Source: Chryseobacterium lactis (GTDB lineage Bacteria > Bacteroidota > Bacteroidia > Flavobacteriales > Weeksellaceae). Taken from it: a DNA stretch of 64,000 nucleotides. Location: contig NZ_CP033924.1 of NCBI RefSeq assembly GCF_003815875.1, forward strand, positions 2,480,001-2,544,000. The letters are read 5' to 3'. The first letter of the stretch is position 1, and every line of letters begins with the position of its first letter. Under the pieces are notes generated by a model, which saw only the letters and a list, made by a program, of their open reading frames with translations, did not search any database and was not told the origin of the DNA. This document shows positions 1 to 64,000 of this stretch, one piece after another. The translations under genes were made by a program, and so were the position numbers.

Positions 1-1
1 T

Positions 2-3000
2 TCTGTTGATCTTGATTTTATGGAGCAAATCAGTGGCCTATCCGAGATTGAACTGCGCCAAGGTTTGCAAGGTCAGATCTTCTATAATCCAATCACAGGC
101 AATATGGAGGTATCCCAAAAATTCCTGTCGGGAAATGTTATTTTAAAAGCCCGGCAGGTTGGTGACTACATTGCCGCACATCCGGAAGACAGAGATGCCC
201 AGCAAAGTCTTGAAGCACTTGAAAAGGCAATACCGGAGCCTATAAAATTTGAGGAATTGGATTTTAACCTAGGAGAGCGGTGGATCGGATGTGATATTTA
301 CAACCGTTTTGCAACTCATCTTTTTGATACTAATATCACAATTTACTATTCAGAAAGCAGTGACGATTTCTCTGTGAATGCGAAAGCGAGCAATATTAAA
401 ATTACTGACAAATATGCGATAAAATCGGAAAGCAGAACATTTGATGGTCTGAACCTGCTACGTCATGCCTTGGTCAATACAACTCCGGACATCACCAAAA
501 CCGAATATCTGGCAGACGGAACTGCTGTCAAGGTGAAAGATATGGATGCGATCCAAATGGCAAATGGGAAAATTGACGAGATACGGAATGAATTTACTGA
601 CTGGCTATATCAGCAGAGTGATGATTTTAAAAATGAGCTCACGGAAAGATATAATGATCTTTTTAACTGCCACGTTCGGCCGCATTATGATGGTAGCCAT
701 CAGACTTTTCCCGGACTTGACCGTAGGGCTCTAAATATCGAAGATCTATATGACAGCCAAAAAGATGCGATCTACATGCTCAAAAGCAATAATGGTGGTA
801 TTTGCGATCACGAGGTGGGAGCAGGAAAGACACTCATTATGGTCGGTGGTGCACAAGAAATGAAAAGGCTGGGGCTAGTTCACAAGCCCATGATCATTGC
901 ACTGAAAGCCAATGTGCATGAAATAGCCGAAACTTATCAAAAAGCATATCCATTTGCAAAAATCTTATATCCCGGAAAAAAGGATTTTACTCCGCAGAAG
1001 AGACTAAAGATCTTTGGAGATATTAAAAATAATGATTGGGACTGTATCATTCTCACCCATGATCAGTTTGGAATGATTCCGCAGTCACCTGAGTTACAGC
1101 AGGAGATTTTGCAGGCGGAGCTTCATTCTGTGGAACAGAATCTCGAAGCTTTGCGCAATCAGGGAAAAGATATCTCCGGAGCAATGCTAAAGGGTGTTGA
1201 GATTAGGAAGAAAAACCTGAATGTAAAGTTGAAAACCCTGGAACACGATATTGAAAATCGTAAAGATGATGTTGTGGATTTTAAAATGATGGGGATCGAT
1301 CACATATTTGTCGATGAAAGTCATAAATTCAAGAATCTCATGTTCAATACCAGACATGAACGTGTAGCAGGACTGGGAAATGTTCAGGGAAGCCAAAAGG
1401 CGCTCAATCTTCTTTTTGCGATTAGAACTATTCAGGAAAGAACCGGAAAAGATTTAGGAGCCACATTCCTTTCTGGGACCACAATTTCAAATTCACTTAC
1501 TGAGTTATATTGCCTTTTTAAGTTTTTAAGGCCCAAAGCGCTAGAAAGACAGGGGATAAATTGCTTTGATGCATGGGCAGCGATCTATGCCCGTAAATCC
1601 ATAGACTATGAATTCTCGGTCGCAAATAACATCGTTCAGAAGGAGAGGTTCAGGCATTTTATTAAAGTGCCTGAATTATCACAGTTCTATACTGAAATTA
1701 CAGATTATCGTACGGCAGCGGACATTGGTATAGACCGACCTGTAAAAAATGAGGTCCTGTACCATATTCCTCCAACTGTCGAACAGGAAATTTTTATCAA
1801 AAAATTGATGGAATTTGCAAAGACCGGGAATGCTGAATTATTGGGACGTGCACCTTTGTCACCGACCGAGCAAAAAGCCAAGATGCTTATTGCAACGGAT
1901 TACGCAAGAAAAATGTCACTGGATATGCGGCTTATATCACCAAAATATGGTGATGACCCCGGAAACAAAGCATCAGTCTGCGCCAATAATATTGCGAAAT
2001 ATTATAAAGATTACAACGCTCAAAAGGGGACGCAATTTGTTTTTTCAGACCTTGGAACTTTTAAGCCGGGAGAGTGGAATATATATAGTGAGATCAAGAG
2101 AAAACTTATCAATGATCATGGTATACCTGCTGATCAGATCCGCTTCATTCAGGAAGCAAAAACCGAGGATCAACGTAAGGAGTTGATAAGAGCCACTAAT
2201 GAAGGTAAGATCAGGGTTCTTTTTGGATCAACAGAAATGCTTGGTACAGGAGTAAATGCCCAAAAAAGGGCAGTTGCTGTACATCATTTAGATATTCCGT
2301 GGCGACCATCAGATCTTGAGCAAAGAGATGGCCGTGCCGTACGCAAAGGCAATGAAATAGCTAAATTTTTTGCAGGCAATAAGGTTGATGTATTTATTTA
2401 TGCTGTTGAAAAATCTCTCGATGCTTATAAGTTTAATACATTGGCGAATAAACAACGTTTTATTGGCCAATTGAAAAGTAATACAATAGCGGTGAGAACA
2501 CTGGACGAAGGAGGGATGGATGAAGTTTCAGGTATGAATTTTTCGGAATACGTGGCTTTACTATCTGGAAATACTGATCTGTTGGAAAAAGCGAAAGTTG
2601 AAAAGAAAATATCTGTTCTGGAAAGCGAAAAACATGCTTTTTTAAGGTCAAAATGGAGTTCTTCCTCGAAACTTGAGAGCTTGGTAGAAGAACTAGAAAC
2701 GAGAACTTCACGACTGCAAAGGTTAAGCGTAGACTTGGATAATTTTCAACAGCGTTTGCAAAGGTCTAAAGACGGCGATATTTTAAATCCGATACTTTTG
2801 GATGGTATCTCCAAAGATGCTGGTGTCAAGGAAATAGGTGGTAAACTCAGCAAACTTTCAGCTGTATCCAGGACAGGAGGTGATTATGAGGAAATAGGAT
2901 CATTATATGGATTTAGGCTGCTGGTTAAGACAGAAATGACTCAAAAAGACAGTTCCGGTCCTATGGAAAGAGATAACAGGTTTTTTATCTGTGGCGAAGG

Positions 3001-3340
3001 TAATATCAAATACACGCACAACAATGGTATCATGGCAAGTGACCCTGAGCGAGCAAGCTTAAATTTCATCAGTGCCCTGCAAAAACTTCCGGGACTTATC
3101 GAGGAAGAGGATAAAAAGATTAAGGCACTAAAGGACGATCAGCTTGTACTTAATGATATTGTGAATGGTAACTGGAATAAGGAAAAACAGCTTTCATCAC
3201 TGAAAACGGAGCTTGCAAGTGTGGAGCGACGTATTCAGACTTCTCTGGAAAACAACAATGATAAGGAGGTTGAGGAATCAGATGATCAAATTAAAATAAG
3301 GGCTTCCAACGAAAATATAAAAACTGGTTTTAAGTTATAA
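2..3340 (+). CDS. Large SNF2/DEAD-type helicase of a conjugative element, 5'-truncated by window edge
   Basis: The frame is open at the left edge, so the true start lies upstream; the first Met in the window is at base 20. About 1106 residues are visible. From that Met, a Walker A motif GAGKT lies near residue 268, a DEAH-like VDESH box near 430, and a motif [13 protein letters not shown] near 767, the order expected of a superfamily 2 helicase. The C-terminal 300 residues are rich in charged helices and probably coiled coil. Large N6-methylase/helicase fusions of this kind are common in Bacteroidota conjugative elements, and the N-terminal part missing here would carry any methylase domain. 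Role in the element (DNA protection or processing) is inferred. The helicase call is firm; the family name is less so. Confidence 0.8.
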
Positions 3341-3374
3341 TTTTGAGATTTAGGTAATGATTTCATCGCATTTA

Positions 3375-3417
3375 TGAGATCTCACAATGGGCCATTATGC
3401 TTAGCGTGAGATTCTCA
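3375..3417. terminator. Inverted repeat between convergent genes
   Basis: TGAGATCTCAC (3375-3385) pairs with GTGAGATTCTCA (3406-3417) apart from one bulged base. It sits between the stop of the helicase gene and the stop of the convergent ADP-ribosyltransferase-like gene and overlaps the latter's last codons. There is no strong T-tract, so a terminator role is only probable. Confidence 0.35.
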
Positions 3418-4243
3418 TAACTTGGTTTTTGGGTTTATCTGCAGACACTTTAAGTACTGGAGATTTTCCATCTAAAGTATCTGGCAGCTCTCTATATAGT
3501 TTCCCCTTACTGATAGAATAAGAGAGACATCCCGATGTATGATCTTTTGTAGCAAGAATATGAAGTTTTTTGAGATTATCTATTTCGTAGCCATCAATTT
3601 TGTCGGGGATACTATTGATATTCTTTTGTAATTGCTTGTAAAGTACATTTAGGTCTCTTTGATCATTAGAATTTAATGCTTTGATAATATTTTCGATTTG
3701 GCGGGAATTTGCTGGTAAGACAGAAAGGTATGCACTTGGTGGAAAATTAGGAATAATATTTTTGTTAAAAATGTTAATGTTAGTTGGGTCAAAAACACAA
3801 TATTCAACTTTATCCCTAGCGAATCCAGCAATAATGTGGTCATAACCATGTTCTTTAAACAAATTTAGGGTGTCTTCCGAGTTAAACGATTCCATGAATT
3901 CCATATATTCTCCCAATCCAATACTTTCGTCTATGAATTCCAAAGCTTCCTTCGGATCGGAGATATTTTCTTCAAATATGATTTTGACAATGTCAGGAGC
4001 TTGATCGGCGGAATTAAATACATCGTCTAAGTTCAGCGCTTTTTTTAAGACAACTTGACATTCTAAAACCTTTTCACCGAAAAGTTGAGCCATACCAATA
4101 TCTGTTGTAAAGTGGATACCCCGGAAGCAATTATCCCTTTGGGTATTTTCACCTAGATAAGCTAAGGAAAATTGATTAAAATCGGCGTTGGTACCGTGAT
4201 ATAAGGTGTGTGTGTCTGGCTGATTAATTATTGGTGTTTTCAT
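3401..4243 (-). CDS. ADP-ribosyltransferase-like protein (ART-PolyVal-like N-terminal domain)
   Basis: 280 residues. The N-terminal part has LYHGT near residue 14, then GIHFTTD near 43 followed by an alanine-rich helix ending in FGEKV. This H-G-T, F-T-T, A...FG pattern is what is expected of ADP-ribosyltransferase folds of the polyvalent-protein type found in phages and conjugative elements, which are thought to modify host proteins when DNA enters. The C-terminal 120 residues are not recognised. It lies between the helicase gene and mobC, within the conjugative core. No signal peptide or membrane segment is visible. The fold assignment rests on motif pattern only and the catalytic glutamate was not placed. 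Confidence 0.5.
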   Translation of the reverse strand: MKTPIINQPDTHTLYHGTNADFNQFSLAYLGENTQRDNCFRGIHFTTDIGMAQLFGEKVLECQVVLKKALNLDDVFNSADQAPDIVKIIFEENISDPKEALEFIDESIGLGEYMEFMESFNSEDTLNLFKEHGYDHIIAGFARDKVEYCVFDPTNINIFNKNIIPNFPPSAYLSVLPANSRQIENIIKALNSNDQRDLNVLYKQLQKNINSIPDKIDGYEIDNLKKLHILATKDHTSGCLSYSISKGKLYRELPDTLDGKSPVLKVSADKPKNQVMRISR

Positions 4244-4300
4244 CTTTAATTCAATTTTAGTAACACTTGAAAGGTGATGTATAATATTTTGAAATAACTC

Positions 4301-6277
4301 CTAACGAATTAAGTGGGCTAATTCAGGATCTTCTGCAATTCTTGATAGTTCGTTCGCAATGATAATTGAAACATCAAGTTTTATCTGACGGTAATTCTGG
4401 TCAATTATTTCGTCCATGTTATCTTTACCTTCTGCAATAAAAGAACGGATCTGTGGAATAGGTTTATAATTTTTAGTTTCTGCAGCTACTTTTTCGGTAT
4501 CGACTACAATCTGCCCATGAAATATTTTTTGTTCTATTTTCTCACCAAAATTATCGGCTACTGCTCCGACAAACATGCCTTGGGAAAGCGTTGAAATTTT
4601 TGAGGCAGGAATTAAGCTGTCAAGTTGCGTTGATATAGAAGAACTGGTGTCATTTCTATTAATACTGATGGACTGCCGTTTTTGTACAATTTTCCCAAAA
4701 CGTTCTGATAATGCTTTGGCAGTTTCACCAACGACCTGACCTGAAAAAATATTACCAACAGTATTCTGTATTACTTTGGCCTCCTTATCGCCATAATCCC
4801 TGATCAGCTGAGAAAAATCCTGAAATCCGAGACATACTGCTACTTTATTGCTTCTCGCGGTTGCAATGAGATTGTCAAGACCACGGAAGTAAATGGTAGG
4901 AAGTTCATCTATGATTACTGAGCTTTTTAATTTTCCTTTTTTATTGATCATCTTCACTATCCTTGAATTATATAATCCTAATGCTGCAGAATATATGTTC
5001 TGACGATCAGGATTATTGCCTACACAAAGGATTTTGGGTTCGTCTGGATTATTTATATCCAATGAGAAATCATCACCTGTCATTACCCAATAAAGTTGAG
5101 GAGAAATCATACGGGATAAAGGAATTTTTGCCGAGGCAATCTGACCTTGGAGCTGATCTTGTGCGCCACCCTCCCATGCATCGAGAAAGGGACTCAGATA
5201 ATTTTCCAATTGTGAATAGCTTGTAAGAATTGTGAATATATCTGCATATTTTTTATTCAAAAGTTCTATAGCATGCGGGAATGTACAAAATTTACCATTT
5301 TCATATATTTTAAGGAACCAGATGATGGCAGCCAGTAAAATAATCGGAGATTCGACAAAGAAGTCACCTTGCTTTTGAATCCATGTTTTATTTAGATTTA
5401 GCATAATAGTATATGACGCTTCATAGGCATCAGATATATCTGTCATAAATTTTGGACTTAATGGATTACAACGATGACTTTTGCGGGGATCGTCGAAATT
5501 TATCACATAGAATTTTGGTTTAACTTTATATTTGTCACTATGTTTTAGTAGATGGTTATAAGCTATGATAGAGAGATCATCAAATTTGAAATCATAAATG
5601 TACATGGAGAATCCTTTCTCGATATGCTGTTTTATATAGTTATTTACAATTGCAAAGCTTTTCCCACTTCCGGGCGTGCCAAGAACGATTGTTGCCCTAA
5701 AAACGTTGACCACAGAAATATAACCGTCATTCCATTTACCTCTAAAGTAGAATTTGGTTGGCAGGTTTACAGAAAATTCATTCTCGATTAGACGCGTTTC
5801 CTGCATGAAACTTTCGTTTTCATTATTGAATGGATCATCCATCAGCCTGTTTCTCAAAAGCCTGCTCATCCACAATCCGGCAACCATCAATAGGATAAAA
5901 CCCGAAGATGTTGTGAGCATGTAGAGTGAAGAGGAAATTTGGAGAATAGGGAAATTTAAAAGGTATAGGATGGAACCTACAATTAGGCAGATATTGATAT
6001 TTTTCCATTTTATTTTTTCGTTTTTTACCCCTTTTGTGCCCAAACAGCTCAGAGCCAATAGAACCAGGGCAAATAGTTTGCTGTATAGAGAATTAGAGAA
6101 AAGGCCGGAGGTCCTCTGAAAATTTTTTAGTATTCTTTCTAAAACTTCAAGCGTCCATCCTTGTTCGTGAAAGAAGGAATAGCAAAACCAATAAAAATTC
6201 ATAAGTACCAATAGGATACTTACTGCACGCATAAAGGCCATAATTTTGGCCAATCCTCTTAAATCGTCTTCTTGCAT
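4301..6277 (-). CDS. mobC: Type IV coupling protein, VirD4/TraG family (MobC of Bacteroidota elements)
   Basis: 658 residues. Hydrophobic segments at about residues 12-32, 66-80, 93-112 and 120-138 anchor it in the inner membrane. Walker A GTPGSGKS is at 200-207, and a Walker B-like SVIIDELPTIYF segment near 457 belongs to the cytosolic ATPase domain. Coupling proteins bring the relaxase-DNA complex to the type IV secretion channel. In CTnDOT-type elements mobC follows mobB and mobA directly; here 3.8 kb of other genes separate it from mobB, though all three share the same strand. Length is normal for the family. Confidence 0.9.
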   Translation of the reverse strand: MQEDDLRGLAKIMAFMRAVSILLVLMNFYWFCYSFFHEQGWTLEVLERILKNFQRTSGLFSNSLYSKLFALVLLALSCLGTKGVKNEKIKWKNINICLIVGSILYLLNFPILQISSSLYMLTTSSGFILLMVAGLWMSRLLRNRLMDDPFNNENESFMQETRLIENEFSVNLPTKFYFRGKWNDGYISVVNVFRATIVLGTPGSGKSFAIVNNYIKQHIEKGFSMYIYDFKFDDLSIIAYNHLLKHSDKYKVKPKFYVINFDDPRKSHRCNPLSPKFMTDISDAYEASYTIMLNLNKTWIQKQGDFFVESPIILLAAIIWFLKIYENGKFCTFPHAIELLNKKYADIFTILTSYSQLENYLSPFLDAWEGGAQDQLQGQIASAKIPLSRMISPQLYWVMTGDDFSLDINNPDEPKILCVGNNPDRQNIYSAALGLYNSRIVKMINKKGKLKSSVIIDELPTIYFRGLDNLIATARSNKVAVCLGFQDFSQLIRDYGDKEAKVIQNTVGNIFSGQVVGETAKALSERFGKIVQKRQSISINRNDTSSSISTQLDSLIPASKISTLSQGMFVGAVADNFGEKIEQKIFHGQIVVDTEKVAAETKNYKPIPQIRSFIAEGKDNMDEIIDQNYRQIKLDVSIIIANELSRIAEDPELAHLIR

Positions 6278-6511
6278 AATCGACTGTTTTCGGCATAGAT
6301 ATAAGTATGTGGCAGATGATTTTTAACTGTAGTATAAAGTGACCTGTAATTACCCTTATTGTCCCAATTGCTGTAATTAGTTAATTGATTAATAGATGAT
6401 TAAAATCAGATGTTATGCTTTGCATATTTTATGGTATTGCGATATATTTGGAGGCTTTAATGATTAATATGCGTTTGGGCTTTTAGCCCCTACAATTAAT
6501 AAATTAAGGTA

Positions 6512-7474
6512 ATGGGATGTTTTATTGATCGCTGTGAGAAAGTGATGGATGATATGGAATTGGGAATAGTAAAAAAGAAAGATGGTGATCTATACAGCAC
6601 TCTTACTATTCGGAGTATGCGCAGTAACATTCGTGCTGTTCGGAGTTTTGTAACTGCAACGCGGGGACAACTTAGAATGGAGGATGTAAATAAAGGACTG
6701 GTTGGAGACTTTCATCAATTTCTACTTGACAAAGATCTGGCAAAAAATACGATTTCTGGCAGACTTGATGGGCTTAGATTTTGGATCAAAAGATTCTGTG
6801 GTGAGAAACTGATTAACTACTGCGGAGAACCTGGCAAACATCCAATGGAAATTACAACTGCGATTGCTTTAAGTATAGAGGAATTAAAGTCATTATATGA
6901 CTTATCACTTCCACCTGGACAGCGGAAAGTACTTGATATATTTATTTGTCAATGTTTTTTAGGTCTTCGTGTTGGTGACATGTTCAAATTTCTAAAAAAT
7001 ATCGAGGCAAGACAACGTACAATGGATGGTCGTGTTTTCTTTGAAATTTTAACAGGAAAAAAAAGAACATCTGTTATCATTCCTGCTTCAACAATGGTGA
7101 TGCATATTTTTAAAAAGTATGGCAATTCATTGCAAAATGGGTTTTCGGAATCACACTATAATACGACGCTAAAAAAAATAGTGGAAAAGTCTGTCGTTGA
7201 AAGGGAAGTTGCCTTTTTTAGGACCCAAGGAGGTGTGCCAACTGAAAAAATTGTAAAACTTTCATCGTTAACAAGTAGCCATACAGCAAGACGAACTTTT
7301 GCGACCAATGGTTACCTTTCGGGAATAAGTCCATTTGACTTAATGAAGATAACTGGTCATAAGTCTCTAAATTCTTTTTTTAGGTATATGCGATGTGATA
7401 ATATTGCAGTTGCACTTAAAATTTCGACACACCATTTTTTTAAAATTGATTTTTCGGATTCAGAAGCAAATTAA
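6512..7474 (+). CDS. Tyrosine recombinase/integrase
   Basis: 320 residues with a core-binding region in the first 110 residues and a complete catalytic set: Arg153 (GLRVGD), Lys183/184 (TGKKR), His257-x-x-Arg260 (SHTARR), His283 (TGHK) and Tyr292 (FFRYM). It should therefore be active. It points away from mobC and is the first gene of the insert between mobC and mobB, which suggests that it moved this insert or a nested element. No excisionase gene or obvious attachment-site repeat was recognised nearby. Base composition is similar to its neighbours. Confidence 0.9.
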   Translation: MGCFIDRCEKVMDDMELGIVKKKDGDLYSTLTIRSMRSNIRAVRSFVTATRGQLRMEDVNKGLVGDFHQFLLDKDLAKNTISGRLDGLRFWIKRFCGEKLINYCGEPGKHPMEITTAIALSIEELKSLYDLSLPPGQRKVLDIFICQCFLGLRVGDMFKFLKNIEARQRTMDGRVFFEILTGKKRTSVIIPASTMVMHIFKKYGNSLQNGFSESHYNTTLKKIVEKSVVEREVAFFRTQGGVPTEKIVKLSSLTSSHTARRTFATNGYLSGISPFDLMKITGHKSLNSFFRYMRCDNIAVALKISTHHFFKIDFSDSEAN

Positions 7475-7539
7475 AGTGTTTATATTTTGATATAAAATTC
7501 ATATACTTAGTTAGAATTTCATACGTAGCTATTTTTTCT

Positions 7540-7800
7540 ATGCAAGATACAATTGGGAAATACGAAGAGTATTTTGATAAACAAAAATTTAGAGTAACTT
7601 ATAAGTTAAAGGACTATGAGGTAATTCTTTTAAAAAAGGATCTTAAAAAAGATCTTAAGGACATCAGCATTCTTTTAGATGGTGTGGTTCAAAAAATGAT
7701 TAAAGAAGAAGGGAAATGGGGATTTGACCATGGAAATGACCGCGAACTCGCGAATGATATCTGGCGTGCGATTTCGTTACGGTATCGTTTATTCGCATAA
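7540..7800 (+). CDS. Small hypothetical protein
   Basis: 86 residues, not recognised. It is lysine-rich with alternating charged and hydrophobic residues, and no signal peptide, membrane segment or cysteine motif. It starts 65 bases after the recombinase gene on the same strand and ends directly against the convergent phosphatase gene. No clear ribosome binding site precedes the ATG, which is usual in Bacteroidota. It may be an accessory protein of the recombinase, but nothing in the sequence shows this. Confidence 0.45.
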   Translation: MQDTIGKYEEYFDKQKFRVTYKLKDYEVILLKKDLKKDLKDISILLDGVVQKMIKEEGKWGFDHGNDRELANDIWRAISLRYRLFA

Positions 7801-8595
7801 TCAATGTTGGGTATGTGAAACATTATGATAATTTTCATAAAATGTGTCCAAGCGGTCGGACTGCCAAATTTCTTTGGTATCAATATCCATAATGGTTAAT
7901 TTTCCATTTGATCCAGCTCCAGTATCTATGTTGGTAATATTTAAAGCACTCATAGGTTGGTCGGTGCTCCAGTGTAAAGTTGAGGTATGACCTACATAAA
8001 TACTTTTAAACTGAGTAACCATTTCAAAATTATCAGCAGGGTTTCCTTCATTTTTGTTGCTAAGAGCTTCCGTCCATAGTTGGCGGTCCCAACAGTAGTT
8101 TTTTTCAGTCTGCATAAAAAAATCCACATATCGGTCAAAGCCACCATGAACAAAACAAATATCCGTTTCTAAAATATGGAAGAGTTTTTGATTTTGAAAA
8201 AACTGCCGATGATGTGCCGGAATATCCGTGGAGTTTAATGAAGTTTTATATCCCGATCCTTTGGGAAAACAGACCTTGGGGCCTTCTTTTTTGTATTTTA
8301 AATAGGATTCGATTGTCCCTTTACCTCCATATGCCCATGCGACAGGATGAAAATCAGTTTGAATGAATTCGTGAAACCAGGCATCATGGTTGCCTTTGAT
8401 TGGAATTAAATTTTTAATCTTTAAAAGTTCTTCGACACACTCGTAAACTTCATTATGGCCATCCGCTACATCACCGACCTGAATTAAAGTATCCTTTTGG
8501 TAGTCAAATCCTGATCGATTTAAACATTGTATTAGAGCTGGATAAGCCCCATGCAGATCGCCCATAATGAATGTACGACTTTTTCGCTCTTTCAT
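7801..8595 (-). CDS. PPP-family metallophosphoesterase (Ser/Thr phosphatase or Ap4A-hydrolase type)
   Basis: 264 residues from the chosen ATG at 8595, which has a strong purine-rich ribosome site (AAGGGGGT) just upstream; an upstream in-frame ATG at 8694 would add an unlikely 33-residue leader. The metal-binding motifs are in order: GDLH (12-15), GDVADG (41-46) and GNHD (68-71). A histidine-containing YVGHTS motif is near the C-terminal third. These define the PPP phosphoesterase superfamily; substrate (phosphoprotein or dinucleotide tetraphosphate) cannot be decided from sequence. It is cytosolic and lies in the cargo between mobC and mobB. Confidence 0.85.
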   Translation of the reverse strand: MKERKSRTFIMGDLHGAYPALIQCLNRSGFDYQKDTLIQVGDVADGHNEVYECVEELLKIKNLIPIKGNHDAWFHEFIQTDFHPVAWAYGGKGTIESYLKYKKEGPKVCFPKGSGYKTSLNSTDIPAHHRQFFQNQKLFHILETDICFVHGGFDRYVDFFMQTEKNYCWDRQLWTEALSNKNEGNPADNFEMVTQFKSIYVGHTSTLHWSTDQPMSALNITNIDTGAGSNGKLTIMDIDTKEIWQSDRLDTFYENYHNVSHTQH

Positions 8596-8725
8596 TTTAC
8601 CCCCTTCGTAATGATATAAATTTACAGAATCATAAGCGCAGTTATTGGCTTTTATTTTATTTTTTTTTAACATTACTATCCTGTTACAGATCACTTTTAG
8701 TAAATTCAGGAATAAAATTAATCAT

Positions 8726-9715
8726 ATGATTGAACAAAGATCATTAGGTAGAAATGGCCCGAAAGTTTCGGCTATTGGACTTGGTACACGGACGATGTTA
8801 GCTGACCGAAATATCAGATCTGATCAGAGCTTACTGACCATTGAAACCATCACTGCAGCAGTTGATGCCGGAATAAACTTTCTGAATACAGCGGACTTTT
8901 ACGGTATGGGGCTGAATGAAATGCAGATAGGGGAAGCCATAAGGGGAAATAGGAATAAGGTATTTCTTAGTGTAAAAACCGGCATGCGGCGATCACCTTC
9001 GGGAGCATTTCTAGGAATGGACTGTAGCCCGGCCTCAATAAAAAATTTCTGTAATTACTCCTTGACCAGATTGGGGGTTGATGAAATTGATCTATATCAA
9101 CCAGCAAGAGTAGATCCGGCGGTTCCCCTTGAAGATACGGTCGGCGCCATCGCCGATCTTATTAAAGAAGGCAAAGTTAAATACCTTGGAATGTCAGAGG
9201 TTAGTGCGGAACAGTTAAAACGTGCAAATAAAATTCATCCTGTTTCTGCTTTAGAGATTGAATACTCGTTGGCGACAAGATTTATCGAAAAAGAAATTCT
9301 ACCTGCAGCAAGGGAGCTAGGCGTCACTATCATGCCATACTCTGTTTTTTATTATGGCCTGTTGACAGGTACTGTAAATGGTAAATTGTCCAAAGATGAT
9401 TATCGCAGTTCACTACCTCGGTTTAATTCTGAAAATTTGCCGTCAAACCTCCAAAAGGTCGATATCCTTAAAAAACTTGCGTCTGAAAAGGGTTATTCTG
9501 CAAGCCAGGTAGCCCTTGCATGGTTACTTAACCAGGGCGACGACATTATCCCTATTGTTGGAATGGGGAAACCGGGCCGAATTGCGGAGAATTTGGAAGC
9601 GGCCTCAATAGCATTTACTAAGGAGGAAATCAATCTATTGGAAAAGACGTTCGAAGTAGGCGCTATGCAAGGGGAGAGGTATCCGGAATCACTAAGTAAT
9701 TTTGTTCCATCATAG
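8726..9715 (+). CDS. Aldo/keto reductase, AKR13-like, catalytic His replaced
   Basis: 329 residues from ATG 8726, where the family N-terminus (RSLGRNGPKVSAIGLG) begins; an earlier ATG at 8645 overlaps the divergent phosphatase gene. Asp57, Tyr59 (TADFYG) and Lys84 (SVKTG) of the catalytic tetrad are present. The position normally holding histidine in YYQHRVDP reads YQPARVDP, so the His is an Ala. The C-terminal IVGMGKPGRI segment fits the NADP(H)-binding loop. It probably reduces or oxidises a small carbonyl or alcohol substrate, with altered chemistry. It is divergent from the phosphatase gene and is part of the cargo. Confidence 0.85.
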   Translation: MIEQRSLGRNGPKVSAIGLGTRTMLADRNIRSDQSLLTIETITAAVDAGINFLNTADFYGMGLNEMQIGEAIRGNRNKVFLSVKTGMRRSPSGAFLGMDCSPASIKNFCNYSLTRLGVDEIDLYQPARVDPAVPLEDTVGAIADLIKEGKVKYLGMSEVSAEQLKRANKIHPVSALEIEYSLATRFIEKEILPAARELGVTIMPYSVFYYGLLTGTVNGKLSKDDYRSSLPRFNSENLPSNLQKVDILKKLASEKGYSASQVALAWLLNQGDDIIPIVGMGKPGRIAENLEAASIAFTKEEINLLEKTFEVGAMQGERYPESLSNFVPS

Positions 9716-9889
9716 TTTGTTTTAAACAGATTATTTATTATTTTCAAAATATCATAATTACTTGAACATATTGTTGGGGCTAGTCGGGAGATTAGCCTTT
9801 TTTATCGCCAGACCATATTAAAAGCTGAAATTAATTCTTAAATTAGAGTATTCCTGTCCCTATAGGAAGTATTTGTCAAAATAAAGCGA

Positions 9890-9920
9890 AAGCACCGAAT
9901 CCATTTCGGTGCTTTTCTAA
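9890..9920. terminator. Rho-independent terminator
   Basis: A 10-bp perfect stem, AAGCACCGAA (9890-9899) with TTCGGTGCTT (9905-9914), has a 5-base loop and T-rich 3' flank. It follows the aldo/keto reductase gene. The rest of the 9716-10034 gap shows no gene. Confidence 0.85.
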
Positions 9921-10034
9921 TTTAATTGACTTGAATTTTTGATGTTTTCTTCTATAGTACACATTAAACGCAAGTAATATTATTTGGCTTTCTGCGGTGG
10001 CAAATAATTGGATTATTTGTAAGTTTTTCTCACT

Positions 10035-11318
10035 TTAGCTTTTGTTCTGACCCCTCTTTTTCTTCCTTTTCTTCATGTTGAACTCAAATAATTGTTCCTC
10101 CGGATCTTCAGACATGCCACCGAGCAGAATAGAATCCAATAGTCCCCAGTCACTAATTATACCGCTTGTTTTTATCATAAAATCAAATATTGGATGCAGA
10201 TCATCTTTTAAAGATGTTCTTAGACTTACCCCCGGATTTTTAGGTAGAATATCTTCAATTTTCAGATTTTCATTTACCTCTTTTTTTGAAAAGAGTTCAT
10301 GAAATATATTTGCGGAGAACTGTTTGCCCAGGTGAGAGCCATTGAAAACATGTCCGGTGTTGTGATCTACGAAGGTAATTCCATATACTCTGCCCTGATC
10401 ATTTCTTCTGATCACGATATTGATTCCTTGTTCTATTAAGTAATCTTTAAACTCCTTTTCATTTGAGGTTAGATTTAACGCTTGTGAAATAATAGTACGG
10501 GTTTTTACTTTAATATCGTCTGATATTTGTTTGCTTTTCTCAAAATGGGATCGAAGGGCTGCAAGCCCTGACTGTTTCCCAAATAGGGATGCTTTAAATG
10601 GATTACCCACTTTATTGCCATTAACATCCAGGGCGAAATATGCTAATCCTTCTTTTAGCTCACCGTTAATATCTTTTTTGATATGTTCGGCGATAATATT
10701 GAAAAGTGATAAAAGCGCATTGTAGCTTCCGAGGTTCTGGAAATTGTAATAATTAGGAAGATAGCGAACAACCGACGCAATCTGACTTTTAATATTTCCA
10801 TTATTGTAATTGACTGGGGTAAATTTAAAACTCTCATCGAAATTAATCTTTTGATCTGCAGGAGTTAAATTATAATCTTTTTCGATCTTCCGACAGATTT
10901 CCATCGATCTTTTCTTCTCAAAAACATCGGATATTTTTTTGCCATTTTCATCTATTGTTGTTGAAACAATATGGATATGCGTTCTATCGATGTCGTTATG
11001 CTTAAAAACCACATATGGCTGATTACCGTAGCCCATTTTTGTCATATATTCATTTGCAATTCTGATGAAGTCCTCGTCCGAGACAATGTCACCCGGATCA
11101 GGATTGAGCGAAATGTGGATGACGGTTTTTTCTGTTTTCTTATTAGAGGCGAGATTGGGCATGAATGAAGCCAGTAATTGTCCGGTGGTATAATTACCAT
11201 CTGGTGTTTCCAGCATATTGTTCATGTGCAAAATCTGACCCTTATCCTGTATAACTTTGTTATGATTATACAGTAACGCGCCATAAATTTTTGAACCCCG
11301 TCCTATTTTGGCAATCAT
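10035..11318 (-). CDS. mobB: Relaxase/mobilization nuclease (MobB, MOBP-like)
   Basis: 427 residues. The N-terminal 150 residues form the relaxase domain, with VIHISLNPDPGD near 66-77 and HNDIDRTHIHIVST at 107-120, the latter giving the metal-binding histidines His107, His114 and His116. The catalytic tyrosine is probably one of those near the N-terminus (Tyr12, Tyr17 or Tyr43), which I cannot decide. The enzyme should nick oriT and pilot the strand through the channel. Its start overlaps the mobA stop by four bases, showing translational coupling. The highly basic C-terminal tail (KKRKKKRGQ) may bind DNA. Confidence 0.92.
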   Translation of the reverse strand: MIAKIGRGSKIYGALLYNHNKVIQDKGQILHMNNMLETPDGNYTTGQLLASFMPNLASNKKTEKTVIHISLNPDPGDIVSDEDFIRIANEYMTKMGYGNQPYVVFKHNDIDRTHIHIVSTTIDENGKKISDVFEKKRSMEICRKIEKDYNLTPADQKINFDESFKFTPVNYNNGNIKSQIASVVRYLPNYYNFQNLGSYNALLSLFNIIAEHIKKDINGELKEGLAYFALDVNGNKVGNPFKASLFGKQSGLAALRSHFEKSKQISDDIKVKTRTIISQALNLTSNEKEFKDYLIEQGINIVIRRNDQGRVYGITFVDHNTGHVFNGSHLGKQFSANIFHELFSKKEVNENLKIEDILPKNPGVSLRTSLKDDLHPIFDFMIKTSGIISDWGLLDSILLGGMSEDPEEQLFEFNMKKRKKKRGQNKS

Positions 11319-11743
11319 AAATGTTGTTTTTTAATAAGATGTTCCGCTTCACGATTTTTGCTCAGGATTAGAACTTCCCTACAAATTTTTGCCAGTTCTA
11401 TGGTTAGTCCTTCAAGTTTTCCTAAATAAAAGACTGTTTTTTTATCCCCAAAGTTTGTGTGCAGGATCTTCACTACTTGATTATAATTTACACCAATTGC
11501 CCGGAACTGAGCGAAAAACTGCGTTAATTTTGTGCAGTAATCCATAGCCCCTTTATCTATAATCACCGAATTTATCTTCCTTTCAAACAATAGTGATACA
11601 ATAAATTTAGCTTTATTGTCTAGTCCTGATTGATCCAACAATGATAAAAACCTTGCGTTTTCAGTATCCGTGAGGCGAAAAACATAGCGATGGGTTGCCT
11701 TGTCGATTTTGGGTTTTCGACCACCTTTCCGATTTGCTGTCAT
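11315..11743 (-). CDS. mobA: Relaxosome accessory protein MobA
   Basis: 142 residues, with a basic N-terminus (RKGGRKPK), then a YVFRLTDTENARFLSLL segment that resembles a ribbon-helix-helix DNA-binding domain, and a C-terminal helical part. Such proteins bind oriT and assist the relaxase. It is the first gene of the mobA-mobB pair and starts just beside the palindromic candidate oriT. The name follows the CTnDOT scheme; in other schemes this family is called MobC. Confidence 0.85.
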   Translation of the reverse strand: MTANRKGGRKPKIDKATHRYVFRLTDTENARFLSLLDQSGLDNKAKFIVSLLFERKINSVIIDKGAMDYCTKLTQFFAQFRAIGVNYNQVVKILHTNFGDKKTVFYLGKLEGLTIELAKICREVLILSKNREAEHLIKKQHL

Positions 11744-11888
11744 ATCTTTTTTTCAAAACCTAATGGAAAGCGATGAACATTCAAGCTTACGAGCCATTAA
11801 AAACCTATTTTTTCCTACTGATTCACACAAGATACCAACGACATCATAAAAGGTAAATCCGACTTCGGAGGATTACCATGCCCTCGGC

Positions 11889-11948
11889 AGAGCAAGTAGT
11901 TTTGGGGCACAAAACGAGTTTTGAGGCACTCAAAACACAACTTGCTCT
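11889..11948. other. Candidate oriT: three-way-junction palindrome
   Basis: A 9-bp outer stem, AGAGCAAGT (11889-11897) with ACTTGCTCT (11940-11948), encloses two hairpins: GTTTTG/CAAAAC (11899-11904 and 11910-11915) and GTTTTGA/TCAAAAC (11918-11924 and 11930-11936). Both loops contain the string GGCA. It lies immediately upstream of mobA, between mobA and divergent traA, where oriT is found in related elements. An unsupported minus-strand reading frame of 97 codons spans it. The oriT role is inferred. Confidence 0.5.
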
Positions 11949-12134
11949 CTTCTTGGGAAGAGATATGAGAAAGAATACTATAAAGTAAAAATTCCGAATA
12001 ACATTCGGAATCAATAGGTAAAAAGAGGAAAGATTGTAAAGCTTGTGCTTTACAGCCTATACACTTGCCTTCTTTTGCATATAGCATTTGGGTAAGAACT
12101 ATGGTCAATTTACCCTTTTACAAAGGAAGTAATT

Positions 12135-12222
12135 GTAAAAGCATAAAAGTATTAGGTTTTAAAACTGTAAAACTATAAAAGCATAAAACTATAAAAGCGT
12201 AAAAGCATAAAACTGGTAAAAT
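12135..12222. repeat. Iteron-like AT-rich direct repeats
   Basis: At least five imperfect copies of (G/A)TAAAAGC(A/G)TAAAAC-type units follow one another between the oriT candidate and traA. The array could bind the ParA-like TraA or a partner, or serve as a partition or replication site. Nothing else in the 12109-12429 gap is gene-like. Confidence 0.55.
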
Positions 12223-12429
12223 ATGAGGTCATTAATAGAGGAACTTTCTTTACCAGCCTACTATATTTTAAGAAGGACATATAATGTACAAGTAAGATAT
12301 GAGCCTTTATGAAAGGTCTTTTTTAAACCAGTAATACTGACTATACACATATTTTACGATGCATTTGTAAACTTAGGTATTTGCTCTTTGATACAACTTT
12401 AAAATTAAGAAGCTATAAAATAATATAAT

Positions 12430-13197
12430 ATGGAAAAAAAGAAAGAAGCCTTAAAGGTAAGCATTTATGCGCAAAAGGGCGGAGTTGGTAAATCGACAAT
12501 GACGATTCTTCTTGCGAGCGTTTTGCATTATCGTCTTGGATATAATATCGTGGTACTGGATTGCGATTTTCCGCAGCACAGCCTTCTCGGTATGCGCGAA
12601 AGAGATAAGCGTACCATTATGGAAAGTGATTTTCATAAGCGGTTGGCCGTAAAACAATTCCATACGATCAATAAGAAAGCCTATCCGATCATTAAGTGTA
12701 AGGCGGAGAACGCACTTGAAAAAGCCTTTGACTACTGTGAAAGCAGCTCCGTTCAGCCGGATATTATTTTTTTCGATCTCCCTGGAACTGCCAATACGCA
12801 GGGCGTTATCGGTGCTTTAAAGGGCATGAACTACATTTTTTCGCCAATTACCGCAGACCGACTTGTCGTTGAGAGTACATTGGCATTCAGTGAGGTTTTC
12901 CTGAAACTTCCCGCACAGAACAAAAATGCACTTGAGCAATCACTGTTCCTATTCTGGAATCTGGTTGATGGTAGGGAAAAGACAAATCTTTATAATTCTT
13001 ATCAAACTGTAATAGAGGGATTATCACTGAAGAGTATGGCAACAAGGATCATGGACAGTAAGCGGTTTCGGAAAGAAATGGACGACACAGGGAGCTATGT
13101 TTTCAAGTCCACGCTTCTACCTGCCGACTTACAGATTTTGAAAGCTACGCGCGTAGATGAATTTGTTAAAGAATTTTTAAAAATAATTCATATCTGA
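12430..13197 (+). CDS. traA: ParA-family ATPase TraA
   Basis: 255 residues. The deviant Walker A motif KGGVGKST is at about 16-23, with VVLDCDFPQ near 40 and a FFDLPGT Walker B region near 117, as in ParA/MinD ATPases. It is the first gene of the transfer operon in CTnDOT-type elements and may position or maintain the element DNA. It is followed after one base by a DUF3408 gene. The iteron-like array upstream is a plausible binding site for it or a partner. Length is typical. Confidence 0.9.
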   Translation: MEKKKEALKVSIYAQKGGVGKSTMTILLASVLHYRLGYNIVVLDCDFPQHSLLGMRERDKRTIMESDFHKRLAVKQFHTINKKAYPIIKCKAENALEKAFDYCESSSVQPDIIFFDLPGTANTQGVIGALKGMNYIFSPITADRLVVESTLAFSEVFLKLPAQNKNALEQSLFLFWNLVDGREKTNLYNSYQTVIEGLSLKSMATRIMDSKRFRKEMDDTGSYVFKSTLLPADLQILKATRVDEFVKEFLKIIHI

Positions 13198-13198
13198 G

Positions 13199-13606
13199 AT
13201 GGCAATAAAGAAAGATCGTAAAGAATTTCAGAAACCCATCATAGATGAGGAGTACCTGATGAATATTATGAGTGGCGATGAGCCTTTCCCCGAGGCAAAT
13301 CCGGAGGAAAGCACCGATAAAGAGTCAATTCCCACGCCTAAAGTTGAGAAGTCCAGACCAAGATCCGTTAAAAAAATGGATTACGAAGAATTGTTTCTTG
13401 TCAACCGTTTTCCGACCGGGAGGAGTGGGAAGGTTGTTTATATCCGATCGGAATATCACGAACGGCTTCTGCGCATAGTGCAGTTGACACGTGAGGACAA
13501 AATAACGCTGTATTCTTACATAGACAATATACTGGAAAATCATTTTCGAGAATATGGTGATGAGATTACCGATTATTTCAATAAAAAATTTAAACCCATT
13601 TTATAA
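13199..13606 (+). CDS. traB: Conjugal transfer protein, DUF3408 family (TraB-like)
   Basis: 135 residues. The first 55 are charged and probably disordered; the rest (YEELFLVNRFP through YIDNILENHF) is the DUF3408 pattern seen directly after traA in Bacteroidota conjugative elements. No membrane segment. It probably works with TraA in DNA handling, but its biochemical role is unknown. The next gene is a second, shorter DUF3408 protein sharing the same YESLF and LLDNILRHHF motifs. Confidence 0.8.
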   Translation: MAIKKDRKEFQKPIIDEEYLMNIMSGDEPFPEANPEESTDKESIPTPKVEKSRPRSVKKMDYEELFLVNRFPTGRSGKVVYIRSEYHERLLRIVQLTREDKITLYSYIDNILENHFREYGDEITDYFNKKFKPIL

Positions 13607-13607
13607 G

Positions 13608-13904
13608 ATGAAAAAGCAAAATAGGAAGGTTGAAGTTACTGTTAAAGTTCATCAGCAGGTAACTTATGAAAATGTGAGTTATGAATCGCTTTTCCTCTCA
13701 GATACTTTGATGGAAAAACGTGGCGATAAGAGCATCTATGTCAGTGGAGAGCATCATACCAGATTATCCAGAATCGCCAGTGTGATCGGTGAGGATAAAA
13801 TCCCGTTATATGCGCTATTGGATAATATATTAAGACATCATTTTGCGCTTTTTGAAGAAATGCTCGTCAGGGAGTTCAAGGACAAATCAAAGCCACTTTT
13901 TTAA
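13608..13904 (+). CDS. traC: Second DUF3408 conjugal transfer protein (TraC-like)
   Basis: 98 residues from ATG 13608, which lies just after the stop of the preceding gene; an in-frame ATG at 13554 is inside that gene and is less likely. The body (YESLFLSDTL, VSGEHHTRL, ALLDNILRHHF) aligns with the upstream DUF3408 protein, so the pair is a tandem duplication. Function is unknown beyond association with transfer operons. It is followed after four bases by traD. Confidence 0.75.
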   Translation: MKKQNRKVEVTVKVHQQVTYENVSYESLFLSDTLMEKRGDKSIYVSGEHHTRLSRIASVIGEDKIPLYALLDNILRHHFALFEEMLVREFKDKSKPLF

Positions 13905-13908
13905 GATC

Positions 13909-14523
13909 ATGGAAACTTTAATACAGACCGTAATATTGTTCTGCCTAATTGTCGTGATTATACTATTGCTGGTCGATAAGGTTAGGTTCATAAAACCACA
14001 GCGGAAAATATTTCGAAAGGTTGAGCAGATAGCCGAACCGGATGTCATAGGGAAGGTCACAATTCCTGAAAAGGAAAAAACACCCGTGTGGCTTGCCAAT
14101 AGGAAAAAGTTAATCGAACAAATGTTGACAAATAAGACGGATCAAGGCAACGAAGATCCAACCAGAAATGACAGGGAAAAAGAAGATGCCTCCAGTTTTA
14201 GTAATGAGGAATTTGACGAAACCGATAATATTCCAGTGGATGATGACCGATTTGGGCAGGCAGTTTCTTTAAATGAACTTTCAAAAGTTGGGGACCTGTT
14301 GAAGCAGGACAATCTGGATGCAGCGCAGGAAAAAGAAACAAGTTACATCCTCCAAAAAATGGAGGGAACGGAGTTTCTTGCAATGATGCAACAGTCCATC
14401 GATGGGGCTTCGCAGAAGATTGCCAGGCTTTTGGATAAGTCGTTATCGGAAAAGCATAATGTCATTCCGAAAGAGAACCAGAATAATGCCCTGGACAATT
14501 TTGATATCGGAGACTTTATCTGA
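13909..14523 (+). CDS. traD: Membrane-anchored conjugal transfer protein TraD-like
   Basis: 204 residues from ATG 13909. One N-terminal membrane segment (about 6-25) is followed by a basic stretch and a long acidic cytoplasmic region. A conserved-looking VSLNELSKVGDLL segment sits mid-protein. Position after the DUF3408 genes matches TraD of CTnDOT-type elements; sequence support for the name is modest. An earlier in-frame ATG (13843) overlaps the upstream gene. Confidence 0.65.
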   Translation: METLIQTVILFCLIVVIILLLVDKVRFIKPQRKIFRKVEQIAEPDVIGKVTIPEKEKTPVWLANRKKLIEQMLTNKTDQGNEDPTRNDREKEDASSFSNEEFDETDNIPVDDDRFGQAVSLNELSKVGDLLKQDNLDAAQEKETSYILQKMEGTEFLAMMQQSIDGASQKIARLLDKSLSEKHNVIPKENQNNALDNFDIGDFI

Positions 14524-14570
14524 TACTGAATTTTTAAGGCACTAATCAGTAACAATAAAAAAAAGGAGCT

Positions 14571-14972
14571 ATGATAGCAAAGGATGATCCCGATTATGTG
14601 ATCGAAGAATACAAAGGCCGGATAATAGCCAGTCATAAAAATAATGTTTCCCAAAAATCAATGGACAACATTATCATCGTTTATGATAAGCTTGATTTTC
14701 CCGATTACGGATTTTACATCGGACTTGATGATTCTAAAAGTGCAGGCTACAGGAAAATGGAACCTGTTAATATGGATGATGCCAGAAGTTACATTGATTG
14801 GTTAGCAGAAGTGACCAATAAAAAAGACCTCCAGCAAGATTCCTCGGTTTCTGTGCCTGTGCCGATTAAAGAAATTGTGGGCAAGATCTTATCTGAGGTC
14901 GGTTTGAGAAGGTTGGAAAATACTGAGGCACAGTCCCCGAGTAAGTCCCGGAAAAAGGGTAGAGGGATCTAA
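14571..14972 (+). CDS. Hypothetical protein of the transfer operon, module B
   Basis: 133 residues, not recognised as a named family. Residues 5-22 (DDPDYVIEEYKGRIIAS) closely resemble a segment in the C-terminal part of the gene that follows (ENDPDFTLKEYRNYIIAS), so the two share a domain. No signal peptide or membrane segment; the last 20 residues are basic. An AAAAAGGAGCT ribosome site lies just upstream of its ATG. It sits between traD and traE, where the element carries three related genes. Confidence 0.7.
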   Translation: MIAKDDPDYVIEEYKGRIIASHKNNVSQKSMDNIIIVYDKLDFPDYGFYIGLDDSKSAGYRKMEPVNMDDARSYIDWLAEVTNKKDLQQDSSVSVPVPIKEIVGKILSEVGLRRLENTEAQSPSKSRKKGRGI

Positions 14973-15000
14973 TTAGATATTGATAAATTATAAAGAAAGT

Positions 15001-16203
15001 ATGGAAGCAAACCTACCTGAAATTGAAATTTGTGATACTATATTTCAATTTGATATTGATAATTTAGTTTTAATTGAAAAAAAAGATCCATATAATCTCC
15101 TGTTTTTCAACGAAATGCTTGACCATCTTACACATTACGAATTTTTTTACAGTAAAATCAATAAAAATACTCCTACGGAAAGACGTTTGGGGCCCGCAGA
15201 TGATATATTTAACGAATCCGAAAAAAGTAAGGAAGAATTTGCTCAGTCAACAGTAAAAGTAAGCGTTCCACGAATTGCTGAGATTGATCCGGAAGGTATG
15301 ATGCGGAAATACGGTTGTAGCCGGGATGACATTAAAAATAAAACTGATTTTGACATTATTGTAAATCAGGATGTTCTCAGACGAAGGGTATCTGGTGAAC
15401 GCGTAAAAATTGATATTGCGGGTATAGTTTATGAAATAGATGCTATTACTAATTCACTTCGGCCACTGAACGGCGATATGGATAGTATCAAATTAACAGA
15501 GTATCGGTATGATTATTTTATTGATGATGAAAGTTGCTATTACTTATACTGCAACATGAATGACGGCCGTATCGTCGATCTGCTTCGAGATCAAACGGTC
15601 GAAAATTCAATAGAGTTTAAAGTTCCGGATCTTACAAACTTAGATCCAATTGCAGTTATCAATAATTTTCATTTCCTTACAGATCTTGAACTATATTATC
15701 AGGATCTTAAAATGTTTCATATTGCCGAACCGTCACAACAGCAGATCAATGGAAATGCTTTGCTAAACAGTGATTTTACAGTTAAAAATCCAGATCTGAA
15801 GACCTTGATTCTGATCTCAGAAAATGATCCTGATTTTACTCTAAAAGAATACCGAAATTATATTATTGCAAGTAGTAATGAAAGTCGCCTTCTTGATAAA
15901 GACCTGACTGTAATCTTTGAAAAAAACAACAAGCCTGAAAATGCACAGGTAATCATCCCTGCTTCTAAACAGTCTACTAACAATATTGAGCAAGGTATAA
16001 ATGAAGCAATGAAGCATATTGATATTCTTGTTGATAATCCTAATATTATATCCAATAGCTCAGTATTGAGTAATGCTCTTTCCATAAATCAATATCTTGA
16101 ACTGTACCATTCGCAAGGTAAATTAGAAGCGAAAAAATTATTGCCGAAAAATGAAAAATCAGCAATTGAGAATCCCCAGAAAGGGACGCGGCCAAAATTT
16201 TGA
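15001..16203 (+). CDS. Hypothetical protein of the transfer operon, modules A and B fused
   Basis: 400 residues from ATG 15001; a TTG seven codons earlier is possible. The first 235 residues match the protein two genes on in several blocks (a DFDIIVNQDVLRRRV segment, an SLRP block and an NLDPIAVINN block), and residues from about 270 match the preceding 133-residue protein. It therefore joins both modules in one chain. Asp/Glu-rich, no membrane segment. Function unknown; probably cytosolic. Confidence 0.7.
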   Translation: MEANLPEIEICDTIFQFDIDNLVLIEKKDPYNLLFFNEMLDHLTHYEFFYSKINKNTPTERRLGPADDIFNESEKSKEEFAQSTVKVSVPRIAEIDPEGMMRKYGCSRDDIKNKTDFDIIVNQDVLRRRVSGERVKIDIAGIVYEIDAITNSLRPLNGDMDSIKLTEYRYDYFIDDESCYYLYCNMNDGRIVDLLRDQTVENSIEFKVPDLTNLDPIAVINNFHFLTDLELYYQDLKMFHIAEPSQQQINGNALLNSDFTVKNPDLKTLILISENDPDFTLKEYRNYIIASSNESRLLDKDLTVIFEKNNKPENAQVIIPASKQSTNNIEQGINEAMKHIDILVDNPNIISNSSVLSNALSINQYLELYHSQGKLEAKKLLPKNEKSAIENPQKGTRPKF

Positions 16204-16339
16204 ATGTAGACATTTTTGATATTAGATAGGAAAACCACGGAAAAATAGTACCTCAAGGTTCTGCAATTCACCAAATATGTAACTCTACGGCACAATTTAG
16301 CTCAGCAATTAAATTAAAAAAAATAATAAAAGCTGAGTT

Positions 16340-17134
16340 ATGGAAAAAGAACTACCGATCTATACAGATCCAGATTACGGAATCGAGTTTATTGTTGATG
16401 TGGAGAAATTCGAATTTCGGGAAAGGGCCAACCCCGAAACCCGTTACACATTAGAAGATATGATCGATCTGGAGGAAGAAGGATACCGCTTTCATCATTT
16501 CGATAAAACGAGTAGACAGAATTTAAGTATAACTCCTCCACAGTTTGTAACGCTTGCCCCTAGGGAGATGGCAGAAAAGTATAATAAGGCTGTTGAGGAA
16601 ATTCTTTTGCTGACCGATTTTGAGCTCATGGTCGATCAGGAGGCACTGACAAGAAGAATTAAACATGGAGAACTTCCAACGGTTGAAATTGGAGGGCACA
16701 TCTTTTATGCAGATGCAAGGATAGATCTTTTAAGGCCTAAAGATGTTCTATCAACAATGGGTATACGTTTTGATGATCTGGAGGATTGGTATGTTGAGGA
16801 TAAAAATGTCTATGCCTTTCCTTACGATCCCAAAAATTTTGAAATAGGAGATCGAGAATGGGATAAAATACTGGACTACCCCATAGATTTAATTTTTGTT
16901 GAAATTCCTTATGCAAGAACCCTTGATCCGGTGGGATGGAACCGAAGAAATGGATGGGAGGAAATGGAAGGTTTAAAAGAAACGGGCCTCAGACTTGACT
17001 TTAAGGCCGAGTTGGTGCCGTGGAATAAATCTGGAATTGATGAAATTATCTCGGAAAATAGACTTAAACAGCCGATCAGGGAAGCAGTTAAAGACAATGA
17101 AAGGAAAGAAAATAAAAAGGGGCGAAAAATGTAG
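16340..17134 (+). CDS. Hypothetical protein of the transfer operon, module A
   Basis: 264 residues, acidic, with a basic tail (ERKENKKGRKM). The blocks DFELMVDQEALTRRI, VEIGGHIFYADARIDLLRP and TLDPVGWNRRNG align with the first half of the preceding 400-residue protein. No signal, membrane segment or catalytic motif is recognised. It is the last gene before a strong terminator, so the operon head (traA to here) can be transcribed separately from traE onward. Confidence 0.75.
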   Translation: MEKELPIYTDPDYGIEFIVDVEKFEFRERANPETRYTLEDMIDLEEEGYRFHHFDKTSRQNLSITPPQFVTLAPREMAEKYNKAVEEILLLTDFELMVDQEALTRRIKHGELPTVEIGGHIFYADARIDLLRPKDVLSTMGIRFDDLEDWYVEDKNVYAFPYDPKNFEIGDREWDKILDYPIDLIFVEIPYARTLDPVGWNRRNGWEEMEGLKETGLRLDFKAELVPWNKSGIDEIISENRLKQPIREAVKDNERKENKKGRKM

Positions 17135-17149
17135 CCCACAGCAGTGCAG

Positions 17150-17180
17150 CCGCCAGACTTGAAAGTCTGGCGGTTTTTTT
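17150..17180 (+). terminator. Strong rho-independent terminator inside the tra region
   Basis: Perfect 10-bp stem CCGCCAGACT (17150-17159) with AGTCTGGCGG (17164-17173), 4-base loop, then seven T. It divides the tra genes into two transcription units. Confidence 0.9.
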
Positions 17181-17325
17181 ATGCCTTTTTCCGAACTCCG
17201 ATTAGGACAATAACGGCAAACTTAGTACGTCTGATACCACCTGCCCCCAAATGCGATCCTAACTGCGACACCTTTGTTTCCAAGCCCGCAAAGGCGGGTA
17301 TTACAAACTTTAAATGTAATGAAAC

Positions 17326-17634
17326 ATGAAAAAATCAAGACAAAAAATTCTGCTGGCGTTGTTGTTTATTTCGCTTATCAGCAACGGGGCTTTTGCGCAG
17401 GGAAATGGTGCTGCAGGTATTCAGGAGGCAACGCAGATGGTTACCAGCTATTTTGATCCGGCCACCAAGCTGATTTATGCTATCGGTGCAGTGGTGGGAC
17501 TGATCGGCGGCGTGAAAGTGTACAACAAATTCAGTTCGGGTGACCCTGACACTTCAAAGACAGCGGCGAGCTGGTTCGGAGCCTGTATATTCCTGATTGT
17601 CGCTGCGACCATTTTGCGATCATTTTTCCTTTAG
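17326..17634 (+). CDS. traE: Conjugal transfer protein TraE (DUF4134), pilin-like
   Basis: 102 residues. A cleavable signal peptide ends at about AFAQ-GN (residue 25), followed by two hydrophobic helices (about 45-65 and 80-100) and a short polar loop. This small two-helix layout and the DUF4134 pattern (YFDPATKLIYAIGAVVGLIGGVKVYNKF) identify TraE, which is compared with VirB2-type pilins; the pilin role is inferred from topology. It is the first gene after the internal terminator; a small hairpin (17284-17298) lies in its leader. Confidence 0.9.
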   Translation: MKKSRQKILLALLFISLISNGAFAQGNGAAGIQEATQMVTSYFDPATKLIYAIGAVVGLIGGVKVYNKFSSGDPDTSKTAASWFGACIFLIVAATILRSFFL

Positions 17635-17660
17635 GCTAACCCTATTAATTTTTTTCAATT

Positions 17661-18500
17661 ATGACAAAAAGTAAGATGGCTACGCCATTGACCTATTATG
17701 GCGGAAAGCAACAGCTGGCCAGGATCATTATTCCGCTTATTCCACCACATTATACCTACGTTGAACCGTTTGTTGGGGGAGGAGCGATATTCTGGTCAAA
17801 ACCGAGATCTGAGGTTGAGGTGATCAACGATTACAACCGTGAGCTGATCAACTTCTATGAGATGGTAAAAAATCAGTTTGTTGAACTGGAAAAAATGATC
17901 CGTATAACGCTTCACAGTAGATCCCTTCATAGCGATGCGCTTGTGATCTATAATAATCCCCATCTCTTTGACAGATTACCACGGGCCTGGGCAGTCTGGG
18001 TTTTATGTAACCAGTCTTTCAGCGCAAAAATCGGCGATTCATGGGGTTACGATGTACAGGAGCAGACCTCATCCAAAAGATTGAGCAATAAGCGTGCGTC
18101 ATTCTGTGAAGATTTTGCAATACGCCTTCAAAATGTTCAGATCGAAAATACGGATGCCATTAGGATCATCAATTCACGCGATCATGAAAAGGCTTTTCAC
18201 TATTGTGATCCGCCTTATTTTAATAGTGACTGCGGTCATTACGATGGGTATAGCAAACATGATTTTGAATCTCTGCTATTGTGTCTATCCCATGCGAAGG
18301 GAAAGTTTCTTTTGAGCAGCTACCCGAGTGATATCCTGAACAAATTCAGCCGCGATCTTGACTGGCATACTGTCAAAATGCAGAAAGAGGTGCTGGTCGA
18401 TAAACATTCGGGAAAAGTAGCCAAGAAAAAGATCGAAGTACTTACCGCCAACTATGACCTGGATATCGTGCAGGGAACGCTAAACTTTAAATCATACTGA
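17661..18500 (+). CDS. Dam-type DNA adenine methylase (D12 class)
   Basis: 279 residues. It has the SAM-binding motif EPFVGGGAIFW at 35-45, a TYYGGKQQLA N-terminal motif (11-20) and the catalytic DPPY at 183-186, in the order of the alpha-class (D12) adenine methylases. No cognate restriction gene is adjacent, so it is an orphan methylase, probably protecting element DNA or altering host marking. It sits between traE and traF, which are usually adjacent, with no promoter of its own apparent. Target sequence cannot be read from the protein. Confidence 0.9.
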   Translation: MTKSKMATPLTYYGGKQQLARIIIPLIPPHYTYVEPFVGGGAIFWSKPRSEVEVINDYNRELINFYEMVKNQFVELEKMIRITLHSRSLHSDALVIYNNPHLFDRLPRAWAVWVLCNQSFSAKIGDSWGYDVQEQTSSKRLSNKRASFCEDFAIRLQNVQIENTDAIRIINSRDHEKAFHYCDPPYFNSDCGHYDGYSKHDFESLLLCLSHAKGKFLLSSYPSDILNKFSRDLDWHTVKMQKEVLVDKHSGKVAKKKIEVLTANYDLDIVQGTLNFKSY

Positions 18501-18501
18501 A

Positions 18502-18849
18502 ATGAGAACCTGGAATATCAATAAGGGTATCGGCTGTACAGTTGAATTTAAAGGTTTGAAAGCGCAGTATCTTTTTGGATTTGCCGGCGGGCTATTACTG
18601 GTACTTATCCTTGTCATGGTACTGTACATGGCGGATGTAAATATGTATGTCTGTCTTTCAGTAGGGTTTATTTCCGCTTCACTGATCATCTGGAAAACTT
18701 TCAGCCTGAACAACAAATACGGTGAACATGGACTGATGAAATTAGGTGCAAAAAGAAAGCATCCACAATATATCATCACCCGTAAACCTGTGCAATCTTA
18801 CCTTAATCACCAAGCTGCGAGAGGTAAGAAAAATCAAAATTTTAACTAA
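18502..18849 (+). CDS. traF: Conjugal transfer protein TraF (DUF4133)
   Basis: 115 residues. The N-terminal WNINKGIGCTVEFKGLKAQYLF block is characteristic of DUF4133/TraF, followed by two membrane segments (about 28-48 and 53-71) and a basic C-terminus. VirB3-like in size, topology and position directly before the VirB4-type TraG. It starts one base after the methylase stop, so it is translationally linked. Confidence 0.9.
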   Translation: MRTWNINKGIGCTVEFKGLKAQYLFGFAGGLLLVLILVMVLYMADVNMYVCLSVGFISASLIIWKTFSLNNKYGEHGLMKLGAKRKHPQYIITRKPVQSYLNHQAARGKKNQNFN

Positions 18850-18855
18850 ATCTTA

Positions 18856-20232
18856 ATGGTTATCATGAGAAATATCTCTAAAACAACTACGTTAGAAAGC
18901 CGTTTTCCCCTCCTTGCAATTGAAAATGATTGCATCATTTCGAAAGAAGGAGACCTTACGGTGTGTTTCCGTCTAAGGCTTCCGGAAATTTTTACGGTAG
19001 GCACGGATGTATACGAATCCATTCATTCCTCATGGAGTAAAGCGATCAAAACTTTGCCGGATTATAGTATCCTGCACAAACAGGACTGGTATCTAAAGGA
19101 AAACTACCAGCCGGATCTTGAAAAAAGTGAACATAGTTTTTTGTCACGTTCTTTCCAGCTTCACTTTAATGAGCGACCGTTTCTGAACCACTATTGCTAT
19201 ATTTTTCTGACGAAAACGACAAAGGCACGGATGCAGTCCCAGAGCAATTTTAGCAGCTTGTGCAAGGGTAATCTTGTGCCCAAAGAAATAAAGGATAAGG
19301 AAGGAATGCGGCATTTTCTGGAATCGGTGAGCCAGTTCCAGCGTATTATCAATGACAGTGGTCATATAACAATGGATCAGCTGGGTGAAGCTGAAATATT
19401 GGGAAGCGAAGGGAAAACCGGAATTCTTGAACAGTATTTTACATTGTCGCGTGAGACCAATCCCGTTCTGCAGGATATGGCTCTGGGAACAGAAGAGCTC
19501 AGGGTTGGGAGCAAGAGGATGGTACTTCATACATTATCCAGTACCGATGATCTTCCCGGTACTGTTTCTGACTGCAATCGCTACGACAGACTTTCAACAG
19601 ATCGCAGTGACTGTATGTTGTCTTTTGCCAGTCCTGTGGGACTGATGCTGCGCTGTGACCACATTTATAACCAGTACCTGTTCATCGATAATAGTTCTGA
19701 AAACCTCAAAAAATTTGAGAAGTCGGCCAGAAATATGCATTCACTGGCACGTTATAGCCGGGCAAACCAGATAAATAAGGAATGGATAGAACGTTATCTG
19801 AACGAGGCCCATTCACACGGTTCACCATCGATCAGGGCCCATTATAATATATTCGCATGGAGTGAAGACCGACAGGAGCTACGCAACCTGAAAAATGATG
19901 TCGGAAGTGCGCTTGCGCTAATGGAATGTAAGCCCCGCCATAATACGGTCGATGCTGCCACCTTGTTCTGGGCGGGAATTCCCGGTAATGCGGGTGATTT
20001 TCCTGCCGAAGAATCCTTTTACACTTTCATTGAACCGGCACTATGTTTTTTTACCCAGGAAACCAACTATCAAGATTCGTTGTCGCCATTTGGGATTAAG
20101 CTTGCGGACAGACTGACTGGGAAACCGGTGCATTTGGATATCAGTGATCTTCCCATGAAAAAGGGGATCATTACGAATAGAAACCGTTTCATTTTAGGGC
20201 CATCTGGGGGTTGGCGGGCTATTCTTAATTGA
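18856..20232 (+). CDS. traG: TraG (VirB4-like ATPase), N-terminal part, interrupted at Walker A
   Basis: 458 codons. The N-terminal VirB4/TraG domain is intact and reads into the start of the P-loop (NRFILGPSGG), then leaves the family sequence within a hairpin insert and stops at TGA 20230-20232. TraG energises assembly of the type IV secretion channel at the inner membrane. Removing the insert restores one chain of about 835 residues with the P-loop GPSGSGKS. As written, the product lacks the ATPase core. Either the interruption is bypassed in translation, or the element cannot transfer by itself. Confidence 0.88.
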   Translation: MVIMRNISKTTTLESRFPLLAIENDCIISKEGDLTVCFRLRLPEIFTVGTDVYESIHSSWSKAIKTLPDYSILHKQDWYLKENYQPDLEKSEHSFLSRSFQLHFNERPFLNHYCYIFLTKTTKARMQSQSNFSSLCKGNLVPKEIKDKEGMRHFLESVSQFQRIINDSGHITMDQLGEAEILGSEGKTGILEQYFTLSRETNPVLQDMALGTEELRVGSKRMVLHTLSSTDDLPGTVSDCNRYDRLSTDRSDCMLSFASPVGLMLRCDHIYNQYLFIDNSSENLKKFEKSARNMHSLARYSRANQINKEWIERYLNEAHSHGSPSIRAHYNIFAWSEDRQELRNLKNDVGSALALMECKPRHNTVDAATLFWAGIPGNAGDFPAEESFYTFIEPALCFFTQETNYQDSLSPFGIKLADRLTGKPVHLDISDLPMKKGIITNRNRFILGPSGGWRAILN

Positions 20233-20258
20233 GTAGCCCGCCAGCCCACCAAAAAAAT
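20209..20258 (+). other. 50-nt hairpin insert in the traG Walker A codons
   Basis: Exactly 50 bases separate glycine codon GGG (20206-20208) from glycine codon GGA (20259-20261). The sequence 20208-20221 pairs with 20234-20247 (14 bp, one G-U), extendable by three pairs to a TTAATT loop. The zero-frame stop TGA lies at the top of the hairpin. TGG flanks both sides, as would a 3-bp target duplication. A bypass element, mobile palindrome or mutation are all possible. Confidence 0.8.
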
Positions 20259-21440
20259 GGAAGTGGAAAATCATTCTTCACCAATCATATGGTGAGACAA
20301 TATTATGAACAGGGAACTCATGTGCTTTTAGTAGATACGGGTAATTCTTATCAGGGGCTTTGCGAACTCATCAAAGGGAAGACAAAAGGAAAAGACGGTG
20401 TTTATTTCACCTACACCGAGGACAACCCCATCTCATTCAATCCTTTCTTTACCGAAGATAATGTCTTTGATATCGAGAAAAGAGAAAGCATTAAGACCTT
20501 GATTTTGACCCTATGGAAGAGGGACGACGAGGCTCCCCGACGTAGCGAGGAAGTCGCTTTGTCCAATGCAGTAGCCGGATACATCGAACGGATTAAAAAT
20601 AGCAATGAAATACCCTGCTTCAATGGATTCTATGAATACGTGAAAGGGGATTATAAGAAGGTACTGCAGGACAAAGAAGTCCGTGAAAAAGACTTTGACC
20701 TCGCCAATTTCTTAAATGTTCTGGAACCGTATTATAAAGGCGGTGAGTATGACTACTTACTAAACTCAGAAAAAGAGCTTGATTTGCTTAATAAGCGATT
20801 TATTGTCTTTGAAATTGATGCGATCAAGGATCACAAAATTCTTTTTCCCGTGGTTACAATAATCATCATGGAGGTCTTTATCAACAAGATGCGGAGATTG
20901 AAAGGTATCCGAAAGATGATATTGATTGAGGAAGCGTGGAAGGCAATTGCTAAAGAAGGAATGGCCGAATATATACGCTATTTATTCAAAACCGTCAGGA
21001 AATTCTTTGGGGAAGCAAATGTGGTAACACAGGAGATTGATGATATAATACAATCTCCCATTGTCAAGGAAACAATCATTAACAACAGTGACTGCAAGAT
21101 CCTGCTGGACCAACGAAAATATGCCAACAAATTTGACGACATCCAAAAGATGCTTGGTCTCACCGAAAGGGAAAAATCGCAGATCCTTTCGATTAATCAG
21201 GACAATGATCCTAATCGTAAGTACAAGGAAGTTTGGATAGGGCTTGGAGGCACTCATAGTGCAGTGTATGCTACAGAAGTGAGCGAACAGGAGTATTTGG
21301 CCTATACAACAGAGGAATCGGAGAAAATGCAAGTGATGGATCTAGCCCATGAAATGGGCGGGGATGTTGAAGCCGCCATAAAAAAAATATCACTGAAAAA
21401 GATCAAAGGCTTATCACCTGGCGATCATCCCAATAATTAA
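20229..21440 (+). CDS. traG: TraG (VirB4-like ATPase), C-terminal ATPase part
   Basis: The frame is open from a TTG at 20229 whose last bases overlap the TGA of the upstream frame (TTGA). True TraG sequence begins at NGSGKSFFTNHM (from 20256), giving the second half of the P-loop, followed by VLLVDTGNSYQGL, a Walker B-like KMILIEEAWKA and a C-terminal VVTQEIDDIIQSP block typical of TraG. If no bypass occurs, reinitiation at TTG could make a separate ATPase domain with KNGSGKS as its P-loop. Followed by traI after 22 bases. Confidence 0.85.
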   Translation: MSSPPAHQKNGSGKSFFTNHMVRQYYEQGTHVLLVDTGNSYQGLCELIKGKTKGKDGVYFTYTEDNPISFNPFFTEDNVFDIEKRESIKTLILTLWKRDDEAPRRSEEVALSNAVAGYIERIKNSNEIPCFNGFYEYVKGDYKKVLQDKEVREKDFDLANFLNVLEPYYKGGEYDYLLNSEKELDLLNKRFIVFEIDAIKDHKILFPVVTIIIMEVFINKMRRLKGIRKMILIEEAWKAIAKEGMAEYIRYLFKTVRKFFGEANVVTQEIDDIIQSPIVKETIINNSDCKILLDQRKYANKFDDIQKMLGLTEREKSQILSINQDNDPNRKYKEVWIGLGGTHSAVYATEVSEQEYLAYTTEESEKMQVMDLAHEMGGDVEAAIKKISLKKIKGLSPGDHPNN

Positions 21441-21462
21441 ACAATCTTAAAAATTTAGAAAA

Positions 21463-22095
21463 ATGAAAAATTTATTAATGACCGTGTTTATGGCATTGTC
21501 ACTAGCCATCACACAAAAAGCAAATGCGCAATGGGTAGTTACCGATCCGGCAAATCTCATCTCAGGTGTTCTGAACAGCGCCAACGAAATTGTACAGACC
21601 TCAAACACTGTAAGTAATGTGGTAAAGAATTTTAACGAAGTCAAAAAAGTGTATGAGCAGGGCAAAGAATATTATGACAAACTAAAGGCTGTCAACAATC
21701 TGGTGAAAGATGCGAGAAAAGTGCAACAGACCGTTCTTTTGGTCGGGGATGTTAGTAATCTCTATGTCAATAATTTCTCCCGTATGCTAAACGACAAAAA
21801 CTTCTCTGCAGCGGAACTGGTAGCCATTGGAAATGGGTATTCATCGCTGCTGAATGAGAGTACAGAACTACTCAAGGAATTGAAGCAGATCGTAAGTTCC
21901 AGCAGCCTTTCACTGAATGATAAGGAGCGTATGGAGATTATAGACCGTGTCTACAAGGAGGTAAAGGAGTATCATAGCCTGGTAAGATATTTTACGAACA
22001 AAAATATCTCTGTAAGTATCCTGCGTGCAAAAAAGCAAAATGACACCAAGCGTGTCATGGACTTATATGGTACAGCTAATCAAAAATATTGGTAA
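21463..22095 (+). CDS. traI: Conjugal transfer protein TraI (DUF4141)
   Basis: 210 residues with a signal peptide ending at about ANAQ-WV (residue 23), then long amphipathic helices with heptad-like leucines. DUF4141 proteins occupy this place in CTnDOT-type operons; the secreted helical architecture resembles VirB5, a minor pilus component, by inference. Note that this TraI is unrelated to the F-plasmid relaxase of the same name. Confidence 0.88.
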   Translation: MKNLLMTVFMALSLAITQKANAQWVVTDPANLISGVLNSANEIVQTSNTVSNVVKNFNEVKKVYEQGKEYYDKLKAVNNLVKDARKVQQTVLLVGDVSNLYVNNFSRMLNDKNFSAAELVAIGNGYSSLLNESTELLKELKQIVSSSSLSLNDKERMEIIDRVYKEVKEYHSLVRYFTNKNISVSILRAKKQNDTKRVMDLYGTANQKYW

Positions 22096-22110
22096 TAAAT
22101 TCTCACGGTT

Positions 22111-23136
22111 ATGGAATTTAACAATTTACATGAGATCCTACGGGGCCTCTATGATGAAATGATCCCCATGTCGGAAACGATGGCGGTTGTGGCAAAAGGA
22201 GTTGCGGGTCTGGGGGCTCTCTTCTATGTGGCGTTAAAGGTCTGGCAGGCATTGAGCCGGGCGGAACCTATTGACGTTTTTCCCTTACTGAGACCTTTTG
22301 CAATAGGCATCTGTATAATGTTTTTCCCGACGATAGTATTGGGGACAATTAACGGTGTACTTAGCCCAATTGTTAAGGGTACACACTCGATGTTGGAAGG
22401 GCAGGTTCTGGATCTAAACACTTTGCAGCAGCAAAAAGATGTACTGGAAAAAGAAGCGATGTTGCGGAATCCCGCAACGGCCTACCTAGTCTCCGATGAG
22501 GAGTTCGACAAAAAGCTTGATGATCTGGGATGGTCATTTGAAGACATTGCAACGATGATGAATATGTACAGGGACCAGGCGGTTTATAATATAAAGCAGG
22601 AAATCAAGCAGCAGTTGCGCGAATTACTGGAGCTTTTATTTCAGGCGGCGGCACTTGTTGTGGATACGATCCGTACATTTTTTTTAATTGTTCTATCAAT
22701 CCTCGGGCCCATTGCTTTTGCTATTTCTGTGTGGGATGGTTTTCAGAGTACGCTCAACCAGTGGCTTACACGGTATATAAGTGTATATCTCTGGCTTCCG
22801 GTTGCTGATCTTTTCAGCGCAATGCTGGCGAAAATAAATGCCATGAGCGTCCAGCGGGATATAGAACTGTTAAGTGATCCCTCATTTGTGCCCGATCCCG
22901 AGAATAGTGTTTACCTGATTTTTATGATCATAGGAATTGTAGGATACTTTACCATACCTACTGTTACAAGCTGGATCATTCAGGCTGGAGGTGCAGGAAA
23001 CTTTACACGCAATGTCAGTCAGGCTGCGATGCGCACAGGAAATGTTGGCGCTGCCGCTGCCGGAGCTGCAGTGGGGAATATTGGGGGTGAACTGTTGGAT
23101 AATAAGAGCAATGGACAGGGACAAAAAAGCAATTGA
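22111..23136 (+). CDS. traJ: Conjugal transfer protein TraJ (VirB6-like)
   Basis: 341 residues, polytopic: hydrophobic segments at about 27-45, 60-80, 180-215, 230-250 and 265-295. The LYDEMIPMSETMAVVAKGVAGLGALFYV-type N-terminus is the TraJ signature in Bacteroidota elements. VirB6-type proteins line the inner-membrane channel; the match to that role is by topology and position. A Gly/Ala-rich tail ends in NKSNGQGQKSN. Its stop overlaps an alternative TTG start of traK. Confidence 0.9.
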   Translation: MEFNNLHEILRGLYDEMIPMSETMAVVAKGVAGLGALFYVALKVWQALSRAEPIDVFPLLRPFAIGICIMFFPTIVLGTINGVLSPIVKGTHSMLEGQVLDLNTLQQQKDVLEKEAMLRNPATAYLVSDEEFDKKLDDLGWSFEDIATMMNMYRDQAVYNIKQEIKQQLRELLELLFQAAALVVDTIRTFFLIVLSILGPIAFAISVWDGFQSTLNQWLTRYISVYLWLPVADLFSAMLAKINAMSVQRDIELLSDPSFVPDPENSVYLIFMIIGIVGYFTIPTVTSWIIQAGGAGNFTRNVSQAAMRTGNVGAAAAGAAVGNIGGELLDNKSNGQGQKSN

Positions 23137-23138
23137 TT

Positions 23139-23762
23139 ATGGAATTCAGAACGTTAAGAAATATTGAAAATAGTTTTAAGCAGATCAGGCTATACGCCAT
23201 TGTCTTTGCGATACTGTGTTTAGCGGTAGCAGCTTTTGCGGTGTGGAAATCGTATTCCTTTGCATCGGTACAACGGGAGAAAATATATGTTCTTGATCAG
23301 GGAAAATCGTTGATGCTGGCACTCTCACAGGATGCGAGCATAAACCGTCCCGTTGAGGCACGTGAGCATGTCAGGAGGTTCCATGAGCTTTTTTTTACGC
23401 TGGCACCAGATAAATCTGCGATTGAAAGCAATATGAAACGGGCATTCGACCTGGCGGATAAAAGTGCTTTTGATTATTATCGTGACCTTTCTGAAAAGGG
23501 GTATTATAACAGGATCATATCCGGGAACATTCAGCAAAGAGTTGAAGTGGACAGTGTGGTCTGTGATTTTAATACTTATCCTTATTCTGTCACCACCTAC
23601 GCCAAGCAGTTTATCATCCGGTCCAGTAATCTTACCCGAAGGAGCCTTGTCACATCATGCAATCTGCTCAATAGTGTGCGGTCAGACAGCAATCCACAGG
23701 GCTTCCAGATTTTAAAATTTTCAGTCCTTTCCAATAAGGATGAGGAAGTGATAGAGCGGTAG
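23139..23762 (+). CDS. traK: Conjugal transfer protein TraK (VirB8-like)
   Basis: 207 residues from ATG 23139, three bases after the traJ stop. One N-terminal membrane helix (about 18-38) and a periplasmic domain match the VirB8-type layout; the N-terminus FRTLRNIENSFKQIRLY is typical of TraK. It should bridge the inner-membrane complex and the periplasmic core. Confidence 0.9.
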   Translation: MEFRTLRNIENSFKQIRLYAIVFAILCLAVAAFAVWKSYSFASVQREKIYVLDQGKSLMLALSQDASINRPVEAREHVRRFHELFFTLAPDKSAIESNMKRAFDLADKSAFDYYRDLSEKGYYNRIISGNIQQRVEVDSVVCDFNTYPYSVTTYAKQFIIRSSNLTRRSLVTSCNLLNSVRSDSNPQGFQILKFSVLSNKDEEVIER

Positions 23763-23817
23763 AGAAAATTAGTCCTCTCCATAGAAGGGGGAGGCGTTAT
23801 GGTTCAAAATTTAGAAA

Positions 23818-24099
23818 ATGAAAAATATTAGAACAACAATCGATAATGAGCTTGAGAAGCTCGATCTGAGATGGCGGAATTTACCCGTCCGTAAACAGAT
23901 CAGATATGTACTTTATCTATTCGCATTCTACCTGCTTATGGGCGTAGGCGTACTGGTCAAAGTATTTTATGATCTGGGAAAAGGGGATAAAATCGATATA
24001 AGCCATATCGAAGTACCAGCTGTGATTCATAATGAATCTTCTTTGAAAGATTCTGTTAGAAATCCTAAAACTATACACAATGGAAGAGAAAGAGAATAA
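23818..24099 (+). CDS. traL: Conjugal transfer protein TraL
   Basis: 93 residues: a basic cytoplasmic N-terminus, one membrane helix (about 33-52), and a periplasmic tail. Its small size, single helix and position between traK and traM identify TraL (DUF3989-type). Its last 20 bases overlap the start of traM, a sign of coupled translation. Confidence 0.82.
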   Translation: MKNIRTTIDNELEKLDLRWRNLPVRKQIRYVLYLFAFYLLMGVGVLVKVFYDLGKGDKIDISHIEVPAVIHNESSLKDSVRNPKTIHNGRERE

Positions 24100-25414
24100 G
24101 AGGATCAGTTTAATTGTGGATGAAGATTCTACAGAAAATTCGGAAAGCAGTTCCTCAAAAAATGATAAGCTTAAAAAGCCCATCATCTTTGGCCTGATGG
24201 CCATTGTTTTCATCGCCTGTCTTTACTTGATATTTAAACCTAAAGATGGTGGTGAGGAAAATAAGGATAAAGGGTTAAAAAATGCCGTACCTGAGGCCAC
24301 AGACAAAGGGCTGCAGGCGGATAAACAGAAGGCTTATGAGAAGGAAATGATTGAAGAGAGGGAAGCTGCAAAGCGCAATTCGCTGATGTCATTGTCAGAT
24401 TATTGGAATAGTTCCGATACCTCAGTTAGCGGTGAAGTTCCCGTGGCAAAAGTTAATGGCGGTAACTCAGGAGGATATGCGATGACCGGTACACAGAATA
24501 ATTCCTTGAGCAGTTATCAGAATGCACAGCAAACCCTGGGGTCGTTTTATCGGGATGATGACCGCGAAAAATTGGCGCTTCGCAAACAGGTAGATGAACT
24601 CAAAGATCGGCTTTCAGAAAAGGACGTTCCTCAGACACCTACCTATAAGGACCAGCTGGCATTAATGGAAAAATCGTACGAAATGGCTTCACGCTATCTT
24701 CCTTCAGGAAATACATTACCCACAAACCCTGCGATCAATGTTGGTCAGCTTACCGATTCAACAGCGATAAAAACAACTACTCTAACAAGCAATAAAGGGA
24801 AGATCGAAAGTTTGAAAGGGTCCAAAAGGGGGATTGTAACAGCCTTGTACCGCGAAGAGGATGCAGCGGAGATTTTAAATGGCATCGGAGAGCGTAATAT
24901 AGGCTTTATCACGCCCGGACAAGTTGCCCAAAGTGATATTGTCAGGAATAGTATACGAGCAATGGTGATGGAAACAAAAACATTATCAGGGGACGGGTCG
25001 CTAAAGTTGAGATTATCCGAAAATGCAATGATTGGCGGTTATCATGTTTCCAAAGGAACGGAACTGGTGGCAGATACCAAATTTCAGGGAAATAGGTTGC
25101 AGCTAAAGATCAGCGCAGTTGAAATATCTGGAAATATTGTTCCAGTCGAGATTCTAGTTTATGGCACTGACGGTCAGCTTGGGTTATTTGTCCCACGTTC
25201 AGACGAGATCAATGCCGCGGGAGAAATAGCGGCAAACATGAGCCAGAGTTCCGGGATGAATATTTCTATGTCGCGGTCGGCGGGACAGCAGGTTGCAAGT
25301 GATCTGAGCAGGGGACTGATACAGGGCGTTTCAGGTTTTTTTTCAAAAAAATTAAGAGCTGTCAAGGTAACAGTGAGGTCAGGTCATCAAGTACTGCTGG
25401 TGACCAAAAAATAA
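24080..25414 (+). CDS. traM: Conjugal transfer protein TraM (VirB10-like)
   Basis: 444 residues. A charged cytoplasmic N-terminus, one membrane helix (about 33-50), a long polar linker with a coiled-coil stretch (near 160-185), and a C-terminal beta-rich domain beginning near 295 (AMVMETKTLSGDGSLKLRL) match TraM. VirB10-type proteins span the envelope and couple ATP use to the outer-membrane pore; this role is inferred from architecture. Confidence 0.9.
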   Translation: MEEKENKRISLIVDEDSTENSESSSSKNDKLKKPIIFGLMAIVFIACLYLIFKPKDGGEENKDKGLKNAVPEATDKGLQADKQKAYEKEMIEEREAAKRNSLMSLSDYWNSSDTSVSGEVPVAKVNGGNSGGYAMTGTQNNSLSSYQNAQQTLGSFYRDDDREKLALRKQVDELKDRLSEKDVPQTPTYKDQLALMEKSYEMASRYLPSGNTLPTNPAINVGQLTDSTAIKTTTLTSNKGKIESLKGSKRGIVTALYREEDAAEILNGIGERNIGFITPGQVAQSDIVRNSIRAMVMETKTLSGDGSLKLRLSENAMIGGYHVSKGTELVADTKFQGNRLQLKISAVEISGNIVPVEILVYGTDGQLGLFVPRSDEINAAGEIAANMSQSSGMNISMSRSAGQQVASDLSRGLIQGVSGFFSKKLRAVKVTVRSGHQVLLVTKK

Positions 25415-25438
25415 AGTAATAACAATAATAATCATACT

Positions 25439-26320
25439 ATGATAACAATCAAAAATATACTGATGATCCTGCTTTTTGTGGGACTGTTTATCAAGACTTT
25501 TGGTCAGCAGTCGCTCGAAAAGGGAAGGGTAGAACCTTATAGGCTGGAAGTAACATATAACAAAACCTGCCATATTATTTTTCCTTCAACTATCAGGTAC
25601 ACAGATCTGGGATCGAGTTATCTTATTGCTGAGAAAGCAGAGGATGCACAGAACGTCCTGCGTATAAAGGCAGCAGTTAAGGATTTTGCGGAGGAAACCA
25701 ACTTTACAGTAATTACAGAGGATGGCCAATTTTATAGCTTTAATGTTATTTATAATGCTGATCCATATACGCTGAGCTACGATTTAAAGAAAATGAAAAT
25801 TGATGCTGAGCGTGAGGAAGGGAGAAACGTTCAGTTTGAGGAGCTTGGTTTTAATCCACCATCCTTAACAGAAGTTGCGCTGAAAACTATATATCAGCAG
25901 AATAAAAGGTATATAAGACACATCGCGTCCAGATCCTATGGAATTCAGTCTGTTCTTAAAGGTATCTATGTCCATAACGGTAAGTTTTACTTCCATGTGG
26001 AAGTTAAAAATAGATCAAACGTACCTTTTGTCGTGGACTTTTGTACCTATAAAATCGAGGATAAGCAGATTGCAAAAAGAACGGTTTCTCAGGAAAAGCA
26101 ATTAGCTCCTTTAAGGCAGTATCCTGGTCTGGAAGTAATCTCAGATAATTCAATCGCTGGCAATGTGATACTTCTTGATCAATTTACAATCACTGATGAG
26201 CAGGTGCTAAGGATTGAAATTTTTGAAAGGAATGGAGCAAGGAACCAGGTGCTGGAGATTGAGAATTCGGATCTGGTTGCTGCGAAGCCCGTATCTGAAA
26301 TGAAGATTAAGGTTAATTAA
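25439..26320 (+). CDS. traN: Conjugal transfer protein TraN (DUF4138, VirB9-like)
   Basis: 293 residues with a signal peptide (cleavage near FGQQ, about residue 23). The block LEVTYNKTCHIIFPSTIRYTDLG-like with the following AEDAQNVLRIKA is the DUF4138/TraN signature. The protein should be periplasmic and part of the outer-membrane core complex with TraM and TraO. The single early cysteine pair seen in some families is not obvious here. Confidence 0.9.
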   Translation: MITIKNILMILLFVGLFIKTFGQQSLEKGRVEPYRLEVTYNKTCHIIFPSTIRYTDLGSSYLIAEKAEDAQNVLRIKAAVKDFAEETNFTVITEDGQFYSFNVIYNADPYTLSYDLKKMKIDAEREEGRNVQFEELGFNPPSLTEVALKTIYQQNKRYIRHIASRSYGIQSVLKGIYVHNGKFYFHVEVKNRSNVPFVVDFCTYKIEDKQIAKRTVSQEKQLAPLRQYPGLEVISDNSIAGNVILLDQFTITDEQVLRIEIFERNGARNQVLEIENSDLVAAKPVSEMKIKVN

Positions 26321-26334
26321 TAAAGCAAGGAATT

Positions 26335-26892
26335 ATGAAAAAGTATATCATCTTTTTGGTACTGGCCATTATGAGCATCCCATTGTATGCGCAGCGCATG
26401 GTGTATAAACAGAAATCTTTGGAAGTTAATACAGGACTTTTAAATGCAGATCGAATAGGCAAAGATTTCTATATCAATTTGACATTGAACAGTTTTGCAA
26501 AACACGGCAACTACTGGATCTGGGGACTTGAATATCAAAAGAAGACAGCAGACTATAAAACTTGGAATATCCCATTGGAAGACTTTCTTGGAGAGGCAGG
26601 TTATAGTATAAAGCTTCTTTCAGATTCAAGGAAATTTATTACTCTGAACGGAGCTGTTACGGGAGTAGCAGGCTTTGAATCGGTCAATAAAGGAGATAGT
26701 CTGCTCATGGATGGCGGAATACTAAAAAACAAAAATGGATTTGTTTTTGGTACTGGCGGGAGATTGTCCTTAGAGACCTATATTTCAGACCGGGTTGTTT
26801 TTATGCTGCAAGGTCGGATCAGGATATTATGGGGCAGCGATCTCGAGCGTTTTAGACCATCAATGTGTTTGGGCTTACGTTTTAACTTTTGA
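26335..26892 (+). CDS. traO: Conjugal transfer protein TraO
   Basis: 185 residues with a signal peptide (about 1-19, LYAQ) and alternating beta strands ending in LGLRFNF, with a C-terminal phenylalanine as in outer-membrane beta-barrel proteins. TraO in this position is an outer-membrane component of the transfer apparatus in Bacteroidota elements. Fifteen bases separate it from traN, and the same from traQ. Confidence 0.85.
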   Translation: MKKYIIFLVLAIMSIPLYAQRMVYKQKSLEVNTGLLNADRIGKDFYINLTLNSFAKHGNYWIWGLEYQKKTADYKTWNIPLEDFLGEAGYSIKLLSDSRKFITLNGAVTGVAGFESVNKGDSLLMDGGILKNKNGFVFGTGGRLSLETYISDRVVFMLQGRIRILWGSDLERFRPSMCLGLRFNF

Positions 26893-26907
26893 AAATCAGA
26901 AAAAGAT

Positions 26908-27384
26908 ATGAAGAATATATTTTATAAGTGGGAGACGACGATAGGATCGGTTTTTCTCGGATTTATTGCTATTTTAGGAATTATATTTCTCTCGGGATGC
27001 GAAAAGGAAGTGCTAGATGTACAGGAAGTTTTCCCTTTTGAGGTGAAGGTTATGCCGGTTCCAAAGGAAATAGGAATTGGTGAAACAGTTGAAATACGCT
27101 TTTCTATAATTTCAAATGGAAATTATACAGGTAATACGTACAGGCTAAGGTATTTTCAAAATGATGGACAGGGCAGTTTAAATTACGCTGGATATAAACC
27201 TTATTTGCCAAACGATCTTTATCCGTTGGCAGAAAAAGAATTTCGTCTGTATTATACATCAGAATCTTTAGTTTCACAACAATTTGACGTATGGATAGTT
27301 GATAGTTTTGGTAATGAGAAGCAAATTTCTTTTCAATTTAACAACAAAAAGCTAGGGCCTATCATTATCGGTCCGGTTAGATAA
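26908..27384 (+). CDS. traQ: Conjugal transfer lipoprotein TraQ (DUF3872)
   Basis: 158 residues. A membrane segment ends in the lipobox LSGC (Cys31), giving a lipoprotein, followed by an Ig-like beta-sandwich pattern (PFEVKVMPVPKEIGIGETVEIRF). DUF3872/TraQ is the last gene of the CTnDOT tra series; traP and traH of that series were not found here. A strong terminator follows. Confidence 0.85.
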   Translation: MKNIFYKWETTIGSVFLGFIAILGIIFLSGCEKEVLDVQEVFPFEVKVMPVPKEIGIGETVEIRFSIISNGNYTGNTYRLRYFQNDGQGSLNYAGYKPYLPNDLYPLAEKEFRLYYTSESLVSQQFDVWIVDSFGNEKQISFQFNNKKLGPIIIGPVR

Positions 27385-27460
27385 TAGTATAGTTAAATAG
27401 ATGTAAAAGCTATTAATACGGTGAATGCCTTACACTACCAGAGTGAGAGCATGCTCGATT

Positions 27461-27487
27461 GGACGGCCGAATGGCCGTCCTTTTTTG
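27461..27487 (+). terminator. Terminator of the tra operon
   Basis: Perfect 8-bp GC-rich stem GGACGGCC (27461-27468) with GGCCGTCC (27473-27480), GAAT tetraloop, then six T and a G-poor tail. The rest of the 27385-27671 gap shows nothing gene-like. Confidence 0.92.
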
Positions 27488-27671
27488 TTACAATTAACTT
27501 GTAAAAGTGAAATTATGTAGGTAAGATCGATTTTTTTAAATTGAAATATTTCTTTATTAAGGTAAAAATGTTAGATTTATATAACTATAGACCATAAATT
27601 ACACTATACGGAAACTTAATTATCGCTGTCGCTGAGATCGGTCTTGTTCTGTTATCAAATTATAGATTGTA

Positions 27672-28430
27672 ATGAATTTTTATATTGTTTCATTGTTGGA
27701 TGCGATGGCTGAGCAAAACCTCTCAATATTTTGCGATCTTAATTTTGTGAAATCTGCAGGTCTTTTTTCTGATCTGCATGAAATTTCAAAACGTTTCAAG
27801 ATTATTACTGATTTTTATTTTTCTTTCTTAAAAAAGCTTGACTATCTACCACCGAAAGCAGTGATATCTGATCATTTTGGTTACTATGATTTTACTGATG
27901 TCAATGGATATAATAGGACCGTAAATGAAGTTTTTCGTAACCTAAATCATAAAAGCATTGTTTTTAGAGATGTACTGCCTGTTCAAGTGCGTTATACCGA
28001 TAAAGATAATATGCATTTGGTTGTAGGTTTATGCCGTATAGAAAATATAAAGAAAAGCTTTCTGCATATAGTTGATCTCTGCCTACCTAAAGATGAAATT
28101 AAAAATATCCCATCAGAGGTAACCTATGTAAAGGAAATACTGGATGAATATGTTCATCATGAAAAACAAACCCTGCGTGCATTCATAGAGGCAAAGGGGT
28201 TTAATTATAATCTCTTTCAACGACACTGCAAAATATGTTTTGGGGATTCCTTTTACAGTTTTTGGTTAAAGGCAAAGATGATTGAGGCGGTTGAAGATAT
28301 CGTCTTTACGACGATGAGTTTAAAACAGGTGGCATTTAAAAATAAATTTCTTGACTACCAAAATATGTATAAGGCTTTTATACGTCATGGTGTTGGTCTG
28401 ACAACAATTCCTCGATTAGCTAATTTATAA
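27672..28430 (+). CDS. AraC-like transcriptional regulator
   Basis: 252 residues. The C-terminal 100 residues (TLRAFIEAKGFNYNLFQRHCKICFG...SFYSFWLKAKM...MSLKQVAFKNKFLDYQNMYKAFIRHGV, abbreviated) follow the double helix-turn-helix plan of AraC/XylS proteins, in degenerate form. The N-terminal part is not recognised as a sensor. It lies 124 bases upstream of the MauE-like gene, and two direct repeats in that gap are its most likely binding site. Confidence 0.7.
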   Translation: MNFYIVSLLDAMAEQNLSIFCDLNFVKSAGLFSDLHEISKRFKIITDFYFSFLKKLDYLPPKAVISDHFGYYDFTDVNGYNRTVNEVFRNLNHKSIVFRDVLPVQVRYTDKDNMHLVVGLCRIENIKKSFLHIVDLCLPKDEIKNIPSEVTYVKEILDEYVHHEKQTLRAFIEAKGFNYNLFQRHCKICFGDSFYSFWLKAKMIEAVEDIVFTTMSLKQVAFKNKFLDYQNMYKAFIRHGVGLTTIPRLANL

Positions 28431-28463
28431 CACTCTAAGTTACTATTGTACATACTTTTGTTG

Positions 28464-28496
28464 CATATTGGTATAAGATTATTACATATTGGTATA
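28464..28496 (+). promoter_or_regulatory. Two direct repeats spaced by two helical turns
   Basis: CATATTGGTATA occurs at 28464-28475 and again at 28485-28496, start to start 21 bp, between the AraC-like gene and the MauE-like gene. Tandem sites of this spacing are typical for AraC-family proteins. Binding by the neighbouring regulator is inferred. Confidence 0.6.
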
Positions 28497-28554
28497 TAAA
28501 TGTTAATATTGTCAATATTTAATTTTACTACAATTGCGAAATTTGTCATAATCA

Positions 28555-30045
28555 ATGCCAGTGATTATGATAGGATTCATTAAAAGATATTTTGTAAAGG
28601 CGGTAAGTTTTCTTCTTGCGTTGCTATTTATATATGCAGCTGCCAGCAAATTATTTGACTTTGAAGCATTTCAGGTTCAATTAGCCCAGTCACCGCTACT
28701 GAGTGCATATGCTGGTATTATTTCTTACGGAATTTTGATCATTGAATTTGCAGTGGCGTTCATGTTACTTATTCCAAATAGTAATAGGTTGGGATTATAT
28801 GCATCTATCGGGCTTATGTCCGCATTCACATTATATATTTATCTTATATTAAATTATAGCGATTTTGTCCCATGTTCATGTGGGGGTATTCTGGAAAAGC
28901 TGGGATGGACAGAACATCTTATTTTTAATATCTGGTTTTTAGTGTTAGCAATTATTGGGTTGTATACTCTAGTGAAAAAGACTGGAAAATCTGGACTGAA
29001 AGGACTTGGTTATGCAGGGCTTATTATTGTTGCAAGCTGTCTGGTTGTTATTGGACTTTTTCGAAGCTCAGAACATATCATTAAAAGTGAAAATAGTTTT
29101 ATAAGAAGATTTTTACAACATCCAATACTTATAGAAAAAACAAGAGACTTAAAAGTGAACTCCTATTATCTGGCTGGAATTCATAATGGAGTCCTATATC
29201 TAGGGAATATAAGTGCGCCATTAATTATTACAACAATCGACACTTCCTTAAATAGGTCTACGCGGAAGCGTACTTCTATTGATAAAAAAGATTACAATTT
29301 CAGAAATATAAAACTCCAGATCCAAGGGCCATATTATTATTTGTATGACGGTACAGTTCCTATTATTTATCGGGGGCATCTTAATGATTCAATAGCAAGG
29401 ACGTTAAGTTATCAGGATGCTTTTTTTAATCAGTTGGTCGTAATTGATTCTACAAGGTTTGCCATACGAACACAGCGAGGTTCGGATCATCGTTATACAT
29501 TAGCTACACTTGATGTTAAGGGTGATTCAAAGGTGAAATTAAAACCAGATATACTTCAAGGACAGATTGATGGTGTTTTTGATGTAGACGGTTCACTAAT
29601 TTCCAACAGCAATGCGACTAAATTAGTATATACATATGTTTATCGAAATCAGTTTATCGTGATGGATAGCACAATGAAAATTGAAAATAGACTTCACACT
29701 ATCGATACGACAACACGTGCAAAAATTACCATAAGCAAACTATCGGATGGGACAAAAAAAATGGGCGCTCCTCCATTTAGTGTAAACAAAAGATCTGTTA
29801 TTGCAGGTGATTTACTATTTAATGAATCGAACCTGATGGGTAAATATGAGCCATCCGAGTCTTGGAAAACGTCAGCTATAATAGATGTTTATCGTTTGGA
29901 CCGACAGAAATATATGGGCAGCTTTTATATAGATCATAAAAAAGGTGAAGCCTTATCTTCCTGGTTGGTAAACGGGAATTATCTGTATGCCATTGTTGGC
30001 AATGAGTTGCGCCGTTATAAAATCAGGGGGGAAGCTTTTAAGTAG
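28555..30045 (+). CDS. MauE/DoxX-like redox membrane protein with large C-terminal domain
   Basis: 496 residues. The first 180 form four or five membrane helices of the MauE-like family (FIYAAASKLFDFEAF near 25-40), with a Cys107-x-Cys109 pair (VPCSCGG). MauE in methylamine utilisation is needed for disulfide maturation of a partner subunit. The remaining 310 residues are beta-rich, with repeated short strands, perhaps a beta-propeller; this is a tentative reading. It precedes a cysteine-containing peptide gene, as does the shorter MauE-like protein at the far right of the window. A second in-frame ATG at 28567 is an equally good start. Confidence 0.8.
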   Translation: MPVIMIGFIKRYFVKAVSFLLALLFIYAAASKLFDFEAFQVQLAQSPLLSAYAGIISYGILIIEFAVAFMLLIPNSNRLGLYASIGLMSAFTLYIYLILNYSDFVPCSCGGILEKLGWTEHLIFNIWFLVLAIIGLYTLVKKTGKSGLKGLGYAGLIIVASCLVVIGLFRSSEHIIKSENSFIRRFLQHPILIEKTRDLKVNSYYLAGIHNGVLYLGNISAPLIITTIDTSLNRSTRKRTSIDKKDYNFRNIKLQIQGPYYYLYDGTVPIIYRGHLNDSIARTLSYQDAFFNQLVVIDSTRFAIRTQRGSDHRYTLATLDVKGDSKVKLKPDILQGQIDGVFDVDGSLISNSNATKLVYTYVYRNQFIVMDSTMKIENRLHTIDTTTRAKITISKLSDGTKKMGAPPFSVNKRSVIAGDLLFNESNLMGKYEPSESWKTSAIIDVYRLDRQKYMGSFYIDHKKGEALSSWLVNGNYLYAIVGNELRRYKIRGEAFK

Positions 30046-30098
30046 AATTATTTGTGAAATCGGCAGTTCTGGGAGCCGTCGGTGGATAGGGATAAAAA

Positions 30099-30133
30099 AG
30101 GGAATTAGCCGAAAACCCTGTAATAGAGTAGGC
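30099..30133 (+). promoter_or_regulatory. Conserved 35-nt RNA-like motif in the DUF6520 leader, copy 1
   Basis: Between the MauE-like and DUF6520 genes. AGGG (30099-30102) pairs with CCCT (30116-30119); the loop carries AGCCGAAAA and the 3' side GAGTAGGC. GCC of the loop could pair with the final GGC as a pseudoknot. The same motif, also 35 nt, precedes the other DUF6520 gene. Confidence 0.6.
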
Positions 30134-30157
30134 GATAACCAATTAAATTATGATAGC

Positions 30158-30415
30158 ATGAAAAAGTTACTTATTCCTGTTCTTACTGTAGCAGTAGGCA
30201 TAGGAGCTGCTTTTGCTGGCAATCAGGTGAGTAAATCATCTAAAATCATTCCTACTTACCGTATTGAAGGTACACAATGTGTGGAGGTAAATCAGGACTG
30301 TGATAACGGAGGTGATTTCCTTTGTACTCTTGATGGAGCAAGTTCCGTGCAGTTGTATCAATTTAAATTGAACGAAACAACATGTTCTACTGAAATGCAC
30401 AGAAGTCAGCCGTAA
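30158..30415 (+). CDS. DUF6520-family small secreted peptide, four cysteines
   Basis: 85 residues from ATG 30158. A signal peptide (MKKLLIPVLTVAVGIGAAFA) is followed by about 65 residues with Cys at four places (TQC, QDC, FLC, TTC), the DUF6520 pattern. Such peptides are encoded beside MauE-like genes in Sphingobacteriaceae. Function is unknown; export and disulfide formation in the envelope are inferred from signal, cysteines and neighbour. A longer in-frame reading from 29987 is within the MauE-like gene and rejected. Confidence 0.8.
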   Translation: MKKLLIPVLTVAVGIGAAFAGNQVSKSSKIIPTYRIEGTQCVEVNQDCDNGGDFLCTLDGASSVQLYQFKLNETTCSTEMHRSQP

Positions 30416-30421
30416 AAAAAG

Positions 30422-30448
30422 AAAGGATGCCTAATCGGCATCCTTTTT
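30422..30448. terminator. Bidirectional terminator
   Basis: Ten-bp stem AAAGGATGCC (30422-30431) with GGCATCCTTT (30437-30446), 5-base loop, T on the plus side and A-rich flank giving T on the minus side. It serves both the DUF6520 gene and the convergent peptidase gene, whose stop lies in it. Confidence 0.88.
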
Positions 30449-32932
30449 CATTTGATTGATCCACTCTATATCTTTTTCATTTTTCAGATAGTAATCCCAC
30501 CACTGGATTATCCTTTCAGTAAGATCTTTTTCAGCAGGTGTTCCGTTGAAAAAAGCATGGCTTTGATCAGGGTAAAATAGAGCGATCACATCTTTTTTAT
30601 AACGTTTTAAGCCGATAAAAAATTCCATTACCTGATCCCATTGAATGTTTTCATCTTTTTTGCCCGCCCATAGGAGGATCGGGGCAGAAACATTTTGTAC
30701 ATTCAATATTGGACTATTTTTAAGATATAAAGATTTATCTTCAGCAACCGATTTACCTAATGCATATTGTTCGCTTTCAAACTGCCAATAAAAGGGGCTT
30801 ATAAAGTTGTTATTGTAGGAATAGTATGAGCGAATTATATCACTGTTTCCTGCACCTGAAACGTATGCTGTAAATCGGTTAGAGTGAGTGGCGATAAAAT
30901 TTGTTTCATATCCACCATGTGAATGACCTCCAAGTCCAATTTTTTCGGAATCAATATTCGGATTTAGTAAAACACGATCCAATCCCCGGTTAACGCACTC
31001 CAATGCTGATAACCCAGTACCAGAATCATCATATAAAATATCCGGTAGAAAGACAAAGTATCCTCTTTCAATTAATGTCCTAATCTGGAAGCCTACCGGA
31101 AAGTCATTGTTCGGAGAAAGATATTCATTTGATTCCTGCCTTTGGCGTTGATAAATATGAACGACCATCGGGTATTTTTGCTTTGGATTAAAATCAATAG
31201 GATAATATAATATGCCATTGAGTTTCTGCCCAACTGCATCAAATGTTAGTATTTCTTGTTTAATTTTTGCGGCTTTTTTATCTGTATTATTATTCTCAAA
31301 AAATGTTTCTCCCTTTTTTTCCATAGTATAGTGCTGCAAAAAAGGCGGCAGATTGAAATTTTCTTCTAATGTGTATAAGTCTTTAAATTTTTGATCGAAT
31401 ATGATGTGATTAATTCTATTCCCAGTCGGCGGAACTACTATTCGAAGTTTTCCGTTTTCACTAAGAAAATAAGTAGTTATATTGCTTTGTAGGTTATACC
31501 CTTCTATTAAAAATGGGCCATCAACTGATGTGCTCAATATCCTGTTATCATTTTTATATATATTACTTTTTATCCTGGTAATTTGTCCCTGAGCAATTTT
31601 TGTTTGCATAAGGTGTTTTGTTTTGAGGTTATAAATCCATAAACCATCCGAACTTTCAAAATAGATATTGTCACTTTTGCCAGAGAAGACCGGAAGTTCA
31701 AGACCTTCCTTTTCGATCACCGATTCTAATTTTCCGGATACATCAAAAAGTGTCCATTTAAGGCCGTCCGTACTTGCAAGAAATTTTTTTCCATCTGGCG
31801 ACGATACAATTTGCTCATATATTGTTTTATACACTTTTCTCCTGTTTAATCTGCTCATTGCTTTAAAACTTCCAATAGTGATCAATGAATCTGTTATTCT
31901 ATCATAAATAGCGGCATCATTTAGATCCTCTGGGCTAAGATTCGATGTCAGGTAATTGAAGTCCTTCCTAGGAATGTAACATAGGAAGTACCTTTTACTG
32001 TTTAGAGATTTAATGTCGAGATCGTGAGGCAGTTTTAATTCTTTGGCAGAGATTTCATCAGGATTGTAGAACCAGAACTTTCTAAGTACGGGCTTAAAGT
32101 AGAATTTGTCCAGTCCTAAAAAGGCATCATTACCATACCAAATATCAACAACTTTCGAGGGACTTTCCCTAGATCTTACGCTTGCATTAATTAAAAATGC
32201 TTTTCCTTTCTGAATCTCAGTGAATGAAATTTCGGCCAATTTTGGTATTTCGACTTTTAAATTATTCTCTGCTTTGTTCACAATTGTAAGCTGATCACTA
32301 TCGTGGTCCTGCACCAATTCTGTAATAAATAGTTTGTTGCCCGAAATACTGGCTTCAATTTTCCGTACAGGATTAACAGTACGGTAGATACAATGAATAT
32401 TTTTGGCAGCTAGATCCCATATTTCAAAGATATTTTCATTTTTTCGTACAATAAATAATTTGTTCTCTCTGCTGATACCAAATCCCTGTACATTATTTAA
32501 TTGGCCGATTTTTTCACGAGCTTCATAAATAGCTATTTCTTTATTGTTTGTTAAAAGCGCATAACGGTTTGATTTAGCTAATATGTAAATGTTGCTAATA
32601 TTAGCATACTGAACTTTATCACCGTTATTAAGGTTATAAATTTCAACTTTATCCCTGCTTTTTCCAATAATGAGGTGTTCATTTATGAAGTTTGCAGTTC
32701 CCGATATTTTGTGGATTTTTTTGCCGTTTGCCGTTTCTGCAATATAGGTGGTATCTGCACCATTACCGGAAAATTTGTTTATAGCTATCCATTTTCCTTT
32801 CGGTGAAAGTGTCGGTGTACCTCCAAATTTTGTAAAATTAACTTTCCATGCAGGTAAAGTGTCAAGTTTGTTTTGTCCGCAAACCCAAATGCAACCTACT
32901 AAAAGTAATAGTATTTTTATTAAATTCCACAT
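30431..32932 (-). CDS. Secreted S9-family (prolyl oligopeptidase) peptidase
   Basis: 833 residues. A signal peptide (about 1-19, WVCGQ) leads to a long beta-propeller-like region (to about 570), then an alpha/beta-hydrolase domain with the nucleophile motif GGHSHGG (Ser near 669), a GKKDENIQW acid-residue loop and a DQSHAFF histidine, the S9 triad. It should cleave peptides in the periplasm or outside. Its start overlaps the SusD stop (TAATG), so it is the last gene of the sigma-FecR-SusC-SusD operon and may process what that transporter imports. Confidence 0.87.
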   Translation of the reverse strand: MWNLIKILLLLVGCIWVCGQNKLDTLPAWKVNFTKFGGTPTLSPKGKWIAINKFSGNGADTTYIAETANGKKIHKISGTANFINEHLIIGKSRDKVEIYNLNNGDKVQYANISNIYILAKSNRYALLTNNKEIAIYEAREKIGQLNNVQGFGISRENKLFIVRKNENIFEIWDLAAKNIHCIYRTVNPVRKIEASISGNKLFITELVQDHDSDQLTIVNKAENNLKVEIPKLAEISFTEIQKGKAFLINASVRSRESPSKVVDIWYGNDAFLGLDKFYFKPVLRKFWFYNPDEISAKELKLPHDLDIKSLNSKRYFLCYIPRKDFNYLTSNLSPEDLNDAAIYDRITDSLITIGSFKAMSRLNRRKVYKTIYEQIVSSPDGKKFLASTDGLKWTLFDVSGKLESVIEKEGLELPVFSGKSDNIYFESSDGLWIYNLKTKHLMQTKIAQGQITRIKSNIYKNDNRILSTSVDGPFLIEGYNLQSNITTYFLSENGKLRIVVPPTGNRINHIIFDQKFKDLYTLEENFNLPPFLQHYTMEKKGETFFENNNTDKKAAKIKQEILTFDAVGQKLNGILYYPIDFNPKQKYPMVVHIYQRQRQESNEYLSPNNDFPVGFQIRTLIERGYFVFLPDILYDDSGTGLSALECVNRGLDRVLLNPNIDSEKIGLGGHSHGGYETNFIATHSNRFTAYVSGAGNSDIIRSYYSYNNNFISPFYWQFESEQYALGKSVAEDKSLYLKNSPILNVQNVSAPILLWAGKKDENIQWDQVMEFFIGLKRYKKDVIALFYPDQSHAFFNGTPAEKDLTERIIQWWDYYLKNEKDIEWINQMKKDAD

Positions 32933-34293
32933 TAATATCCCGTATTTTGAGGTTTGAGATTAGCATTTAGAAGAATTTCCTTTTGAGGAACGGGCCATAA
33001 TTGGTGGAAATCTTTCCAATTGGGCTTGTTGGTCTGCAGTGTATTTAATTTTCCTGCTCTTTTTAAATCTAAGAATCTATGCCCCATTTCTACAAAAAAC
33101 TCTCTGTTATCTTCCAGCAGGATCTCCTGAATAAGTAGATCTTTGCTTATCGGCAAGTTGAGAGGAGCGAGTTGTGCTCTCAATCTGGTAGCATTGACAT
33201 ATGGTAATGCCTCATTAATCTTATTCTGCTCAGTAAGTGTTTCGGCCAGTAATAGGTAAGCTTCTTCAAGCCTAAATACAATTGAATATTCATTAGTATT
33301 TGTATTATTTCGGTTTTTATACTTTTCTACACGATAGTATGATACCCCGCCAAAATCTACTCGTCCTATCCAATTTTGTTTGCGGAGGTCGTTATCTTGA
33401 AAAGTATTGATCAGCGATTCTGAGAGTGCATAAGAGTAGGGCAGGGAGTTCGTAAAGTAGAATGAAGTTGCCTGGCGCAGTGAAGTATTGTTGTTAGGTT
33501 TGAGCTGCCACAATACTTCTTTTGCAGATTTTGTAAAAACCTTAGTTATGTCAGATTCTATCTGATATATGGGGTTTTGAGTGATTTCCTTTAGTAGAAT
33601 TTCGGCTTTATTCCAGTTCTGCTCTGCCATATAAACTTTAGCCAGAAGTAATTTTGCCACAGATCTGTTCGGATATATTCTTTCCGGATCTTTATAGTCA
33701 TTTTGAAGCAGGGAAGATACTTCCAAAAGATCATGTTCCAAATTTGTCAGCACGGTGATTGAGGGTGTTTTTGCAATGACATTATTGACTTTGTAATCTG
33801 TTGATTCAGGATATGGAATATCTCCATAAAGTTGGTTTAAATAGAAGAACATAATACTTCTTGTTAATAGAGCCTGCCCACGGAACCAGTTTTTGTCACT
33901 GGTTGTGATTCCGTGGGAACCAGAAATTCCCTCTAAAATCGCATTCGCAGTATATATGTGCTTGTATGCTGTGGCCCATGTATTTAACATGACGCTGTTT
34001 GTATCCGTATGCAGATTTAAAAATATGTCTCTGCTGTCGGATGCTATTGTTGTATAATCACGTAGTTCATCGGTATAAGAGCTTAGATAAGTCTCAAGAT
34101 CGCCCCCTGCAATCGGTGAGCTTTTCATCAGATCAGCATAGTGTGCCGCCAGAGCTGCATTAGCTGTCTGAACATCCTCAAAAACTTTACTTTGGTCAAT
34201 TTGATTGTCAGGGGTTTTAACATCTAGCAATCTGTCGCAGGATGCGGCTGTTATAACAACTATCATCAGTATGATAAAATTTATCTTTTTCAT
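32932..34293 (-). CDS. SusD/RagB-family outer-membrane lipoprotein, module 1
   Basis: 453 residues. The N-terminal lipobox (TAASC, Cys19) and the pattern RLLDVKTPDNQI...VFEDVQTANAAL, with repeated helical pairs, are SusD/RagB. Such proteins form the lid over the SusC channel and bind the imported ligand. Ligand unknown; the linked peptidase suggests a peptide rather than a glycan. Eleven bases after SusC. Confidence 0.9.
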   Translation of the reverse strand: MKKINFIILMIVVITAASCDRLLDVKTPDNQIDQSKVFEDVQTANAALAAHYADLMKSSPIAGGDLETYLSSYTDELRDYTTIASDSRDIFLNLHTDTNSVMLNTWATAYKHIYTANAILEGISGSHGITTSDKNWFRGQALLTRSIMFFYLNQLYGDIPYPESTDYKVNNVIAKTPSITVLTNLEHDLLEVSSLLQNDYKDPERIYPNRSVAKLLLAKVYMAEQNWNKAEILLKEITQNPIYQIESDITKVFTKSAKEVLWQLKPNNNTSLRQATSFYFTNSLPYSYALSESLINTFQDNDLRKQNWIGRVDFGGVSYYRVEKYKNRNNTNTNEYSIVFRLEEAYLLLAETLTEQNKINEALPYVNATRLRAQLAPLNLPISKDLLIQEILLEDNREFFVEMGHRFLDLKRAGKLNTLQTNKPNWKDFHQLWPVPQKEILLNANLKPQNTGY

Positions 34294-34303
34294 TTTCTTT
34301 TTT

Positions 34304-37300
34304 TTAAAGGTTAAATTGAATTCCGAAAGAGTATGTTCGGAGAGGAGGTAGAAAACCGGAAGTTAGGGCTTCGGGATCAACTCCGAAAAATTTTGTCCAA
34401 GTCCAGAGGTTCTGCCCCTGAAAATAAATTTTTACATCTCTAAAAACACCTTCGGTCAGAGGTAAGGTATACCCTAACTGGATATTTTTTAAACGAATGA
34501 AGGATGCGTCAGAAACTGCAGCTGTGCTTGTTCGGAACAAGTTATGTGTGTTCGTGTTTAAGGTGCTGTATGGCATGTAGTAACCGGAGGGGTTTTCGGG
34601 TGACCAAACATCAAGTACCTGTGTAGGCTGATTGCTCATCGTACCCGGCAGCGACATAATGGAGTTATAATTCCAGCCTTTCTTCTTGACAAATTGAAAG
34701 AGAACGGATAAATCCCAGTTCTTATAATGGAAGCTGTTACTCCATCCTCCAAAAAATTTGACACCGATATCAGCTACAACCTGTCTGTCTTCGGGACTGG
34801 TAATTTTACCGTCACCGTTAAAATCTTTAAATTTATATTGACCTGTCGATGGATCGATTCCCTCAAACTGATATAGTTTTACTATATTGGTTGGCTGGCC
34901 GATTACATATTGGTTAGCGTAAGATGAACCTGCAAGTCCTGGGAATGATAGGAGCTTGTTGCGCGGGAAACTTATGTTAAAACTTGACTCCCACTGCAGG
35001 TCTTTCTTTGACAATGGCCGGCCTGTAATTTCTATTTCCAGTCCTTTATTTTCAATTGTTGCATTAAGATTTGCCATAACACTGGAAAAGCCTGTCACTG
35101 CTGAAAGCTGATATCCCACCAACTGACTTGAAGATCTGTTACGATATAATGAAGTACTTAGATTTAAACGATTTTTAAAAAAGCCTAACTCAACTGCTGT
35201 TTCCAATTTTTTGGTTATCTCCCAGCTGTAATCTGGATTGTAAAGACGTGAAGGAGAGAGACCAGTAATGTTGTTGTAGATCAAGGATGATGAAACAATA
35301 TAATTATTAAGGAATTGGAAATCACCAATATTATCGCTCCCTGCTGATCCGTAACTTGCTCGGAGTTTACCAGTACTAAGCCAGCTCAGATTTTTAAGTA
35401 GGTTTTCTCTTGAAAAATTCCAGGCTGCTCCTATAGCCCCAAAATTAGCAAATCTGTTATTGGGACCGAATCGGCTGCTACCGTCTCTTCTCCCTGTTAA
35501 GTTAAGTATGTATTTATTTTTAAATTGATAATTTAGCCGACCATAAATTGCAGCATATTTATATTCGATGTTGGAATTTTCCAGCATCATTACTGTTTTT
35601 GCAGCGGCAATATTACTGATGAACTGATTGCTTTCGAAACCGAATCCCAGTTCTTCTTCTGTATCTCTTATAATATTCTGAAAAGTTCCCCCAACAAGGA
35701 GCTGTAGGTTATGGTTACCCCAGCCTTTTGTCCAGTTCACCTGCGGTTCTACGATAAATGAAAAAATATCCTGTTTTTTCTGCCTTGCCTGTGAATTGGC
35801 ACTTGAAAGTCCGCTGGCTATGTTTGGATTGTAGATTGTATTTGGTTGCAGAGCCAATTCATCGATGATTGTATAATTAAGTCCTGCGTTAATCTTGATT
35901 TTAAAATCTTTAAAGAGCTTGTATTCGGAGTTTAAGTTAGTCTGGAAAAGTTTTGTATCATTGTTATATGACGCGTTATAGGCCGCCAGTGGATTTGTAA
36001 ATGTATTATTTGCCCAATTCAGACTTCCATCGGCGTTGTAAAGTTGAGGGGAAATGGGAGACAGTGTAAAAGCTTTAGCAGTCAGATCGCTATATATAAC
36101 GTTATTTTTTTGTTGTGTGAACAGATTTGAAACATTGATCTGAAAACGGTTATCTTCTGAGCGATGTGACAAATTTGAGCTAAAATTATTGGAAGTATAT
36201 TTAAAATCCTGCCCATAGACGGTGGTCTGTTCGTTGTGACCTAAACTTAGTAAAAAGCTTGTTGTTTTGCTTCCTCCATTTGCTGACAACTGGGTGTTGC
36301 TCGTAGTCGCTTTTTTACCTATTAAGACTTTTTGCCAATCAATTCCATTCTGCTGATCCCACACACCATTTACATCATAGGCATTTGATGGGTAAGTGGC
36401 AATGCCATCATTTTTATAGGCTGTACGGCGCATGTTTAGGTATTCATCTTTATTGAGCAGGGTGAGATTGGATATAGCTTCGCTTATTCCATAATTGGTA
36501 GAAAAATTCAGGCGTACTTTGCCGGATTTACCTTTTTTTGTAGTTATCAATATAACACCATTTGCTCCTCTTGAACCATAGATTGCGGTGGCATCGGCAT
36601 CTTTTAGTACTTCGATGCTTTCGATATCATTTGGATTGATTGTATTTAATGGGTTGATATTACCACCGGGTATTATTGTCGATGAGATCTGCGATTTCTG
36701 GGGACTTATTTCAGTAAAGGGAACGCCATCCACAACATAGAGAGGGACGTTACCGTTTTGTTCTGTAAAAGATCCTGTTCTTAAACTGTTTTGTCCTCTG
36801 ATCTGAATCTCAAATCCTGCGCCTGGTACACCACTATTCTGAATAATGTTAACCCCTGTCATGCGCCCCTGAACAGTTGATAGCACATTGGTCACAGGCT
36901 GGTTTTCGATGTCCCTAGCTGAAACTTTCGTAATGCTTCCAGTTTTATCTTTGTCACTGACTTTGTAATATCCGGCATTTAGCGTTATTTCATCAATGAT
37001 GTGGATATCAGATGATTCGCTTATGGTATCCTTTGTCGCTAATGATAGTGAAGACCATTCCGAATTAGCAGCTTTCGATCTGTTTTTTTTCGGTCTAATG
37101 ATAACGCTATTATTGTCAATTAAAGTTTCTACTGGAATATCTTTCAGAATTTTATTGAGACAGTCCAGCACCAGTTCATTTTTACATCTGGTTGGTTGTA
37201 CAGTGAAATCTTTAAGATCATCGTTTGAGTAGATCTTATCTTTTACATTTTCTGATATAAATTTACCTACTGCTTCTGATGCAGTTGTTTTTCCAATTTC

Positions 37301-37402
37301 AAAATTTACCCTCTTCGTTGAGAGTTTTTCTTGGGCATACAGCCCTTGGCAGCTTATTGATAAGATGAGGATCAATAGTACTGCTCTGCAAAGTTTTTTC
37401 AT
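34304..37402 (-). CDS. SusC/RagA-family TonB-dependent transporter, module 1
   Basis: 1032 residues. After a signal peptide (to about LYAQ, 24) comes an STN domain (about 30-105), a plug domain (about 145-260: LSTVQGRMTGVNI, DADATAIYGSRGANGVILITTK) and a 22-strand barrel ending in SFGIQFNL with C-terminal Leu after Phe/Asn. There is no CarboxypepD-regulatory domain. The STN domain signals to the FecR anti-sigma factor, which is encoded just upstream with its sigma factor. Confidence 0.93.
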   Translation of the reverse strand: MKKLCRAVLLILILSISCQGLYAQEKLSTKRVNFEIGKTTASEAVGKFISENVKDKIYSNDDLKDFTVQPTRCKNELVLDCLNKILKDIPVETLIDNNSVIIRPKKNRSKAANSEWSSLSLATKDTISESSDIHIIDEITLNAGYYKVSDKDKTGSITKVSARDIENQPVTNVLSTVQGRMTGVNIIQNSGVPGAGFEIQIRGQNSLRTGSFTEQNGNVPLYVVDGVPFTEISPQKSQISSTIIPGGNINPLNTINPNDIESIEVLKDADATAIYGSRGANGVILITTKKGKSGKVRLNFSTNYGISEAISNLTLLNKDEYLNMRRTAYKNDGIATYPSNAYDVNGVWDQQNGIDWQKVLIGKKATTSNTQLSANGGSKTTSFLLSLGHNEQTTVYGQDFKYTSNNFSSNLSHRSEDNRFQINVSNLFTQQKNNVIYSDLTAKAFTLSPISPQLYNADGSLNWANNTFTNPLAAYNASYNNDTKLFQTNLNSEYKLFKDFKIKINAGLNYTIIDELALQPNTIYNPNIASGLSSANSQARQKKQDIFSFIVEPQVNWTKGWGNHNLQLLVGGTFQNIIRDTEEELGFGFESNQFISNIAAAKTVMMLENSNIEYKYAAIYGRLNYQFKNKYILNLTGRRDGSSRFGPNNRFANFGAIGAAWNFSRENLLKNLSWLSTGKLRASYGSAGSDNIGDFQFLNNYIVSSSLIYNNITGLSPSRLYNPDYSWEITKKLETAVELGFFKNRLNLSTSLYRNRSSSQLVGYQLSAVTGFSSVMANLNATIENKGLEIEITGRPLSKKDLQWESSFNISFPRNKLLSFPGLAGSSYANQYVIGQPTNIVKLYQFEGIDPSTGQYKFKDFNGDGKITSPEDRQVVADIGVKFFGGWSNSFHYKNWDLSVLFQFVKKKGWNYNSIMSLPGTMSNQPTQVLDVWSPENPSGYYMPYSTLNTNTHNLFRTSTAAVSDASFIRLKNIQLGYTLPLTEGVFRDVKIYFQGQNLWTWTKFFGVDPEALTSGFLPPLRTYSFGIQFNL

Positions 37403-37463
37403 TATTTTTGCATAGGTATTTATAATTAATAATCGATCGAACAGTTATTGGTTGAATACTTTT

Positions 37464-37492
37464 GGCCGACGGTTGCACCCGTCGGTCTTTTT
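37464..37492. promoter_or_regulatory. GC-rich hairpin in the susC leader, module 1
   Basis: CCGACGG (37466-37472) pairs with CCGTCGG (37479-37485), extendable to 9 bp. It lies between the fecR and susC genes. The T-tract is on the plus strand, opposite to transcription, so it is not an ordinary terminator of fecR. A similar hairpin occurs in the second module. Confidence 0.55.
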
Positions 37493-37560
37493 GTTGCATT
37501 CTTCCAGATCAGATTCTTTAGGAGTAAGGAATTAGGGCAGGAGTGTGGATCAACCACAAT

Positions 37561-38451
37561 CTAATCCTCCAATTGAAATGTTTTATCATTTATTTTTGTA
37601 GTTTTTAGGTTTAGTTTAAGTGAGATCAGTCTTATCAGATCTGCTGCTGTAGCCTTTTCTTTAGTAGCACTAATTTTGGAATTTGCAAAGCTTGAAGGGA
37701 AGCGAACTTCTATGCCGTAGGTATTTTCTAAAATTTTGATTGCATTAGAAAGTTCTAAGTCAGTAAATGAAACTGTGGCAGCATTGCCATTTTGAGATAC
37801 TCCATTACTTTCAGTATTAACAATGGTAGCAACATCTTTAGAGCCGAAATTAGAGAATGTTTCTTTCGGATGTATAACAAATGCTTCTGTTGGTTTTTCA
37901 GTTTTTATAACCTGCACTTTTCCTTCATAAAGATCAACATTAAAGCTTGTTTTGTGCTGAGTGATCTTAAAAATTGTCCCCAAAACTTTAGTTTGATATG
38001 ATCCCGCATGAACAATGAAAGGATGTGTTTTGGATTTTGTTACATTAAAAACAGCATCCCCTTGGAGAAGGACTTCCCTTGTATCTGCTGGAAATGATTT
38101 TTCAACAGTCAATATTGCACCTTTGGACAAGGTAACTGTGGAACCATCTTTTAAAGTAACTTTTAAAATATTCCCTGTAGACTGATATACATCTGGAAGA
38201 TATAAAGAACGATATGAAACTATACTACCGATTAAAAGCAATACGGCAGCGACCATCACAGTGGTAAAACGAATAGTTTTACTCTTTCTTTTTTTTGCTT
38301 CTTGTGCTTCTATTCTCGCATAAAATTTTCGATGGAATTCTTTTTTTTCCTGCTCAGTGACAGGTTCGGAATCTGTATTATCTGCGAGGCTTTCCCATAA
38401 TTCCTTTGCTTCATCTAAAGAAAGCGGTTCGGGCTGTTTTCTCTTGTCCAT
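37561..38451 (-). CDS. FecR-family anti-sigma factor, module 1
   Basis: 296 residues: a cytoplasmic N-terminus, one membrane helix (about 67-85), and a periplasmic FecR domain with the LLQGDAVFNVTKSKTHPFIVHAG block, ending in an STN-interacting region. It should hold the sigma factor inactive until the SusC STN domain signals. Encoded 95 bases after its sigma gene. Confidence 0.9.
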   Translation of the reverse strand: MDKRKQPEPLSLDEAKELWESLADNTDSEPVTEQEKKEFHRKFYARIEAQEAKKRKSKTIRFTTVMVAAVLLLIGSIVSYRSLYLPDVYQSTGNILKVTLKDGSTVTLSKGAILTVEKSFPADTREVLLQGDAVFNVTKSKTHPFIVHAGSYQTKVLGTIFKITQHKTSFNVDLYEGKVQVIKTEKPTEAFVIHPKETFSNFGSKDVATIVNTESNGVSQNGNAATVSFTDLELSNAIKILENTYGIEVRFPSSFANSKISATKEKATAADLIRLISLKLNLKTTKINDKTFQLED

Positions 38452-38545
38452 AATAAGAGGTCTTTATTATGTATACCTGAGAACAGTATTAATAGCCCCC
38501 CCTTAAAATTGAATTTTAACAGAAATTAATAAATTTTAACTCATT

Positions 38546-39070
38546 TTAACTCTGGTTCTGATGTTCCCGAAGAAAGCCCATAGCTTTTGAAATTTGTTTT
38601 TTTACAGCTTTATGTGATAAATTAAGGTTATTTGCGATTGTCTCCTGGGTCAGACCCTCAAATTTATTCATTGTTAAAATTCTCTTTCTTGTGGCAGGCA
38701 ACAGTTCAATATTTGATCTTAAAAGCTCAAGCTCCTTTTCTGTTTCAAGAATATTCTGTAACCGGTCAGATGAATCATCGGATAAACTAACCTCAGCAAC
38801 CTCTATTGTGTAGGGTTGTTTTTTCTGCTGTACGGAGAAGTTTGAAATTTCCTGGACACAGGTTTTGATGATTACACTTTCAGCATTTTGTTGGGTTAGT
38901 GATTTTCGATAATTCCATAGATGGAAAAAAATATTCTGCAATATATCAAGTACATCATCGCGATCTTTCACTTTTCGGGATACCATAGCGAACATACGAT
39001 TCCAATATGTATCATAAATTTTCTGAAACATAACATCGTAACTGTTCTTATTGCGTGAGAATAATGGCAT
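38546..39070 (-). CDS. ECF sigma factor, module 1
   Basis: 174 residues with sigma region 2 (YDTYWNRMFAMVSRKVKDRDDVLDILQNIFFHLW, partial) and region 4 (ILTMNKFEGLTQETIANNLNLSHKAVKKQISKAMGFL, partial). It is of the FecI type used by SusCD loci in Bacteroidota and should start transcription of this operon on signal. Promoter lies in the 39071-39695 gap. Confidence 0.92.
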   Translation of the reverse strand: MPLFSRNKNSYDVMFQKIYDTYWNRMFAMVSRKVKDRDDVLDILQNIFFHLWNYRKSLTQQNAESVIIKTCVQEISNFSVQQKKQPYTIEVAEVSLSDDSSDRLQNILETEKELELLRSNIELLPATRKRILTMNKFEGLTQETIANNLNLSHKAVKKQISKAMGFLREHQNQS

Positions 39071-39305
39071 TTTAGGTTATTTAGGATAATTCGCAGTACA
39101 CAAATTTAGGTATAATTTATTAAAATTGTTTATTTTATCAATACATTTGCATTGTTATGGTATAGAAATTAAAGTATATCATGGTAAATAACGATATATT
39201 CATATTATAATTTAATTTTAGATTTTATATCATATTTTAGTGATAATAATTATCGTTTGTAAAAATATTTATATATTAGCACCCTGATTTTTATCGAAAA
39301 ATAAA

Positions 39306-39379
39306 GCGTAAGCTGTCAAATATTGGCTGAGAGAAACTGCGAAACTTCTATTAAACCAAAAATATTGACAGACTTACGC
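39306..39379. repeat. Long imperfect palindrome in a 625-bp gene-free gap
   Basis: Arms 39306-39326 and 39356-39379 pair imperfectly (shared core GCGTAAG, TGTCAA, ATATT and TTGG). It lies in the gap 39071-39695 between the sigma gene and the divergent secreted-protein gene. No reading frame is supported in this gap; it should hold the two divergent promoters. An insertion-sequence remnant or a hairpin RNA are possible. Confidence 0.45.
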
Positions 39380-39695
39380 CTGTGTCTCAAAATATGGGCA
39401 TGGGCTAGGTCGTCTATTTTGGTTTTGGGTTCTTCGCAGTACCTTCTCTAGCAATAGCGCCTTGTTCCATGCCTTTTGTGTTTTCCCAAGAATGCATTAG
39501 CGCAAGCTCAAATAAATTTATTTATTATACGACAGGATTTGGCGTTGTGGCAGTTTAATTTCGCTTTCAATTGATTGATAATGAATAGCTGGTTAGAGAA
39601 TTTAATTCAAATTTCCGTGAAAATACGGAAGCCAGACTATTAAAAATAAAATAAATTGCGAAGCCAAAATTAACCTTGAAAAACACACCTGTGAG

Positions 39696-41093
39696 ATGAG
39701 ACAAATTTTATTATTTAGCTTATTTTTATGCTATCATTATATCTATGGACAGATTCCGAATCTGCCACAAAGACCAGGTGTCTCCAATCTTTATAATATA
39801 CCTGAGGGTCTGAATAATCAGCCCACCGTTAAGCCAACCTCTTCACACATCAATTCCAACACAAGTTTTTATAGAAAGGTTACACCTCAAGACGATCAGG
39901 AAGAGATCAATAAAGAGGTTGAACGACAGATGACTATGATCAGGGAGGAATCATATGCAAAAAATTATATGCTTACTTCTTTATCTGATAGAAAAGGAAC
40001 TGATTCCTATTATAGAGCTTATGACAACCTAACGAAGTTCGATCCTGAAAACTACTCAATTACCGATGCGGTATTTATTGTGGAAAATGCATATAACAAC
40101 AATGACAGAAATTTTCAGGCAGCATATCAGGGGCAGATTCAGAAAGCAACCAATATTGTCAGGCAGCAGATCAAAAAGAGTGGAATAGAAGAATCTGATA
40201 ACGTTGCAAAGAACCTCTCAATATTTAAATATTTTGCACAGGATAGCAAGCAGAACGGAAAAGTAGTCCATAAAGCTGTCAAATATGATTTCGAAGATTA
40301 TATGGGAGCGAAGGATTACACCAAGATGTTTGTATCTAAATTAATGAAGACAAACACTGGTCAATGTCATTCTATGCCATTATTGTATCTGATATTGGCC
40401 GAACAGATCGGTGCGGAAGCTTATTTGGTGATGTCCCCCAATCATTCTTATATCCGTTTTAAGGATGATGATGGAGAAGTGCTGAGTGTAGAGCTGACCA
40501 ATGGAATGTTTTCAGCTAATTCGTTTGTTCTGAATTCAGGATATATTAAAGCGGAAGCCCTTAAGAATAAGCTTTACATGCAAAACCTGACAAGGAAAGA
40601 AGTACTCTCACAAGCTTACGTTGATCTTGCTAGTGGGTATATCCATAAGTTTGGTTATGATGAATTTGTTGCAAAAGTTTTAAACAAGGCATTAGAACTC
40701 AATCCGAATAATATTAACGCAACCCTATGGAAAAGCAATACTGATCAGATGCGTTTTATGCAAGCCTGTAACCGTGTTGACATTGATCCTGAAAATAAGG
40801 AACAGTTGCAAAAAATCCGAAACTATCCGCCACTAGAGGGGCAATTTTTGGGGATCAAAGCTGGTTTTGATTATATAGATCAATCGGGTTTTGCCCAGAT
40901 GCCTGCAGAACAGTATGAACAATGGCTGGGCTCATTGAAAACAACTGAAAACAAACAAAAGAGTGAGGAGATTGCAGAACGGATAAGATTGCTGAATGCT
41001 CAGAAACAGAGAGAAGCAGCTAATAAAGCAAAACCTATCGTCCCAAAAAAGGAAAGTCCAAAAGTATATGCGATTCCGAAAGAATTTTTATAA
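39696..41093 (+). CDS. Secreted protein with transglutaminase/SirB1-like Cys-His domain, TPR-like tail
   Basis: 465 residues. Signal peptide (about 1-18, IYGQ). A transglutaminase-like core has a candidate nucleophile Cys224 (TGQCHSMPLLY) and His250 (SPNHSYIRF), followed by an acidic residue in the next strand. A TPR-like segment (VLNKALELNPNNINATLW) and a Lys-rich tail follow. It may be a protease or amidase, or an inactive relative. A shorter paralogue lies four genes on (44663-45688), so the two flank the toxin and immunity genes. Confidence 0.7.
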   Translation: MRQILLFSLFLCYHYIYGQIPNLPQRPGVSNLYNIPEGLNNQPTVKPTSSHINSNTSFYRKVTPQDDQEEINKEVERQMTMIREESYAKNYMLTSLSDRKGTDSYYRAYDNLTKFDPENYSITDAVFIVENAYNNNDRNFQAAYQGQIQKATNIVRQQIKKSGIEESDNVAKNLSIFKYFAQDSKQNGKVVHKAVKYDFEDYMGAKDYTKMFVSKLMKTNTGQCHSMPLLYLILAEQIGAEAYLVMSPNHSYIRFKDDDGEVLSVELTNGMFSANSFVLNSGYIKAEALKNKLYMQNLTRKEVLSQAYVDLASGYIHKFGYDEFVAKVLNKALELNPNNINATLWKSNTDQMRFMQACNRVDIDPENKEQLQKIRNYPPLEGQFLGIKAGFDYIDQSGFAQMPAEQYEQWLGSLKTTENKQKSEEIAERIRLLNAQKQREAANKAKPIVPKKESPKVYAIPKEFL

Positions 41094-41120
41094 CCAGATA
41101 ATTCGAAATACAAATAAATT

Positions 41121-42377
41121 ATGAGAAAGATTTTATTTTTTGTTTTGCTGTTTTTGGTTGGTTTTAACCAAGCTCAGATAAAGCAAAATAAAAAGCTGAC
41201 CAGCAAAAAAGAGTGGGTCAACCCTGTTAAGCTGACAAAGGAGGAGCGATCTCGCCCGTATATGGCTGAAGTTCTCAAAACCAGAGACAGCTTAAGTCCT
41301 GCAGAAGCAGAAAGAAGAAGAAAAAATATTGAGGCAGGAAATCCATTTAAGAAATATGGCTATTACCCAAAAGTAGCTACCCTCAGTAAAGGCAAGTACC
41401 TAGAATTTCACGATCAGGATAGCATTGTTACCATTGGTTCTGTAAGGTTTAATGTGAAGAAAGGGGAGATCGTCGATTTCATTGAGATAGATCTTGACGA
41501 TCCGGACGCACAACCGATTGGCGACACACATGGTCGTTGGATCAGTCCCGATCCTTTGAGTGAGGAGTTTTCAAGTTGGACACCGTACAATTATGCATTC
41601 AATAGTCCTATTAAGAATATAGATCCGGACGGTAGAGCAGCATTTGATTGGGTACATAATCGAGAAAACAATAGTGTATATTGGAATAACAATGCCACAA
41701 GTCAATCAACGGCTGGTGCGAATGAAACTTATTTAGGAAAGTCAGGAACATACACGACTGAAAATGGATCTACTACTGCCTTAAACGCTAACGGCTCTTA
41801 TACCAATAATTCACTTTTAGCCCCATTGGGTGTAATGACCAATCTTGATCCTCTTATTCATGCTGGGGATATGGCACCTGGGTTGAGTATGGCAGCATTT
41901 GGAGATCCTAACGGTCCTACCATAAGTGGCATACCAGATTCAAGGGGAAAAACTGACATTCAAATGCTTGTTTCTGAAAATCCTTTGGTACAGGAGGCGG
42001 CAATAGGTTTATTGACAGGGGGAACTTTTAATGCATTTAGAAGAGCCTTCGCAGTGAAAGAGGGCGTGTCAGCATTAAGTGAGGCAAGAAGATTAGGGCA
42101 GGCCGGAGAAGAAGCTGTTGGAATATCGGGACCGAAGGTCGGAGTAGAAATGGGTGGGAAGGTGAGATTTCCAGACCGTTTAACAGCAACCACTTTGGAG
42201 GAGGTAAAGAATGTAAAAAGTCAGAGTTTTACACGTCAGTTACGTGATTATCTAAATTATTCTCAATCAACGAATAGAGAAATGATATTGTATACGAGGC
42301 CAAATACCACACTTAGTGGTCCTTTGCGTAAGGCTATTGAAGCAAAGCAAATAACTCATAAATTTATACCACAATAA
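41121..42377 (+). CDS. Short secreted RHS-core toxin with Tox-REase-7-like C-terminal domain
   Basis: 418 residues. A signal peptide (about 1-19, FNQAQ) is followed by an RHS-associated core (about 152-178: GRWISPDPL, PYNYAFNSPIKNIDPDG) without YD repeats. The C-terminal 95 residues (GGKVRFPDRL, EEVKNVKSQSFTRQLRDYL, LIYTRPN-type strand) fit a restriction-endonuclease-fold toxin of polymorphic toxin systems, with Glu and Lys of EEVKNV as likely active-site residues. It probably cuts nucleic acid in competitors or recipients. The absence of the huge RHS shell is unusual. Four small genes follow as likely immunity genes. Confidence 0.75.
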   Translation: MRKILFFVLLFLVGFNQAQIKQNKKLTSKKEWVNPVKLTKEERSRPYMAEVLKTRDSLSPAEAERRRKNIEAGNPFKKYGYYPKVATLSKGKYLEFHDQDSIVTIGSVRFNVKKGEIVDFIEIDLDDPDAQPIGDTHGRWISPDPLSEEFSSWTPYNYAFNSPIKNIDPDGRAAFDWVHNRENNSVYWNNNATSQSTAGANETYLGKSGTYTTENGSTTALNANGSYTNNSLLAPLGVMTNLDPLIHAGDMAPGLSMAAFGDPNGPTISGIPDSRGKTDIQMLVSENPLVQEAAIGLLTGGTFNAFRRAFAVKEGVSALSEARRLGQAGEEAVGISGPKVGVEMGGKVRFPDRLTATTLEEVKNVKSQSFTRQLRDYLNYSQSTNREMILYTRPNTTLSGPLRKAIEAKQITHKFIPQ

Positions 42378-42385
42378 AATTAAGT

Positions 42386-42934
42386 ATGAAACCAAATTGG
42401 GAACAGATATTCGTCACATTATTACAGAAGCCAGTAAAGACCGCCGATGAATTTTCTGAGATGCAGCACGCACGAGCTGAATTTGAGAAAGAGTTGAATC
42501 TTGAAACACAAGCTTTGCTGCAAGAGATTGAATTGAAAGGTATAAAGGTCAACAATATATGGGATTTAGTAAATACCCGGTCGCCATATCCGGAAGTAAT
42601 TGACGTTTTAACAGGGTACCTTACAAAAGATTATCACAACAAAAATAAGGAAGGAATAATTAGAGCATTGGGTGTTAAGGAAGCAGAGGTAAGTGTTGCT
42701 CAGCGTCTACTCGGAGCCTATTTTGATACAGACGACAAAGGAGTTAAGGATGCGATATTAGTCTCTATTTATAATATCTTAAAATCCAAAACGGCTAAAA
42801 AACTCTTAACGGCACAGAATAATGAGGAGCCGTTTATGAGTCTGTTGGGAGTATTCATTCAAAACAGAAAAATTTCCGTGGATGATTTTGTTAAAAAATT
42901 TTATAAAGATATCGAACCATTATTGAAAGAATAA
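42386..42934 (+). CDS. Probable immunity protein to the RHS-core toxin
   Basis: 182 residues, cytosolic, mostly helical with repeated leucine-rich units of about 40 residues that could be HEAT-like. It follows the toxin after eight bases, the usual place of the cognate immunity gene. The family was not recognised; the role is inferred from position. Confidence 0.6.
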   Translation: MKPNWEQIFVTLLQKPVKTADEFSEMQHARAEFEKELNLETQALLQEIELKGIKVNNIWDLVNTRSPYPEVIDVLTGYLTKDYHNKNKEGIIRALGVKEAEVSVAQRLLGAYFDTDDKGVKDAILVSIYNILKSKTAKKLLTAQNNEEPFMSLLGVFIQNRKISVDDFVKKFYKDIEPLLKE

Positions 42935-42935
42935 A

Positions 42936-43523
42936 ATGAATACAAAAAGAAAAATAGCCCTCGTTTTGATATGTGTGGTTGTATTGGTTGTTCTATTCAG
43001 CTTAAGTAGAGGCAGCAACGGTGAAAAATACGATGATTTTCGGTTTGTAACTTATGAGCATTCAGGGGCAGAATTAGAAATTGGTTCCTATTCAAAAATA
43101 GATAAACAAGGAATCCTTTGGGTATTTTTAAAGCGTTCCAGAGATTCTGCATATTATAAGTACCAGCTATCGGCTTCTGAAATAGAAAAGCTAAAAATAT
43201 TTTCATCTAAAAAGTTAGAGAATTTTGTTATTAATAAAGAGCTGGATCAAGGTACTGGATATGCAGGCAGCTATAATTTTTTAGATATTAAGGCGGGAAA
43301 CGATGAGGACAAAATCTGTTTTATCTTGCCTTTTATGCATCAAGATTTCAGTGATCCAATGATGTTGCTTCAAGATAAAGTTTTTAAGCAAAGTGAGTCA
43401 AATAAAACGGTTCGTTTCGATATTGATTTTGCAGGTATCAGAAAGGAAATACTTACACAGGAAAAAATCAATTTTTACCTTCCAAAAAAACAACTGCCTA
43501 TGTCTCCAAAAGTTTATAGATAA
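42936..43523 (+). CDS. Membrane-anchored hypothetical protein of the immunity cluster
   Basis: 195 residues with an N-terminal membrane helix (about 6-24) and a beta-rich extracytoplasmic domain. Not recognised. One base separates it from the preceding gene, so it is in the same operon; it may be a second immunity protein acting in the periplasm. Confidence 0.55.
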   Translation: MNTKRKIALVLICVVVLVVLFSLSRGSNGEKYDDFRFVTYEHSGAELEIGSYSKIDKQGILWVFLKRSRDSAYYKYQLSASEIEKLKIFSSKKLENFVINKELDQGTGYAGSYNFLDIKAGNDEDKICFILPFMHQDFSDPMMLLQDKVFKQSESNKTVRFDIDFAGIRKEILTQEKINFYLPKKQLPMSPKVYR

Positions 43524-43525
43524 AA

Positions 43526-44293
43526 ATGGACAATCATATAACGATAGAGGTAAACGATAAATTTCTATATAATTTATACAAGGCAAAAAGTACAATAGGG
43601 CATTTTGACAACCTAATTAATAGCGGATTTGACGGTTATCGTTCTATAAAGTTCAAAAATAAAAACGATGTTTTCGTTTGGCTGGAAAATGTAAAAATTG
43701 ATGGAGAGCATTATACTGGAACTTTAGCTGAAACTGATCAGCCTGGAACCATTGCCCGAATCGATGCGGTTGACTGGATGATAATTGACAATCAAAGGAT
43801 GATAGGAGGCTACACCATACGTCAGTATTACGATACACTAACCAAGGATGAGCAATTAAATTTTGAAATTGACTGTGGATATCGTATAGATGAGGGAAAT
43901 GATTTTTTTAATGCCGACCGCTCCACCCCTGAAGGCGTAATTATAACACTGGAAAACTTTTATAACGATAAAAATCTGGAGGGTATTCTATCCTGTAAAG
44001 ATTTTCATTGGGAAGCTGAAAATATGATGTTAGAGTATAAAATGCTATCCAATCCAAAGACCCTTCTGCAACTTGAGAAGGTATTGAAAGTTTCTTTACT
44101 AGAAGAATTGGAAAGAACGGGATTTCCAGATTTTAGATCCGTTGAGCGCGTATTTCGTCTTTTGGAAAAGAGAGAAAATCAGGAACTTATTGAAGAAAAA
44201 CTTTTATATCCAGATGGATTTGTAACTATCAATAAATTTTGGGTTGGTTTGACAAAAAATGATGGATGGAAAGTGCTGAATCTTAGTGATTAA
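43526..44293 (+). CDS. DUF2314-like protein with C-terminal second domain
   Basis: 255 residues. Residues about 48-112 (FVWLENVKIDGEHYTGTL, IDAVDWMIIDNQRMIGGYTIRQYY) follow the DUF2314 pattern known from immunity clusters. The C-terminal half (PEGVIITLENFYNDKNLEGILSC) looks like an NTF2-like fold, tentatively. No signal peptide. Two bases after the preceding gene. Confidence 0.65.
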   Translation: MDNHITIEVNDKFLYNLYKAKSTIGHFDNLINSGFDGYRSIKFKNKNDVFVWLENVKIDGEHYTGTLAETDQPGTIARIDAVDWMIIDNQRMIGGYTIRQYYDTLTKDEQLNFEIDCGYRIDEGNDFFNADRSTPEGVIITLENFYNDKNLEGILSCKDFHWEAENMMLEYKMLSNPKTLLQLEKVLKVSLLEELERTGFPDFRSVERVFRLLEKRENQELIEEKLLYPDGFVTINKFWVGLTKNDGWKVLNLSD

Positions 44294-44301
44294 AAAATAA
44301 A

Positions 44302-44634
44302 ATGCAGATAGCCATGAAATTAGATGAAATTATTAAGGCAGTTAGAATAGGTACAATCAATGAACTGCTTGACGATTACCTGAGAAATATCGATTATGAT
44401 AAAATAATTGTGTATGCCGAACATACGGTCTCTACTGATACCAATTATAGATTTTTTCAATTTAAAAGAGGATTGAAGGAAATACTAAAGGAGGAGGATA
44501 TGTGGTACGAACGTCTTTGCTCACTCAAGGAACTCAGTTTTTTGGTGAATTTTTTTCTGCGGCAGTATGATCGAAAAACAGACGATATCCTTGCTATTGA
44601 AATAATCGATTATTTATATAATCACAACTTTTAA
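44302..44634 (+). CDS. Small hypothetical protein, likely immunity-related
   Basis: 110 residues, helical, acidic, no signal or membrane segment, not recognised. The start is at ATG 44302 or 44314. It lies eight bases after the DUF2314-like gene and is the last small gene before the second Cys-His protein. Confidence 0.5.
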   Translation: MQIAMKLDEIIKAVRIGTINELLDDYLRNIDYDKIIVYAEHTVSTDTNYRFFQFKRGLKEILKEEDMWYERLCSLKELSFLVNFFLRQYDRKTDDILAIEIIDYLYNHNF

Positions 44635-44662
44635 ATATCCCCAAATTTTGGGAACTCTAATT

Positions 44663-45688
44663 ATGAAATACTTTTATATCCTTTTATTTATTTCCATATC
44701 AAGTTTACTTAAATCCCAAGAGAACAGATTCTATGACGATGCATATCTGACAATTGATAATATGCTTAAGGATAAACAGAAATATAGTTTTAAAACAGCT
44801 GTGCTGAGCGTGGAAAATGCATATTATCAGGGAAAATTAGACACAGTTGAAGTTGACAGAAAAATTAAATTTATAGCCAACTTTTGTAAAACGATCGTTC
44901 GCAATCGTGATCTTACGTATAAAGAAACAGATAAGGAGACCGTTAGTAAATATGCAGCAATATTTTCAGTAATCTGCGAGGAGACACCTATTTTGATCAA
45001 CCAAGATACTGTTCGTTATAAACCATTTTCTTATGATTTTCAAGATGTCTTTGGTCACAAAGATCTGACAAGTCTTTTTGTTTCAAAACTTGTTACTACG
45101 CAGAAAGGAAACTGTAATTCGTTACCATATCTATACAAAATTCTTGCAGAGGAATTAGGTGTGGAAGCAAATATTGCATTGGCCCCGAATCATATTTATA
45201 TTAAGCACAATATAAAATCCATCGGTTGGTATAATACAGAGTTAACAAGTGGCATCTTTCCACAGGATGCCTGGTTGATGGCTTCGGGATTTATCCATTT
45301 AAACGCTATTGAAAATGGGGTCTATATGAAAGCACTTGACAATCGTGAGAGCCTTGCGTTATGTCTTGTTGATCTGGCAAATGCCTATAAGCGTTCTTTT
45401 CCAGATAATGATGGCACCTTTGCAATCAAGTGTGCTGAAAGGGCTCTGCAGGTCAGTCCCAATTTAGTAACTGCTTTATTATTGAAGGCAGAGACACACA
45501 AAGAGCAATATCAGAAATTGGAAAAGTCTGATCCGAAAGCAAAAGAGCTTCTTGTATTATTAAATAAAGAGTATAGTCATATCCATCAAATTGGGTATAG
45601 AAATATGCCAGAAGGGATGTATCTCGAATGGCTAGTTTCTCTTAAGACGGAAAGAAAAAAATATGAAGATGTTAGGTTGAGGAATTAG
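44663..45688 (+). CDS. Secreted Cys-His protein, paralogue of the 39696 gene
   Basis: 341 residues from ATG 44663; a TTG at 44648 is possible but has no support. Signal peptide (about 1-19). The KGNCNSLPYLYKILAEELG and APNHIYIKH blocks keep the Cys and His of the paralogue, and the C-terminal MPEGMYLEWLVSLKTE block matches MPAEQYEQWLGSLKTT. The linker and proline-rich N-terminal region of the longer copy are missing. TPR-like repeats near 250-290. Confidence 0.7.
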   Translation: MKYFYILLFISISSLLKSQENRFYDDAYLTIDNMLKDKQKYSFKTAVLSVENAYYQGKLDTVEVDRKIKFIANFCKTIVRNRDLTYKETDKETVSKYAAIFSVICEETPILINQDTVRYKPFSYDFQDVFGHKDLTSLFVSKLVTTQKGNCNSLPYLYKILAEELGVEANIALAPNHIYIKHNIKSIGWYNTELTSGIFPQDAWLMASGFIHLNAIENGVYMKALDNRESLALCLVDLANAYKRSFPDNDGTFAIKCAERALQVSPNLVTALLLKAETHKEQYQKLEKSDPKAKELLVLLNKEYSHIHQIGYRNMPEGMYLEWLVSLKTERKKYEDVRLRN

Positions 45689-45715
45689 AATTCCAAATAA
45701 TTCCTAGTTCATGTT

Positions 45716-45752
45716 AAGTTAGCTAAAACATTGTTTTAGCTAACTTTATTTT
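45716..45752. terminator. Bidirectional terminator
   Basis: Thirteen-bp perfect stem AAGTTAGCTAAAA (45716-45728) with TTTTAGCTAACTT (45734-45746), 5-base loop, T-rich 3' flank. It separates the secreted-protein gene from the convergent repressor gene, whose stop lies within it. Confidence 0.85.
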
Positions 45753-46515
45753 TAAGTTCGCGAATCTCCTGCATCATTTTTATGAGCATTGATTTTACAT
45801 CTTGATTAGCGAAATCTATAATCTCCTGCTCCTTGGGTGAAAAACTGCCAGCATATTGCCAAATTTCCCACACATCAGCAAATAAAATATCGTAACTATC
45901 ATAGAATTCGTTATCTGATCTTACGGTAATGGAATCAGTATTTATGCTTTCAATACGTTTGAAGGTAAATCCTGATCGGGTCACCAGCACATGGGTTTTA
46001 CCGACTTTGATATCAGCAATACTTTCAATGTATTTACCCACCACATATGTGCCATCCTGATAAGGGGGCATGGAATCACCTTCTGCTGGAAATGCCCTAT
46101 ATTTTCCATTATGAAGGAAAGGTAGTGACATGGTTTGTAAACTCTCTATATATTCAGGATCGGCATAGCCCGATAAGTAACCCATTGAAGCTTTGTAAGG
46201 TATTATTTCTATTTTATTTTCACCAACTGAATCCGTTTTGATCGGCAGCAAGATCCTATTATCCGGAAGGTTCAGCATCTCCTGTAGTTTATATTTTCTC
46301 AGATCAACAGTTAGCAACAAATCTGTACTGATATGGTAATATCTGGAAATCGCCAATAAAACATCTAACGGAGGTGAAGCCTTCGCCGTCTCATATTTTG
46401 CATAAGATACCCTTGTCACAAACAGTCTATCCGCGATCTGCTGTTGCGAAATTTCTGGAATTTGCTGTAGTCTTAAATACCTGATGTTATCAGCTAAAAT
46501 GGAAAGTGTTGACAT
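45736..46515 (-). CDS. XRE-type HTH plus S24/LexA-like repressor
   Basis: 259 residues from ATG 46515, where the HTH domain begins; longer in-frame starts read into the polymerase promoter. Residues 1-65 are a helix-turn-helix (ISQQQIADRLFVTRVSYAKYE). The C-terminal S24 peptidase domain has the nucleophile in EGDSMPPYQDG and a lysine in GFTFKRIE. The bond region reads KASMGYLSGY rather than the usual Ala-Gly, so self-cleavage efficiency is uncertain. It should repress the divergent polymerase genes and be inactivated by DNA damage. Confidence 0.85.
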   Translation of the reverse strand: MSTLSILADNIRYLRLQQIPEISQQQIADRLFVTRVSYAKYETAKASPPLDVLLAISRYYHISTDLLLTVDLRKYKLQEMLNLPDNRILLPIKTDSVGENKIEIIPYKASMGYLSGYADPEYIESLQTMSLPFLHNGKYRAFPAEGDSMPPYQDGTYVVGKYIESIADIKVGKTHVLVTRSGFTFKRIESINTDSITVRSDNEFYDSYDILFADVWEIWQYAGSFSPKEQEIIDFANQDVKSMLIKMMQEIRELKNKVS

Positions 46516-46518
46516 TTT

Positions 46519-46557
46519 GTGAATATTTTTCACAACAAATGTACTGTGAATTGTGAA
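46519..46557. promoter_or_regulatory. Candidate operator between repressor and polymerase genes
   Basis: GTGAA (46519-46523) and TTCAC (46529-46533) form an inverted repeat, and two more GTGAA boxes follow at 46546-46550 and 46553-46557. The cluster lies in the 80-bp divergent gap and is a likely repressor site. Confidence 0.55.
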
Positions 46558-46595
46558 TAATCTTATCAACTTTGCTAAATAATTTAGTAAATAAG

Positions 46596-47744
46596 ATGAA
46601 GCGGTCAATTGTGCATTTGGATTTGGATACGTTTTTCGTGTCATGTGAGAGATTGGTAAATTCCGGTTTAAACGGAATTCCACTGATCATTGGTGGTGGG
46701 GACAGGGGTGTAGTTTCCTCATGTAGCTATGAAGCACGAACTTTTGGTGTGAGATCAGCAATGCCCATGAAAATGGCGCTCCGCCTTTGTCCACAGGCTA
46801 AGGTTGTAAAAGGGGATATGGAACTATATTCCAGAATGTCCCATACGGTTACTGAAGTAATCGAAGAAAGTGCACCCGTAATGGAAAAAGCTTCTATCGA
46901 TGAATTTTATCTGGATCTAACCGGGATGGATAAATTTTTTGGTGCTTACAAATGGACAAATGAGCTTGGGGCAAAGATCGAGAAGGAAACGGGCTTACCG
47001 ATAAGTTATGCATTATCGACTAACAAAACCGTGAGCAAAATAGGAACTGGCGAATCAAAGCCTCACGGACACAGGGAAATACCATTTTTAGGTGTTCAGT
47101 CATTCTTAAATCCATTGTCGATCAAAAAAATGCCTATGGTGGGGAATGCTACTTTTCAGTTGTTTTCACGAGTAGGTATCAGAACGATAGGGACACTTTC
47201 GGAAATGCCTGTGGAGGTCTTGCAGCAAATGATCGGTAAAAATGGTGCTGATTTATGGAAGAAAGCCAATGGAATTGATGAAACACCTGTGATCCCATAC
47301 TCTGAAAGAAAGTCAATTTCTAAGGAAAGAACATTCGGTAGCGATACAATGGACATCGCTGAGGTGAAAGGTCTGATATCAGGAATGGCAGAGCAGCTTG
47401 CACACCAGCTTCGTCAGGAGAAATGGCTGACTTCAACCGTGGTGATCAAGATCAGATACTCAAACTTTGACACGGAGTCCAAACAGTGCCGGGTGAGCTA
47501 TACCTCTTCTGACCATACCTTGGCGCGTGTTGCGCTGGAGCTTTTTGATAAGATTTATACAAGGCGTATGCGTCTCCGTTTGGTGGGATTACGATTTACC
47601 GATCTTGTTCATGGAAGTTACCAGATGAATCTTTTCGAAGATAATGCAGGGCTCATCAATTTATACCAGGCGATGGACAATATCAAAAATCGTTTCGGTA
47701 AAGATGCGGTAGGCCGTGCTATTGGGTTTAATTTTTCACGATAA
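46596..47744 (+). CDS. dinB: Y-family DNA polymerase (DinB/Pol IV type)
   Basis: 382 residues from ATG 46596. The catalytic carboxylates are in HLDLDTFF (near residues 8-10) and SIDEFYLD (near 96-103), followed by the little-finger domain (SKERTFGSDTM). It is a translesion polymerase. It is transcribed with the DnaE-type polymerase next to it and is divergent from the S24 repressor; the three form a damage-inducible mutagenesis cassette comparable in logic to ImuB-DnaE2. No ImuA gene was seen. Confidence 0.88.
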   Translation: MKRSIVHLDLDTFFVSCERLVNSGLNGIPLIIGGGDRGVVSSCSYEARTFGVRSAMPMKMALRLCPQAKVVKGDMELYSRMSHTVTEVIEESAPVMEKASIDEFYLDLTGMDKFFGAYKWTNELGAKIEKETGLPISYALSTNKTVSKIGTGESKPHGHREIPFLGVQSFLNPLSIKKMPMVGNATFQLFSRVGIRTIGTLSEMPVEVLQQMIGKNGADLWKKANGIDETPVIPYSERKSISKERTFGSDTMDIAEVKGLISGMAEQLAHQLRQEKWLTSTVVIKIRYSNFDTESKQCRVSYTSSDHTLARVALELFDKIYTRRMRLRLVGLRFTDLVHGSYQMNLFEDNAGLINLYQAMDNIKNRFGKDAVGRAIGFNFSR

Positions 47745-47754
47745 ATGCGCAAGT

Positions 47755-50700
47755 ATGTTTTTGAACTGTCACTCGTTTCATAGCCTTCGATATGGGACAC
47801 TTTCCATAGACGATCTGATTTCTCAGGCTTTAGCATTAGGGATAAAGGAGCTTGTATTGACAGACGTCAATACGGTGACAGGCGTATATGAATTCAAAAA
47901 GAAATGCGAGGAAAATAATATCCGTCCGATTGTGGGGATTGAGGTCCGTAATGGAAGTAAGTTATATTATATAACAATTGCAAAAGAATTTAAGGGGTTG
48001 GCAGAAGTAAACAGAATGCTGACTTCGTATAACTGTGATAATATTGAGCTACCGTTGCAACCGGAATTACGTGACAATTTTATCATCTATCCACTGAGTA
48101 ATATCCCTAAAAATCTTTGTGACAATGAATTTGTTGGAATCTATGAAGATGAACTCAATCTTTTGGTACGGCCGGAATTAAAGAAGATTATATCCAAGAT
48201 GGTTATTCTTTGTCCTATTACATTCAGTACAAAAAAGGAATATAATCTCCATCGTATTTTACGCTCGATTGATAATAACACTTTGTTGTCAAAATTGTCG
48301 GAAAAGGAAGTCTGTAAAAAAATAGAATATTTTAGATCACCGGAATCTATCCTTAAAACCTATGCTAATTATCCCGAGATCATTACAAATACTCAAATGC
48401 TCCTTTCGCAATGCAGCTTTGATTTTGCGTTCGGTACACCAAGGAACAGGAAACATTATACGGGTACAAAAGCCGATGACCTTAAATTACTGACCCGTTT
48501 AGCTTATGCGGGTTTGGAGCGACGATATGGGAGAAATCATGAACAGGCAAAACAGCGGATTGAAAAAGAGCTAAAAGTCATAAATGAATTAAACTTTAGC
48601 GGTTATTTTCTTATAACATGGGATATCATCCGGTATAGTAACAGCATGGGGTTTATGCATGTCGGCAGGGGGAGTGGGGCAAATTCAATTGTTGCATATT
48701 GTCTTGGTATTACGGATATATGCCCGATAGAGCTTGATCTGTATTTTGAAAGGTTCCTGAATTTAAATAGAAAGAGTCCACCAGATTTTGATATCGACTG
48801 GTCATGGCAGGAACGAGATATAATTTTGGATTATATTTTCAATAGATACGGAAAGGAGTTTGTTGCTTTCTGCGGAACTAATGTAGAATTTAAATACCGT
48901 TCGATCATTCGGGAAGTGGGGAAGGCATTTGGTTTGCCAAAGGAAGAGCTTGATGAACTTAGCAAAAATCCAGAACGGGTATTTCGTGATGATGTTGTAA
49001 AGCAGGTGCAGAAGTATGGAAAGCTGCTCGAGAAATTTCCGAACCAACGGTCTATGCATTCCTGTGGAATAATTATTTCTGAGGAGCCGTTGACGAATTT
49101 TACGTCACTTGAAATGCCACCAAAGGGTTTTCCTATTGTTCAATGGGATATGCATGTTGCTGAGGAAATCGGTTTTGAAAAGTTTGATATTTTATCGCAA
49201 AGAGGACTTGGTACAATCAATGATACTGTAAGGCTTTTAGAAGAGAAAAGGGGGATCAAAGTTAATATCAAGGATACTACGATTTCCAAAGACGAAGAAA
49301 AATGTAATGAATTTTTAAGTCAGGGGCGGACGATAGGCTGTTTTTATATCGAAAGTCCAGCTATGCGTGGATTACTCAGACGATTAAAATGCGATAACTA
49401 CAAAGTATTGGTGGCAGCATCATCTATAATCAGACCAGGAGTTGCCCAATCAGGAATGATGCGCGAATATATTTTTAGGCACAATAATCCTGACAAGTTT
49501 GAATATTTCCATCCTGTTTTTGAGAAGCAGCTGGGGGAGACCTACGGAATTATGGTTTACCAAGAAGACGTGATAAGGATCGCTCTGCATTACGGTGGTG
49601 TTTCTGCTGCTGACGGTGATATCCTACGAAGGGCAATGAGCGGAAAAGGTAGGTCACTTTCGGCATTGCAAAAAGTTAAGGATGATTTTTTTGCATCTTG
49701 CAGAAAACAGGGGCATCCTGAGGAGCTTAGTAAAGAAATTTATAGGCAGATTGAATCCTTTGCAGGTTATTCATTCTGTAAGGCTCATTCAGCTTCCTAT
49801 GCAGTAGAGAGTTATCAATCACTGTACCTGAAAGTTTATTATCCATTGGAATTTATGGTTTCTGCTATAAATAATATGGGCGGTTTTTATCGTACTGAAG
49901 TTTATGTCCATGAAGCCAAGATGTCCGGTGGAAAGATATTAAATCCCTGTGTTAACAGGAGCGAATACGAAACGACGATCTATGGAGATGAAATTTATCT
50001 GGGTCTGATGCTACTTGAAAAGGTTGAATCAAAGCTTGCACAGTTGGTACCAAAGGAGAGAATGGCGAACGGTGATTATAGGTCGATGGAAGATTTTATA
50101 AAAAGGATTCCGATCGGTATTGAGACTTTGCAGACTTTGATATTTATAGGAGCATTTCGGTTCAGTGGGGTTCCAAAGAATGAGCTTTTATTAAAGGCAA
50201 GAGTTCTATTGGGAGATTTTAAACCGGCGAAAAGATTTCAAACTCTTTTTGAAGAACCGGCGAAGGAGTATAGATTTCCGGAGCTAAAAAGAAATGTGTT
50301 TGAGGATGCGTTTGATGAGATAGAGATATTAAGCTTTCCGGTTTCCTGTACGCCATTTGATCTGCTACAAACCAAGTACAGAGGAACAGTGATGGCAAAG
50401 GAACTTACGCATCATCACAAAAAAGAGGTGAAGATGCTAGCCTATCTGATTTCCAGGAAACACGTGCCGACGAAGCGGGGGACAATGTATTTCGGAACAT
50501 GGACAGATGTGGAAGGAAACTATTTTGATACAGCTCATTTCCCAGACTGCCTTGAAAAATATCCTTTTCAGGGTGGGGGATGCTATCTTTTGCTGGGAAT
50601 AGTTGAAGTGGACTTTCATTTTCCGACCATAACAATTACTAAAATGGCCAAGATGCCGTTTATCGCCGATCCGAGATATTCCCATGATGAAGAAAAGAAA

Positions 50701-50802
50701 TATGAGGCGCAGCAACGGATCAAGGAAGACGTCAGTATGACTTTTAGAGCACCTTATCCGCAGGAGAACGAGATTGGGCTACCGAGAAAAAAGATGTTTT
50801 AA
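47755..50802 (+). CDS. dnaE: DNA polymerase III alpha subunit, error-prone DnaE type
   Basis: 1015 residues from ATG 47755, ten bases after dinB. An N-terminal PHP domain (NCHSFHSLRYGTL) departs from the usual metal-binding set. The polymerase active site is PDFDID at 343-348, with the third Asp in the palm further on. Fingers and a thumb are present (VGRGSGANSIVAYCLG near 303), and the C-terminal region is shorter than in replicative DnaE. It should extend lesions opened by the neighbouring Y-family enzyme. Its 3' end has an unusual frameshift-type sequence. Confidence 0.9.
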   Translation: MFLNCHSFHSLRYGTLSIDDLISQALALGIKELVLTDVNTVTGVYEFKKKCEENNIRPIVGIEVRNGSKLYYITIAKEFKGLAEVNRMLTSYNCDNIELPLQPELRDNFIIYPLSNIPKNLCDNEFVGIYEDELNLLVRPELKKIISKMVILCPITFSTKKEYNLHRILRSIDNNTLLSKLSEKEVCKKIEYFRSPESILKTYANYPEIITNTQMLLSQCSFDFAFGTPRNRKHYTGTKADDLKLLTRLAYAGLERRYGRNHEQAKQRIEKELKVINELNFSGYFLITWDIIRYSNSMGFMHVGRGSGANSIVAYCLGITDICPIELDLYFERFLNLNRKSPPDFDIDWSWQERDIILDYIFNRYGKEFVAFCGTNVEFKYRSIIREVGKAFGLPKEELDELSKNPERVFRDDVVKQVQKYGKLLEKFPNQRSMHSCGIIISEEPLTNFTSLEMPPKGFPIVQWDMHVAEEIGFEKFDILSQRGLGTINDTVRLLEEKRGIKVNIKDTTISKDEEKCNEFLSQGRTIGCFYIESPAMRGLLRRLKCDNYKVLVAASSIIRPGVAQSGMMREYIFRHNNPDKFEYFHPVFEKQLGETYGIMVYQEDVIRIALHYGGVSAADGDILRRAMSGKGRSLSALQKVKDDFFASCRKQGHPEELSKEIYRQIESFAGYSFCKAHSASYAVESYQSLYLKVYYPLEFMVSAINNMGGFYRTEVYVHEAKMSGGKILNPCVNRSEYETTIYGDEIYLGLMLLEKVESKLAQLVPKERMANGDYRSMEDFIKRIPIGIETLQTLIFIGAFRFSGVPKNELLLKARVLLGDFKPAKRFQTLFEEPAKEYRFPELKRNVFEDAFDEIEILSFPVSCTPFDLLQTKYRGTVMAKELTHHHKKEVKMLAYLISRKHVPTKRGTMYFGTWTDVEGNYFDTAHFPDCLEKYPFQGGGCYLLLGIVEVDFHFPTITITKMAKMPFIADPRYSHDEEKKYEAQQRIKEDVSMTFRAPYPQENEIGLPRKKMF

Positions 50803-50867
50803 GTGCTATCAATAAAGAAAATGTCTTTAATGAGATTACGGGAATCCGTAGGCAGATCAAAAATTAA
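50787..50867 (+). other. dnaX-like slippery heptamer and 24-codon minus-1 extension
   Basis: A_AAA_AAG at 50787-50793 is in the phase required for minus-1 slippage, just three codons before the dnaE stop. A shift would add 24 residues (DVLSAINKENVF through RRQIKN) and end at TAA 50865-50867. No clear downstream pseudoknot or upstream Shine-Dalgarno stimulator was identified. It could be real recoding or a chance frame. Confidence 0.4.
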
Positions 50868-51006
50868 TGCTTAAATTTGCAACGGAAAATCTGAGAGCTT
50901 GTCTCGGTTAGATATTAACCTATTTCAATTAGACAATAAAATATATTTCAAATACACGGATAGACCTGCTTACAGGTTTAATACGTTTCATGGTTATTAG
51001 TTTGTT

Positions 51007-51040
51007 AAACGCATCTTTTTAGAGATGCGTTTGATTTTTC
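51007..51040 (+). terminator. Terminator downstream of the polymerase cassette
   Basis: Ten-bp stem AAACGCATCT (51007-51016) with AGATGCGTTT (51023-51032), 6-base loop, T-rich tail. It ends the dinB-dnaE unit. Confidence 0.85.
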
Positions 51041-51068
51041 CGGCAGATGTTTAAAGACTTAAGCTACA

Positions 51069-51461
51069 TTATATTTTTAGTATCTTTCTTTTTTGCCTGC
51101 CTTTTTTTTCAATGACACTTGGGGCCATATAATCTAAATGGATACTATGCCTAAGATAATAGCTCCATCGCCAAAAACACAGCGGATTAATCTTGTACAA
51201 TCTGTAAAGTTTCTGGTTTTCTTTGGCAGGTGAAGTATTTTTTACAAAATATTTAAAACCAAAGGTTGAGAACCCGGGGCTTTTGAAATCGAAATCTTGC
51301 GTTAGATAATATGATCCATCTAAATTGGAATACCTAAAATATCCTGTATCTAACCATTTGTGAATATCCTTGCCTATAAAAGGCACATTAGGAAGTAACA
51401 AGATAATGCCTAGCACTATAACAATTGTTTTCCTCAATATCCTAATTGTTTTCCTCTTCAT
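51069..51461 (-). CDS. Small membrane protein, tandem paralogue 1
   Basis: 130 residues. One N-terminal membrane helix (about 13-30) and a conserved YRLYKINPLCFWRWSYYL block near 88-104 shared with the next gene upstream. Function unknown; it may be an immunity protein to the linked lipoprotein. The C-terminus is basic. Confidence 0.65.
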   Translation of the reverse strand: MKRKTIRILRKTIVIVLGIILLLPNVPFIGKDIHKWLDTGYFRYSNLDGSYYLTQDFDFKSPGFSTFGFKYFVKNTSPAKENQKLYRLYKINPLCFWRWSYYLRHSIHLDYMAPSVIEKKGRQKRKILKI

Positions 51462-51653
51462 ATCTTTTTGTTCATTTGCAGGCGATCAGCATAATTTGAA
51501 GTATGAAAGACCGGTGCACTTATTTATTGTGTATAATATTACTTTAGTGGATTTTATCAGAAAAACTCTCATCAAATGAGAGTTTTTCCAAGTGTAAAGG
51601 TTGCTTATTATAGAAAAATACTATGTTCCTTCCATTTGCTCTTATAGGAAAAA

Positions 51654-52034
51654 TCAAAACTTTTGCCATCTATTCCCTGGTTCGAAGGGAACTCTGTTTT
51701 TCTTTATTTTTTCCCAATCACGATACGCGAAATGTCTGCTAACTGTTAAATAATAGCGCCAACGCCAAAAGCACAATGGGTTAATTCTATACAGTCTAAA
51801 AATTTCCATATTGACCATTTCCGGTCTTGTATCATAGATAAATCCATAAGTTGTCCATTTGCTTTTCCAAGGTTGATACACGTCCATGTATTCAATGGAG
51901 GTAAAAGCAGCGTTTGCATTAGCGTATCGAAAATGGTCACCATCAATGGCCTTCATTATTTCTGTACCTATAATTGGCATATTGGGTATAACTAAAACCA
52001 ATAGTACAATTCCTGTAATAAATTTTCTTTTCAT
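51654..52034 (-). CDS. Small membrane protein, tandem paralogue 2
   Basis: 126 residues from ATG 52034; a start at 52049 would overlap the lipoprotein gene. The N-terminal helix (GIVLLVLVIPNMPIIGTEIM) and the FRLYRINPLCFWRWRYYLT block match the 130-residue protein downstream. The two are a tandem duplication following the lipoprotein gene. Unknown family. Confidence 0.65.
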   Translation of the reverse strand: MKRKFITGIVLLVLVIPNMPIIGTEIMKAIDGDHFRYANANAAFTSIEYMDVYQPWKSKWTTYGFIYDTRPEMVNMEIFRLYRINPLCFWRWRYYLTVSRHFAYRDWEKIKKNRVPFEPGNRWQKF

Positions 52035-52039
52035 ATCCT

Positions 52040-53329
52040 TTATTGACAATTCGTGCTCTTTGGCGGAGGAATCCGACCTAATGTGACATTTGGATTGCCT
52101 GCCTGTTTTAAATTTGCTAAATATGTATAAACACCATCCGGTGTCAAAAATCCATTATTATTTAATTGTCCGTTGCTCGGCAGGAGTAAATTAAATACGT
52201 CGGTAGCATAATGTGTACAGTTGTTTTCATTGAGATCATATTGGACTTTCGATAAGGCAATAGACTGGCTGATTATCGAATTGAATTGCGCTTTGGTAAC
52301 AGATAAACTATATCTTGCATCGCTTTTTCGGTCGTCATCACTAGATTCTTCTCCCATTGCACTGGGCGTAGGCTGCATTGTAGCCGACGCTGGACCAGAT
52401 TGCGGGTAGAAGCCATAAGAAAGTCTTTGAAGCTGAGTACCGTTTGATTTTTCAATTGTTAGAAAAGCGTGACCAGGCTTATCAGAATTTAGGTCTATTC
52501 TATGTGCATTCAAAGTCACCTTGTATTTTGTGTTTGCATTATCTACCACATTGTTGAAACATTTCAATCGCTCCTCAATGTCGATAGTGGTTATAGGTGC
52601 AACTGCCACGAAAGATGTACTTGAAGTACCTCCACTGCCACCTCCATGACTACCGCCGCCGCCGCCACCTCCGGTTGCGGTACCGCTACACGTTGTATAT
52701 AGATAAGTCCAATATTGGGTACCATCATCAAAATACTGTACCAGATACCACTCGCTGCATACAACAGGTATATTTTTACTGGTGTCAGGTTTGCTGTTAT
52801 CTTTGTTTACGTTGGTATCGGCATCCTTAGTCTTCAATTGAAGGTTTACCTTTTTCAGCCCACTTGAGTCAAGTGATTGGCTGTACAACAAGGTATCATT
52901 TAAATCATATACCATATAATATACTTTTCCAAGCTCTTCACCTCGATACACTTGTTTTTTAACGAAATTAGAAATAGCCTGTTCGGAAAATTCCGCCACA
53001 GTTCTTGTATCTGCGAAAAGGCTCACCTTATTGGCGCTGGCTACTTTATTTCCTTCAATAATAAAAATCAGGTTTTGCTGCATGGAATATCCCCAACCTA
53101 GGATTGTGCCGTCCTGCACGGGAACCACGAGCGTGGTACTTTTATTTCCGTTTATGAGCTGTGCTTTTTTCCAATCTAAGGGAAAAGGTTTCCCGTTATC
53201 CTCGTACCATTTTTTTGCCATCGAGGTTTGATCGTTCTGAGGATAATTTTCCATATCCCTTTCGCATGACTGTAGCAGAATAATTGCGAATACTGCATAA
53301 AGTAAGTTTCTAAAAATTTTTGTTAACAT
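52040..53329 (-). CDS. Lipoprotein with glycine linker and permuted NlpC/P60-like C-terminal domain
   Basis: 429 residues. Lipobox LLQSC (Cys22). The N-terminal 200 residues carry a periplasmic or surface domain with a GWGYSMQQNL region. A glycine-rich linker (about residues 218-235) leads to a C-terminal domain with PGHAFLTIEK and NENNCTHYATDVFNLLL, the His and Cys order of permuted papain-fold (NlpC/P60-type) enzymes. The fold is a tentative reading. It may be a surface-delivered effector with the two small membrane proteins as immunity. Confidence 0.6.
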   Translation of the reverse strand: MLTKIFRNLLYAVFAIILLQSCERDMENYPQNDQTSMAKKWYEDNGKPFPLDWKKAQLINGNKSTTLVVPVQDGTILGWGYSMQQNLIFIIEGNKVASANKVSLFADTRTVAEFSEQAISNFVKKQVYRGEELGKVYYMVYDLNDTLLYSQSLDSSGLKKVNLQLKTKDADTNVNKDNSKPDTSKNIPVVCSEWYLVQYFDDGTQYWTYLYTTCSGTATGGGGGGGSHGGGSGGTSSTSFVAVAPITTIDIEERLKCFNNVVDNANTKYKVTLNAHRIDLNSDKPGHAFLTIEKSNGTQLQRLSYGFYPQSGPASATMQPTPSAMGEESSDDDRKSDARYSLSVTKAQFNSIISQSIALSKVQYDLNENNCTHYATDVFNLLLPSNGQLNNNGFLTPDGVYTYLANLKQAGNPNVTLGRIPPPKSTNCQ

Positions 53330-53680
53330 TTTATGTGGTTTAAAGGTTAGTGTCGCTGTATTTCTTTGTCCAATGAATTATTGAAACTAAATTAAGCCTA
53401 TAAAAACTTAAAACTTTTGACAAAAGGCAAAAAATAACAGATAGTGCTTTTAAAGTATATTGGAATAACTTTATGATCTTCCTAGGAGAGACAGCATGAA
53501 TACATTTTCTGATGGTACATGAAACTATAAGGTTCTAAATAACTATAACAAGCTTATTATTTCTCTATAATTGCTTTGTTGTTAGATGCGGCTTTCCGTA
53601 AACATAAATATGCCCACACGATTTTGGTGTTGGGTAGTGGTATTATATTATATCGTTGACTATATTAATTGGTGGCTTAT
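53330..53680. other. Gene-free gap
   Basis: About 350 AT-rich bases between two minus-strand genes. A 68-codon plus-strand frame from 53586 runs into the antisense of the next gene and is not credible. The promoter of the lipoprotein gene should lie near 53330-53450. No repeat was seen. Confidence 0.5.
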
Positions 53681-54745
53681 TTATCTGCGATTGAATGTAT
53701 TGATGATTCTTTGGAAAAAATGGTCTGGCATTTTCGCAAAACTGTTAAATCTTGAAATAATAGGAGGCCTATTACCTTCAAATCTGAATTGATCATTGTC
53801 GAGATAGATCTGAATAATATTTGAATCTTTGAAGATACTTCTATCGCACCTGTTTCTGGCATAGGGATTATGAAGTAAGAATAGTCCGTCGGAGAGCTTT
53901 TCAGGATCTTCTGGAGAAACATGCTGTAGCAAGAAAGAAGGGTCATCTGAAATTTGCCTAATATTGACTACATGATTATAATGACCGAGATTACTATCGG
54001 ACTTCGCTAAGGAAGTGAGCTTTCCCAACGTTGTTGTACAGGAAAAGAGTACGGCTGAAACATCTTCATATTTAGTATCATTAAACAAACCAATAGGAAT
54101 TTGCGCATTGCTTTGCGGCTTTGTGACCGAGGTTTTTGGAATATAGTCGTCTATGGAGGGATCGTAATATAATCCAAAGAGCAGAGCCATCATGGAATAG
54201 ATATATTCTCGTCCATAATTAATCTGGTCATAGGAACTTATGGCTATGATAAAAGGTTCATCGCCTGTGACAAATGACTGTTTGGAATATGTCTTTTCGT
54301 ATTTCTCCCATTTCGTTAAGAACGAGTTAGAGTGCCTTACGACTGCCTCGTCCAAAACCTGATAAAAATCTAATTGTAGCTGCGGGGGAATCAGCATAGA
54401 AATATTATCTTCAATTGTTCTTTCTTCAAATTGTTTTCCACCGGTTTTTATTTCGGCAACGACCGCTTCAATCAAGATATTGGTAGGAGAGTTGATAACG
54501 AAATCGGGCGTATTTTTAGAAAAGTCAACTTTAAAACGGAGTTCTGTAATAACCGAAAATAAATAGAATTCCCAGAAGCTGTTGTAGAATTTTTCCTGAA
54601 ATTCCCTTACAATTTTTCCGTCTCTATCCACAAACTTTTCCACCCATGATGAAAGAATCCTCTTTTCACTGAAAAGATTGTCCCGCACAAACTTAAATTC
54701 TTTACATTGTTTTACACCGGATAAATTTTCAAAGAGATCTAGCAT
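53681..54745 (-). CDS. PD-(D/E)XK nuclease-like protein
   Basis: 354 residues. The pattern FWEFYLFSVITELRF (about 58-71), then TPDFVI (79-84) and ILIEAVVAEIK (90-100), is the layout of PD-(D/E)XK folds with Glu59, Asp81 and Glu93; the canonical Lys of the E-x-K is not at its usual place, though Lys100 is near. The remainder is unrecognised. It stands alone and could be a defence or repair nuclease. Confidence in the fold is limited. Confidence 0.5.
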   Translation of the reverse strand: MLDLFENLSGVKQCKEFKFVRDNLFSEKRILSSWVEKFVDRDGKIVREFQEKFYNSFWEFYLFSVITELRFKVDFSKNTPDFVINSPTNILIEAVVAEIKTGGKQFEERTIEDNISMLIPPQLQLDFYQVLDEAVVRHSNSFLTKWEKYEKTYSKQSFVTGDEPFIIAISSYDQINYGREYIYSMMALLFGLYYDPSIDDYIPKTSVTKPQSNAQIPIGLFNDTKYEDVSAVLFSCTTTLGKLTSLAKSDSNLGHYNHVVNIRQISDDPSFLLQHVSPEDPEKLSDGLFLLHNPYARNRCDRSIFKDSNIIQIYLDNDQFRFEGNRPPIISRFNSFAKMPDHFFQRIINTFNRR

Positions 54746-54879
54746 TAAATATTGGTCTTTTTAAATGATCTGTAAATATATGGAAAACGTCAAAGATCGA
54801 AAGTTAACATAGCATGATTCATTTCTGAAATAAATAAATATTTTCTAACTTTACTTAATCATTTACCAATTGCCCTGTT

Positions 54880-55461
54880 ATGACATCTCGAAATTTGATC
54901 GACGAAAGGGCACTGCTTTCCCAGTTTCAAAGCGGTGATGAAATGGCCTTTGATCGTATTTTCACGATGTTTCACTCTTCACTGGTATTTTTCGCAGATA
55001 GGCTACTTCTGAAGATCGGAAAGGAAATTTCCAAGGATCTAGTACTGGATATATTTCTGAAATTATATGACAGGAGGGAGGGATTTGAAACCCTTTCAAA
55101 TATCAAGGCTTTCCTTTACATATCTGTGCGAAACAGCTGTATAAAAGCCATTGAAAAAGAGAAAGTAAATCAGAAGCGGTTTGATTTGTATACTAAGAAT
55201 TTTGATGAGTTTGAAAAAAATGTACTGGATAACATTGTTCAGAACGAAGTATATGAAGAGCTTTACCAAGCGATCGATCTGTTGCCCGAACCATACCGTC
55301 TTATCATGGGCAGGCTTGTCACAGGCGATACGCCAAAAGAAATATCTGAGGAGCTCGGTATTCCTGTCAGTACGATCAATACCCAAAAATCAAGAGCACT
55401 TTTACTTCTAAAAAAATCCCTATCAGGTGCCGGAATTGCACTTTTAATAATTTATTCATAA
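54880..55461 (+). CDS. ECF sigma factor, module 2
   Basis: 193 residues with region 2 (AFDRIFTMFHSSLVFFADRLL, abridged) and region 4 (YRLIMGRLVTGDTPKEISEELGIPVSTINTQKSRAL, abridged). It is the first gene of the second SusCD locus, followed by FecR after 51 bases. It should activate this operon upon outer-membrane signalling. Confidence 0.92.
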   Translation: MTSRNLIDERALLSQFQSGDEMAFDRIFTMFHSSLVFFADRLLLKIGKEISKDLVLDIFLKLYDRREGFETLSNIKAFLYISVRNSCIKAIEKEKVNQKRFDLYTKNFDEFEKNVLDNIVQNEVYEELYQAIDLLPEPYRLIMGRLVTGDTPKEISEELGIPVSTINTQKSRALLLLKKSLSGAGIALLIIYS

Positions 55462-55512
55462 TTTTTTAACTTTTTTGGGACAACGCAATATCTTTTCGGG
55501 TTTCTATTTAAA

Positions 55513-56688
55513 ATGAGACCAATGGAAGAGCGCAGAATCCTTGAAGAGTTAAAGATCGTTCCGCTTCTGACGAAGTTTGTCAGAGGAGAGCATATGACTG
55601 TCCTTGAAGAAAAAACTATTGAGATCTGGCTCAACAAGAGCAGTGCGAACCGTGCTTTCTTTGAGCAATTACAAGATAAAGAGCACGTTGCTCGGGAACT
55701 TCTAAAAAGGGATGCTGCAGGTGCCACGACTTCCTCAGAACTTCAAAAATTGCATGGTCTGTTGAAGAAACGTCAATCCCACTATAAGCGGGTTATTATC
55801 TGGACATCAGCTGCTGCGATATTGTTGTTTTTTTCTATGACTATACTTCTTTACAGGTATTCTCAGTACAGAAATTTCATGGATGAAGCGATCAAGGTTG
55901 CAACGGCTGACATTGATCCCGGGAAGGAGCAGGCTACGTTGAGCTTTGAAAATGGTAAATCCGTGGAGCTAAAGGGTAAACCCATCAGGACAGATAGCAA
56001 TGGAACATTTTATTCGGATGGGACTTCAATAGCAGAGAATACCGTGCAGTTTGCCACTCTTTCAACACCGAGGAAAGGGCAGTACAAAATGACTTTACCG
56101 GATGGCACAAAGGTATTTTTGAATGCTGAATCATCTTTGAAGTTTCCGACCCAGTTTACGGAAAATAGGAGAGAAGTTGAGTTAACGGGAGAAGGCTATT
56201 TTGAAGTAACCCATGATATAAAAAAACCTTTTATTGTTACCACAAGAGGACAAAAGCTTAAAGTTCTTGGTACAAAATTCAATGTAAGTTCCTATGAAAA
56301 TGAAACTGCAATCCTGACCACGCTTATCAGTGGCAGTGTTGAGCTTACAAATTCACAGAACAATACTCCAGTGATCTTAAAACCGGGACAACAAGGTAAG
56401 CTGCTATCTCTATCTTCGATATTTTTGGTAGATAATGTGGATACAGAGGTATTTACAGCATGGACTTCAAATGATTTTCATTTTGATGGCACACCTTTAA
56501 AAGAGGTCTTTAAACAGCTTGAGCGCTGGTATGACGTTGATGTTGATTACAAGAAAGTGCCCAATGTTAGAGTACATGGTACTATAAGCAGAGAAAAGAA
56601 ATTATCAACTGTTCTTTACACATTGCAACAGATAACTGATTTACAATTTAAATTGACAGGAAGGAGGATTGAGGTAGACAATAACTAA
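55513..56688 (+). CDS. FecR-family anti-sigma factor, module 2
   Basis: 391 residues: a cytoplasmic part, one membrane helix (about 95-115), and a periplasmic FecR domain (TLPDGTKVFLNAESSLKFP, TGEGYFEVTHDIKKPFIVTT), ending in a domain that faces the STN of SusC. Longer than the module 1 protein. Typical Bacteroidota FecR of SusCD loci. Confidence 0.92.
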   Translation: MRPMEERRILEELKIVPLLTKFVRGEHMTVLEEKTIEIWLNKSSANRAFFEQLQDKEHVARELLKRDAAGATTSSELQKLHGLLKKRQSHYKRVIIWTSAAAILLFFSMTILLYRYSQYRNFMDEAIKVATADIDPGKEQATLSFENGKSVELKGKPIRTDSNGTFYSDGTSIAENTVQFATLSTPRKGQYKMTLPDGTKVFLNAESSLKFPTQFTENRREVELTGEGYFEVTHDIKKPFIVTTRGQKLKVLGTKFNVSSYENETAILTTLISGSVELTNSQNNTPVILKPGQQGKLLSLSSIFLVDNVDTEVFTAWTSNDFHFDGTPLKEVFKQLERWYDVDVDYKKVPNVRVHGTISREKKLSTVLYTLQQITDLQFKLTGRRIEVDNN

Positions 56689-56718
56689 TTACTGTTTCAT
56701 ATGTTGGCCTGAAAATAT

Positions 56719-56742
56719 GCCGGAGTGTTAGCGCACTCCGGC
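56719..56742. promoter_or_regulatory. GC-rich hairpin in the susC leader, module 2
   Basis: GCCGGAGTG (56719-56727) pairs perfectly with CACTCCGGC (56734-56742) around a 6-base loop, in the fecR-susC gap. No T-tract follows. The same place in module 1 also carries a hairpin with a different sequence. Confidence 0.6.
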
Positions 56743-56805
56743 GATCGGGTCTTACATTAAAGGTTTCCAGCAACGAAAACTAAATTTTTAACCCTACACA
56801 AATCT

Positions 56806-59800
56806 ATGAAAAAAGATCATTTTTCCCACGCGGAAAATATACCCATCTCATTGGATATATTTTTCAGGAGAAAACTACTGCACATTGGCATAAGGAGCAG
56901 CCTTTTCTTTATGCTACTTGCATGTGGTACAGCAATCAAGGCGCAACGGATTAGCCTTACATTGCAAAAAGCACCTCTTAAAACCGCGATTTCGGAAATC
57001 CGTAAAGTTACCAAGTATGATTTTGCCTATAATGACGACCTACTAAAAAAGGTCGGGCCCATCACTGTTGATTTAAGAAATGCTACTTTAGAAGAGACTC
57101 TAAGTTCACTCTTTGCTAACCAGCCTATTGAATTTCAAATCGCAGACGGTGTAATTATTTTAAAAGAACGTAAAACTTCTGGTCAGAAGAATGTTCCGAT
57201 TTCAAAAAAAAAGGAAACAATAAAAGGAAGGGTCGTTGATGAAAGCGGTAATCCGCTTGCGGGTGCTACGGTACAGGTTAAGGGAACCAACTTTATTACG
57301 ACTTCCGATGGAACAGGAGCGTTTGAGATTCCAGATGAATTCTCTGAATTTAACCTGCGAATATCCTATTTGGGATATGCACAGATTGAAGTAGCAGCTA
57401 AAAATGCTGGCAGAATTGTACTGACTACAAATGACAACCGGATCGAAGAGGTGAGTGTTGTCGCCAGTGGATATCAGTCCATACCGAAGGAAAGGGCTAC
57501 AGGTTCCTTTTCAAAGGTAGATAATGCGACTTTTAACCGTCAGGTTTCTACTGATGTAATCAGTAGATTAAAGGGAATAGCACCATCAATTTTATTTGAT
57601 GAACGTTCAGGAAGCCCCAAGCTTACTATCCGTGGTCAGGCTACTATCTTTGGCAACGATCAGCCTTTGATCGTTGTTGACAATTTTCCGTATGAAGGCG
57701 ATATCAACAACATCAATCCGAACGATATTGAGGATATTGATATTTTGAAAGATGCTGCTGCCGCGTCAATCTGGGGCGTAAGGGCAGGTAATGGTGTGAT
57801 CGTGATTAAAACTAAAAAAGGACGAGCAGACCAGCCGATGAACATAGGTTTTACTTCTAATGTTACGATAGGACAGAAACCTGACCTGAACTATATTCCA
57901 CAGATCAAACCCACTGACTTCATTGATATTGAAAAGATGCTTTTTGAAAAGGGCTTTTACAATACTATTATTAGTAATACGTCCGCAAATAGACCTTATT
58001 CTCCAGTAGTTAGTATTCTTAATGACCAAAAAAAAGGTCTTTTATCAGCTGATCAGGCAAATGCACAAATTGACGCTCTTCGTAGTGGAGACCTGCGAAG
58101 AGATATGAGTAAATACTTGTATCAACAAAGTGTAAAACAACAGTATGCCTTAAATCTTAACGGAGGTACAAATAAATATACCTACTATTTTTCAGCAGGT
58201 TTAGATAAAAACCAAAATTCAGAAAAAGGGAACGGCTTTAGCCGTGTGAGCCTTAACAGCAATCAAGTTTTTCGCCCTATTGAAAAACTTGAAATTTCTG
58301 CAAGTCTTTCATACAACCAAAATAATCAATCTACCTCTAATGTAGTGTCAATGCTTAATAATATGGGGCAAGAGCTGATGTATCCCTACGCAAGATTGGT
58401 TGATGATGATGTGAAACCGGCGATACTTACAAAAGATCATAGTATTGTGCTGAAGGAAAAAGCACTCAATGCAGGCTTGTTAAATTGGGATTTTGTTCCG
58501 TTGGAAGAATTAAAATTACAAGATAATAAGTTCAAGCAATCCGAAATGCGGTTAAATGCTGCGGTTAAGTATTCAATTATACCGTCATTGTCAGCAGAAG
58601 TCCGATTCCAATATGAAAATCAACAAGGAAGGCGCAGGAATTTTTTTGACCAGGCTTCTTATGTGATGCGAGATCAAATTAATAGGTTTACATCTTTTAA
58701 TAATGGTGTTTTGACTCGAAATATTCCACTAGGTGGGAGACTTGATAATACAAATGGAGAACTTTCCGCATTAAATGGACGTTTTCAAATGAACTTTGAT
58801 AAAAAATGGAACAAGCACCAAGTCAATGCTATTGGTGGTTTTGAGATTAGAGAAGCAAAAGCCAACAGTAATAGTTCCAGACAATATGGTTTTGATCCGA
58901 ATGTTGGTTCAAGTGTGCTAGTAGATTATTTAACACGATTTAGTCAATATGGTAAAGGGGGTTCTTCTCTTATCCCAAACAATGACAGCTATTCGGCAAC
59001 TGTTGATCGAATTCGATCATATTATATGAATGGTGCTTATAATTATGATTTGAGATATGTTATTTCTGCAAGTGCGAGGATCGATCAGTCAAATTTATTT
59101 GGTGTTTCAACTAATCAAAAATCAGTTCCCTTGTGGTCAGTTGGCTCAAAATGGAATTTATCAAAAGAGCAATTCTATAATATTGATTGGTTGCCAGTAT
59201 TGAGCTTTAGAACAACAATCGGCTTTAGCGGAAATGTAGACAGAACTATTACAGCATTTACGACTGCTAAGTATCTTACTAATTCGACCAATGGCTTGCC
59301 AAGCGCTGAGTTACAGAACCCACCAAATAAGAATTTAAGATGGGAAAAAAATAGAATGTGGAATATAGGATTTGATTTTGCTGCAAGACAAAATGCCTTA
59401 TCAGGGAGTATAGAGTATTTTCAACGTAAAGGTTCGGACCTTATTGGTAATGGGGAGATCGATCCTACTACTGGATATATCTCTTATCGTGGTAACTTGG
59501 CTAACATGAAAGGGAAAGGAATAGACATTGAACTTCACTCAATAAATATAAACAAGCCTAATTTTAAATGGAATACAACATTTCTTTTCTCTTATGCCTT
59601 GGATAGGGTGACAAAATACCAAAAGCAAACCAGTCTTTCTAACTTTGTTGATGATAGTTATAGAATTTTACGATTAACATCTGGCTATACTCCCGTGGTT
59701 GGGAAGCCACTTTTTAGTATTTATTCTTATCCATTTGCCGGTTTAAATGCTGAAGATGGTCAGGTTCAAGGTTTATTGAACGGACTACCTTCGAAAGAAT

Positions 59801-60345
59801 ACTCAAAGATCACGCAATATTTAGCTGAAAATCCCGAAAATAATCTGGTTTATAATGGGAACGCTCTACCTCCTTACTTCGGAGCCATAAGAAACACAAT
59901 TACATCATATGGAATTGAGTTATCATTTAATATAACATACCGATTTGGCTACTATTTCCGTCGTAATTCCATTATGTATAGTTCTCTTTATAGTACATAT
60001 TACACGCATGGTGATTACTATAATAGATGGAAAAAGCCTGGTGATGAAGCTACGACAAATGTTCCAGCTATGATTTACCCAGGGAACGGAGTTGCCGATA
60101 ATTATTACAAAAATTCAGAAGTACTTATTGGAAAAGGAGACCATATAAGGCTTCAAGATATTTCATTAGCATATAATGTCGGCAATTCGTTTCTTAAGAA
60201 ACACAACTTAAATAATCTGAAATTTTTTACTTACATAAGTAATCTCGGTATTATTTGGAAGAAAGATAAATCCGGATTAGATCCCGATTTTCCGAGCAAC
60301 AAACCTATTAGGACAATAGCATTTGGGTTGAATTGTAATTTCTAA
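56806..60345 (+). CDS. SusC/RagA-family TonB-dependent transporter, module 2
   Basis: 1179 residues. Unlike module 1 the N-terminus has a long cytosolic leader, a membrane segment (about 27-45) acting as the signal, an STN domain (about 50-120), a carboxypeptidase-regulatory domain (about 138-205: KGRVVDESGNPLAGATVQVKG), a plug (about 225-345: DIDILKDAAAASIWGVRAGNGVIVIKT) and a beta barrel ending in FGLNCNF with C-terminal Phe. It imports an unknown ligand and reports it to FecR. Confidence 0.93.
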   Translation: MKKDHFSHAENIPISLDIFFRRKLLHIGIRSSLFFMLLACGTAIKAQRISLTLQKAPLKTAISEIRKVTKYDFAYNDDLLKKVGPITVDLRNATLEETLSSLFANQPIEFQIADGVIILKERKTSGQKNVPISKKKETIKGRVVDESGNPLAGATVQVKGTNFITTSDGTGAFEIPDEFSEFNLRISYLGYAQIEVAAKNAGRIVLTTNDNRIEEVSVVASGYQSIPKERATGSFSKVDNATFNRQVSTDVISRLKGIAPSILFDERSGSPKLTIRGQATIFGNDQPLIVVDNFPYEGDINNINPNDIEDIDILKDAAAASIWGVRAGNGVIVIKTKKGRADQPMNIGFTSNVTIGQKPDLNYIPQIKPTDFIDIEKMLFEKGFYNTIISNTSANRPYSPVVSILNDQKKGLLSADQANAQIDALRSGDLRRDMSKYLYQQSVKQQYALNLNGGTNKYTYYFSAGLDKNQNSEKGNGFSRVSLNSNQVFRPIEKLEISASLSYNQNNQSTSNVVSMLNNMGQELMYPYARLVDDDVKPAILTKDHSIVLKEKALNAGLLNWDFVPLEELKLQDNKFKQSEMRLNAAVKYSIIPSLSAEVRFQYENQQGRRRNFFDQASYVMRDQINRFTSFNNGVLTRNIPLGGRLDNTNGELSALNGRFQMNFDKKWNKHQVNAIGGFEIREAKANSNSSRQYGFDPNVGSSVLVDYLTRFSQYGKGGSSLIPNNDSYSATVDRIRSYYMNGAYNYDLRYVISASARIDQSNLFGVSTNQKSVPLWSVGSKWNLSKEQFYNIDWLPVLSFRTTIGFSGNVDRTITAFTTAKYLTNSTNGLPSAELQNPPNKNLRWEKNRMWNIGFDFAARQNALSGSIEYFQRKGSDLIGNGEIDPTTGYISYRGNLANMKGKGIDIELHSININKPNFKWNTTFLFSYALDRVTKYQKQTSLSNFVDDSYRILRLTSGYTPVVGKPLFSIYSYPFAGLNAEDGQVQGLLNGLPSKEYSKITQYLAENPENNLVYNGNALPPYFGAIRNTITSYGIELSFNITYRFGYYFRRNSIMYSSLYSTYYTHGDYYNRWKKPGDEATTNVPAMIYPGNGVADNYYKNSEVLIGKGDHIRLQDISLAYNVGNSFLKKHNLNNLKFFTYISNLGIIWKKDKSGLDPDFPSNKPIRTIAFGLNCNF

Positions 60346-60351
60346 AAAAAA

Positions 60352-61719
60352 ATGATTATGAATAAGTTAGTTAGATATATTCTTTCATTTGCCTCTCTAT
60401 ACCTTACTGTTTCCTGCAATAAAGGTTGGCTTGAAGAAAAAAGAGATATAAAATTAATAGTTCCCACTACTTTAAACGACATGAATCTACTATTGAATGC
60501 AGATGTATTCCAAAGTGATGGACGTGGTGCAACTGAAACCTCCTGCGATGATTATGAATTTACACCAGAGCAATATAATGCGCTTTATAATGCGTTTGAT
60601 AGAGATTTGGTTATTTGGAAAACGGAGGAATTTCCAAAGTTTGGCATTTTGGTATGGGATGAGTGGGACATGGCGTATTCGCAAATTCAAGTTTGCAATG
60701 TAGTGCTTAACGGTTTGTCAAAAATTAACCGTACAAGTAGTAATAAAGAACAATATGATAAGATCAAAGGCACTGCATTGTATCACAGGGCTAAACAGTT
60801 CTTAAATCTTGCGTTAACGTTTTGTAATTACTATGACGATAATACTGCGGAAACCGATTTAGGTATTCCTCTCAAATTAACTGAGGATATCGATGAAATT
60901 GTTGACAGAGGTAGTCTAAAGAATACCTACGAACGAATTGTTTCGGACTTAAAAGAATCTACAATTCTTTTACCTTCTGTCTCGACATTAAATACTCAGA
61001 TTGCAAAAGCAGGTGCATATGGCTTACTTGCTAGAACTTATTTATACATGGACAATTATAAGCAAGCATCTTCGAACGCTGATTCAAGTTTTAAATATCA
61101 CACTTATATAGAAAATTTGAACAAAGTCGATTTGGCCAGCGATTATCCGTTCAATGATGTTTCGAAGGAAATTCATATTTATAGCATGCAAAGTAAATAT
61201 TCTCCAAATGGAATTACTGGCAGAATGAGCCAGTCACTTATTGAAAGTTATGATACTAATGACCTTAGAAAACACGTTTTCTTTAAGTTACAATCTGATG
61301 GGAAGTATACGTTTAAAGGGAGTTTTACTGGGCAGCTCTTTTCAGGAACATCCACGGGGGAGATCCTATTAATAGGTGCAGAATGTCGAGCAAGGCTTGG
61401 CGATTTGGATGGAGCGCTGGAAAAGATAAAATTATTATTACAGAACCGTTTTAAAGCAGGTACCACAATTTCTATGCCTGCAAAAAACAACCATGATGTT
61501 TTGAGCTCTATTTTATTAGAACGCCGAAAAGAGCTAGTTACAAGAGGTCTTCGTTGGCAAGATCTCAAAAGATTAAATAGAGATGTCAAATTCGCACAAA
61601 CCCTAATTAGAAGAATTGGTGAAAATATTTACACACTTCCCCCAAATGATCCACGGTATATTATGCGAATCCCGCAATACATAATAAATTATAATCACAT
61701 TGCTCAGAATTCTTACTAA
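60352..61719 (+). CDS. SusD/RagB-family lipoprotein, module 2
   Basis: 455 residues. Lipobox with Cys22 (LTVSC) and helical TPR-like body with a C-terminal LERRKELVTRGLRWQDLKRL block, typical of SusD/RagB. Start at ATG 60352 or 60358. It lies six bases after the SusC stop and is co-transcribed. Ligand unknown. Confidence 0.92.
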   Translation: MIMNKLVRYILSFASLYLTVSCNKGWLEEKRDIKLIVPTTLNDMNLLLNADVFQSDGRGATETSCDDYEFTPEQYNALYNAFDRDLVIWKTEEFPKFGILVWDEWDMAYSQIQVCNVVLNGLSKINRTSSNKEQYDKIKGTALYHRAKQFLNLALTFCNYYDDNTAETDLGIPLKLTEDIDEIVDRGSLKNTYERIVSDLKESTILLPSVSTLNTQIAKAGAYGLLARTYLYMDNYKQASSNADSSFKYHTYIENLNKVDLASDYPFNDVSKEIHIYSMQSKYSPNGITGRMSQSLIESYDTNDLRKHVFFKLQSDGKYTFKGSFTGQLFSGTSTGEILLIGAECRARLGDLDGALEKIKLLLQNRFKAGTTISMPAKNNHDVLSSILLERRKELVTRGLRWQDLKRLNRDVKFAQTLIRRIGENIYTLPPNDPRYIMRIPQYIINYNHIAQNSY

Positions 61720-61726
61720 ATAACAC

Positions 61727-63175
61727 ATGATGAAAATACTAAGCGTAATTTCCATTTTAGTATGTTGGTCTATGCTTTCTCGCTCTCAAACCAAAATTAC
61801 TGGGTTTGTAAAAGATGCTGTTTCTGATCCCAAAGAATTGGTTCTTACCGTATATGATCCTTTCTCAATATCTCAGCCCCAAATTATAGAAGATACGATT
61901 CGGACAACTAAAGGTTATTTTAATTTTTCGATAAAAATTCAGAAACAAATGATAGTAGGGATTGAATTAAATGGTAATTCCATTTTTTTTCCTGGAACAT
62001 TTGAACTTCTGGTGTCCCCGAATGACAGTTTGAATATTATTATTCCGGATAGCAAAAAACTAGGCTTATTAAATCTTGAAATTGCTGGAAAAGGTGTTGA
62101 AAAAGTTGACTTAACAAAGAATATGCTTCGGAAAATCTTGGGAATTTATAAGACTGACCCTAGATATGAGGAGCAAAGTCTACTATTCAAGTTTTTAACA
62201 ACGGATAAAAAACTTGATGCTATAGATTCAGAAATCAATACTTTCCAAAGTATTTCAAAAAAAGATGCAAGCGTGATTAAGACAGAGCAATATGCCAATA
62301 TTTTAAAAGGTCTATTTATTAGTGCGATGAGGAGTGATGATGATTCTTTGAATGTATATTTTAATAAATTTATTGTTCAAAAGAAAAGAATGAAGCCATT
62401 TCTTGAAGGCGAGAATATATTTTATGCAGGTGGAACCTTACTATCGGAGTATATGCTCCTTAATGAATTTAAAAATCCAATTTTATCTGTTGGAGATCGT
62501 TACAAAATTGATAATGCACATGCTTATTGTAAATTAATTATTAAATATTTTGGAAAGAGAGTAGAGGTTAAAAATTATTTGCTATCAAATTTTATGATTT
62601 CATATTTAAATTCTAAAATCTTTAATAAAACGAGCGAAGAACTATACAACTTCTATCTAAAAAATACCGATAATAACAATCCTTTCTTAATCGAGGTCGC
62701 CAATAGTTACCTTCGTTCGAAACAAACATTACAAGTTGGTAAGCCTTTTTTTAATTTTAATCTTTCAGATACAGTTGGTAATTTACATTCGCTGACTGAT
62801 TTTCGAGGTAAAGTGTTAATTATTGACTTTTGGTTCACGGGTTGCAGCGGCTGTAGACAAATGGCTCCGGCATTGGATTATATCGAGAAAACACTAAATG
62901 ATCAGGATTTTAAATTTATTTCAATTAATGTCGATAAAAAAGAGACCTGGCTTAAAGGTATTGGACAATATAGTAGTAAAAGTTCTTTACAGTTATATAC
63001 TATGGAAGAAAAATTTCATCATCCTATGATTAAATCATTAAATATTTTAGGATACCCAACTTTATTTGTTGTCGATGGAAGGGGAAATTTTGGAGGTATC
63101 CCACCTGATCCTCGAAGTAATCAAACCGATTTTATTGAGTTCATAAAAAATATGAAAAATGAGGTCGCTAAATAA
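61727..63175 (+). CDS. TlpA-like thioredoxin-fold periplasmic protein
   Basis: 482 residues. Signal peptide (about 1-20) and a long N-terminal domain of unknown type (to about 330), then a thioredoxin/AhpC-TSA domain (GKVLIIDFWFTGCSGCRQMAP) with the active-site pair Cys373-x-x-Cys376 and a cis-Pro YPTLFVV motif near 446. It should act in thiol reduction or disulfide exchange in the periplasm. It occupies the place taken by the S9 peptidase in module 1. Confidence 0.87.
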   Translation: MMKILSVISILVCWSMLSRSQTKITGFVKDAVSDPKELVLTVYDPFSISQPQIIEDTIRTTKGYFNFSIKIQKQMIVGIELNGNSIFFPGTFELLVSPNDSLNIIIPDSKKLGLLNLEIAGKGVEKVDLTKNMLRKILGIYKTDPRYEEQSLLFKFLTTDKKLDAIDSEINTFQSISKKDASVIKTEQYANILKGLFISAMRSDDDSLNVYFNKFIVQKKRMKPFLEGENIFYAGGTLLSEYMLLNEFKNPILSVGDRYKIDNAHAYCKLIIKYFGKRVEVKNYLLSNFMISYLNSKIFNKTSEELYNFYLKNTDNNNPFLIEVANSYLRSKQTLQVGKPFFNFNLSDTVGNLHSLTDFRGKVLIIDFWFTGCSGCRQMAPALDYIEKTLNDQDFKFISINVDKKETWLKGIGQYSSKSSLQLYTMEEKFHHPMIKSLNILGYPTLFVVDGRGNFGGIPPDPRSNQTDFIEFIKNMKNEVAK

Positions 63176-63190
63176 GCGACCTCCATTTTC
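63161..63190. terminator. Bidirectional stem between convergent genes
   Basis: Nine-bp stem GAGGTCGCT (63161-63169) with AGCGACCTC (63175-63183), 5-base loop, moderate T content after. It overlaps the tlpA stop and the convergent DUF6520 gene end, matching the arrangement in module 1. Confidence 0.7.
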
Positions 63191-63448
63191 CTATGGTCTT
63201 GCACCATTTCTTTTATGATTTTCAGTTGGCTGTCCAGTTTCGATATTATACTCTTGCGAGCATAAATTGGGGCTGGTTGGTTGACATAGGTTGGTACCGC
63301 TGACCTGAGGTCCCATCGATCCGTCTGGATTGACGTAAAAGTCAGCAACTGAATCTTCTTTCTCTTGGTTTGCCGGAGCAAAAGAGAATGCTGCGAAACT
63401 TCCGATTGCAATTGCTGCAACTCCTAATGTAATTCTTAGTGATTTCAT
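63191..63448 (-). CDS. DUF6520-family small secreted peptide, two cysteines
   Basis: 85 residues, the same length as the first copy. A signal peptide (about 1-24, FAAFSFA) precedes a polar region with Cys at TNLC and PNLC. The sequence matches the DUF6520 plan. It follows a MauE-like gene on the same strand. Function unknown; export and redox maturation inferred. Confidence 0.75.
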   Translation of the reverse strand: MKSLRITLGVAAIAIGSFAAFSFAPANQEKEDSVADFYVNPDGSMGPQVSGTNLCQPTSPNLCSQEYNIETGQPTENHKRNGARP

Positions 63449-63494
63449 GATGTTTGGTGCTTTTATAAATCAAAAAGCTAAACTTTAGTTTTTT

Positions 63495-63529
63495 GCCTAC
63501 TCTTTGTTTCAGGTTTTCGGCTACCCCTG
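63495..63529 (-). promoter_or_regulatory. Conserved 35-nt RNA-like motif in the DUF6520 leader, copy 2
   Basis: On the minus strand CAGG pairs with CCTG around a loop that carries AGCCGAAAA, followed by GAGTAGGC. Same length and core as copy 1, but with a compensated stem (CAGG/CCTG against AGGG/CCCT). It lies between the MauE-like and DUF6520 genes. Confidence 0.6.
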
Positions 63530-63542
63530 TCTGGTTATTAGT

Positions 63543-63992
63543 TTAGTTATAAGTGGTCTGAACACTATTGTGTGGGGCTCGCCTTAGCGAAAAAAAAGTG
63601 ATCAGACCAATGATATTAATTGCAAGGGCAATGAAATTAAAATACAGTTGGTCGTTCCAGTTCATACCTTTAAAAACTGCAATGCACGAGCACGGAATGC
63701 TTGGTGCAAATTTTAAAATATAAATGAGATACGCGGTATAAAGGATCATGACAGAGAGGGAAGTTAATAATCCCAGTCTTCTCCAGTTCTTGTTTAGCAG
63801 CAGTATAACAATCCCGAGGTGTACAGCCTGTAAAACATAAGGTAAGACTGCCCCTCCTGCAGACAATAGGTAAGCACCTTTAATCTGCCTATTGAACGTG
63901 TCGAAATCAAAGATTTTACTGGCGAATGTATACGCCCATACAAGAATGAGGATAAATATGATCAGTTCTGAAATGATATTCTTAATTCTCAT
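63543..63992 (-). CDS. MauE/DoxX-like redox membrane protein, short form
   Basis: 149 residues with four membrane helices (about 8-27, 45-66, 72-94 and 118-138) and the Cys101-x-Cys103 pair (IPCSCIAVFKGMNW) at the loop that also carries Cys-x-Cys in the module 1 protein. It lacks the beta-rich C-terminal domain. The ATG lies eight bases from the window edge, so its promoter is outside. It and the DUF6520 gene form the operon that converges on module 2. Confidence 0.8.
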   Translation of the reverse strand: MRIKNIISELIIFILILVWAYTFASKIFDFDTFNRQIKGAYLLSAGGAVLPYVLQAVHLGIVILLLNKNWRRLGLLTSLSVMILYTAYLIYILKFAPSIPCSCIAVFKGMNWNDQLYFNFIALAINIIGLITFFSLRRAPHNSVQTTYN

Positions 63993-64000
63993 GATGTGAT

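Follow-up and report, generated by a model that had tools for sequence, protein, structure and literature searches.

In the window, i.e. the whole stretch of 64,000 nucleotides from Chryseobacterium lactis that was analysed, the Walker A motif of the conjugation ATPase gene traG is split by a short hairpin insert. The split gene is real, recurrent, and under selection. Its recurrence at the same codon, in 34 tabulated entries of which 26 are distinct, is what exceeds chance. Judged from the sequence, the insert is most likely a mobile programmed translational bypass element in traG, a reading to which we assign a probability of roughly 0.7. Bypassing had been the leading option in an earlier note on this DNA, and it is the best supported one because the edge codons GGG and GGA are invariant, the gaps place second halves in three frames with both halves mostly open, purifying selection acts on both, and changes in the stem are paired.

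Anatomy of the split traG gene

The gene lies among CTnDOT-type conjugation genes, assigned by family profiles:

4301..26320: CTnDOT-type conjugation genes around traG, family profiles covered from near start to near end
4301..6277: MobC
10035..11318: MobB
11315..11743: MobA
18502..18849: DUF4133
21463..22095: DUF4141
22111..23136: TraJ
24080..25414: TraM
25439..26320: DUF4138

The window holds 62 ORFs of at least 100 residues, 20 of which were scanned with NCBIfam and eight more, together with both traG halves, with Pfam; no drug-resistance-like gene was found among these 20 and eight scanned ORFs. The break itself comprises the following features:

18856..20208, + strand: 5' half of traG (ORF1), 451 codons including the take-off codon (448 from an MRN start at 18865), with matches to Pfam DUF3875 and to positions 1-43 of P-loop_TraG
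20206..20208, + strand: proposed take-off codon GGG, fourth residue of Walker A (GPSG/SGKS), GGG in 34/34 entries
20208..20247, + strand: take-off hairpin, arms 20208-20224 and 20231-20247, 6-nt loop in the predicted fold, with covariation
20209..20258, + strand: gap of 50 nt (46-50 nt in relatives), non-coding, hairpin plus A-rich linker
20226..20236, + strand: stops in all three frames in or beside the loop, TAA 20226, TGA 20230 (zero frame), and TAG 20234
20259..20261, + strand: proposed landing codon GGA, GGA in 34/34 entries, reading resuming at AGT 20262
20259..21440, + strand: 3' half of traG (ORF2), with the remainder of Walker A (GSGKS) and, up to the stop, the P-loop ATPase domain, Pfam P-loop_TraG E 8.9e-197

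The earlier note had placed exactly 50 nt between GGG and GGA, with TGA as zero-frame stop, and its coordinates are correct: GGG lies at 20206-20208, the gap at 20209-20258, GGA at 20259-20261, and TGA at 20230-20232. The protein flanks of the break read ...NRNRFILGPSG on the 5' side and GSGKSFFTNH... on the 3' side. On the 413 positions of Pfam P-loop_TraG, the 5' half matches 1-43 and the 3' half 38-410, so that the break falls inside the domain; the nearest solved structures to the 3' half are VirB4-type ATPases (4ag5, E 7.5e-08). The two ORFs match one TraG of uninterrupted relatives. Skipping the gap would indeed yield one TraG with an unbroken GPSGSGKS, at a predicted length of 840-843 residues instead of the about 835 given before. 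The frame of ORF1 stays open past the take-off codon as far as the stop at 20230-20232.

The hairpin noticed at the start of the gap has arms of 17 nt each that are 88% complementary, G-U pairs not counted. The 91-nt stretch around it folds at -44.1 kcal/mol (z -6.18), a value equalled by none of 200 shuffles. With up to three mismatches, the hairpin is present once in the genome of the window, a single contig of 5,618,212 bases.

Recurrence, edge codons, and mobility of the insert

Copies were counted as distinct over 300 nt on each side, and some of the 34 entries represent one genome held in two collections; repeats identical to listed loci over 1115-2000 nt (L026, L038, L041, L044, L053) were omitted. 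The hosts belong to Chryseobacterium, Sphingobacterium, Myroides, Flavobacterium, Parapedobacter, Niabella, and other Sphingobacteriaceae-like and Chitinophagaceae-like genomes. ORF2 as a query gave matches in 104 of 148 genomes of the same genus, several of them frames of 400-403 residues with the same starting point. The hairpin pattern (up to three mismatches) occurred 12 times in 10 of 173 same-genus genomes, each time at the same codon; the family search found it in 0 of 147 genomes from other genera. The hairpin core alone retrieved 23 loci from the genome_contigs collection; six were no traG P-loop inserts and 17 were (Chryseobacterium, Sphingobacterium, Myroides, Flavobacterium, Parapedobacter, Niabella, and one Chitinophagaceae MAG).

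Sampling of wider groups yielded eight copies in seven of 331 genomes of a Sphingobacteriaceae-like family (unrelated matches in five others), inserts in two of 214 genomes of a Chitinophagaceae-like family (unrelated matches in seven others), and none in 35 genomes of another family. A class-wide sample of 395 genomes contained the insert in two, both known already, with unrelated matches in 13 others. When a generic P-loop pattern was applied to 195 Chitinophagaceae-like genomes, 19 matched, including the same two; the matches of the other 17 showed no such hairpin by eye, and two of these were uninterrupted traG-like P-loops. Of 145 genomes in the genus of G792, 11 matched a search for its insert type, with traG concerned only in G792 itself. 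All 18 viral loci with the hairpin core were something other than P-loop inserts, plasmid records gave five weak matches (the three inspected carry an uninterrupted P-loop), and phage records gave none. The search for the same hairpin inside other genes, which the earlier note had proposed, thus ended with recurrence at the same traG codon and no confirmed copy in another gene; since this hairpin core alone was used, a dissimilar hairpin in another gene would have escaped notice.

The invariance of the edges, with GGG at take-off and GGA at landing in 34/34 entries and variable Pro and Ser codons before them, represents few events within classes A and B, which are nearly one insert sequence. 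The pattern that retrieved the 17 genome_contigs copies held neither edge codon and used a general landing expression, and all of them land on GGA; some family-level patterns included part of the edges, and some landing expressions were specific. Over 13 loci with uninterrupted traG, the one Gly codon varies, being GGA in 5, GGT in 4, GGC in 3, and GGG in 1. The codon before GGG is TCT, TCC, or AGC over the 34 entries, by which a conserved TGG target-site duplication was rejected.

Gaps of 50, 49, 48, 47, and 46 nt occur in 13, 1, 2, 8, and 2 of the 26 distinct copies, respectively, and with five lengths the second half is found in all three frames. The gap has 50 nt in class A (49 in ZHDP1, which depends on one base in an A-run, where a base-calling error is possible) and 47 nt in class B (46 in S. 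psychroaquaticum and Niabella). Classes C and D, each with 48 nt, consist of G792 and G1052 alone; these two are sisters on a long branch of the tree, their first halves being 55% identical to each other and 45% (G792) and 40% (G1052) identical to that of the window. The zero-frame stop follows 21 nt past take-off, or 24 nt in both 46-nt copies, and other copies checked have stops in all three frames, except G1052. By eye, NRNKF/NRNRF upstream of take-off does not tell interrupted TraG from the uninterrupted form.

A tree of 147 first halves, 40 of them interrupted, requires 12 parsimony changes, whereas 500 label shuffles required 35.3 on average and never fewer than 29. It excludes three entries with short frames and one database protein, and identical peptides were merged; its database proteins are the best 120 of 4732 matches among 7997 scored candidates of a length-limited search, so that uninterrupted full-length TraG is under-represented. 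The insert is scattered over this tree, so that gain or loss has taken place more than once at a single site. When each half is given a tree of its own, classes A and B stand apart, each next to an uninterrupted relative. The mobile palindrome considered in the earlier note is thereby borne out as to its mobility, since the insert is polyphyletic; the TGG repeat proposed with it is present in the window and is no conserved duplication. A mobile hairpin that is bypassed would fit both bypassing and this polyphyly, and we infer that the hairpin itself is the moving unit. Between classes A and B, codon identity peaks at 12-13 of 15 in the first 15 codons past landing, and is 6 of 13-14 right before take-off, as elsewhere. 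When a class-B copy is compared with G035, its uninterrupted sister, 4-7 of 13-15 codons per window agree within about 45 codons on each side, and more agree beyond. This pattern would be expected if the insert was transferred along with a short flank, or if the flank has a function.

Among the same best 120 of 4732 proteins, 18 end seven residues past GPSG, with tails of the form [GVA][WLC]R[AV][ITAD][LF]N; these include entries named Chryseobacterium rhizosphaerae and Chitinophaga eiseniae. Among the divergent first halves in databases are ones with the tails AWRAILN, VCRADLN, GCRAALN, and ACRVILN.

Coding constraint, stem covariation, and alternative readings

Over the sequence examined, neither half is broken in 23 of the 26 distinct copies (for Myroides, by 50 codons of the first half only). 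Damage was found in G086 (second half of 340 codons), F. erciyesense (85 codons), and Niabella (both halves). Omega was estimated for the halves separately. In class A (12 copies) it ranges from 0.027 to 0.177 for 5' halves, exceeding 0.1 only in two near-identical pairs, and from 0.009 to 0.061 for 3' halves, many between-subclade pairs being saturated at synonymous sites so that omega was not computable. In class B (8 copies) the ranges are 0.009-0.053 and 0.019-0.102, respectively. Values mostly of 0.02-0.06 indicate strong purifying selection on both halves.

These values bear on the reading of the insert as an inactivating palindrome, by which traG would be dead wherever the element sits and transfer would rely on other traG copies in the cell. 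Such copies exist, as the genome of the window has at least two further, uninterrupted traG loci, and the scatter over the tree and the three further damaged copies agree with it; the low omega in both halves at dS from 0.02 to saturation, the paired stem changes, and the otherwise intact look of the tested tra and mob neighbours argue the other way, and we consider a dead gene very unlikely. An assembly error, which had also been raised, is refuted by independent genomes. More generally, an assembly or sequencing artefact is exceedingly improbable in view of 26 distinct copies and a single-contig genome; it finds no support at the window, and only the Niabella copy, broken in both halves, resembles a long-read error.

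In the stem, classes C and D have the outer part recoded and the other arm changed to the complement. Across 17 pairs and 13 distinct rows, from which the Niabella insert is absent, 98.6% of cells are paired, although one inner pair is open in 3 of the 13 rows. Changes on both sides affect five of the 17 pairs, a count that none of 500 shuffles attained, and the number of pair types was reached by 8 of 500; as the structure was derived from the same sequences, it is biased in its favour over slid versions.

By termination and reinitiation, ribosomes would stop at the loop TGA and restart at the overlapping TTG (TTGA), giving two chains and a split ATPase. In 21 of the 26 distinct copies the loop holds a TTG from which ORF2 can be read in frame, and this frame is the same whether the gap has 50 or 47 nt, as these lengths differ by 3 nt. 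Three copies (G051a, G906, G1052) offer only CTG, and in two, G792 (48 nt) and ZHDP1 (49 nt), the landing frame past the last stop contains none of ATG, GTG, TTG, and CTG, G792 having ATT. The next genes of ZHDP1 agree in length with those of the window, exactly or nearly so, which speaks against a poor assembly, and G792 lacks a start codon independently of the A-run base, so the argument stands without ZHDP1. Moreover, the chain would be cut in the phosphate-binding loop, after its residue 4 and before its residue 5, the new ends would carry foreign residues (7-8 and mostly 9-10), and the invariant third bases of GGG and GGA would be left unaccounted for. Reinitiation, an alternative in the earlier note, is hence unlikely and disfavoured overall, less so for the window's own copy.

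Removal at the RNA level would involve an unknown endonuclease and a ligase that excise the hairpin from the mRNA like a tiny intron. Frame independence and selection on both halves would be explained equally well by this process as by bypassing, and the GG common to both edges would permit seamless joining. The pairing of a GGG edge with a GGA edge in 34/34 entries would not be expected from such removal. No Rfam family exceeded its gathering score at 20000-20500 of the window (only MIR2084 appeared, with 21.9 bits against a cut-off of 100), and the pairing of the flanks varies among eight folded copies without a common bulge-helix-bulge, as judged by eye. Such a tiny intron is not known from bacteria, and we regard this process as improbable.

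Three further candidates were rejected. A -1 frameshift at AAT TGA fails because no single shift could serve gaps of 50, 49, and 48 nt, and because that frame meets a TAA first. Stop-codon readthrough was dismissed by the argument that foreign residues would remain in Walker A. A pairing of 20008-20031 with the landing region (83%) gave a mean duplex energy of -13.8 in 12 distinct interrupted and -9.6 in 12 uninterrupted copies, scored where the locating motif was present (thus leaving aside Niabella, G792, and G1052; Myroides and ZHDP1 have no row of their own); its arm is coding, and it was treated as chance.

For programmed bypassing, the tRNA set of the window's genome is relevant. ARAGORN found 85 tRNA genes in stretches of this genome, with Gly anticodons UCC (two genes) and GCC (one) and no CCC, by a search that scored 150 of 426 candidates and may have missed a gene. 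One tRNA should therefore read both GGG and GGA, in agreement with the tRNA-Gly(UCC) previously suggested for both edges. As GGG would be read by wobble and GGA by full match, departure from the former and landing on the latter would be favoured. We infer the following course: the ribosome would translate traG as far as GGG in Walker A, where the hairpin beginning at this codon would stall it and refold behind it. The peptidyl-tRNA-Gly(UCC) would release GGG (U-G wobble), slide across the 46-50-nt gap without decoding, and re-pair with GGA (U-A), after which reading would continue at the next codon and yield a single full-length TraG with GPSGSGKS unbroken. Ribosomes that do not take off would reach a stop inside the hairpin after seven further codons (eight in one copy). 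Among the features that count against bypassing are the lack of a stop adjoining take-off, the lack of a Shine-Dalgarno-like site before landing, and the TTG in the landing frame of most copies. On balance, we lean towards a broader scenario, in which mobile bypass hairpins have colonised one TraG P-loop codon across Bacteroidota and persist via the hop from wobble-read GGG to cognate GGA, the efficiency of which may set the amount of the transfer ATPase.

Relation to known systems

For T4 gene 60, PMC5009743 and PMC11194080 describe a 50-nt gap with GGA at both ends, a stop (UAG) directly past take-off, a take-off hairpin, 5' and 3' stem-loops, a nascent-peptide signal, and a minor Shine-Dalgarno-like site. 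The traG insert resembles it in its gap (46-50 nt), Gly edge codons, take-off hairpin, stops in the gap, and two ORFs that would give one protein. The edges differ (GGG then GGA), and the zero-frame stop lies in the loop, 21 nt on (24 in two copies), a difference that the earlier note had rightly pointed out; the codon after take-off is GGT, GGG, or GTT, none of them a stop. No Shine-Dalgarno-like site was seen by eye 5' of landing, where CAAAAAAAT, CCAAACT, CCAAATT, or CTCCA precede GGA. A nascent-peptide signal and the two stem-loops are not known at the traG insert. The insert would act in the manner of gene 60, and since two T4 features, the stop at take-off and the Shine-Dalgarno-like site, are lacking, it is not classed as of the gene-60 type. 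Gene 60 is one phage gene, whereas the traG insert recurs in a bacterial ATPase gene.

Mobile elements of this kind are represented by the byps of yeast mitochondria, which one cited paper names as mobile in its title. In Magnusiomyces capitatus, 81 bypassed blocks occur in 12 of 15 protein genes, according to PMC5009743. Like the insert, they are short blocks in protein genes skipped by translation, and their edge codons may differ in some bases; unlike the insert, which sits at one codon of one bacterial gene family and has a conserved hairpin core, they occupy many positions (PMC5009743), the likeness considered here being one of features. The trait of repeated gain or loss among homologous genes is shared by the traG insert. 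A 29-nt translational hop reported for an adhesin gene of Prevotella loescheii likewise concerns a Bacteroidota gene, albeit a single one, and follow-up is lacking in the account given by PMC5009743. Counterparts of gene 60 have long been presumed, and two reports of bypassing proved spurious, as stated in PMC5009743.

No report of such a traG insert was found in the open-licence literature. If proven, it would be a rare natural long ribosome hop in bacteria that moves between genes; cellular bacterial genes would then hold a long programmed bypass whose evolution has left a record. Natural variants in stem, gap length, and frame are available in cultivable bacteria, so that the rules of long-range hopping become directly testable. 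The findings further suggest that a hairpin can reside even where the codons of a motor gene are under the tightest constraint, and that full-length proteins may lie behind some of the TraG entries listed as 'truncated' in databases.

Group II introns also seem to interrupt traG of Bacteroidota mobile elements at conserved motifs, as suggested by recurrent protein tails that we take to mark such introns; they are large ribozymes and lie at other codons than the hairpin insert. Truncated TraG lengths of 471, 644, 675, 696, and 797 residues recur among database proteins and presumably represent 5' ends of group II introns, judging by their motif, a different phenomenon.

Copies of the hairpin and of the interrupted traG

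The hairpin TGGCGGGCTA...TAGCCCGCCA was retrieved by the hairpin-core scan in 18 viral contigs, and in none of them is it a counterpart of the P-loop insert, the hairpin-bearing gap in the Walker A motif of traG. In many of these contigs, it is located close to a gene start and looks like an intergenic terminator. In the traG copy of Niabella defluvii, both halves of the gene are disrupted and the G run at the proposed take-off site is one G shorter, a pattern as long-read errors would give.

Recurrent TraG ends and plasmid-labelled records

Among the best 120 of 4732 matches, many database TraG proteins stop at points that recur from entry to entry, GAPVKAA, CAPVKAA, and VRREVA being examples of their tails. 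These tails look like the 5' ends of group II introns. Introns seem to have targeted TraG genes repeatedly. Two Phocaeicola massiliensis records labelled 'plasmid' (L091 and L093) share the same short sequence immediately 5' of two differing traG pieces, with the junction at nearly the same point of traG in both.

Methyltransferase and cargo genes

Further genes of the element are:
17661-18500, D12-class adenine DNA methyltransferase gene, immediately preceding the DUF4133 gene in the tra region
30431-39070, cargo block on the minus strand
47716-50802, DNA polymerase III alpha gene (polc superfamily), located on the element

One product of the cargo block is weakly similar to lasso-peptide isopeptidases and dipeptidyl-peptidase 5, and the other genes encode SusD-like, SusC/RagA, FecR-like, and ECF sigma proteins. 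The polymerase gene is perhaps an error-prone cassette.
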